Shown here piece by piece: positions 1 through 36,551 of a stretch of 36,551 bases of DNA. Each line of letters starts with the position of its first letter. Positions within the stretch are counted from its first letter, which is position 1. The notes under the pieces were generated by a model. That model was not told the origin of the DNA and did not search any database. It saw nothing but the letters and a program-made list of their open reading frames with translations. The position numbers and the translations under genes are program-made. The stretch is from IMG/VR virus record IMGVR_UViG_3300025138_000130, positions 1 to 36,551 of that record; one strand, written 5' to 3'. This DNA is from a virus.

Positions 1-477
1 TTCTGCACCTGACTGAATACTTGATTCATATCCTTTTGCAGTTGCAGAAAGTTGAGATGCTAGGAATCCAACACCAACAGCAATAGCGCCTCCAACAACG
101 GGCACAGATTTGGCTAAGCCACCTAGTGCAGTTCCGAGACCATCTATCATTCCAGCCACACCACCACTACCAGTAAATGATCTTGCTAAAGCACCTGCTG
201 CCATCTTAAATTGCATAGATGCTTTACGACCCATGTCGCTAAGTTGGTTACCTGTATTTTTAGATTGTATACCTAAGAAGCCAACTTGACCTGCTGCTTG
301 TGAAGTTGCTTTAGCCGCCTTGCTACTTTCTATATTTAATTGTTTAGCACCAGCCGCACTGATATTAACACCTTGTTGTAATTGTATTGCAGATAAAATT
401 GCTTGAAGTGTACTATTTTCAGCGGCATTAGTTGCCTGTACAGATCCAACTCCAGGTATGTCTACGATTACTGCCAT
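1..477 (-). CDS. Probable tail tape measure protein, N-terminal part
   Basis: The frame is open for 159 codons from an ATG at 477 to the window edge, so only the N-terminus is present. It opens with a short segment (VDIPGVGSVQATNAAENSTL) of the kind that starts tape measure proteins of marine T4-like phages, as I remember them. After that it is rich in Ala, Gly, Ser and Gln, with a hydrophobic stretch near residues 124-145 (GLAKSVPVVGGAIAVGVGFL). Tape measure proteins set tail length and are threaded through the tube; hydrophobic helices in an Ala/Gly-rich chain fit that. It is divergent from gp26, and tail chaperone-type genes normally sit next to the tape measure gene, which supports the call. 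A weak GGAT precedes the ATG. The family assignment is inference because most of the protein is missing. Confidence 0.6.
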   Translation of the reverse strand, partial: MAVIVDIPGVGSVQATNAAENSTLQAILSAIQLQQGVNISAAGAKQLNIESSKAAKATSQAAGQVGFLGIQSKNTGNQLSDMGRKASMQFKMAAGALARSFTGSGGVAGMIDGLGTALGGLAKSVPVVGGAIAVGVGFLASQLSATAKGYESSIQSGAE

Positions 478-505
478 GTATTTTAAATCCTAGTTATATG
501 CGTAC

Positions 506-513
506 ATAAATAC
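506..513 (+). promoter_or_regulatory. Late promoter (ATAAATAC) upstream of gp26
   Basis: ATAAATAC lies 42 bases before the TTG start of gp26. It matches the T4 late promoter TATAAATA at ATAAATA and is identical to the copies before gp48 and gp6. T4 late promoters are read by RNA polymerase carrying gp55, which is encoded in this window. It is flanked by GTAC on both sides. Confidence 0.6.
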
Positions 514-555
514 AAGTACACAGAATTATATACTGTATTTACCTGGAGAAAACCG

Positions 556-1452
556 TTGAATAATGAAAACCCAAATCAAGAACAAATGAAAGATTTTTTA
601 GCACAGAGTAAGCCTACTGGAAATCCATTACAACAATACATGCGTACTCCTCAGATTTACGTCACACTGCCTAGTCAGGGAAAATACTGGAAATCTGGTA
701 GTATTGAGATGCCTATTAACGGAGAAGTGCCGATATTAAGTATGACTAGTTTAGATGAACTAGTGTTAAAAAGTCCAGATGCACTAATGAATGGACAAGC
801 AGTAGTTGATGTAATACAACATTGTGTTCCTTGTATAAAGGATGCATGGGAAATGCCTGTAATAGACTTAGATACTATTTTAATTGCAATACGAATTGCA
901 ACTTATGGCGAGAATATGGAGTACAGTAGTAATTGCCCTGAGTGTAAAGAACTTAACGAGTATGAAATAGATTTAAAAAACTTTTTAGAACTTAAAGTTA
1001 ATTTAACATTGTTTGATACACCTGTAGTCTGGAACGATTTAAGTTTTAAACTTAAACCTCAAATATATAGATACGTAAATAATAATAACCTAGAAATATT
1101 CGAGCAACAAAGAATAGTAACTGTTGTTGAGGATCAAACTATAGACGCAGAACTTAAAGTGCAAAGGTTTAATGAAATTTTTAAAAAAATGACAGAATTA
1201 ACTATGAGAAATGTAAACGATAGTATTGAATATATCGAAGTAGGTGGAGAGAAAGTCACTAACAGATTACACATTAACGAATTTATTGCTAATAGTGATG
1301 TAAAAGTTTTTTCAGATATACAAAGTAGACAAACTGAGATAGATGTTTCGGTTCCAGAAAAAGAAGTAAAAACTGTATGTCCAGATTGTCAGCACAAATA
1401 TACGATACCATTCACGTTTGATCACTCAAATTTTTTCGCATTAGCCTCTTGA
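556..1452 (+). CDS. 26: Baseplate hub assembly protein gp26-like
   Basis: The 298-aa protein resembles the T4 gp26 / T4 baseplate protein family, which acts in assembly of the baseplate hub rather than the wedges. The start is TTG at 556: GGAG at 545-548 is correctly spaced, and the nearby ATG at 563 is in another frame. Three CxxC pairs are visible (C90/C93, C127/C130 in NCPECKE, C275/C278 in VCPDCQH); the last two look like the halves of a zinc ribbon, with a largely hydrophilic middle. A late promoter precedes it. Its TGA overlaps the TTG of the next gene in the -1 frame, and a slippery AAATTTTTT run lies just before the stop. T4 gp26 is about 208 aa, so this is a longer version. Confidence 0.75.
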   Translation: MNNENPNQEQMKDFLAQSKPTGNPLQQYMRTPQIYVTLPSQGKYWKSGSIEMPINGEVPILSMTSLDELVLKSPDALMNGQAVVDVIQHCVPCIKDAWEMPVIDLDTILIAIRIATYGENMEYSSNCPECKELNEYEIDLKNFLELKVNLTLFDTPVVWNDLSFKLKPQIYRYVNNNNLEIFEQQRIVTVVEDQTIDAELKVQRFNEIFKKMTELTMRNVNDSIEYIEVGGEKVTNRLHINEFIANSDVKVFSDIQSRQTEIDVSVPEKEVKTVCPDCQHKYTIPFTFDHSNFFALAS

Positions 1453-1667
1453 CTTTAAGCAATGCCGAAATAGTTAAAAAACTAGAAGGCATGGATCAAG
1501 AGGCGAAAAAGATCAGAAAAAGACTAATAGAATACTGTTGGTATATGCGTGGAGGTATAACATTCAGTGAACTCGTGCAGATGCCTGTAAGTGATATCAG
1601 TTTAATAAATGAAGTTGTTGAAAGTAACTTAGAAACTGCTAAAAAATCTGGTCAACCATTTTTTTAG
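1449..1667 (+). CDS. Small gp26-linked tail assembly protein (gp51/chaperone-like position)
   Basis: The 72-aa protein starts at TTG, overlapping the gp26 stop (TTGA). It begins with a charged helix (GMDQEAKKIRKRL), followed by YCWYMRGGITFSEL and a C-terminal NLETAKKSGQPFF. I recall similar short proteins after gp26 in other marine T4-like phages. Position and size suggest a role equivalent to T4 gp51 (hub assembly) or to the T half of lambda-type tail chaperones, but no catalytic motif is visible. It lies in the -1 frame of gp26, and that frame is open back through the slippery run at 1428-1436, so a fusion product is possible. Its TAG overlaps the stop of the convergent gene at 1664. Confidence 0.55.
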   Translation: MTLSNAEIVKKLEGMDQEAKKIRKRLIEYCWYMRGGITFSELVQMPVSDISLINEVVESNLETAKKSGQPFF

Positions 1668-1864
1668 TGTAGTTTCTTTAATCCGGAGGTAACTAGAGAG
1701 AGTCTGTTTTTAACTGCATTAGGACTTACGTCTAAATCTCTGAGTTCCATATCTTTAATTTGTGTAAACGTGTAGTTTTCATTTTTTACTACTTCACAAA
1801 ATTTTTCAAATGCCTTTATTATGCATTCTTTTCTTTTTTCTGCAATCTTAATAAGTCTTGCCAT
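1664..1864 (-). CDS. Hypothetical 66-aa protein
   Basis: A short basic protein (MARLIKIAEKRKE...) predicted largely helical, with a segment ELRDLDVSPNAVKNRLSL that could be a helix-turn-helix-like pair; I do not recognise the family. The start is well supported: AAGGAGGT lies 8 bases before the ATG on the minus strand, the strongest ribosome binding site in this part of the window. It is the first gene downstream of the structured non-coding region and may be carried on the same transcript. It converges on the plus-strand gene ending at 1667, with a four-base overlap of the stop codons. Function unknown; a DNA-binding role is only a guess. Confidence 0.6.
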   Translation of the reverse strand: MARLIKIAEKRKECIIKAFEKFCEVVKNENYTFTQIKDMELRDLDVSPNAVKNRLSLVTSGLKKLH

Positions 1865-1903
1865 GTATTGCTACCTCCTTATGTAGTCGGTAAGAATATT
1901 TAC

Positions 1904-2397
1904 TTAACCTAACGTGGTTAGATATAACATACTTTTTGGTTCTAGCAACATTAAATGCATACTAGATGATGAACTACGTTCATCTAATACTCACTTTCGT
2001 TCGTATTATTTTTTTATTATACTTAATAGTTTCATGTTTCGCTAGACGTAGTCATACTTCACCCGTTTCCGGATGAAGAAATTCACGTTTCGCTGAGTGT
2101 GAATCATAATAGTTAAACAAGATTTCTTTGCAGAACAGGAGCGGTTTACCGGTACTCCTTACTTGAGCTTCATTAAACGGGACCTGTAAATTACACCGTA
2201 ACTATCCAATGTATACAAGTCTAAGGTTGAATTCTTTTTCTATCAGAGCCCTAATCATTTAGCCTAAAGCATGGCCTTTACTTTGTCCAATTTCGGCAAT
2301 GTCGGGGTGCCGTCAACCTTCAGTCGTGTTTATATATGGGACTATATTGTGCCTATGCTTTTTTCTAAATGTGCCGGATTTGCCAGTTCGCCTGGAC
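1904..2397 (-). ncRNA. Candidate large structured RNA, class unassigned
   Basis: These nearly 500 bases between the GIY-YIG gene and the 66-aa gene have no convincing reading frame. GC is about 47-48% in the two 60-base blocks I counted (2041-2100 and 2281-2340), above the flanking genes. Read on the minus strand it folds into many helices. 2057-2078 is a 9-bp stem with a GAAA loop. 1986-2007 is a 5-bp stem, tandem G-A mismatches, 2 bp and a GAAA loop. 1968-1984 is a 7-bp hairpin. 2137-2159 has AGGAG/CTCCT around an inner CGG/CCG. 2294-2312 has CGGCA/TGCCG. 2223-2230 pairs with 2313-2320 over 8 bp, 2161-2165 with 2216-2220, and 1905-1909 with 1916-1920. Two GNRA loops and nested long-range helices suggest a compact tertiary fold. 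Candidates are a GOLLD/ROOL-type giant RNA, a group I intron remnant or a new class. Strand is inferred from the GAAA loops and the neighbouring genes; both ends are uncertain. Confidence 0.5.
2031..2094 (-). repeat. Near-identical 13-mers within the structured RNA
   Basis: On the minus strand AGCGAAACGTGAA (2082-2094) and AGCGAAACATGAA (2031-2043) differ at one base and are 51 bases apart. They flank the GAAA-capped 9-bp hairpin at 2057-2078. Such repeats could be equivalent structural modules, for example two similar loops or receptors. Confidence 0.5.
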
Positions 2398-2832
2398 TTA
2401 TAAGGGTTCTGAGTTTAGTATGCCTTTTCCGTGTACACGAACTCTAATATGTCCATTGTACCATTCATTGGATTCTAGTACTTTATACTTAAATTGTTCT
2501 CTTGCTTCTATGTAAGAAAGTTCTGATTTACTTTTACAGTAATATATTATTTCCCTACTAAAATTGTCTGTGCCTATTTCTTCTACATCTTTTGTTAACG
2601 CATCACTGGAACCATAATATAATTGCCAATCACTGTCAACTTTGCTTCTAATTTTCTTTTTTACTTTTTTGCCATTCTTCTGTGTATGCATCTTGTATTT
2701 GACTTTTGCAAACTTTGCCAACTTTTTGCCTATATACTTCTTGTCATTGGTCAAATTTGTAATAATGTAAACAAATCCAGCACAGTCTTCAGGCAGTTCG
2801 TTGACTATTTCATTGTGATAAGTCCATGTCAT
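2398..2832 (-). CDS. GIY-YIG family endonuclease (homing-type)
   Basis: A 144-aa protein with an N-terminal GIY-YIG domain: VYI at about residues 21-23 and YIG at 33-35 (GFVYIITN...KKYIGKKL). It continues with the conserved SDWQLYYGSS, the NFSREIIYYCKSKSEL segment and a catalytic-type Glu in SYIEAREQF. This layout is common in free-standing nucleases of T4-like and marine phages, often treated as Seg-like homing endonucleases that cut one DNA strand or both at a target site. No separate DNA-binding domain is obvious; the basic Lys-rich stretch at 40-65 may serve. It lies between a probable terminator and the structured RNA, so it could be a mobile unit. No strong Shine-Dalgarno is seen. Confidence 0.8.
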   Translation of the reverse strand: MTWTYHNEIVNELPEDCAGFVYIITNLTNDKKYIGKKLAKFAKVKYKMHTQKNGKKVKKKIRSKVDSDWQLYYGSSDALTKDVEEIGTDNFSREIIYYCKSKSELSYIEAREQFKYKVLESNEWYNGHIRVRVHGKGILNSEPL

Positions 2833-2860
2833 TGTATACTTATATATCTCTTCTTAACAT

Positions 2861-2901
2861 AAAAATAGCATTTTTTGATATTATCAAAAAGTATGATGCT
2901 A
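2861..2901 (-). terminator. Probable intrinsic terminator after the asparagine-synthetase-like gene
   Basis: On the minus strand TAGCA (2901-2897) and TGCTA (2870-2866) bracket an inner AT-rich stem, TTTTTGA/TCAAAAA, followed by TTTTT (2865-2861). It starts 14 bases past the stop of the 2915 gene. The stem is AT-rich, so its strength is uncertain; it would separate the long leftward operon from the GIY-YIG gene. Confidence 0.45.
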
Positions 2902-2914
2902 GTAGCAGAAAAAT

Positions 2915-4420
2915 TTAACTATTATACCATTTCTTTAAAAAAAATTTTAACATATGTCTTGTACATTTTAATCTATCTATGAACGCATGAGATTCTTCCA
3001 TACCACCTTTATGTGGATTAATATGATTTAACCATTTTTTATCAATCATAACCTTTTGCGATTCTGCATCAAGCATATTCCGGATACGTGCATCATGGTC
3101 TGCTAACGGCATCATTTGCCTAAGTCTTATATCAACATAAGGACTTACAATTAATTGATCGTATAAAGGCAATTCATCACGCATATATACTTTTTGTCTA
3201 TAATAATGATATGAAAGCATACCGTCTAAAAGTGTTTTACTTTTATAATAATCAAACAGTCTTTCGCTATAGATATATGGCACACATACATAATAAGGCT
3301 CAAGCATTTTTTTCGCTTCATCTAGTGTGCTTGCTCCTAGTTCGTGGATAGCCGCCACAAGTCCACTATTTCCATCATGCCAAAATATTTCATCTCCAAA
3401 AGATCCTTTTAGATATACTGCATTTGGAAACTTGTCTTTCCATCTTACTACTTCAGGCATTAAACTAGGATTCATAGTAGGCATATCACTATGTAATTCA
3501 TTTACTTCATAGTAAATTGAATCATATGTTTTTTTATCCATTATTGAAAGTTCGCCTTTAGGAAAATTTTCATATAATTTAATTAATCTGTTTGGCGGTT
3601 CATCTACAAACCAATCGCCAGTGTAACCAACAACTTTTAAATCATTTATTCTATCGCCAAGCATACTTGCTATATGAATTCCATCTATTCCGTTACAAAT
3701 ACTTGGTATCAATCTTTTATTATATTTTTTATATATTTTATCGATATTTTTACGTAAAATAATATCAGATAAACCCGTAATCTCATCAAAAGTTAATTTT
3801 TTTGTTACATCATAAGCAAGGTCAACATAGTCTCTACGAGCATCATAATACAATGTATGTGAAGTTTTGCAGGTTGCTAAATCTATTGTAAAAAATGTTC
3901 CTGGTCCTACCATTTTGACATTGTTGATTGGTGTAATCCCTGAATACCATGTATCACTGGGATATCCATTATGACACATCCAATTAGGAATATTTTCATA
4001 AGATATAAGTTTTCTATCTACGTATACTCCGTTTATAGCAGTCGTTACCCAGTCTTGATTTATAGTAAAAAACTTATTGGAGAAACTAATAAGTTTATTT
4101 GAAATAATTACTTTATCATTTTCAGCATAATAATATACTGCAAACGTTTCAATAAAGTCTGTAATTACTGTAACTTTTTGTTTATACTTGTCATAGCGTA
4201 TAGCATAAAACAGACCATTAGGCACAAGCCCATCTAAGTTTACAAATTGATCAATATCGTTTTCCCACATAATGCCGCATAGTAAAACAATTACATTTTT
4301 TGTTTCATGTACTTCTACATCTTCTTCATAGCCTAACGAAAATCCATTATATAAATCTATATAATTAGGATATTTCCTCGTAGACAATGATAGATCATTT
4401 GTTAAACAGAAATTTATCAT
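2915..4420 (-). CDS. Asparagine-synthetase-like protein with altered active-site motifs
   Basis: The 501-aa protein follows the AsnB plan. An N-terminal Ntn-amidotransferase-like domain (about 1-180; NGLFYAIRYD, then a DFIETFAVYYY stretch like the DxxGxxPLYY region) precedes a PP-loop ATPase-like domain (about 210-480). The catalytic Cys normally at position 2 is absent (MINFC), so glutamine hydrolysis is unlikely. The SGGxDS ATP loop is replaced by CNGIDG (242-247), while the downstream acidic motif is kept as KGSFGDEIFWH (338-348). AsnB relatives activate a carboxylate with ATP to form an amide; lasso-peptide and beta-lactam cyclases belong here too. This member may use another nitrogen donor or do something different. 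The ATG overlaps the TGA of an in-frame extension of the upstream gene, which suggests translational coupling. It is the last gene of the accessory set and is followed by a probable terminator. Confidence 0.7.
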   Translation of the reverse strand: MINFCLTNDLSLSTRKYPNYIDLYNGFSLGYEEDVEVHETKNVIVLLCGIMWENDIDQFVNLDGLVPNGLFYAIRYDKYKQKVTVITDFIETFAVYYYAENDKVIISNKLISFSNKFFTINQDWVTTAINGVYVDRKLISYENIPNWMCHNGYPSDTWYSGITPINNVKMVGPGTFFTIDLATCKTSHTLYYDARRDYVDLAYDVTKKLTFDEITGLSDIILRKNIDKIYKKYNKRLIPSICNGIDGIHIASMLGDRINDLKVVGYTGDWFVDEPPNRLIKLYENFPKGELSIMDKKTYDSIYYEVNELHSDMPTMNPSLMPEVVRWKDKFPNAVYLKGSFGDEIFWHDGNSGLVAAIHELGASTLDEAKKMLEPYYVCVPYIYSERLFDYYKSKTLLDGMLSYHYYRQKVYMRDELPLYDQLIVSPYVDIRLRQMMPLADHDARIRNMLDAESQKVMIDKKWLNHINPHKGGMEESHAFIDRLKCTRHMLKFFLKKWYNS

Positions 4421-4512
4421 TTATTTTTTAAGGCCTGTTCTGTACTAAGTTGCATTGTTTTGTCTTTTGTGTATAAGACCACATATCGGTTCTCCTGCTG
4501 ACGAATTACGTA
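4420..4512 (-). other. In-frame open extension after the stop of the 358-aa gene
   Basis: After the TAA at 4513-4515 the same frame stays open for 31 codons (YVIRQQENRYVVLYTKDKTM, then 11 more residues). It ends at a TGA (4417-4419) that overlaps the ATG of the asparagine-synthetase-like gene. AGGAG (4490-4494) precedes a possible GTG start in this frame with 9 bases between, giving a 21-aa product, and an ATG in another frame giving 18 aa. It could be a small coupling ORF or the tail of a formerly longer 358-aa protein. Confidence 0.35.
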
Positions 4513-5589
4513 TTAATGTAATAAATTTACTTGTATGTCCTTATAATTTTTATCATTCCAACGATAATCTAAAATTAATTTTGCATCACTTGTTTTAATT
4601 TGATATACATCTAAATGTGTGTTAATTACATTTTGTATAGTTTTTGAATCTTCAGTATTAAAACTTTTTAATAAATTTACACTAGCAACTCTTGGATGTC
4701 CTAATGTCAAACTAGGATCTTCAGGATCTAATCCATTCCGTTTTAACCATGCAACAAACTTGTCTACTTTTTCAAATGTAGTTACATCTTCGTCTGTAGG
4801 AGTTTTGCTCCACCTAATATCAAAATCACCACTGCCTTGCCATTGTGAAGTTAGTGCAGTAGTTGTAGTTTCGTCTAGTGTAACATCACCCTCGTCGTTA
4901 AATACCTCCCAATGACTTTTACCTACACTTTTATCTATGCCCATAGTCACGTCACCAAGTTTACGTATTAGTGTATCTAACCCAAAAGCATCAAAATCCG
5001 TTGTAGGATCTAAATTAAATGTAGGAGTATTTAAAAAACAAAATAGTTGAGTGTATTGTAACCATTCTGGTGCATAATGTAATTTTCTAAAACTTAATGC
5101 ACATGATTCAAATTCATGACATAGCAAATTAAGTTGTCTAATATGCCAACGTATTTCTTTATTTACTTTTTTATAGTAAGGTGATATATTTCCGGCTTGT
5201 CCTTGTAGATTCTCAAAGTGTCTATGTAAATGGTTAAACATATCATGTTCTACATATGCACCTGGTAAGTCCGGGCCTACATCTCCTTTTGTGATTGTGT
5301 TGTCTATAGTAAAATGTTCTGTTATTTCATATGGAGAAAGTCCTACACTTGTCCAATCAAAACTTTTAATTGCATTTAAACTATCGTTTATTTTATCACA
5401 CAAAAGTGGTAAGTGTCTTTCTTGGAAGCCAATCCAATGATAATTTTTTTCTAAATGTAAATTGTTTTTTAATAACTTATTAAGTGCAATCAACCATTTT
5501 TCTGATAAACTACTATGACCTACATCTATAAAAACATCGTGCTTAACATTCCACTTATCTCTAAGAGTAATAGTAATTTCATCTAGCAT
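4513..5589 (-). CDS. Unknown protein of the accessory enzyme cassette
   Basis: I do not recognise this 358-aa protein. It has no signal peptide or membrane segment. The N-terminal third looks alpha/beta (VFIDVGHSSLSEKWLIALNKLL). The middle is helical and histidine-rich (EHDMFNHLHRHFENLQGQ near residues 114-131, then a HIRQLNLLCHEFESC segment). The C-terminal part is acidic and Thr/Asp-rich, followed by a mixed region ending ILDYRWNDKNYKDIQVNLL. The His/Asp/Glu-rich middle could bind metal, but that is a guess. The start overlaps the upstream oxygenase gene by 11 bases, so the two are probably translated together. The frame continues past its TAA for 31 codons to the next gene. As the only unrecognisable member of an enzyme cassette it is a candidate substrate, carrier or partner protein. 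Confidence 0.75.
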   Translation of the reverse strand: MLDEITITLRDKWNVKHDVFIDVGHSSLSEKWLIALNKLLKNNLHLEKNYHWIGFQERHLPLLCDKINDSLNAIKSFDWTSVGLSPYEITEHFTIDNTITKGDVGPDLPGAYVEHDMFNHLHRHFENLQGQAGNISPYYKKVNKEIRWHIRQLNLLCHEFESCALSFRKLHYAPEWLQYTQLFCFLNTPTFNLDPTTDFDAFGLDTLIRKLGDVTMGIDKSVGKSHWEVFNDEGDVTLDETTTTALTSQWQGSGDFDIRWSKTPTDEDVTTFEKVDKFVAWLKRNGLDPEDPSLTLGHPRVASVNLLKSFNTEDSKTIQNVINTHLDVYQIKTSDAKLILDYRWNDKNYKDIQVNLLH

Positions 5590-6244
5590 TGTATATATCT
5601 TTTTCTCTTAGCCATAATACAAATCCTTCTTTCAAGTCTAACTTGCCTTTGAAGTTATCACTACAATGCCATCTGCGTCTATCGAAACCTAGTAATTTGC
5701 CTTGTGTCCAAGCACAGGCTTTATCTAAGGTAACGTAAGTTTGATCTTCTGCCCAACAATGACTACAGTATTTTTGCCAATCTTCGTCGTTTACATGATT
5801 TTCAATAGGATCATTTTTTTCTTTATACATGTAGAAATCATTATAATCCGCATGTTCTTTAAACACTACAGTATGACTATCATAATCATTATGAGGAATA
5901 ATTAGTGTGTAATATGGATTGCCTACTAACTCCTCCTCTTTATGATTTTTTCTTATAGCATAGTCTGTATGTAAGTCACTACCTAAATTTGCTTGTAGTA
6001 TCTGACCTTTTTCTATTGTAAAAGGCAAACTTAAAATGTTTTTTAGTTTTTCTTCAATAATGCTAAACACAAAAGGTATTTTATCTTTTGCTACCCAATG
6101 TTGTGTACTTACATATTGCCCTTTCCATACTCCCCATTTATCTATGAATTCTGCCTTTTCATCAGTATTATCATAAACACGTTTGATAGTTTCTTGTAAT
6201 TCATTCGGTGTTAAAAAGTTTGGAATGTCTATAGTTTCGTGCAT
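5579..6244 (-). CDS. 2-oxoglutarate/Fe(II)-dependent oxygenase-like protein
   Basis: The 221-aa protein fits the double-stranded beta-helix oxygenases (prolyl-hydroxylase-like). An HxD pair lies in DLHTDYAIRK (H92, D94), the distal His in DRRRWHCSDNF (H193), with basic residues and a hydrophobic strand after it (KEGFVLWL) where 2-oxoglutarate would bind. Such enzymes hydroxylate or otherwise oxidise amino acid side chains, sugars or small molecules, using O2 and 2-oxoglutarate. An insertion between the two iron-binding parts (about 130-178) carries a CSHC pair (C160, C163), not part of the usual fold. It sits between a radical SAM gene (14 bases upstream) and the unknown 358-aa gene (11-base overlap). 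Many T4-like marine phages carry relatives of unknown substrate. Confidence 0.75.
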   Translation of the reverse strand: MHETIDIPNFLTPNELQETIKRVYDNTDEKAEFIDKWGVWKGQYVSTQHWVAKDKIPFVFSIIEEKLKNILSLPFTIEKGQILQANLGSDLHTDYAIRKNHKEEELVGNPYYTLIIPHNDYDSHTVVFKEHADYNDFYMYKEKNDPIENHVNDEDWQKYCSHCWAEDQTYVTLDKACAWTQGKLLGFDRRRWHCSDNFKGKLDLKEGFVLWLREKDIYNAR

Positions 6245-6258
6245 GACATATTAGTCTC

Positions 6259-7149
6259 CTATTTCAGTTGTATCTCTTGTTTCCATTGAGATCTTTTATT
6301 TACAGTCTTACCACATGTTCTTTTACAAACAAAAAATGCATTACTGTCTAATCTATTTTGGTATTCGTACATAAGTTGTTCAGGAGTAAACTGTAAAATA
6401 TCGTTGTTACGCTCTTTTTTTGCATGATAGACTTCAGCAATATGACAACAAGGAAATTCTTGCCCGTTGTAGTCAACAAACGTAGATTGCTCATGATTAC
6501 GTTCGCATTGTATATTTTTTATTATAGTATAGTCAATAACTTTTATTTCATTTACTGGTTTAATATGTTGGAAACTGTATTCGTCCCATCTATCTGTTTC
6601 TTTACTTCGGAACCAAGTAAATCCCATGTTCCTTGCAAGTCTTTTGCACTGGTCAACTTGGTGTTTGTTGTGGGCAAAAACTAACATATCCCAATGAGCA
6701 CTAGCACCTTCATTTATATATGCTTGTGCATTTTCTATTACTTTTTTAAATTGTACTCCAACTCTGTATATATGATTTGTATCTTGTAATCCGTCTATAC
6801 TAAACACTACATAATCATACTGTCCTGTTAATAAATTTGCACATTCTTTCCACCATTTTGTATTTCTAATACTTCCGTTAGTGTTTATGCCTACTACTAT
6901 TTTTGGTTGTATGTTTTTAATCCATGATATTTTTTCTAACAAATTAACATCAGCACACGGATCGCCTACATTACCACAAAAAAATATTTTCTCTAATGTC
7001 TTAATGTTCTTTGTAACTTGCATTTGGAAATGTTCTAAACTTAAATCTCCTAATGAAACTATACATCCTTCTCCATTCACATTTCTTGCACACATAGGAC
7101 ATGCGGCATTGCATTTACTAGTAGGTTCAAAATGTATTATTTTTTTCAT
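6259..7149 (-). CDS. Radical SAM enzyme with SPASM-like C-terminus
   Basis: The 296-aa protein carries the CxxxCxxC motif that holds the 4Fe-4S cluster and SAM (C13, C17, C20 in SKCNAACPMC). This is followed by a GGxP-like region (FFCGNVGDPCAD), INTNGS and FSIDGL, which are typical of the SPASM-type radical SAM fold. The C-terminal part has further cysteines (IQCERN, FPCCHI, FVCKRTCGK) placed like an auxiliary cluster domain. Enzymes of this type modify peptides, proteins or sugars by radical chemistry. It is clearly homologous to the first half of its upstream neighbour (shared DTNHIYR.GV.F and NAQ.(Y/F)I segments, read side by side), so the pair arose by duplication. Its ATG overlaps the stop of that neighbour (ATGA). 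Substrate not deducible. Confidence 0.85.
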   Translation of the reverse strand: MKKIIHFEPTSKCNAACPMCARNVNGEGCIVSLGDLSLEHFQMQVTKNIKTLEKIFFCGNVGDPCADVNLLEKISWIKNIQPKIVVGINTNGSIRNTKWWKECANLLTGQYDYVVFSIDGLQDTNHIYRVGVQFKKVIENAQAYINEGASAHWDMLVFAHNKHQVDQCKRLARNMGFTWFRSKETDRWDEYSFQHIKPVNEIKVIDYTIIKNIQCERNHEQSTFVDYNGQEFPCCHIAEVYHAKKERNNDILQFTPEQLMYEYQNRLDSNAFFVCKRTCGKTVNKRSQWKQEIQLK

Positions 7150-8870
7150 AATTCTTTATATTCTAAATTGACACAAAGAACTACTTCTTCTACTACAGTA
7201 TTTTTTTGTGTTTGTATGCACCATTCTATAAAATTACTTATATCTTTAGTATCTATGCCGTTTCCAGTCCAAGATTCTCTACTTCTACTCAGAGGAGTAT
7301 CTAACCTGTCAGGCGTAATTAAGGTTGTTTTAAATTTTACTAGTCCTTTTTTATAAGCCTGTGTACATTGTTTACTAGAATGAGACAATGCTGCTTTTGC
7401 TACTCTGTAAGTTTCAAAGTCTGGTTCGGGAGCAACAATTGACTTTTCTCCTATACTTCCTATATTAAAAATCCATCCAGTCTTGCCTAGTTCTTTCCAT
7501 CGTTTGTAAATTGCTTGTAGTAAGTTAGTTTGTGCGTAGTTTGCCCATTCTGTGTCAGGAGGCCCATCAAATGCATTATTAATAAACACATCATAATGTA
7601 TAGATTCATCTACAATTTTATCAATGTCTTTTGTAATGTCTAATCCACTGGCTCTGCTAGATCCGTCTGCATTAAAATACTCTGTTAGACTTTTTCCTAG
7701 TCCTCTGTTATTTCCTGTAATGTAATATCTATATGTTTGTTTCATTGTTTTATTTTGATCCCATACTTTAGTAAGTTTTTGTCCACACGTAAAAGCACAT
7801 TCAAATAATCTGCCATTGTCGAGTGTTTTATCCCAACTGGAAACAAGATCATTCCAAAAATTGTTTAAGAATACGTTTTCCAGTGTAGTAGTGTTAATGT
7901 TCAAACTATCTTTACCGTACTTGGTAATAAATTGTTCGACTTGGTTCTTGCCATTAACAAAATGCAAATCGTTTGCACCCGGTGCAACTTGTTCGCCTTT
8001 AAACCTTGCATCATATAAATTATGTTCAAAGAAGTTACAAGGCAATACTAACCCTTCAGCAGTTATAGTTACTTTATTACCAACACAAGCATCACACTTA
8101 ATTGGAGTTGTGTCAAAATAGTCTTTAATAACAGGGTATTCTTTTTTTAGATTCCCTAAATTTTTCATACTATTGTTGCGATATTCTTCTAGTGTTGTAA
8201 CTTCTAACTTATAAGGTTCTTGTTTCTGAGGGGTAACTTGCCAACTGTCTTGTTCTTCAAGTGTTTCATGATTTAAGAACCTGCCAGTACCTCTAAACAA
8301 TATTTTTTCAAAGCCTACAGTAGCACTTAATTTTCTAGCACTTTCTATCTGGTGTTCATTGTGCTTAAATACTATAAAGTTCCATTGTGCCTTTCCACCT
8401 GCTTGTATAAATGATTGTGCATTGTTAATAGCATTATCAAACTTTACACCTCGTCTGTATATATGGTTAGTATCATTTAGTCCATCGATTCCAAAATCGA
8501 TCTTGCCGTATCCGTTTATAATTTGTGCTAGTTCTTTCCACCAATCAGAATTATGAACTCCACCGTTAGTATGCATATACAACCAAAGTGTAGGATTTTT
8601 TTTACGAAAGTCTTTAAGAATATCTAAAAAGTTTGGATGTACGATTGGATCGCCATAACTTCCACAGAAAAAAACTTGTCGTAACCTATTGCACAGTTCC
8701 TTTGTAAACGCCTTATCTATTGTTTCTCTGCTCAAATGACATAAAGGCAAATGAGGGTTAATTTTTCCACCTGCTATATTTCTAGGACACTGAGGACAAG
8801 CCGCATTACAGTAAGTAGTAATCTCTAATTGATACTCGTCAACAGTAACATAATTAAAGTTTTTACTCAT
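7146..8870 (-). CDS. Radical SAM - short-chain dehydrogenase fusion protein
   Basis: The 574-aa protein has two enzymes in one chain. Residues about 10-370 are radical SAM/SPASM-like: CNAACPQC (C21, C25, C28), FFCGSYGDP, HTNGGV and FGIDGL, then late cysteines (CDACVG, LPCNFF, CAFTCGQ). Residues about 382-574 are a short-chain dehydrogenase/reductase: TGNNRGLG (385-392) as the dinucleotide loop, FINNA (NNAG-like), NIGS and YRVAK (Y488, K492) as the catalytic Tyr/Lys. At about 190 residues the SDR part is shorter than the usual 250 but keeps its key residues. Such a fusion implies sequential steps on one substrate: radical chemistry, then NAD(P)H-dependent reduction or oxidation. The frame is continuous with no sign of an assembly join. 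It starts 4 bases after the gp46 stop and overlaps the next gene by 4 bases. Confidence 0.85.
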   Translation of the reverse strand: MSKNFNYVTVDEYQLEITTYCNAACPQCPRNIAGGKINPHLPLCHLSRETIDKAFTKELCNRLRQVFFCGSYGDPIVHPNFLDILKDFRKKNPTLWLYMHTNGGVHNSDWWKELAQIINGYGKIDFGIDGLNDTNHIYRRGVKFDNAINNAQSFIQAGGKAQWNFIVFKHNEHQIESARKLSATVGFEKILFRGTGRFLNHETLEEQDSWQVTPQKQEPYKLEVTTLEEYRNNSMKNLGNLKKEYPVIKDYFDTTPIKCDACVGNKVTITAEGLVLPCNFFEHNLYDARFKGEQVAPGANDLHFVNGKNQVEQFITKYGKDSLNINTTTLENVFLNNFWNDLVSSWDKTLDNGRLFECAFTCGQKLTKVWDQNKTMKQTYRYYITGNNRGLGKSLTEYFNADGSSRASGLDITKDIDKIVDESIHYDVFINNAFDGPPDTEWANYAQTNLLQAIYKRWKELGKTGWIFNIGSIGEKSIVAPEPDFETYRVAKAALSHSSKQCTQAYKKGLVKFKTTLITPDRLDTPLSRSRESWTGNGIDTKDISNFIEWCIQTQKNTVVEEVVLCVNLEYKEL

Positions 8871-8874
8871 CTTG

Positions 8875-10644
8875 CTAAACTATTTCTACATCAGTATCGT
8901 AACTTGTATATCCGTTTTCTTTAACTACTTTAAGTAAGTTATTAACTCGACCTGCTAGTTCGTCTTTATGACTTACTAGCCATATACTCTTATTGCGTTC
9001 ACGACTCATTTTTTTAAGTACTGCTAAAGCACTTTCAACTCCGCTACTGTCCATTCCACTGTCGACAACTTCATCGATAAACAATAAATTAATAGGATGA
9101 TATAAACTTTCCCATACATCACGAAACGCCCAACTTAAACTTAGTATCAATCTATTACGTTCGCCTCTACTGAGGTTATCGAAGTCTAAATTTCTTCCTA
9201 GTTCTTGTATTTCTACACTTAAATCATTCATAAATTTAACACTATGAGGTAATCCCATGCATGCCAGATAATATGTAAGTCTTGTATTTAAGAATGTAAG
9301 ATTTTGGTCAATTATTCTTTTTCTTATAAAACTATCTTTGTTAGTTAGTAATTTTAATAAAAATTCTTGATGATCTTGCATATTAGTTAAGTCGTTAATA
9401 TTATTCCAACTTACATCTTCAACACCAGTATTAGTCATGTCTTCAATTTGTTCATCGTATGGATTAATACTGTCTGTTCTCTGTTCTAGTTCTTTTACTA
9501 GTGCGTCTAAACTTTGTCTGTGATTGTATGCCCTATCTAATGTATCGTAAAATACTCTAGGTGCAGATCCTATTTCACCCACTTCTTCGATGATTAGATT
9601 ATATGCATTAAGTTGCTCGCCGTTTGCAACCATAATATTTAGTGCTTCATCACGTTGTTCTGTTTTATTTTGTACGATAATTGCTTGTTTGTCATTGTGT
9701 ACATCTTGTCCACACGCATAACATTTGTGTTCGTTTAATAATTTAATTTCTTGGTCAAGTCTAGTAATACTCTTTTCTTGTTTTGTATTGTCTTTATCTA
9801 ATTCTTGTGTCCATCTCTCTGTGTCTTGTATTGTTTTCTGTTTTTTGTAATATTGTTCTAACAAACTATGATTCTTAATTTCTTGGTCAATGTCAACATG
9901 TGATAAATCGTCTATTCCTTGTTTAAATTTAGTAACATCTTCTTTTCTTTTTGCTTGCCATAGTCTTTGTCTTTTTTTAGTACTTTCGATTTGATCTAAA
10001 ATACGTTTGTTAGCATCTTCTACGGCTTTAATACGAAACTCTTCTTCTTTTATAAGTTCACGAGTTTGTCTGATCATATCTTTGAGTGATTCTGATTTCT
10101 CACTTAGTAGTGTAATGCCTAATAACTGTTCAATAATTGCTCTTTGGTCTTTATCTCCAAGACTTAAGAACGGTTGTGTGTATGTATTTAATGCCACTAA
10201 ATGCTTGAACATCTCATGGCTCATTCCTAAAAGTTTATCTATTTCTTTTTGTGTTTCGCGACTATCTCCTTGTTGTTCTTCTGAATGTTCTTGTTCTTGA
10301 TTAGCAACAAAGTATTTTAGTACATTAGGCTTTCTTCCACGTTCTAATCTATAACTAATTCCATGAACTTCAAAATCAATAGTAACTAACATTGCTTTTG
10401 CGTTAGTTTTGTTGATTAAATTATCGACTCTAATTTTAGTTAGTGCTTGACCGTAAAGGGCATAACTTAATGCATTGATGATTGTGGTTTTACCCGTGCC
10501 ATTTCTAGCACCAGAATCGTCACCTCCTTGATCTAAGTTTGCACCAAGAACCAAAGTTAAGTCTTTACGATCAAAGTCTACCGCCTGGGTTTGATTCCCG
10601 ACGCTCATAAAATTCTTTACTGTGAGTGTGTTTATTTTAAACAT
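8875..10644 (-). CDS. 46: Recombination endonuclease large subunit gp46 (SbcC/Rad50-like)
   Basis: The 589-aa ATPase subunit pairs with gp47 to resect double-strand DNA ends for phage recombination-dependent replication. Visible features in order: Walker A (GARNGTGKTT, 45-54); long coiled-coil arms rich in Lys, Glu and Gln; a zinc-hook CxxC (CYACGQ, near 308); the return coil; the ABC signature LSRGERNR; Walker B with LLFIDEV; and the H-loop LVSHKDEL. Length is close to T4 gp46 (560 aa). In T4 genes 47 and 46 are adjacent, but here two genes lie between them. The start overlaps the sulfotransferase gene by 8 bases. Strong identification from motifs and context. Confidence 0.95.
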   Translation of the reverse strand: MFKINTLTVKNFMSVGNQTQAVDFDRKDLTLVLGANLDQGGDDSGARNGTGKTTIINALSYALYGQALTKIRVDNLINKTNAKAMLVTIDFEVHGISYRLERGRKPNVLKYFVANQEQEHSEEQQGDSRETQKEIDKLLGMSHEMFKHLVALNTYTQPFLSLGDKDQRAIIEQLLGITLLSEKSESLKDMIRQTRELIKEEEFRIKAVEDANKRILDQIESTKKRQRLWQAKRKEDVTKFKQGIDDLSHVDIDQEIKNHSLLEQYYKKQKTIQDTERWTQELDKDNTKQEKSITRLDQEIKLLNEHKCYACGQDVHNDKQAIIVQNKTEQRDEALNIMVANGEQLNAYNLIIEEVGEIGSAPRVFYDTLDRAYNHRQSLDALVKELEQRTDSINPYDEQIEDMTNTGVEDVSWNNINDLTNMQDHQEFLLKLLTNKDSFIRKRIIDQNLTFLNTRLTYYLACMGLPHSVKFMNDLSVEIQELGRNLDFDNLSRGERNRLILSLSWAFRDVWESLYHPINLLFIDEVVDSGMDSSGVESALAVLKKMSRERNKSIWLVSHKDELAGRVNNLLKVVKENGYTSYDTDVEIV

Positions 10645-11254
10645 TGTACCAGTGTCCTAAGTCTTTATTGAGAAAATCCTCAAGATTCTTTATATTGTAT
10701 TGTAATTGGTTTTTGCTGATGCTGTCAAGATTAATATTTCTCTTGTAGTCGGTTACAAGACGAGGAGCAGGATCTACTAAAACCTCATTTAAGCCAACAT
10801 ACTTAGTAATATCACTTACAAACTCTTGAGGATTATACTCTAGATCGTCATAGAACAAAACTTTAAGTTTTTCACTTTGCCAACGTTTAAGAATTCCTAC
10901 ATAATCTAAATATTGTGTAATTGATTGAAAATATTCTGCGTCTTCATTTGTACTATTGTGAAAGTTATACATGCTGTTCGCATATGAATAAGGGTTCCTT
11001 AGTATAATAGTTATATAACTAGCATATTTTTTTATAAATTCAATTTGATCATAGTCTATTGACCATAGATTAGGATTAAAGTTTAGACTAAAACTATATG
11101 CAGAAAAGTATGACTTATAGTTATCCATATTAGATAACAGAGAGATGGTTGGTTCTTTTACTCCTTTATAATCAATCTGGTCAGACTTAATTAAGTTTTT
11201 ATATAGCCACGTAGTACCAGTCTTAGCAGTGCCAAGGTTAACGTAATGGATCAT
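10637..11254 (-). CDS. Sulfotransferase-like protein
   Basis: The 205-aa protein has the two PAPS-binding signatures of sulfotransferases: an N-terminal P-loop-like LGTAKTGTTWLYKN (binding the 5'-phosphosulfate) and IILRNPYSYANSMYNFH (the RNPxxxxxSxY-type 3'-phosphate site). These enzymes move sulfate from PAPS to sugars, lipids, peptides or small molecules. It is a little short for the family (often 250-300 aa), the loss being in the C-terminal half. It is inserted in the gp47-gp46 block, overlapping the upstream gene by 17 bases and gp46 by 8, so it is built into the operon. It may act on phage or host surface glycans, or with the accessory enzymes downstream; neither is shown by the sequence. 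Confidence 0.8.
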   Translation of the reverse strand: MIHYVNLGTAKTGTTWLYKNLIKSDQIDYKGVKEPTISLLSNMDNYKSYFSAYSFSLNFNPNLWSIDYDQIEFIKKYASYITIILRNPYSYANSMYNFHNSTNEDAEYFQSITQYLDYVGILKRWQSEKLKVLFYDDLEYNPQEFVSDITKYVGLNEVLVDPAPRLVTDYKRNINLDSISKNQLQYNIKNLEDFLNKDLGHWYNV

Positions 11255-11621
11255 ATAAATATTCTCTTATTGGATGATAATATGATAGGGCAATTTCTCC
11301 TCTAAAAAACAATAAATTATGATCAGATGAAGATTCAACATATACTCTAGAGTTATTAGGAGTTGACGTCAATAAAATTTTATTATCTTTAATCATCCAA
11401 AAATCCTCAAATTGTATCTCCTCTATGGTAATGTTATTATCATAGATAGTATCATTTATTGCTTCTAATCTTAACGTAAAGTTATCTGTGTAGTTTTTAT
11501 TGTATTCTATTCTAACTGATCTAGCACCTATATTAACTGGCACTAAATCGTTATTAATCCCTGCTAGAATATCAGCATTGATAGGATCCTTAAATTTTAC
11601 AGTTATCCAACTTTTAGTCAT
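11238..11621 (-). CDS. Hypothetical 127-aa protein
   Basis: I do not recognise this small protein. It looks mostly beta (WITVKFKDP, SVRIEYNKNY, FTLRLEAIND, ILLTSTPNNSRVYVES), with no cysteine, signal peptide or membrane segment. Its start overlaps the gp47 stop by 4 bases and its end overlaps the sulfotransferase start by 17 bases, so it is almost certainly translated as part of the operon. The pairing with the sulfotransferase between gp47 and gp46 suggests the two were gained together; a functional link is only inferred. Confidence 0.7.
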   Translation of the reverse strand: MTKSWITVKFKDPINADILAGINNDLVPVNIGARSVRIEYNKNYTDNFTLRLEAINDTIYDNNITIEEIQFEDFWMIKDNKILLTSTPNNSRVYVESSSDHNLLFFRGEIALSYYHPIREYLYDPLR

Positions 11622-12628
11622 AGATTCCTATAAATGTCTAACATTAACTGTCTGTCGTATTGAGCAGTTTCAAGTTGAGTCAAATGACTAGTAACAATAC
11701 TGTCAACACTTTCAAAGTTAACTTCACCTTTGAAAGTTTGTGCATGTTCTTCTAAGTCTGTTCTTTGTATTAAACTTAATTCACGTAAGTTATACTGCGG
11801 CACGAATTGTTCTTTAATAAATGTTGCTTCTTCGTAACTGATATCCAGGTCAATATCTACTCTACAATACATGTTAGGTAATAGTAGTTCGTCTGTTTTT
11901 TCTAAAATACTACTTAACATAAAACGTCTATACTTAGGAGCATTTTCCCATTTAATATATTCTGGAGTTTGTCCCCAATCTAGTATCATACACCCTCTGT
12001 CGTCATCTCCAGCATCGGCGTAGTTATGTGGAAATGCATTTCCGATATATGTTACATTACCACTAGTCTGTCGTTTATGAAAATGTCCTGTAAAAATAGT
12101 TTCACTGTGTAAGTCATCTGTTTTTAGTTCTCCTACATCTGGCATTTTTACCATAGCATTCATAAAAAAGTTTGGCAACTCTAAGTGTGCAAACATATAC
12201 TTTGCTTCAATATTCTTAACCGTTTTATGTTCCTCGCCTACTAACCATGGCAATATTGCAACATCATTTTCAACAGTTATTTCGTCATAGAATCGAACAT
12301 TATCGTATTGTTTTGTCCATACAATACTGTTCATTTCTCTAGTGTCTCTGTAGTGTTCGTCGTGATTACCAGGCAACATCACTACTTGGGTAAATGCTTT
12401 TGTTAGTTTATCCATGCCACGAACACTATAGTTAAGTGTACTAATATTTAAACTTGCACGATTATGATGCCAGTCACCAAGAAATATACAAGTTTCGCAA
12501 TTTCTTGCTTTTCCTGTTTCTATAACAAAGTCTATGAAGTCTAAGCAATCTTGGTTGTGTGTATGACTGTTAGACTTCATACCAAAGTGGATGTCTGTAA
12601 AGAATATTGCCCGTTTGAATAGATTCAT
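11618..12628 (-). CDS. 47: Recombination endonuclease nuclease subunit gp47 (SbcD/Mre11-like)
   Basis: The 336-aa metallophosphatase shows the expected metal-binding motifs in order: DIHFG (D12, H14), GDWHHNR (near 47-53), GNHDEH (near 90-95) and the C-terminal GHFHKR (near 180). The N-terminal two thirds form the nuclease; the C-terminal third (after YRRFML) would hold the capping and gp46-binding part. Together with gp46 it processes DNA ends. T4 gp47 is 339 aa, nearly the same length. The start overlaps the gp55 stop by 4 bases. Confidence 0.95.
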   Translation of the reverse strand: MNLFKRAIFFTDIHFGMKSNSHTHNQDCLDFIDFVIETGKARNCETCIFLGDWHHNRASLNISTLNYSVRGMDKLTKAFTQVVMLPGNHDEHYRDTREMNSIVWTKQYDNVRFYDEITVENDVAILPWLVGEEHKTVKNIEAKYMFAHLELPNFFMNAMVKMPDVGELKTDDLHSETIFTGHFHKRQTSGNVTYIGNAFPHNYADAGDDDRGCMILDWGQTPEYIKWENAPKYRRFMLSSILEKTDELLLPNMYCRVDIDLDISYEEATFIKEQFVPQYNLRELSLIQRTDLEEHAQTFKGEVNFESVDSIVTSHLTQLETAQYDRQLMLDIYRNL

Positions 12629-13461
12629 TTTTTCTCCGAAATATCTATTTGTGCTAGTTCTTTCATTTTCTCTTGATTCTCATTTTGTCTTGTATAACTA
12701 GGATTTAATCCGTTTTGTTCTAGGATATCATCTCTAATACGTTGACCTTTTTTCTCAATGTTCAGAACTCTTGTAAAACTATTTGTAATAGCCGCAGTAT
12801 AATATGCAAAAGGATTTTGACTTTTACTTTCGTCGAATTGCAATCCAATTTGACTTAACTGTAGCAAGGCACTACCTTGCATTTCGTCGTTATAAGTGTA
12901 CCCACGCCAATTACTTCTACTCGCATAACGTTCAACTAGTTTCATAAACATTCTTGCTAACTTTGGAGTCATATCAGCATGTGTTTTACTAAAGTGTCCG
13001 TTTTGTAAACCGCCTTCCCAATGACTCTTTCCTACGCATATTAGTTCATCAGGATTGTCATCATCAAATTTCCAGTGCTGATATGGAGGAAAGTTACATT
13101 GTGTATGATGATCAGCAACAGTTTTTAATGTTTTCTTACGACCTGGTTGCAGAGGTATATGATCGAATGTCATAATTCTAAATATTACATCTATTTTTTT
13201 TATTTTTTTCCAGTCAATTAAAAACTCTGCTTGTTTTACTTTTTCTCCACGTATATATGCCGCTTCATAGTTGTCTCTTCCAGTCCTATCAGCATGGTTA
13301 CGTTTTGCTTCTGCAGTGGTCCTTATGTTAACTTTATCTAAACTAGGCAATATTATATCGTATTGACTGTGTTCTTCTTCTAAGTAACTACTGTACTTAT
13401 TTTTACTTTTATGAATTTCTGCGAGTAAATCTCGATTGCTTAGGTATTTTCTTTTTCTCAT
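12625..13461 (-). CDS. 55: Late transcription sigma factor gp55
   Basis: The 278-aa protein contains the gp55 core: RYASRSNWRGYTYNDEM, then SQIGLQFDESKSQNPFAYYT and SFTRVLNIEKKGQRIRDD, at about residues 167-245. This corresponds to sigma region 2, which in T4 binds host RNA polymerase and reads the late promoter TATAAATA. T4 gp55 is 185 aa; here an N-terminal extension of about 100 residues precedes the core. As first gene of the leftward operon it is made with gp47 and gp46. In the opposite direction lies gp48 behind an ATAAATAC promoter, so the sigma factor gene faces one of its own targets. Confident call. Confidence 0.92.
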   Translation of the reverse strand: MRKRKYLSNRDLLAEIHKSKNKYSSYLEEEHSQYDIILPSLDKVNIRTTAEAKRNHADRTGRDNYEAAYIRGEKVKQAEFLIDWKKIKKIDVIFRIMTFDHIPLQPGRKKTLKTVADHHTQCNFPPYQHWKFDDDNPDELICVGKSHWEGGLQNGHFSKTHADMTPKLARMFMKLVERYASRSNWRGYTYNDEMQGSALLQLSQIGLQFDESKSQNPFAYYTAAITNSFTRVLNIEKKGQRIRDDILEQNGLNPSYTRQNENQEKMKELAQIDISEKK

Positions 13462-13490
13462 TAATTTTCCTAAAATTATAATATAAGCAC

Positions 13491-13519
13491 ATTATACACT
13501 CGATAAATACATAGAGCAA
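13491..13519 (-). promoter_or_regulatory. Sigma-70-like promoter of the gp55 operon
   Basis: On the minus strand TATAAT (13496-13491) is preceded by TTGCTC (13519-13514) with exactly 17 bases between. The -10 is perfect; the -35 matches only TTG of TTGACA. It lies 30 bases before the gp55 ATG and suits early or middle expression by host polymerase. Confidence 0.5.
13503..13510 (+). promoter_or_regulatory. Late promoter (ATAAATAC) of the baseplate operon
   Basis: ATAAATAC lies 26 bases before the gp48 ATG. It falls inside the spacer of the divergent sigma-70-like promoter of gp55, so the two cannot be fully occupied at once. Confidence 0.65.
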
Positions 13520-13536
13520 GTTAAAAGAGAGATTAT

Positions 13537-14394
13537 ATGGCATTTAATTTTAATAACATTACTGACGCGGCAACTAGTGCTACACAAAAAGCAGTTACAA
13601 AAGGACTTGATAAAGTAATTCCTGGTGATAGCCTACTTAGTAAGGCAGCCAAAGGTTTCTTAGGATCACAAGCAAACAGACTATTAAATAGTGCTTTAAA
13701 CCCAGGCGGTGCTAATAGCATCATAGATAACCAAGGAGCCGCAACTGCAAAATTCGGTAGTGAAAACGATACTAGAGCAAGGTTGGCTCTAAGTCCTGGG
13801 TCTGGACAGATATTATACAGAGATCCTAACAATTCCTTATTAAGTCCGTTAACTATGACTGATGGTGTAGTGTGGCCATATACTCCTAGTATAAACGTAA
13901 GTTATAGTGCTAGTTATAGTGGCAACCAAACTATACATAATAACTATCAGTCTCAAAGTTATGGATTAAGTTCAGTTGATCAGATTACATGTGTTGGAGT
14001 CTTTACTGCAAATACACCTGCTGAAGCAGAATATGTACTGAGTGTACTACATTTTTTAAGATCAGCAACTAAGAGTTTTTTTGGACAAGACACTAACAGA
14101 GGTACACCTCCTCCAGTATTGAGATTCAGTGCTCATGGTCCGTACATGTTTAACAGTATACCAGTTGTTATTAGTAATACTTCACAAGATTTTGAACAAG
14201 CAATCGATTATATTAATGCTAAAGTTGGTAGAGGAGACGGCATTAATAGTAGTACCAGAGTGCCAACTAGTATGACCATAAACGTAACACTATTACCAGT
14301 AGTAAGTAGAAGTGCTCAAACAAGATTCAGCCTAGCAAGTTATGCTAGAGGAGAGTTAATTGGAACTGCTCGTGGAAATGGAGGACAACCATAA
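13537..14394 (+). CDS. 48: Baseplate tail tube cap gp48
   Basis: The 285-aa protein matches gp48 of T4-like marine phages: an Ala/Gly-rich N-terminus, then RLALSPGSGQILYRD and a conserved core with FTANTPAEAEYVLSVLHFLRS, followed by FFGQDTNRGTPPPVLRFS. In T4, gp48 sits on the baseplate hub with gp54 and starts polymerisation of the tail tube; it has a tube-protein-like fold. T4 gp48 is 364 aa, so this one is shorter. GAGAG precedes the ATG. It is the first gene of the rightward late operon; its TAA shares a base with the ATG of gp53. A gp54 role is an alternative, but I see no second tube-initiator gene next to it. Confidence 0.8.
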   Translation: MAFNFNNITDAATSATQKAVTKGLDKVIPGDSLLSKAAKGFLGSQANRLLNSALNPGGANSIIDNQGAATAKFGSENDTRARLALSPGSGQILYRDPNNSLLSPLTMTDGVVWPYTPSINVSYSASYSGNQTIHNNYQSQSYGLSSVDQITCVGVFTANTPAEAEYVLSVLHFLRSATKSFFGQDTNRGTPPPVLRFSAHGPYMFNSIPVVISNTSQDFEQAIDYINAKVGRGDGINSSTRVPTSMTINVTLLPVVSRSAQTRFSLASYARGELIGTARGNGGQP

Positions 14395-14696
14395 TGGCTG
14401 TAGAATATAGACAGGATAGTCCTTACGGGTTAACTAGGATGCAAGGCGATTATCTAGATATACTAGAATATAGACCGATTCCTTACAACACAGACGACGT
14501 ACTGTTTACAATTACTAGTACATACCAATACAGACCAGACTTGTTAGCATTTGACTTATATGATAATGCTAACTTGTGGTGGGTATTTGTAGTAAGAAAT
14601 CCCAATGTGATAGAAGATCCATTATGGGATTTTAGGACTGGTACAAAAATATATATTCCTAAACAAGATACTCTTAATACAGTACTAGGAGTTTAA
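14394..14696 (+). CDS. 53: Baseplate wedge subunit gp53
   Basis: The 100-aa protein matches the gp53 family: YDNANLWWVFVVRNPNVIED, then PLWDFRTGTKIYIPKQDTL, a LysM-like region. In T4, gp53 joins neighbouring wedges around the hub. T4 gp53 is 196 aa; short versions are usual in marine T4-like phages. The start overlaps the gp48 stop (TAATG), and the stop is one base before the next ATG, so the three genes are coupled. Confidence 0.88.
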   Translation: MAVEYRQDSPYGLTRMQGDYLDILEYRPIPYNTDDVLFTITSTYQYRPDLLAFDLYDNANLWWVFVVRNPNVIEDPLWDFRTGTKIYIPKQDTLNTVLGV

Positions 14697-14697
14697 T

Positions 14698-17532
14698 ATG
14701 GCATTAGTAGGATTTAATTCATCAATATCCTTTACCGGAGAACCAGGAACACTAGGATTAAACGACGATTGGAATCTTGTTGGCGGAACACCTCCGTTTG
14801 TTTATAGAGAAAACTATGAACGTTATTTTAGAGAAAATCCAGTTGTCAACCCTAAACCCCAAACGCCTAATCCCCCTAGAAGATATCCAGGTGTAAGTAG
14901 TAACCCAGATTTTGATTTTTTTAGTGTAGATGATTATGCACAAAATAAAACTGTTAGCACAATTCAAGGAAACCCTACAGATATCGGCGAACCTATTATA
15001 CCTGTGCAGTTTCAAGGTGTAGATGATTTTAGTGGGTATACTGGAAGATCTACATCAGAATTTACTGACATGACTGCATTTGGCGACATAGAGCCTGGAG
15101 CATCTGGACAAAACGCCAAAATAAGCAACAATGAGATTAACAACGATACAAGTTTTTTTGGTAGTGGCGGTATGGATTTTGGTGAAGTTGTAGCAAAACC
15201 AGGCTCTGCAACTAATATTATAACTGCAAACGGAAACGCAAAGAGTGCAACATCACAGAATATTAATAGTGGACTTGGAGTAAAAGCAGATGATGTTAGC
15301 GTTAATTCTAGGCCAAATCAGTTAACAGACTATGCAAGTTATACCTACAATATTGCATTATATATGATGCAACCAAAAGAATACGTAAGAATGTTACAAA
15401 ATCCACAGAGTGTAACTGCTATACCGAAGCAGTTATTAATGAGGAGTGGAGGTGTAGGAAATGACGGTGGAGATAACTTTGATATAGACTTTTTTATTGA
15501 TAATCTACAGATGAAAAATGTAGGAGTAAGTCCCAATACTAGAACAACAAACACCAATGCAGTAGAAGTTAGTTTTGATATCACAGAACCGATGGGTGTC
15601 ACATTAATCGAACGATTAAAAAATGAAGCAAAAAATAGTTTAGAAGAAGAACAAAATTATTTGCATACTCCTTATCTTTTAGAAATAACATTTAAAGGAT
15701 ACAATGACCAAGGTAAACAGGTTGGTGCTGAAGTCAAACCTAAATATATTCCTATAAAGATTATAGAGTTAAAGTTTACAATAGAATCAACAGGAACAAT
15801 TTATCGATGTAAAGCAGTTCCTTATCATCAAGATGTTTTTAACACTATGTCAAGCACTATACCTATTAATATTCAAGTTAGTGCTGGTACAGTTACTGAG
15901 ATCTTCGGCGGACTTGCTACTGAGGTATTACAAGAAACAGTGACTGTTGGACAAGAAGATTTTAGTGATTTTGGTGGAGCACAAAAGTTTACAAAGAATA
16001 AGGCAGGAGAAAGCCACAAAACACTTACCGACGCGATTAATAAGTTTTACGAAGGACAAACAAAACCTACTATAGAAAAAGCACAAGAAGCCGGACCTCC
16101 TAATCAACGAAAGCAAGCAAAGAATATACCTGCTAGTGCAGAAATAGCAGAAAAATGGAGTTTTGCTATTGCACCAGGTATAGCAAACGCAAAATTAGTT
16201 GGAGAAAAGTTTGACGCATTAAATACACCTGGTAAAAATAGTAAAGTTTACAAAAGTATTGGTTCTGCACTTAAAGGAAAAGTTGAACTAGATACTAAGA
16301 CTAATATGTTCAAGATTAATGCTGGTACAAACGTTGTGTCTTTAATTAATTATATTCTTGTAGGCAGTGAATACATAGACAAGAATGTTGAAGCAACTGC
16401 AAATAAGTTATCACAAGATGAAGATTCTTCTGAACATATAAACTGGTTTAGAATAGTCCCTCAGATTGTGGGATTCCAAGGTTGGGATAAGAAACAAGGA
16501 AGATATAAGTTTCATATAAGATGGACAGTTCAAGAAATGGCGTTATTTTATAGTGATTTTCCCTGGGCACCTAAGACTATGCCTAAAGGTAAAGGAGTGC
16601 ATAAGATATATGATTATATCTTTAGTGGAAATAATACCGAAGTACAAAAATTTCGCATGAACTTCGATGCCGCATATTATCAAGCACATACTATTGGTAC
16701 TGGTGTTCCTACTGCTGATAAAAACATATCAGATGTAACAACACAAGTAAAGTCAATACCACAAAGTACACAAGGACAGGGTATGGTAAACGACGAGGGA
16801 ATAACTAAAAAGAGAAGTAAGGATCTGATGTCTAGTCTAATGCACGACGGCGCTGATCTTATTCAATGTGACTTGGATATATTAGGAGATCCTGCATTTA
16901 TACCCACAGGCGATGCCTTTTATCAGCCACAAGGGAACAGGAATCAGATATATAATAGTGCGTTTCTTCCAGATGGAACGATAAATTACGACTTAACACC
17001 TCCTTATATTCAAATTAATTTAAGAACACCTAGTGATTATGATGAATTCACAGGGTTAGTGGACCTTACTAAACAAACCAAGTATTCTAATAGTGAATTT
17101 AGTGGAGTATACAAAATAATAATAGCACAAAGTACATTTAGTGGCGGAGTGTTTACACAGAATTTAACAGGCATCAGAGAAAAAATGCAACCACAAGCAA
17201 ATGGAAAGTTAGCAAGAAGTAAGTACAGTCAAAAAAGTATTGAAAGAGGTGCCTTACTAGTTGATGACTTTGGAGATCCGAATCCTGGAAAACCTTCTGC
17301 GGACTATAGTGATTTTGCTAGTAGTGGATCAGTAACACAAACAGTACAAGGATCTGACTATGTTGATGATAGTGCTTTCGCAGGAGATAAAAGATTTTCA
17401 GAAGAAATTACGCAGGATTATTCAATATTAGCAGATGCGTTTGAAACAGGTCCTGCTATAAGTCTTGTAGGAAATGATCCTGCTACATTTGAAACAAGTA
17501 ATCCAGGCAGTGTTAATGATATTTTTAGTTAA
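14698..17532 (+). CDS. Large virion protein, probable baseplate hub component
   Basis: The 944-aa protein is of a type regularly found between gp53 and gp5 in T4-like marine phages (from memory). The first 200 residues are low in structure (Gly, Asn, Ser, Pro-rich). From about 210 there is a conserved block: YTYNIALYMMQPKEYVRML, FDIDFFIDNLQMKNV, TNAVEVSFDITEPMGVTLIE and YLLEITFKGYNDQGK. It looks like a hub or tube-like beta-barrel domain, which would match the role of T4 gp27, the hub trimer to which gp5 binds. The middle is Lys/Gln-rich and the last 100 residues are acidic and Gly/Ser-rich. No enzyme motif is seen. Hub assignment rests on position beside gp5 and is inference. Confidence 0.7.
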   Translation: MALVGFNSSISFTGEPGTLGLNDDWNLVGGTPPFVYRENYERYFRENPVVNPKPQTPNPPRRYPGVSSNPDFDFFSVDDYAQNKTVSTIQGNPTDIGEPIIPVQFQGVDDFSGYTGRSTSEFTDMTAFGDIEPGASGQNAKISNNEINNDTSFFGSGGMDFGEVVAKPGSATNIITANGNAKSATSQNINSGLGVKADDVSVNSRPNQLTDYASYTYNIALYMMQPKEYVRMLQNPQSVTAIPKQLLMRSGGVGNDGGDNFDIDFFIDNLQMKNVGVSPNTRTTNTNAVEVSFDITEPMGVTLIERLKNEAKNSLEEEQNYLHTPYLLEITFKGYNDQGKQVGAEVKPKYIPIKIIELKFTIESTGTIYRCKAVPYHQDVFNTMSSTIPINIQVSAGTVTEIFGGLATEVLQETVTVGQEDFSDFGGAQKFTKNKAGESHKTLTDAINKFYEGQTKPTIEKAQEAGPPNQRKQAKNIPASAEIAEKWSFAIAPGIANAKLVGEKFDALNTPGKNSKVYKSIGSALKGKVELDTKTNMFKINAGTNVVSLINYILVGSEYIDKNVEATANKLSQDEDSSEHINWFRIVPQIVGFQGWDKKQGRYKFHIRWTVQEMALFYSDFPWAPKTMPKGKGVHKIYDYIFSGNNTEVQKFRMNFDAAYYQAHTIGTGVPTADKNISDVTTQVKSIPQSTQGQGMVNDEGITKKRSKDLMSSLMHDGADLIQCDLDILGDPAFIPTGDAFYQPQGNRNQIYNSAFLPDGTINYDLTPPYIQINLRTPSDYDEFTGLVDLTKQTKYSNSEFSGVYKIIIAQSTFSGGVFTQNLTGIREKMQPQANGKLARSKYSQKSIERGALLVDDFGDPNPGKPSADYSDFASSGSVTQTVQGSDYVDDSAFAGDKRFSEEITQDYSILADAFETGPAISLVGNDPATFETSNPGSVNDIFS

Positions 17533-17544
17533 GGAGAATAATTA

Positions 17545-19860
17545 ATGTCAAGAAGTAGACCTTTCGCTAGTTCTGCAAAAGGCGGTGATTCTGATTTTCA
17601 GACTCAAGACGTCAGGGGCATAAGAGAAGAAAAAGGTATTGTTATCGGTGTTGTCAAAGTAAACAGCCATCCAGCAAGAATGGGCAACTTATCTGTCTTT
17701 GTCCCTACGTTTGCAGACAAAAGTAGAGAACAAGATCCTTCACAATGGAGACAAGTAAAGTATTGCACACCTTTTTATAGTAGAACTGAACTACAAGGCA
17801 GTGGTGATAAGTTTGAAACTACTAAGAATGCTGGAGGTATGATTTATCCTTGTCCTGACATAGGAACTAAGGTTTTATGTTTTTTTCCAGAAGGCAGAAA
17901 CCAAGACGGATTTTGGTTTGCATGTGCACCTGATACTTATATGACACAAGGATTGCCAGAACCTAGTGCTTCTAGTAATATTAATACTAGTTCAGGTGAG
18001 ATTAGAGGAACAAAAGCACCTGCTGGTGAATTTAATGATAATGATAATCAAACAAATAAAATTTCTAACTTTCTAGTTCCTAAAAGATCATTTGATAGAT
18101 CAACACACAGTATATTAAAAACACAAGGACTTGATTTAGACGAAACAAGAGGATTAACTAGTAGTAGTTTTAATAGAGAAACTCCTAGTGAACTTTTTGG
18201 GATAACAACTAAAGGTCGTAGAACTGATATTAACGGCAGAGATATAAAGGATAGGCCAGATATAATATCTGCATTAAAGAGTGGTGCTGATCTTAATAAT
18301 AATGATGCTAATGCAGTCGAAGGAAAAATCTCTCGTAAGCAAGGTCATAGTTTAACTATGGACGATGGCGACATCGAAGGTGAAAATAACCTTATACGAC
18401 TCCGTACTGCTGCTGGACATCAAATATTAATGCATGATTCACAAGACTTACTTTATATAGGCAATTCCAAAGGAACGTGTTGGGTACAATTAGATGCAAC
18501 TGGTCAACTAGATATTTTTAGTGAAAGAAACATAAATTTAAGAAGCAAGAGTATCAATATGCATGCCGATAATAATATTAAAATGCATGCCGGCGGACAA
18601 GTACAGATAGTATCAAATGGTTTACTGCATTTAGAAGGTAAACAGATGGCCAACCTTTACAGCGATGGACAAACGTTAATCTTCGGTGCTAAAGGGATGA
18701 ATATAAAGAGTTCGGGTGCTTTTGCGATAGAAGGAACTGGAATGGGTATTAAGTCTAGTGGAAAATTAGATCTTCAGGCTAGTTGTATATCTTTAAACGG
18801 AAGTGCTGGTCCAGCTGCAAAACAGAATGCGGCTAGAGTATTAAGTAAATCAGATACACGACCAAATGGACAAGGATTTTGGGAATCCACAAGTGTATTA
18901 AACACAACAGTAGACAGAGTGCCCACACACGAGCCGTTTGCACAACACTCTGTAATTACTTCAGAAACAACAAAGTCAACTGTTGAGGTAGGCAATATCC
19001 CTACTAGTGGTAATATTAAAGTTGCTGGGCCTAATCGACCTATTAAGACTACTAGTTTAGGACTATCAACTATTACACAAGAATTTAATGACCAGGAAGT
19101 TGATGTAACAAATGTTTTAAAACAACCAGATTATGGAATTAGTGTAGAAGAAATAAGTGCTGATGGAGTAAGACATTATAGTGCCGCTGTTCTAGAAGTT
19201 GCTGGCAGTGGCGGCGATTATGCGTACGAAGATGATACTACTAATGCATTAGGAAAGTATGGTGTAAGTGTTGCTACACTTCAGAAACACGGATATGTAA
19301 GACAAGAAGTAGACTTTAACGGAGAGTTAGATAATCCAAGAATGTGGACTGGTAAAGATGGTATAGATGGGAAAACTGCTTTTAAATCTTCAACAAATTT
19401 ACAAGAAGATTTGTTTGTTGCAGGAATGGTAGACGATTACGGTGATGCAAAGAAGTCAGGAGCAATACAAAATGGAGACCCCGTTAGTACAATAACAGGT
19501 ATGCTTATGGTTGCTAAAACTGCCTCAGCAAAAGTTGCTAGTCAGTTTCGAGAAGGGCTAGACATAGATGTCTCAAAACTTGTAGGCAGGACAAATATTA
19601 GTACTGTTGCAGCCGCATTACCACAACTAAAAAACTTCTTCAACAAAGGCGTTGCTTCAGCAAAACAAGTAGAAAAGACGGCAAAACTTGCTGCTCTTGC
19701 AGCTGCAAAGAATAAGGCTAGTATTTACAGAAACATTAGTGGAGAAGGTGAAGGAGAGTCTAGTGGTGAATCAGGTGATGGTGGCGATTCAACTGGTGGT
19801 GGCGGTGGATCAGATGCAGCTTCAGATGCTGGAGATTCAAGTGGAACTGGAGGAACATAA
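17545..19860 (+). CDS. 5: Baseplate central spike protein gp5, without lysozyme domain
   Basis: The 771-aa protein has the gp5/VgrG plan. An N-terminal OB-fold region (about 30-130; GIVIGVVKVNSHPARMGNLS, later MIYPCPDIGTKVLCFFPEG) would sit on the hub, and a beta-helix spike (about 280-415; INLRSKSINMHADNNIKMHA and similar repeats) forms the needle. T4 gp5 carries a lysozyme domain between these; here that stretch is low-complexity linker without a recognisable lysozyme active site, as in other marine T4-like phages. After the spike comes a long extension, ending in a Gly/Ser/Asp/Glu-rich tail of about 40 residues (731-771). AAGGAG precedes the start. The protein pierces the cell envelope on contraction. 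Confidence 0.85.
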   Translation: MSRSRPFASSAKGGDSDFQTQDVRGIREEKGIVIGVVKVNSHPARMGNLSVFVPTFADKSREQDPSQWRQVKYCTPFYSRTELQGSGDKFETTKNAGGMIYPCPDIGTKVLCFFPEGRNQDGFWFACAPDTYMTQGLPEPSASSNINTSSGEIRGTKAPAGEFNDNDNQTNKISNFLVPKRSFDRSTHSILKTQGLDLDETRGLTSSSFNRETPSELFGITTKGRRTDINGRDIKDRPDIISALKSGADLNNNDANAVEGKISRKQGHSLTMDDGDIEGENNLIRLRTAAGHQILMHDSQDLLYIGNSKGTCWVQLDATGQLDIFSERNINLRSKSINMHADNNIKMHAGGQVQIVSNGLLHLEGKQMANLYSDGQTLIFGAKGMNIKSSGAFAIEGTGMGIKSSGKLDLQASCISLNGSAGPAAKQNAARVLSKSDTRPNGQGFWESTSVLNTTVDRVPTHEPFAQHSVITSETTKSTVEVGNIPTSGNIKVAGPNRPIKTTSLGLSTITQEFNDQEVDVTNVLKQPDYGISVEEISADGVRHYSAAVLEVAGSGGDYAYEDDTTNALGKYGVSVATLQKHGYVRQEVDFNGELDNPRMWTGKDGIDGKTAFKSSTNLQEDLFVAGMVDDYGDAKKSGAIQNGDPVSTITGMLMVAKTASAKVASQFREGLDIDVSKLVGRTNISTVAAALPQLKNFFNKGVASAKQVEKTAKLAALAAAKNKASIYRNISGEGEGESSGESGDGGDSTGGGGGSDAASDAGDSSGTGGT

Positions 19861-19884
19861 TGATAAAGAATATGGGAGAATAAC

Positions 19885-20256
19885 ATGGCAATGTATAGAG
19901 GGTTTAGTACACTAAGTGGAAACTTTAGTACTACAAAAATAACAGATTCTGATTTATTAAAAAGAGACTTATTAAACAGTTTTGCAATTCGTAAAGGTGA
20001 GAAGGTTGGTCGTCCAGACTTTGGAAGCAATATATTAGATTTAATTATGGAGCCATTATCTGCTGAAGTAAAGAACTTAATGCTTGAAGAAGTTACTAGT
20101 ACTATTGCACAAGATCCCAGGGTAAGTTTACAACATTTAGTTATAGACGAATATGAGAACGGATTACAAGCACAAATAGAATTACTTTATGTACAAAGTA
20201 ATCAATCTGAGAAACTTGTTATAAACTTTGATAGAAAAGACGGAACGATTAATTAA
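19885..20256 (+). CDS. 25: Baseplate wedge subunit gp25
   Basis: The 123-aa protein matches gp25, which is lysozyme-like only in name and structural in function: DLLKRDLLNSFAIRKGEKVG, RPDFGSNILDLIMEPLS, and the C-terminal beta strands GLQAQIELLYV. T4 gp25 is 132 aa. It is one of the most conserved parts of contractile injection systems and binds gp6 and the first sheath ring. GGGAG lies 10 bases before the ATG. The gene is followed by a 51-base gap containing a late promoter for gp6. Confidence 0.92.
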   Translation: MAMYRGFSTLSGNFSTTKITDSDLLKRDLLNSFAIRKGEKVGRPDFGSNILDLIMEPLSAEVKNLMLEEVTSTIAQDPRVSLQHLVIDEYENGLQAQIELLYVQSNQSEKLVINFDRKDGTIN

Positions 20257-20282
20257 TATAATGTTAGCAGTTTATAAGTCAA

Positions 20283-20290
20283 ATAAATAC
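20283..20290 (+). promoter_or_regulatory. Late promoter (ATAAATAC) upstream of gp6
   Basis: ATAAATAC lies in the only sizeable gap of the late operon, 17 bases before the gp6 ATG, with AAGGA (20296-20300) between. This would give gp6 and the giant gene extra late transcripts. Confidence 0.6.
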
Positions 20291-20307
20291 ACTGTAAGGA
20301 ATTAACG

Positions 20308-23300
20308 ATGTCACACACAACTAGATCAAGCAACTTATTTGCCGCACAAGATTGGACTAAAGTATATCAGTCGTTTAAGGAAATTGACTTTCAAAGTTAT
20401 GATTTTCAAACTATTCGTAAGTCAATGGTCGACTATCTTCGTAACTTCTATCCAGAGGATTTTAACGACTATATCGAAAGTAGTGAATATATTGCACTAA
20501 TAGATCTTATTGCTTATATTGCACAGAGTGTAAATTTCAGAACAGATTTAAATGCTAGAGAGAATTTTTTAGAAACTGCAGAACGCAGAGATAGTATACT
20601 ACGTCTTGCGAAGATGTTAAATTACTTTCCTAAGAGAAGTCAGATTTCACGAGGATTGTTAAAAGTTGACAGTGTAAGTACAACAGAAATTTTAGCAGAT
20701 AGCAACGGCAATAGTCTTGATAACCTAGAGGTATTTTGGGGAGATGAAACAAACCCAGATTTCCTAGAACAATTCACAACAATTATGAATGCCGCAATGG
20801 TTAAAACTCAAAGATACGGTAATCCTGCACTGAGTAGCACAGTTGGCGGAATAGCAACACAAGAATATAATTTAAGTATTGTTCCAAATACTGTTCCAGT
20901 ATTTGATTTTAGAAATACAGTTAGCACACAAGAGTTTCCTTTTGAACTTGTTAACGGAACCTATAGTGGTACAGACTTTCTATACGAAGTTGCGCCAAAA
21001 CCAAACAGTACTATAAATGCAATTTATAGGAATGATAGCAAAGGTTTTAATAGTGTTAATACTGGTTTTTTCTTTTATTTTAAACAAGGACGATTACAGA
21101 CATTAGATTTTAATGTAAATGAAGCATTACCTAATAGAGTAGTTGAGGTTGATGTTACTGGTATAGATAACAATGATGTTTGGTTATATCAGTTAGATTC
21201 AAACGGAGCAGAAGAAACACTTTGGACAAAAGTTCCTGCAATTAGTGGTAACAATGTTATTTTTAATAGTTTAAATCAAAATAATAAGACACTTTATAGT
21301 GTACAAAGTAGAAGTGCTGACAGAATAAGTTTAGTTTTTGGAGACGGTGTATTCTCAAATATACCAACAGGAAACTTTAGAATTTACTTTAGAGTTGGTA
21401 ACGGATTTACATATAAGATTTCACCACAGGATATGAGTAATATTACTATAACTGTGCCTTATGTAAGTCATAGTAGTCAAGTTGAAACACTAACAGTTAA
21501 TATGAGTTTGAAACAGACTATTGCAAATTCTAGTGCTAGAGAAAACTTAAATGATGTTAAGCAAAGAGCTCAACAACAATATTATACACAGAATCGTATG
21601 GTTACTGCTGAAGATTATCAGATTTTTCCGTTTACAAGTTTTAATAATATTATTAAGAGTAAAGCAGTTAATAGAACTTCAAGTGGTATTAGTAGGTACT
21701 TAGATGTCAGAGACACTACAGGAAAATATAGTTCAACTAACATTGTAGCAGAAGATGGAATCTTTTATAAAGATAGTACAAGACCTACGTTTAACTTTAC
21801 GTTTGTCACTGATAGTGATATTAGTAATACGTTATCTAAAAACGTTGAAACTGTAATGCAAGCAAACCCAATGTATCATTTTTTCTTAGACAACTACTTA
21901 AGAGTTGACGAGACTGATTTAGGTATTACATGGAGCCAAACTTCGATAGGCACTGGTGTATGTACTGGATTTATGACAAATATCGATAGTAGTCCTCAAA
22001 AAGTTAGTTTTTTTACAAGTAACAATCTTAAATACTTTAAAGAAGGAGCACTTGCTAAATTTACTGCACCAACAGGATTTGTATTTGATGTTAATAATAA
22101 TCTTGTTGCAACAGGTACTAGTAATTTAAATACTAAAACTTATATATGGGCAAGTTGTAGTAACTTAATAGAAGACGGAACTAATCAAGGAGCAGGCAAC
22201 TTGGATAGTGGATTAGGTCCAGTAACACTTAGTGAAGTTATTCCTAATAATGCAATACTTGATAGTGTAGTTTATCCATGGAATACATCATTTACAACTA
22301 CAGTAAGGCAACAGATTATTGCTAACGTTGGTGATTATAAAACTTTTGGTTTAAGATACGACACTGAAACTCAAGCATGGACAATTATTAACGGAACTAA
22401 CTTAGACCAAAGTACAACGTTTAGTACAAGATATAGTGGCGACATAACATCAACAAATTTAGATGCTAGTTGGTTATTCTTGTTTACTAACGACGGAGAA
22501 ACCTATACAGTAACGTATAGAAGTTTAGAGTATATATTTGAAAGTTATTTAGAAACAAGATTTTATTTTGATAAAGATCTTAAAATATTTGATCCTAGAA
22601 CTGCTAAAACTATTAAAGATAAGATCGTTATGTTAAAAGTTAATAGTATACCGGATGGCAGTACTAGTTTTGGACAAAACTATATTATGAATATTGACAA
22701 TACAGTTGTTGAAGATGATGGATTTGTTCTCAGTGAAAGAATTAAAGTAACGTTCCCAGATCAAGACAGTGACGGTGTCATTGATGACCCAGATGTTTTT
22801 GATGTGGTAGTAGCACCTCTTACAAATAGTAGTACGAAGGTTGTTTTTTATAAAACTTATTTAGATAACAGTGGTTATACTAGATTTGAGCCAGTCCCAA
22901 ATACTAGTGTGCAAACTTCATTCGCAACGTTAACTTTAATCGAAGGAGTTAAGACAACATATGCTGATGGACAGATATTTTATGCAAGCACTACAGGGTT
23001 ATTTTATGTTTTAAGTACTAATAGTAGTAGTGTTAAAACATTAACACAGACTACAGATTATATAACTAAGATTGGGAGAAGTGAGTTATTGTTCCAATAT
23101 ACACACAATGCACCTAATAACAGACGTATTGATCCAAGTCCTAGTAATATTATTGATTTGTATCTGCTAACAACAACATATAATACAGATTATAGAAACT
23201 GGGTTACAGACGTTACGGGGTCGATTTCAAAACCTGCAAAGCCAGGAACAAATGAGTTACGTGATGCGTATGGAACTTTAGAAACAAGTAAGAGTGTTAG

Positions 23301-23928
23301 TGATGCTATAGTCTTTAATAGTGTTAGTTATAGACCTTTATTTGGAGATAAGGCGGATAGTGAATTGCAAGCAACATTTAAAATTGTAAAGAATTTAAGT
23401 ACTCTAGTAAGTGATAACGAAATAAAAGCAAGAGTAGTTGAAGAAGTTAATAATTATTTTAGTATCGATAATTGGGACTTTGGAGACACATTTTATTTTA
23501 GTGAACTAGGTGCGTATTTACACAATGCACTAGCACCTGATGTATTAAGTGTTGTAGTAGTACCTAAGGTATCTACAAGTAGTTTTGGAAGTTTATATCA
23601 AATAAGTAGTTCAAGAGATGAAATTTTTATTAGTTCAGCCACAGTTAATGATGTTGAGGTTATTGATGTAATAACCGCAGCACAGTTAGGCGCTTCTGGC
23701 GCAGTTGTTAATAGCACAGCTGATATTACAACATTAGAAAGTGTAAGTAGCACAGGTACTGCTAGTGCAGTAACAACTGTATCAAATGCTACTACAGTTA
23801 GTTCGAGTAGTGCAAGTAGTGCAAGTAGTGCAAGTAGTTCGAGTAGTGCAAGTAGTTCGAGTAGTGCAAGTAGTTCAAGTAGTTCAAGTAGTTCGAGTAG
23901 TTCAAGTTCTGGAGGATATGGTTACTAA
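20308..23928 (+). CDS. 6: Baseplate wedge protein gp6 with serine-rich tail
   Basis: The 1206-aa protein shows the gp6 N-terminus clearly: DYLRNFYPEDFNDYIESSEY, DLIAYIAQSVNFRTDLNARE and the following LRLAKMLNYFPKRSQ. It also has the later gp6 motif LVFGDGVFSNIPTGNFRIYF and QRAQQQYYTQNRMVTAEDYQ. In T4, gp6 dimers form the inner ring of the wedges. At 1206 residues it is nearly twice T4 gp6 (660 aa); marine T4-like phages often have longer versions with inserted domains. The last 40 residues are almost only Ser and Ala, ending GGYGY. The stop shares bases with the next ATG (TAATG). Confidence 0.9.
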   Translation: MSHTTRSSNLFAAQDWTKVYQSFKEIDFQSYDFQTIRKSMVDYLRNFYPEDFNDYIESSEYIALIDLIAYIAQSVNFRTDLNARENFLETAERRDSILRLAKMLNYFPKRSQISRGLLKVDSVSTTEILADSNGNSLDNLEVFWGDETNPDFLEQFTTIMNAAMVKTQRYGNPALSSTVGGIATQEYNLSIVPNTVPVFDFRNTVSTQEFPFELVNGTYSGTDFLYEVAPKPNSTINAIYRNDSKGFNSVNTGFFFYFKQGRLQTLDFNVNEALPNRVVEVDVTGIDNNDVWLYQLDSNGAEETLWTKVPAISGNNVIFNSLNQNNKTLYSVQSRSADRISLVFGDGVFSNIPTGNFRIYFRVGNGFTYKISPQDMSNITITVPYVSHSSQVETLTVNMSLKQTIANSSARENLNDVKQRAQQQYYTQNRMVTAEDYQIFPFTSFNNIIKSKAVNRTSSGISRYLDVRDTTGKYSSTNIVAEDGIFYKDSTRPTFNFTFVTDSDISNTLSKNVETVMQANPMYHFFLDNYLRVDETDLGITWSQTSIGTGVCTGFMTNIDSSPQKVSFFTSNNLKYFKEGALAKFTAPTGFVFDVNNNLVATGTSNLNTKTYIWASCSNLIEDGTNQGAGNLDSGLGPVTLSEVIPNNAILDSVVYPWNTSFTTTVRQQIIANVGDYKTFGLRYDTETQAWTIINGTNLDQSTTFSTRYSGDITSTNLDASWLFLFTNDGETYTVTYRSLEYIFESYLETRFYFDKDLKIFDPRTAKTIKDKIVMLKVNSIPDGSTSFGQNYIMNIDNTVVEDDGFVLSERIKVTFPDQDSDGVIDDPDVFDVVVAPLTNSSTKVVFYKTYLDNSGYTRFEPVPNTSVQTSFATLTLIEGVKTTYADGQIFYASTTGLFYVLSTNSSSVKTLTQTTDYITKIGRSELLFQYTHNAPNNRRIDPSPSNIIDLYLLTTTYNTDYRNWVTDVTGSISKPAKPGTNELRDAYGTLETSKSVSDAIVFNSVSYRPLFGDKADSELQATFKIVKNLSTLVSDNEIKARVVEEVNNYFSIDNWDFGDTFYFSELGAYLHNALAPDVLSVVVVPKVSTSSFGSLYQISSSRDEIFISSATVNDVEVIDVITAAQLGASGAVVNSTADITTLESVSSTGTASAVTTVSNATTVSSSSASSASSASSSSSASSSSSASSSSSSSSSSSSSSGGYGY
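23797..23910 (+). repeat. AGT/TCN serine codon repeat in the 3' end of gp6
   Basis: The bases are built from short units such as agtagtgcaagtagttcg repeated with small changes, encoding alternating runs of Ser with scattered Ala. This is a region prone to slippage, so length may vary between related phages. Confidence 0.75.
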
Positions 23929-26900
23929 TGGCAATAAGAAAAACAACCACTTTACTACCTGAGGTTTTTAGAACCAGTAAGAACGAAAAGTTCTTAAATG
24001 CTACACTGGATCAACTTGTTAGTGAAGAAGATAAAATTAAAGTAAGTGGGTTTATCGGCAGAAAAAATGCTGAAAATTTTAGAAAAGGCGATGGATACAT
24101 CACAGAATCTAGTAGTTTTAGACAAAACTATCAGTTAGAGCCTGGTGTAGTGTATGAAGATGCAGGCGGAACCATACAGAGTGTTGGTAGTATAGGTGAC
24201 ACACTAAACACACTGAGATATAATAATGCAACAGTAACAAACCAAGACACACTGTTTAGACAAGACTATTATAATTGGTCAAGTTTTGTAGACTATGATA
24301 AACTTATCAATTACGGTGAATATTTTTGGTTGCCAGCAGGACCTGACACAGTGCAAGTATTTGGCGGAACAGTTGATAATACACAAACTTACTCTGTGTT
24401 GCGAGAAGAAACCGGTGCAACTAATTACAGATTCGACTCTAGTACTGGTACACCTAATCCTATACTTTATTTTGCTAGAGGTGGCGAATACACCTTTACA
24501 GTAGATCAAACTGGAAATCCTTTTTGGATTCAAAGCGAACTTGGAACTACCGGGATCAGTGCAAGTCAAATCAATGTTAGCACAAGAGAAGTTCCAGGTA
24601 TTACGAACAACGGTGAAGATGTAGGAACAATTACATGGAGAGTTCCTAGCAGTGATAGCCAAAGCCGTTTCACTAATATGGCAACAGAGTACAATGTTGA
24701 TTTAGCGACAGATTTACCTTACAAAGATTTACAGAACCAGTTACTAACTACTTTCTTAGCGACAACCATAACTGGTATAGACGGCTTAACTGAAATAAAT
24801 GGTAAGACACTAGTATTTGCAAGCACTAGTTTAGATGAAAGAGACTGGAAGCCAAGTAGTATTAGTGCAGGTAATTCGTACAGAACTGTAGACAATGCAG
24901 TATTAACTGCTGACAACGAATATAGTAATACAACATTAACCACTACTGAACGATACGGTGTTTTTAGTGTTAATGTAAAGTCAGTTGGTGGACAGGATAC
25001 TATCACACTTGATAGACTAAATGATGTAACAAAGTACAACAAGTTAAGAATTAAACAAGGAACTACTTATGGAAGTAGATATTTGTATAAAAATGCAGAA
25101 GAACAACTCGAATTAGTGCCTGCTATTGTTGCTAGTCAAGAAGAATTTTATTATCAAGATGGTGCAGATGCAGATAGATTTGGAAAAATTATATTAGTTG
25201 AACAAGCAACAACTGCTAGTATAAATGTTACAGAGCAAATAATTGATCAAGTTAGTTATACTAGTCCTAATGGTGTTGTGTTTACTAATGGACTAAAGAT
25301 CGAGTTCGATACAAGTGCAACTCCTGATAGTTATCAAAACAACAGTTATTATGTAGAAGGTGTTGGTACTGGTATTAAATTAGTATTAGAAGATGATCTT
25401 ATTACACCTGAGCCTTATGCAGTAACAGCAACAGAGAGATTTGATAGTAAGAACTTTGATGTAGGTGGGTTTGAACAAACGTTAAACAGTCCCACAACAC
25501 ACGATTATATTCTTATTAACAGAGCAAGTGCAGATAACAATGCTTGGAGTCGAGGGAATAGATGGTTCCATAGAAGTGTAATTACTGCTACTGCCGCATA
25601 CAACAATTTTACAACAGTAATAGATGATAACTCAAGAGCAAAACGACCTATTATTGAGTTTGAACAAGGACTAAAGTTATATAACATGGGAACTACCAGT
25701 AAGAGTCCTGTAAGTATTGTTGATACTGTAGAAACTGATGCATTTAGTAATGTAAACGGTAAACAAGGTTATTATGCTGACGGTATTAACTTAACTCCAG
25801 GACTAACAGTTTGTTTTACTGCTGATCCAGATATTAATAAAAACATTTATCGTGTTGACTTCATCGATGTTAATGTTAAAGGCAATTCCTCTAATAGACG
25901 TGCAGATTCAACATTTACTATTGATATTTCTTCGGTTACTGCGGATGATTCACCTTTTGAATCTGTTAATGACATTATAAATTTAGTTCTTATAGACACT
26001 GTTGTTGATGGTGACTCATTGTTAAGTAAGTTAGGGTCAGCAAATCAAGGCAATATGTATTATTACACACTATCTACTAATATCTGGGCTATAGGTCAGG
26101 AAAAGACTGGGGTTAATCAAGAACCGTTGTTCGATATCTACGATCCAGCACATATTAGTTTTAGTGACGCAACAAAATACCCTAGTACCGATTTTTTAGG
26201 AAACAAACTTTTTAGTTACAAGAAAAGTACAACTGCTTCTAGTGCAGATAGCATATTAGGATTTGGATTAACTTACAGAAATATACAAAATGTTGGTGAT
26301 ATTGTCTTTGACAATAACTTTGTAAATGATACGTTTACATATACTAAAGAGAATACAGGGCAAGTAAGTGTTATATTAAGAAGTGGACATGTACATTCAT
26401 TTAGTGTAGATACTACTAATACAATTACTAGAAAAACACTAAACGGTTGGACTAAAATACTTAATCCAAGCAGACAATGGCAGCAAGTACAATACACTGT
26501 AGATGCAGAGTTATATACTTTTGAAATTGGAAGTCAGCCTGTTACAACAGGCGGTGAAGTTACGTTACAGGTTTATGTGAATGGAATATTTCAAACTGGT
26601 AGCAAGTACACACAGACAACTGTTAATGACAAATATTATGTAAACTTTACTGACAAGTTAGTAAAGGATGATGTTGTATTAATTAGAGTTTATAGTACAA
26701 CTATAAATCCTTTAGGATTTTATGAGATTGCTAGTAATTTAGAAAACAATAGTAACAACGACGACTTTGCTAATCTTACATTAGGACAATTAAGAAATCA
26801 TTTCGTTGATATATCCAGAGCAATTCCAACATTTACAGGAAGTAGTTTAGGCAACAACAATATTAGAGATTTGCAGTATAAGAAGTATCCTGGTAAGATA

Positions 26901-29900
26901 TTACAACATAGTGCAGGAAGTGTACTTCCGAATTATATGTTAACACAATCAGATAATAGTTATATCGAAAGTATTAGGTTTAGTATGGAAGAATATACTA
27001 GATTTAAAAGTAGATTATTAGATAACATTGATAATTTAGATATTGATCTAACAGATCCTAGTGGTAGTTTAGATACCATCTTAATTTTCATGGCTGGAAC
27101 AAAAACTAATGATTTCCCATTTTATTATTCTGATATGCTACCGTGGGGCAGTCAAAAAACTACAACTACACTAACATTAGACCAGGTAACTAATAGAGTA
27201 TTTGAATTCACGACTCAATTTGATCTAACAAATTTAAGTAATCGAGGAGTTTTGGTTTACTTAACAGAGTCTAGTGGAGCAAAGACACAACTTATAGAAG
27301 AGTCTGATTATACATTTGATACTGTTGAACCTGCTATTATATTAGATGCAAATGTTAGCATTTCAGTTGGTGATATATTAAGTATTGTTGAATACAGTAA
27401 TACTGATGGTATATTTGTTCCACCAACACCGACTAAGTTAGGTCTTTATCCAAAGTTCCGACCAGCAGTTACGTTAGATGATACTTATATATCAGGCACT
27501 AGTACTGGAACAGGCCCTTTTAAGATTTATGGAACTGCTGATAGTAGAGTTACACAACGTGGACAATCCAAAACCGGATGGTTTTATCCACTGTATACAA
27601 CACTAGCAGCAGCACAATCAGCAGATGGTTCTTCTAATGCCCACATACATAGATTTGTAGGTAGTGATAGAGCATGGTATATGGCATCCTCTGAAACTCA
27701 ATATCATGCTAGTAATGATACTGAAGAATATAATGAATACTTAGATTATACTCCTGTTCTTTTAGGGCATGACGGAAGTCGCTGGGTTTGTTATAAGGAC
27801 AAAAGAGATTTAATTGTACTAGAGTATGAAAAAAGAATTTATAATAATATTAAGACACAATACGAAGCAACACGATTTGATTTATCTGAAGTAACTCCTG
27901 GGTATTTTAGAACAACTCGTGCAGACTTAGACGAAACAACATTATTGTACAGTCAATATTTTAGTACTTGGGCATACAAGAACGCATTAGACTTTTCTAG
28001 TATTACTTCACATAGCCAAGAAAATACGTTCACATGGAATTATAGTGGTTCTGTTTTAAAAGGGACAACAACACTTTTACCAGGATCTTGGAGAGCAATT
28101 TATAAATGGTTATATGATACAGAAACACCTCATTTAACACCCTGGGAAATGTTAGGAGTATTTCAAAAACCAAGTTGGTGGGAAACTAGATACGGAGCAG
28201 CACCTTATACTCGTGGAAATAATGTTCTATGGAATGACTTAGCCTCTGGCAGACTTTATACTAGTGCAGATAGAGATGCAACATTCACAATAGTAACGAG
28301 TCGTATTAGAAGCGGGTTGTTAAATCTAATTCCAGTTAACGATCAAGGTAAACTTTTATCTCCTGCACAGTTTGCAGTCGAAGGTGCGTTCAGTACAAAT
28401 ACAAATAACAATTGGAGAATCGGAGACGTCGGCCCAGTTGAAACTGCATGGACAAGAAGTAGTGAATATCCGTTTAGTCAACAGATTGTTTCTGCACTTA
28501 AGAGACCTGCAAAATATTTAACTTTATTATGGGATACTAACTTACTAGAAAATAATACAGATTATGATCAAATAGTACAAAAAACAAAAAGTTATAGACC
28601 TAAGACAGCAGATTTTAAAATAAACGGATTGCCGACATCAGGCGGTGTAAATAGAATAGAAGGATATAATCAGTTTATCGCAGATTATTACAAGTATAAA
28701 AGTCTTGATTTATCTGGGTTGCAAACACAAGTACAGAACTTGTCGTTAAGGTTAATTTATCCTGTTGGAGGTTTTACAGATTTAAATCTTGCTAAGTTTG
28801 TTATTGAAAGTACTAGTCCAGGCGCAACGCAAAGCAACATCTTCATACCTGATGAAAACGTGAGTGTTTATTTAAACAAGAGCACACCTTTAGAAAGAGT
28901 ATTTTACAGTGGTATCAGTATTGTTAAAAGAGCCGCTGGTTATGAGATTAGAGGATACGATACTAAAAATCCCTTCTTTAAAATTATACCTAGTGCAAAA
29001 AGTCAGAACACAAAACTTATAAGTGTCGGCGATGTTAGTGCTATAGTTTACGGTGACAGTGCAACATATATTGCTAATATACCTTACGGAACTATTATTC
29101 CTACTATACAACAAACTGCTGATTTTTTAATTAGTTATAGTAGATACTTAAAGGCAAAAGGAATATTATTCGAAGATGTTGACAATGTAGGAGTAACTGT
29201 AGATTTTGAAAATACTGTTAAAGAATTTATTTTCTGGACTCAACAAGGATGGGGAAATGATAGTGTATTTGGAGCAAGTCCTAACTATCGTAAACTAAAA
29301 GTAACAAGACCTTTCACTACGTTAGACGATTTAAGTAAAAGCGGAACATTAAAGAATTCATCTGGAAGAGCAATTAGAAGCACTAATTATAATGTAGAAA
29401 GAATTGATAATACTACAGTTATTGAAGTAAATGATAGCAGTGATTACCTTTACTCTGCTCAAATAGATCCAATACAATACGAGCATTATATTATACTGGA
29501 CAATACTACTATTTTTAACGACATCATATATCAACCAGAACTTGGCAACAGACAAAGTCGTATAAAGTTTGTTGGATATAAGAGCGGAACTTGGAATGGC
29601 ACGTTACATGCTCCAGGTTTTATTATTAATGAAAACAAGTTTAACGTTTGGTTACAGAACACAGATTATAAAAAAGCAGACATTGTAAGTCACAACAAAA
29701 AACTTTATGTTGCAAGAGATAATCATAACGGTAAGTCAACATTTGATTTTAACGATTGGCGACCAGTAGAGAATATGAAAACTGGGTTATTGCCTAACTT
29801 ATCTCAGAAGTCTAAGAGATTTACTGATTTTTATGATTTTAACACAACTAACTTAGAGAGTGGCACAGATATTGCGGCTAAAGGTCAGATTGGGTTTAGA

Positions 29901-32900
29901 AAAAGAGACTACTTGGATCAATTAGGATTAGATGATACTAGTCAGGTTAAGTTTTATCAAGGTATGATTAAAACTAAAGGAACTGCAAATGCAATAGATA
30001 AGTTAATCGGTGCTAATTTATCTAACTTAGACCAAGAAATTAGTTTTTATGAAGATTGGGGATTTAGAGTTGGAGAGTACGGTAGCATTGATAGTAATCA
30101 AGTTATCGAAATGGTCATTGATGAGTCTAAAGTACAACAAAGTAAAACAGTAGTGGAATTGATAGATAATAATGATAGTGCTAATACTGATTATTACTCA
30201 TTTACAAAATCTGACCTATATAAATTACCTAATAACTTTACTAAGAATATATTTCTTGAAAGAAGCACAAGTAATAAGAAAACTGACATACTAGGAGCAG
30301 GTTATCCTAGGTTAGATGAAGTAACAACAACGTTGTTTGGATTAGATAATATCTCTACATTAAACAATTTACCCAACATAGGAAGAGGTTCGACTATATG
30401 GACTGCTGAAGAAGATTTTGACTGGAATGTTTACAGAGTTAGTGAATTAGCAGTATCTATTACTAACATAGCTGTTGGAGCAGACACTAGTGCAATTATT
30501 ACTACTAGTGCAAATCATGGGTTAGTTAAGAACGATTATATCTTAATTAAAGCGTCAACTGTTGTTGGTGGATTTCATAAAGTTACTAATGTAATTACAA
30601 ATGTATCTTTTACTGTAGACTTAGGTGACATTGAAGTTGATAACATTGTAGATTTAAGATTGCCAGTGTTTAAGTTAGTAAGTTCTAGATTTAATTCTCA
30701 GAGCGATATCGCAGATAATGTTCCGTTATATGGATGGGACTTAAACGAGTCTGTATGGGTTAACTATGATGAAAAAGGTAAATGGGCGACATATAAAAAA
30801 CAACAACCATGGACTTATAAGAATATAACCTTCAATATTGACAGTGTTGCAAGTGACTTAAACGGTACATCACTTTCAATTAGTAATGACGCACTTAATA
30901 TTGCTAGTGGTGCTCCAGAACATAGTACAGGTGCAGTTTATCCTTATTCAAGAGATGAGAACGGAATATATAATCCAGGCGCTGCTTTAGCACCAGCAAC
31001 AATACAATCTGATGTTGATACTTTTGGTTGGAAAGTTGCTGCAGGTAACTCATGGTTAGCAGTAGGTGCACCTGATAGTGATAGTGCAAAAGGAGAAGTT
31101 TTCATATACTTGAGATCAGCCTCCACAGGAATTTATGAATTTAAACAAATCTTAAGACTTCCGAGTCCAGCAGGAGCAGATAAGTTTGGTTATAGTATAG
31201 CAATGAGCAAAGACGATAGATATATGTATATTGGTGCTCCTGGTGCTAATAAAGTTTTTTCTTATACCCTTAATAATATTATTACTACTGATAATGTATC
31301 CAAGACAATCACCGGCGATGGCTCAACAACAACATTTGCTTTAGGATTCACTCCTACTAGTTTAACTTCTTTGCAAGTTGTTGATTCTACTGGAAAGATA
31401 TATGTTCCAACTAAGGATTATGGGTTTAGTACAACTAATATTGTATTTGTTAATGCACCTGCTGACAGTTTAAATGTTGTTATTAGACAAGAAAGTCATT
31501 ACATTTTAACAGACACTATCACAGGAACTGGTGTGCAAACAGGCGATCAATTTGGTTATGACATAGATTGTGATACTGCTGGAGATACATTAATTGTTGG
31601 AAGTCCTTTTGCTGAAGTAGACGAAATTACAGATGCTGGTGAGGCATTTTTATTCCATCATGTTGTAGAAAAGTTTATAGGTGATGGAACGACATACGAA
31701 TTCACTCCTACAACTACTTTACCAGCAAGTTTTTTTATTGAAGTTGATAATGTACTGCAATCAGTTACGGACGGTGGATTTAGTTCATTTACTAGTGACA
31801 GTAGTGAAAATAACTTTACATTTAGTGGAAATACTATCTCGTTCAGGTATGTTCCAAGTGTAGGACAAATAATTAGAATTTACACAGGTAGTATCGTTGA
31901 AATACAGAAATTAAATCAAGAACAGATTAGTACTGAAACACAAACTGATAATGAGCAGTTTGGAATCAGTGTTGCACTAGATGCATATGGTGCTATAGCC
32001 GCAGTAGGATGTCCAGGAGAAGACGAACTTAATCCTAATACAGGATCTGTCTTTATGTTTATTGATGAAGGTTTAAGATTTGGTAGTGTTACTAGTCAAA
32101 ATCAAAATACATCATCGACTGAAGGGTACATGGCATCCAACGGTGTTATCAAAGCAGATAGTTCAACTGTTACAGCTGATAGTTTCTTAACATTATTTGC
32201 GGCACAAGGCGATATTATAACAATAGATGATATAAAAGTTACTGTAGTATTAAATGATAATTCAGATGCAACAAACTTTGTTGCAGATATAAACAACGCA
32301 AATATTCAAACAGTAACAGCGACTGCTTCAGGTACACTTAATATGACTATAACAGGCAGTGCTGGCGTTGTTAATAAGAAACTTAAAGTTAGACCAATGA
32401 CTGGCGATACATTTAAAGATTATGCAAGATTTGCGCCATTTAAGTTTACGCAAAAAGTTAGTCATCCGTTAAAAGCAGAGAATGAAAACTTTGGTAAAGT
32501 TGTAGAGTTTGACAAGTTTCTACCTGCAGATCAAATTGTAGAACAAAGAATGGTTGTTACAAGTGATAGAGCAAGTACACAGTTTCAGACGGCTTTTGAT
32601 TTAGACATTGACACAACTAGTAATACATATAACGAGCACTTAACAACTTTTGATGCTGATAGTACTAGATTTATGGATAAAGTAACAAATAGTGGCGCGG
32701 CATATGTTTATGAGTTACTAGATAGCAGTGTATACAGTGCAAATATACAAAGTATTAGTAATCCTCCTAAGTATGCATACGGACAGCAGATGCAGAACAC
32801 AAGTATTAATGCTAATGATCAATTTGGCGGGAGTGCAGTTCTTCATGGTACTAGATTGTTTGTTGGTAGTCCAACAGATGATATTTGGAAAACTAATGCT

Positions 32901-35900
32901 GGAAGTTTTTATCTTTTTGAAAATATTGATGATCTTAGTACTTGGAAGAAAAATAGTACAGAAGACAACAAAGTTGATGTAGATGTTATTAATCGTATTG
33001 CAACATATAGTAAAGTGAATAACACAATAATTGACTTTATTGATACAGTAGACATTTATAAAAATAAATTACCAGGGCAAGCACAACAAGAGTTAAATTA
33101 TATTATACCTATAGACCCTGCAACTTATAATGTTAGTACAACTCCTAATAGTGTTACGTTTTCACAAACAAATGGATGGAACGACGAACATATTGCAGAG
33201 GTTTGGTGGGATTTATCTACCTGTAGAGTATTAGAGTACGAACAAGGCGAAATAAATTATCGTGTACAATACTGGAATCAGTTTTTTCCTGGAAGTTCAG
33301 TTGATATCTACGAGTGGTATGAGAGCGATGTATTACCTAGTCTACACGTATCAAGTGGATTAAAGGGAGTGCCGAAGTTTGCAGACGATAGTAACTATTC
33401 TACGTCACTTCAGTATAACAGTGTTACAAATTCTACTGAAACAAGATATTATTATTGGGTAACAGGACTTACTGACTTCATTGACAATGAAGTAAGGACA
33501 CTTAGCACAGAAAGTGTTAGACAACTTATCGAAACTCCAGATAGTACAGGTACAAAGTATCTTAGTATTGTTGCACCTAATACGTTTGTAATGAATAATA
33601 TGACTAGTAGTTTTGCTGATAGAAATGTTGTACTTAGTATTAACTATGATGTTGTTAGAAATGATGGTATACTACACAGTGAGTTTGAGATAATAAGTGA
33701 AGGTGATTCTAATCAAATTCTTCCTGCTAAAATTAAAAGTAAAATGATCGATAGTTTATCAGGTGCAGATTTATCTGGTAAGATTGTTCCAGATCCTACA
33801 TTAAGTGTTGGGGAGAGATATGGAATTTCTGTAAGACCTAGGCAAACAATTTTTGAAAATAGACAACAAGCATTAAAAACTTTTGTTGATTATTGTAATG
33901 TAGTTTTTGCAACAGTACCAATTACTAGACAGTTTAGTTTAAATAATTTATTCTTAAATGATCCATTGCCAACAAAAGCAAGTGGTGCGTGGGATAGCAA
34001 AGTCGCAGATGTTATTACTAGAGATTATTTGAATACTGCAATCTTAGAAATAGGTTATAAGATATTAGTTGAATCAGACAGTACAATCGGCGGTGACTGG
34101 GCAACATACGAGTTAAGATCAACGACTGCAGGTGTTAGATTTTGGTTCTTAAGTACAGTTCAGGCTTACAATACTAGTAGATATTGGCAGTACACAACTT
34201 GGTATGCAACAGGTTTTAGTTCTACAACATTACCTACAGCTACAGTAGCAACTGAACCTGATTTACAAAGACTTACTGGTGCAGTAACTGGAGACATTGT
34301 AAAAGTTAGTACCAACGATGACGGTAATTTCAGTATGTACCAGTACACAAGTACCGACACGTGGAATGAGATAATCATTGAAAGAGGAACAGTTGTTTTA
34401 CTAGGCAATCTATACGATTTTGCTAACGCATCTACTGGTAGTTACATTGGATTTGATACTGGTGTATTTGATTTTGAAAAATATGACAGAGTACCGCATC
34501 AAGAAGTTAGAAATATTGCAAATGCAGTATTCAATGATATCTTTGTTAATACATTAGCAAAAAAAGGCAATGAATTATTCTTTAGAATGGTTGAATACAG
34601 TTTACAAGAGTTAAATAGTTCGGTTCCAGATTGGGTAATTAAGACTAGTTTTTTAAAAATACTACATAAAGTTAGAGATTTATCACAGTATCCGACTTAT
34701 CAAGTGGATAATACTACATTCATTGAAGAGTTTATTAATGAAGTAAAACCTTACCATACTAATATTAGAGAGTATACTGCAAAGTATGACGGCGATGATA
34801 CTATGCAAGGTGATATCACAGACTTTGACTTGCACTCATTCTATGATCCTACAAATGGCTATTTTAGAAAGTATAGTGGTGATTTTCCTGGAGATACAAC
34901 TTCAAGAACAACAGGAACAACGGTTGATAAGTCTTGGGCAGATAATTATACCTATTACTTAGGTAGTGTAGAAATATATGCTGCAGGAACAGGGTATACA
35001 GACAATCCTGTTGTTACTGTTAGTGCACCAGATATATCCACAGGTACCCAAGCAACAGTAACAGCAACCAGTGATGCTAATTCTGTTATAAGAGTAACAA
35101 TAACAAACAAAGGAAGTGGTTATACTAGCACTCCGACGCTTACAATTAGTGGTAGTGGAACAGGATTAGTATTACTTCCTAGAATAAAAAATGATACTAT
35201 TCGAGATTTTGATACAACAATAAAGTTTGATAGAATTACATATTCAAGTGCAGTTAAAGATTGGGCAGCAAGTACAACTTACAGTCCTAGTGGACTTGCT
35301 AGTAATACAAGTCAGACTGCTGATAGTGGAATTTCGTTAACCGCGCCACAGATAACTTTAGTTTCATACCTTAATACAGTAACTAATACGCAGGATGTGT
35401 ATGAAGTTATACTTGGTTTTACTAGTGGAACAACGTTTAGTACTGAAGACGCAAGCGGAAACATAGTACTAAGTTTATATGCAGACGAAAGTATAGGAAG
35501 TGCGGCAGACAGAATTGCGGCTTATTATAGTCCTACTTCTGGCATGCTTGGAGATGATTTAAGTATTTTACAAAAAGGTACTAATTATACTGCAAACAAA
35601 CTATCTGGAGTAGGTTTTAATAGAGAACCTGGTTACGATAGTGCAAGTTTTGATAATGTTGCATTTGATGACTTTGAAGTTGACAACGATGGGCTAACAG
35701 TCTTAAGTGGATCTAGTGCGTACGACACAATACTACAGAGTAAATTTTTAGATACTAGTTTAGGAACTAGACCAGAAGATATTAATATAGACGGTGGTGG
35801 ATTTATTGACATATACAGTAGTCATGCACCTGAAGAATTTGTTCCTGGACAGATATTTGATAACTTAGATATGGAAGTTTATACAGATCCAAATAACGAC

Positions 35901-36551
35901 GAAGCAGGTGACGGTAGCGGATTTACAATAGTTAGTAAACACTACACAGCAAATGGTACAGATACAACATTTAGTTTTGCAGGAACTAGTAGAAGTGAAC
36001 TTGTAAATTATGTTGTAGTCTATATAGGAAATAAAAGACAATATAACTTTACTACTGATTTCAATGCAAGAACAATTACATTTACTACTACACACGCAGA
36101 CAGTGAGATAGTAACTAGTGATAGTAATTTAATAACTATTACTGCTGATAGTATAAATGCTCCATTGCTAGGAGATAAAGTACGCACTTATGGGTATGGT
36201 GTTACAGGTGAAAATTTAATACACGAAGAATTATTTACAGGCGACGCAGTAACTAAGATATTAAGTCTTAATATTGAAATAAGTTTAATTAAACAAAGTT
36301 TAGTTTTAGTAGATAATGTTGCTTTAAGTCTAGATAGTAGCGAGTATACTTTAACTGCTGATAGTCAAGCCAGAACAGTATTAAATTTTGCCACTGCGCC
36401 TGCCACAGATGCAGTGGTACATATTCTGTTTAGTAGTGATGCAACAGATAAAAATGCTTTTGGTTTTGGAGTTACACAAACTATTACTTTAACTTCTGGA
36501 CAGTTATTATACGGACTAGACAACAGTTTTACTGGGTTTTCCAAACCATAC
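23928..36551 (+). CDS. Giant baseplate wedge protein (gp7 position), partial
   Basis: One frame runs from the ATG overlapping the gp6 stop to the window edge: 4208 codons without a stop. The N-terminus (RKTTTLLPEVFRTSKNEKFL, then NATLDQLVSEEDK) and position after gp6 fit the protein that replaces gp7 in marine T4-like phages, far larger than T4 gp7 (1032 aa). Domains I could read: a beta module near 145-215 (GGEYTFTVDQTGNPFWIQ) resembling a cupredoxin-like fold; wedge-type regions with long alpha/beta stretches up to about 2300 (e.g. TKGTANAIDKLIGANLSNLD); a run of FG-GAP-like blades at about 2320-3005; EVKPYHTNIREYTAKYDGDD near 3605; two GSGYT-type repeats near 3685-3745; and fibre-type beta modules at the end (HYTANGTDTTFSFAG). 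It may join wedge and fibre roles. The C-terminus lies outside. Confidence 0.8.
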   Translation, partial: MAIRKTTTLLPEVFRTSKNEKFLNATLDQLVSEEDKIKVSGFIGRKNAENFRKGDGYITESSSFRQNYQLEPGVVYEDAGGTIQSVGSIGDTLNTLRYNNATVTNQDTLFRQDYYNWSSFVDYDKLINYGEYFWLPAGPDTVQVFGGTVDNTQTYSVLREETGATNYRFDSSTGTPNPILYFARGGEYTFTVDQTGNPFWIQSELGTTGISASQINVSTREVPGITNNGEDVGTITWRVPSSDSQSRFTNMATEYNVDLATDLPYKDLQNQLLTTFLATTITGIDGLTEINGKTLVFASTSLDERDWKPSSISAGNSYRTVDNAVLTADNEYSNTTLTTTERYGVFSVNVKSVGGQDTITLDRLNDVTKYNKLRIKQGTTYGSRYLYKNAEEQLELVPAIVASQEEFYYQDGADADRFGKIILVEQATTASINVTEQIIDQVSYTSPNGVVFTNGLKIEFDTSATPDSYQNNSYYVEGVGTGIKLVLEDDLITPEPYAVTATERFDSKNFDVGGFEQTLNSPTTHDYILINRASADNNAWSRGNRWFHRSVITATAAYNNFTTVIDDNSRAKRPIIEFEQGLKLYNMGTTSKSPVSIVDTVETDAFSNVNGKQGYYADGINLTPGLTVCFTADPDINKNIYRVDFIDVNVKGNSSNRRADSTFTIDISSVTADDSPFESVNDIINLVLIDTVVDGDSLLSKLGSANQGNMYYYTLSTNIWAIGQEKTGVNQEPLFDIYDPAHISFSDATKYPSTDFLGNKLFSYKKSTTASSADSILGFGLTYRNIQNVGDIVFDNNFVNDTFTYTKENTGQVSVILRSGHVHSFSVDTTNTITRKTLNGWTKILNPSRQWQQVQYTVDAELYTFEIGSQPVTTGGEVTLQVYVNGIFQTGSKYTQTTVNDKYYVNFTDKLVKDDVVLIRVYSTTINPLGFYEIASNLENNSNNDDFANLTLGQLRNHFVDISRAIPTFTGSSLGNNNIRDLQYKKYPGKILQHSAGSVLPNYMLTQSDNSYIESIRFSMEEYTRFKSRLLDNIDNLDIDLTDPSGSLDTILIFMAGTKTNDFPFYYSDMLPWGSQKTTTTLTLDQVTNRVFEFTTQFDLTNLSNRGVLVYLTESSGAKTQLIEESDYTFDTVEPAIILDANVSISVGDILSIVEYSNTDGIFVPPTPTKLGLYPKFRPAVTLDDTYISGTSTGTGPFKIYGTADSRVTQRGQSKTGWFYPLYTTLAAAQSADGSSNAHIHRFVGSDRAWYMASSETQYHASNDTEEYNEYLDYTPVLLGHDGSRWVCYKDKRDLIVLEYEKRIYNNIKTQYEATRFDLSEVTPGYFRTTRADLDETTLLYSQYFSTWAYKNALDFSSITSHSQENTFTWNYSGSVLKGTTTLLPGSWRAIYKWLYDTETPHLTPWEMLGVFQKPSWWETRYGAAPYTRGNNVLWNDLASGRLYTSADRDATFTIVTSRIRSGLLNLIPVNDQGKLLSPAQFAVEGAFSTNTNNNWRIGDVGPVETAWTRSSEYPFSQQIVSALKRPAKYLTLLWDTNLLENNTDYDQIVQKTKSYRPKTADFKINGLPTSGGVNRIEGYNQFIADYYKYKSLDLSGLQTQVQNLSLRLIYPVGGFTDLNLAKFVIESTSPGATQSNIFIPDENVSVYLNKSTPLERVFYSGISIVKRAAGYEIRGYDTKNPFFKIIPSAKSQNTKLISVGDVSAIVYGDSATYIANIPYGTIIPTIQQTADFLISYSRYLKAKGILFEDVDNVGVTVDFENTVKEFIFWTQQGWGNDSVFGASPNYRKLKVTRPFTTLDDLSKSGTLKNSSGRAIRSTNYNVERIDNTTVIEVNDSSDYLYSAQIDPIQYEHYIILDNTTIFNDIIYQPELGNRQSRIKFVGYKSGTWNGTLHAPGFIINENKFNVWLQNTDYKKADIVSHNKKLYVARDNHNGKSTFDFNDWRPVENMKTGLLPNLSQKSKRFTDFYDFNTTNLESGTDIAAKGQIGFRKRDYLDQLGLDDTSQVKFYQGMIKTKGTANAIDKLIGANLSNLDQEISFYEDWGFRVGEYGSIDSNQVIEMVIDESKVQQSKTVVELIDNNDSANTDYYSFTKSDLYKLPNNFTKNIFLERSTSNKKTDILGAGYPRLDEVTTTLFGLDNISTLNNLPNIGRGSTIWTAEEDFDWNVYRVSELAVSITNIAVGADTSAIITTSANHGLVKNDYILIKASTVVGGFHKVTNVITNVSFTVDLGDIEVDNIVDLRLPVFKLVSSRFNSQSDIADNVPLYGWDLNESVWVNYDEKGKWATYKKQQPWTYKNITFNIDSVASDLNGTSLSISNDALNIASGAPEHSTGAVYPYSRDENGIYNPGAALAPATIQSDVDTFGWKVAAGNSWLAVGAPDSDSAKGEVFIYLRSASTGIYEFKQILRLPSPAGADKFGYSIAMSKDDRYMYIGAPGANKVFSYTLNNIITTDNVSKTITGDGSTTTFALGFTPTSLTSLQVVDSTGKIYVPTKDYGFSTTNIVFVNAPADSLNVVIRQESHYILTDTITGTGVQTGDQFGYDIDCDTAGDTLIVGSPFAEVDEITDAGEAFLFHHVVEKFIGDGTTYEFTPTTTLPASFFIEVDNVLQSVTDGGFSSFTSDSSENNFTFSGNTISFRYVPSVGQIIRIYTGSIVEIQKLNQEQISTETQTDNEQFGISVALDAYGAIAAVGCPGEDELNPNTGSVFMFIDEGLRFGSVTSQNQNTSSTEGYMASNGVIKADSSTVTADSFLTLFAAQGDIITIDDIKVTVVLNDNSDATNFVADINNANIQTVTATASGTLNMTITGSAGVVNKKLKVRPMTGDTFKDYARFAPFKFTQKVSHPLKAENENFGKVVEFDKFLPADQIVEQRMVVTSDRASTQFQTAFDLDIDTTSNTYNEHLTTFDADSTRFMDKVTNSGAAYVYELLDSSVYSANIQSISNPPKYAYGQQMQNTSINANDQFGGSAVLHGTRLFVGSPTDDIWKTNAGSFYLFENIDDLSTWKKNSTEDNKVDVDVINRIATYSKVNNTIIDFIDTVDIYKNKLPGQAQQELNYIIPIDPATYNVSTTPNSVTFSQTNGWNDEHIAEVWWDLSTCRVLEYEQGEINYRVQYWNQFFPGSSVDIYEWYESDVLPSLHVSSGLKGVPKFADDSNYSTSLQYNSVTNSTETRYYYWVTGLTDFIDNEVRTLSTESVRQLIETPDSTGTKYLSIVAPNTFVMNNMTSSFADRNVVLSINYDVVRNDGILHSEFEIISEGDSNQILPAKIKSKMIDSLSGADLSGKIVPDPTLSVGERYGISVRPRQTIFENRQQALKTFVDYCNVVFATVPITRQFSLNNLFLNDPLPTKASGAWDSKVADVITRDYLNTAILEIGYKILVESDSTIGGDWATYELRSTTAGVRFWFLSTVQAYNTSRYWQYTTWYATGFSSTTLPTATVATEPDLQRLTGAVTGDIVKVSTNDDGNFSMYQYTSTDTWNEIIIERGTVVLLGNLYDFANASTGSYIGFDTGVFDFEKYDRVPHQEVRNIANAVFNDIFVNTLAKKGNELFFRMVEYSLQELNSSVPDWVIKTSFLKILHKVRDLSQYPTYQVDNTTFIEEFINEVKPYHTNIREYTAKYDGDDTMQGDITDFDLHSFYDPTNGYFRKYSGDFPGDTTSRTTGTTVDKSWADNYTYYLGSVEIYAAGTGYTDNPVVTVSAPDISTGTQATVTATSDANSVIRVTITNKGSGYTSTPTLTISGSGTGLVLLPRIKNDTIRDFDTTIKFDRITYSSAVKDWAASTTYSPSGLASNTSQTADSGISLTAPQITLVSYLNTVTNTQDVYEVILGFTSGTTFSTEDASGNIVLSLYADESIGSAADRIAAYYSPTSGMLGDDLSILQKGTNYTANKLSGVGFNREPGYDSASFDNVAFDDFEVDNDGLTVLSGSSAYDTILQSKFLDTSLGTRPEDINIDGGGFIDIYSSHAPEEFVPGQIFDNLDMEVYTDPNNDEAGDGSGFTIVSKHYTANGTDTTFSFAGTSRSELVNYVVVYIGNKRQYNFTTDFNARTITFTTTHADSEIVTSDSNLITITADSINAPLLGDKVRTYGYGVTGENLIHEELFTGDAVTKILSLNIEISLIKQSLVLVDNVALSLDSSEYTLTADSQARTVLNFATAPATDAVVHILFSSDATDKNAFGFGVTQTITLTSGQLLYGLDNSFTGFSKPY
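30886..32935 (+). other. FG-GAP beta-propeller-like repeats inside the giant protein
   Basis: Six related blades are readable. The motifs are IASGAPEHSTGAVYPYS, LAVGAPDSDSAKGEVFIYL, MYIGAPGANKVFSYTL, LIVGSPFAEVDE, AAVGCPGEDELNPNTGSVF and LFVGSPTDDIWKTNAGSFY. Five are preceded by FG in a (D/E)xFG-type turn, at residues about 2366, 2420, 2542, 2678 and 2966. The FG...GAP pattern is that of integrin alpha and related propellers, which bind proteins or glycans. Beta modules beginning GDGTT or GDGST are inserted between blades, and a longer segment lies between the fifth and sixth. Confidence 0.7.

Follow-up and report, generated by a model that had tools for sequence, protein, structure and literature searches.

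A structured RNA beside a phage SegE-type endonuclease gene belongs to a previously uncatalogued family carrying two identical tags

The window analysed here, a whole stretch of viral DNA of 36,551 nucleotides, encodes on its minus strand, from about position 2360 to 1964 and directly after a segE gene, an RNA that is a member of a previously uncatalogued family. The RNAs of this family carry in their 3' module two short tags that flank a hairpin at a spacing of about 55 nt; the tags are identical within an RNA and differ between RNAs. An earlier note, made from the sequence alone, had proposed an unassigned large structured phage RNA, perhaps of a new class, and this proposal was largely right with regard to covariation, the absence of coding and the lack of an Rfam match. 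We give a probability of about one in two to the reading that this is a trans-acting regulatory RNA that presents one sequence twice to a partner, with a nuclease gene parked beside it.

The RNA lies in a true intergenic gap (1865-2397), which bears out the roughly 490 gene-free bases claimed previously; the gap is bordered by two minus-strand genes, one of 66 aa and the other the SegE-type GIY-YIG gene of 144 aa. The source phage is T4-like, and its baseplate genes have distant relatives, at about 23-34% identity, in PA5oct, Rak2-like and other jumbo phages. Folding of the minus strand yielded a minimum free energy (MFE) of -134.3 against -110.1 +/- 6.4 for shuffled sequences (z = -3.8; 0/100 shuffles), while the plus strand gave a z of -0.6. 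As had been noticed, the GC content of the region (0.38) is above that of its flanks (0.28-0.33). A protein is excluded because stop codons are conserved in all three frames across homologues, and the longest open reading frame inside the RNA region of the window has 25 aa. Homologue alignments and covariance-model matches (2136-2284 and 2126-2271, and 2093-2201 from a model without type A-C sequences) place the approximate conserved extent at 1964-2360. Thus, of the extent given originally (1904-2397), the folded RNA is confirmed but 1904-1963 probably lies outside it, since conservation stops at the hairpin 1964-1985.

Behind the endonuclease of L046, a GIY-YIG relative, a recognisable copy of the RNA was found, and a search pattern taken from its best-conserved hairpin matched at least 119 viral contigs of up to 347 kb, here called type A; the window is a type-A outlier, together with the loci L168-170. 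With a first covariance model (R1), most of 47 SegE loci were seen to carry the RNA as well; in type B it is upstream of segE on the opposite strand, and in type C, added by the later combined model R2, it is downstream of segE. By covariance model 42 of the 47 loci are RNA-positive, a figure that measures linkage from the SegE side only, since the set was found via SegE. Seen from the RNA side, segE is upstream in 88 of the 109 type-A loci that have an upstream gene (81 with a literal YIGKK motif). The long contigs tested have one RNA copy and one segE each. When RNAs of types A and B were compared by blastn with 50,697 phage records, no match appeared, and cultured relatives were reached by covariance models only; the search patterns had 0 matches in 84,980 bacterial and archaeal genomes. 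By eye, the loci L014, L047 and L048 resemble a further type.

Covariation was evaluated in 81 type-A sequences by a G-test with APC, for which 20 null alignments, generated along a FastTree tree with every column keeping its own substitutions, served as the reference; this was a home-made stand-in for R-scape. In this tree-aware test about 10 canonical base pairs covaried, with no or almost no null pair scoring as high, and RNAalifold (32 sequences) predicted 81 pairs, 30 of them with two-sided changes. Covariation among homologues, the check named beforehand, is therefore present, and the structural case rests on it because the MFE z-scores of several homologues were unremarkable or no better than those of the opposite strand.

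Read from its 5' end, the RNA begins with a domain (2285-2342) that encloses a hairpin (2294-2314) and is closed by a covarying helix between GUCC (2339-2342) and GGAC (2285-2288), which in homologues is mostly GAC..GUC with some GC/CG swaps. Two core hairpins were assigned next to it, GGCC-AUGCUUUA-GGCU (2261-2276; fold and RNAalifold) and one ending in CAACC (2225-2256; covariation and RNAalifold). AAGGUUG (2314-2320) and CAACCUU (2223-2229) are complementary in the window, but homologues support pairing of CAACC within a local helix (in the window UUAGG..CCUUA, which has one mismatch; columns 119/145 by covariation and 128-131/152-155 by RNAalifold) instead of the long-range pair 2223-2230/2313-2320 suggested in the earlier note. 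As this pair falls, the GUCC/GGAC helix anticipated there stands as the closure of the 5' domain but makes no pseudoknot. Another pairing put forward, ACUUG with CAAGU (in 2211-2222 and 2157-2168), is possible in homologues, although RNAalifold favours pairing of its second strand with the sequence preceding tag 1. The most conserved element is the hairpin AGGAG-UACCGGUAAACCG-CUCCU (2137-2159), which has a counterpart in types A-C and in cultured phages. The 3' module comprises tag 1 (2087-2097), which is CUC followed by AGCGAAAC (2087-2094), and tag 2 (2036-2046), which is UCU followed by the identical AGCGAAAC (2036-2043), both assigned by tag count and fold, with a GAAA-loop hairpin between them (2058-2077; fold and RNAalifold). 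Downstream are a 3' hairpin with a GAAA loop and a strongly covarying stem (1985-2009; columns 365-369/385-389, E 0 to 0.35) and a last covarying hairpin (1964-1985; columns 393 and 396 with 405 and 402; RNAalifold), which is probably the 3' end or a terminator. Both GAAA-capped hairpins reported at first are thus found on the minus strand.

Among the strongest covariations were two non-canonical column pairs, 279/334 (AA 46, GG 35) and 283/338 (AA 42, GG 37, CC 2), identical in 81/81 sequences despite 7 to 13 changes on the tree. The tag segments read ACUC+tag and AUCU+tag, and their prefixes are fixed and mutually different, which argues against simple gene conversion. At least six identical tag bases were present in 118/118 RNAs (95 type A, 23 type B); the best-matching pair was chosen in each RNA, so some agreement is built into this count, a bias of which the tree-based test is free. 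When the type-A tags were dealt at random, 22 of 94 matched (maximum 37 in 2000 shuffles). At least 10 distinct tags occur, for example AGAUGAU, GGAUAAU, AGAUCAAG, AGCACAUA, ACCACA, GCCACA and GGUACA. The family is defined by a conserved UAC-N-G..AACC hairpin and by a pair of identical tags with a further hairpin between them, and the window has both (2137-2159 and the AGCGAAAC tags).

No tag complement was seen inside the RNA, either by eye or in the covariation table. Kissing between tag 1 and tag 2, tried as a candidate, fails in the window (AGCG vs GUCU), and a position in hairpin loops had weak support for tag 1 and none for tag 2. Around phage start codons, complementarity of the tag segments to mRNA, compared across orthologues in five long contigs, did not exceed shuffled controls, and no conserved target emerged. 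One Rak2-like tag 2 (CCCCGUCAAU) may resemble the complement of a conserved 16S rRNA stretch, a likeness that leaves the other tags unexplained.

In cultured phages, R2 matched large unannotated gaps of PA5oct (E 2.6e-5), Atu_ph07 (E 0.006) and XbC2 (E 0.18), and found no match in 11 others; these negatives are weak, since pEa_SNUABM_19, one of the 11, is Rak2-like. Gaps resembling that of XbC2 occur in 31 records of Rak2-like jumbo phages, pEa_SNUABM_19 among them, at several places in each. A further model, R3, was built from seven Rak2-like copies with nothing from types A-C, and detected four copies in E. coli phage 121Q and five each in Salmonella phage Munch, Pectobacterium phage CBB, Cronobacter phage GAP32 and Xanthomonas phage XbC2; Agrobacterium phage Atu_ph07 has one copy. 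The copies in cultured phages sit in unannotated gaps, often four or five per genome. In a 164-kb search, R3 matched the window at 2093-2201 on the minus strand (E 0.0012) and the core of the type-A locus L050 (E 0.019), E-values that are rough because of a short calibration, and both matches lay on the right element, the hairpin UACCG..AACC. A blind scan of Atu_ph07 yielded ACUC-AUGAAU and AUCU-AUGAAU, and the Rak2-like copies contain CGUCAG twice or CGUCAA twice (23 scorable copies; one Munch copy was unscorable). Paralogues within one Rak2-like genome mostly, not always, share a tag, and this incomplete sharing does not prove a single genome-specific partner. The least certain member is PA5oct, which is backed by R2 alone and not by R3, and in which no twin tags were found. 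In the PA5oct group (11 records), places similar to the non-coding gap number about three per genome, and one of these falls in the terminal repeat. The host of Sharanji, a relative of 121Q, is listed as K-12 MG1655.

The neighbouring gene (2398-2832, minus strand) encodes a segE-type free-standing GIY-YIG endonuclease of 144 aa that matches this domain alone, over the full model (PF19835 positions 1-123/123, E 4e-31). The tight linkage and the two arrangements, with the RNA downstream on the same strand in type A or upstream and divergent in type B, would suit a guide for RNA-guided homing, in which the nuclease cuts where the RNA pairs and the two identical tags could serve two nuclease monomers. 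We regard such a guide as distinctly unlikely, because no annotated segE adjoins the Rak2-like copies seen or the copy of Atu_ph07, L168-170 have none, and about 20 type-A loci have the RNA without an adjacent segE; conversely, SegE relatives occur in Melnitz and in cyanophages, where the covariance models find no RNA. Adjacency of RNA and nuclease is thus not obligate, although these genomes may carry a segE at a distance from the RNA, and the tags are very similar across many phages, which is not target-like. The SegE gene is, from its genomic contexts, probably a homing endonuclease gene parked beside a conserved RNA target: segE can precede or follow the RNA, some copies of the RNA lack it, and the RNA also adjoins homing-type genes of other kinds, namely of a second GIY-YIG family and of HNH type (recognised by eye). 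This matches the clustering of homing endonuclease genes near essential loci, as HEG islands (PMC10448857).

A comparable neighbourhood is that of T4 SegB, a free-standing homing endonuclease beside tRNA genes according to a paper cited in PMC10448857; both adjoin non-coding RNA genes, but there the RNA is tRNA and here a new family, for which ARAGORN was negative (tRNA and tmRNA). HEARO/OMEGA RNAs and the RAGATH-18 reRNAs, the latter described in PMC11061315 as structured RNAs encoded beside a nuclease, likewise adjoin a small nuclease gene; they differ in that the nuclease is RuvC/HNH there and GIY-YIG here, that the present RNA also occurs without a nuclease, and that it has no Rfam match. 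At L093, upstream of the RNA, most of segE has given way to another GIY-YIG gene while its final residues, HGSHIINKI, are still there, as though a second homing gene had been written over the first at the RNA junction. In phage records and in PHROGs, members of the SegE GIY-YIG family (phrog_447; 2398-2832 in the window) frequently carry the label 'NAD synthetase', which seems to be an annotation error passed on from record to record.

The comparison with catalogued RNAs was negative: Rfam 15, including GOLLD, ROOL and group I as the earlier note had advised, matched neither the window nor any of 18 homologous loci, and narrow searches of homologue stretches at E<=10 returned chance matches to unrelated families only. 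Genome papers and reviews, at keyword level, mention no such RNA, and a prior description in the subscription literature is possible. The size, the GAAA loops, the phage location, the GIY-YIG neighbour and the direct repeats flanking about 55 nt would be in keeping with a self-splicing intron or other ribozyme, such as a group I intron, possibly permuted, whose splice sites would be the identical tags. This is very improbable, however, since neither group I (RF00028) nor group II models matched the window and two homologues at E<=10, the RNA is flanked by complete genes of many kinds and interrupts none of them, and up to five paralogues per genome occupy different gaps. A circularly permuted group I intron with an S-like AUAUAGUCCC near 2339-2349 was also considered and dropped, its partners being absent.

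GOLLD and ROOL resemble the new RNA as large, ornate, phage-associated non-coding RNAs whose function is not known; the new RNA differs in having no covariance-model match to them, in being smaller and twin-tagged, and in its location beside SegE or in multiple copies in jumbo phages. According to PMC12286853, GOLLD, ROOL and OLE form homo-oligomeric complexes. An RNA-only assembly of this kind, in which the conserved segments would be intra- and intermolecular contacts, would fit the comparable size, the phage home and the high conservation of unpaired nucleotides. We consider it unlikely, as no match to these three families was found and the tags are identical and not complementary, which makes simple tag-tag kissing impossible.

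An extended -10 promoter-like motif, TGGTATAAT (2921-2929, minus strand), lies upstream of segE and, judged by motif likeness, would give a segE-RNA transcript. Type A begins soon after the upstream stop codon and ends in terminator-like hairpins, an arrangement that may point to a structure acting in cis, as a 3' UTR or terminator, for segE and other genes upstream. Against this possibility, which we find quite improbable, the RNA is far larger and more conserved than such a role needs, type B is divergent from segE, and L168 and the Rak2-like copies come with their own promoter motifs. Most stand-alone Rak2-like copies have the same TGnTATAA motif as segE conserved at their 5' end, the motif is enriched upstream of genes in homologous phages, and TTGACT-N16-TATAAT precedes the RNA at L168-170; these motifs suggest host-type, probably early, transcription of the stand-alone copies. 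The leaders of the type B and L168-170 RNAs have AGGCA motifs repeated (2-4 copies) ahead of the structured part. In the long type-A contigs G006-G008, two promoter classes were noticed upstream of genes, TGCTATAAT (host-like) and the T4-late-like NTAAATA.

Under the preferred reading, that of a trans-acting regulator, the class would consist of structured non-coding RNAs of 400-600 nt from T4-like jumbo phages (the window copy has about 400 nt). The 5' domain and the conserved core would act as a stable scaffold, and the 3' module has the same 6-8 nt sequence twice around a hairpin, before two covarying hairpins end the RNA. Transcribed from a host-type promoter and acting in trans, the RNA may bind a single partner at two equal sites; this partner would be either another RNA, bound by base pairing, or a dimeric protein. 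Two equal sites on a conserved scaffold are what is expected of an RNA that binds one partner twice. SegE would stand outside this machine, as the product of a free-standing homing gene that has taken up residence next to a conserved target. The RNAIII of S. aureus, of about 500 nt, presents one short sequence redundantly for base pairing, and its loops target Shine-Dalgarno sequences. The new RNA may work alike, given its size and redundant short sequence, without being a member: there is no homology, and an mRNA target was not found for the new RNA.

More tentatively, the RNAs may form a new superfamily of jumbo phages in which selection keeps the tags identical while they change between lineages, a co-evolving partner being recognised via two equal sites, and which in some lineages possibly serves as a GIY-YIG guide. 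We know of no catalogued RNA class with such a mode of recognition. The novelty lies in the RNA family and the twin-tag feature; if it is a plain antisense RNA, it is a new class of a known kind. Lytic phages have few known large structured RNAs, a kind of molecule that often proves to have a ribozyme, scaffold or central regulatory role. The hosts include E. coli, Salmonella, Cronobacter, Pectobacterium and Agrobacterium, and, on weaker evidence, those of Pseudomonas jumbo phages. Its presence in cultured phages makes the RNA testable at once, and the twin tags give a sharp, checkable prediction.

Elsewhere in the window, two radical SAM genes stand side by side in a minus-strand cluster (6259-8870), and an open reading frame of at least 4208 aa (23928-36551) runs off the end of the record.
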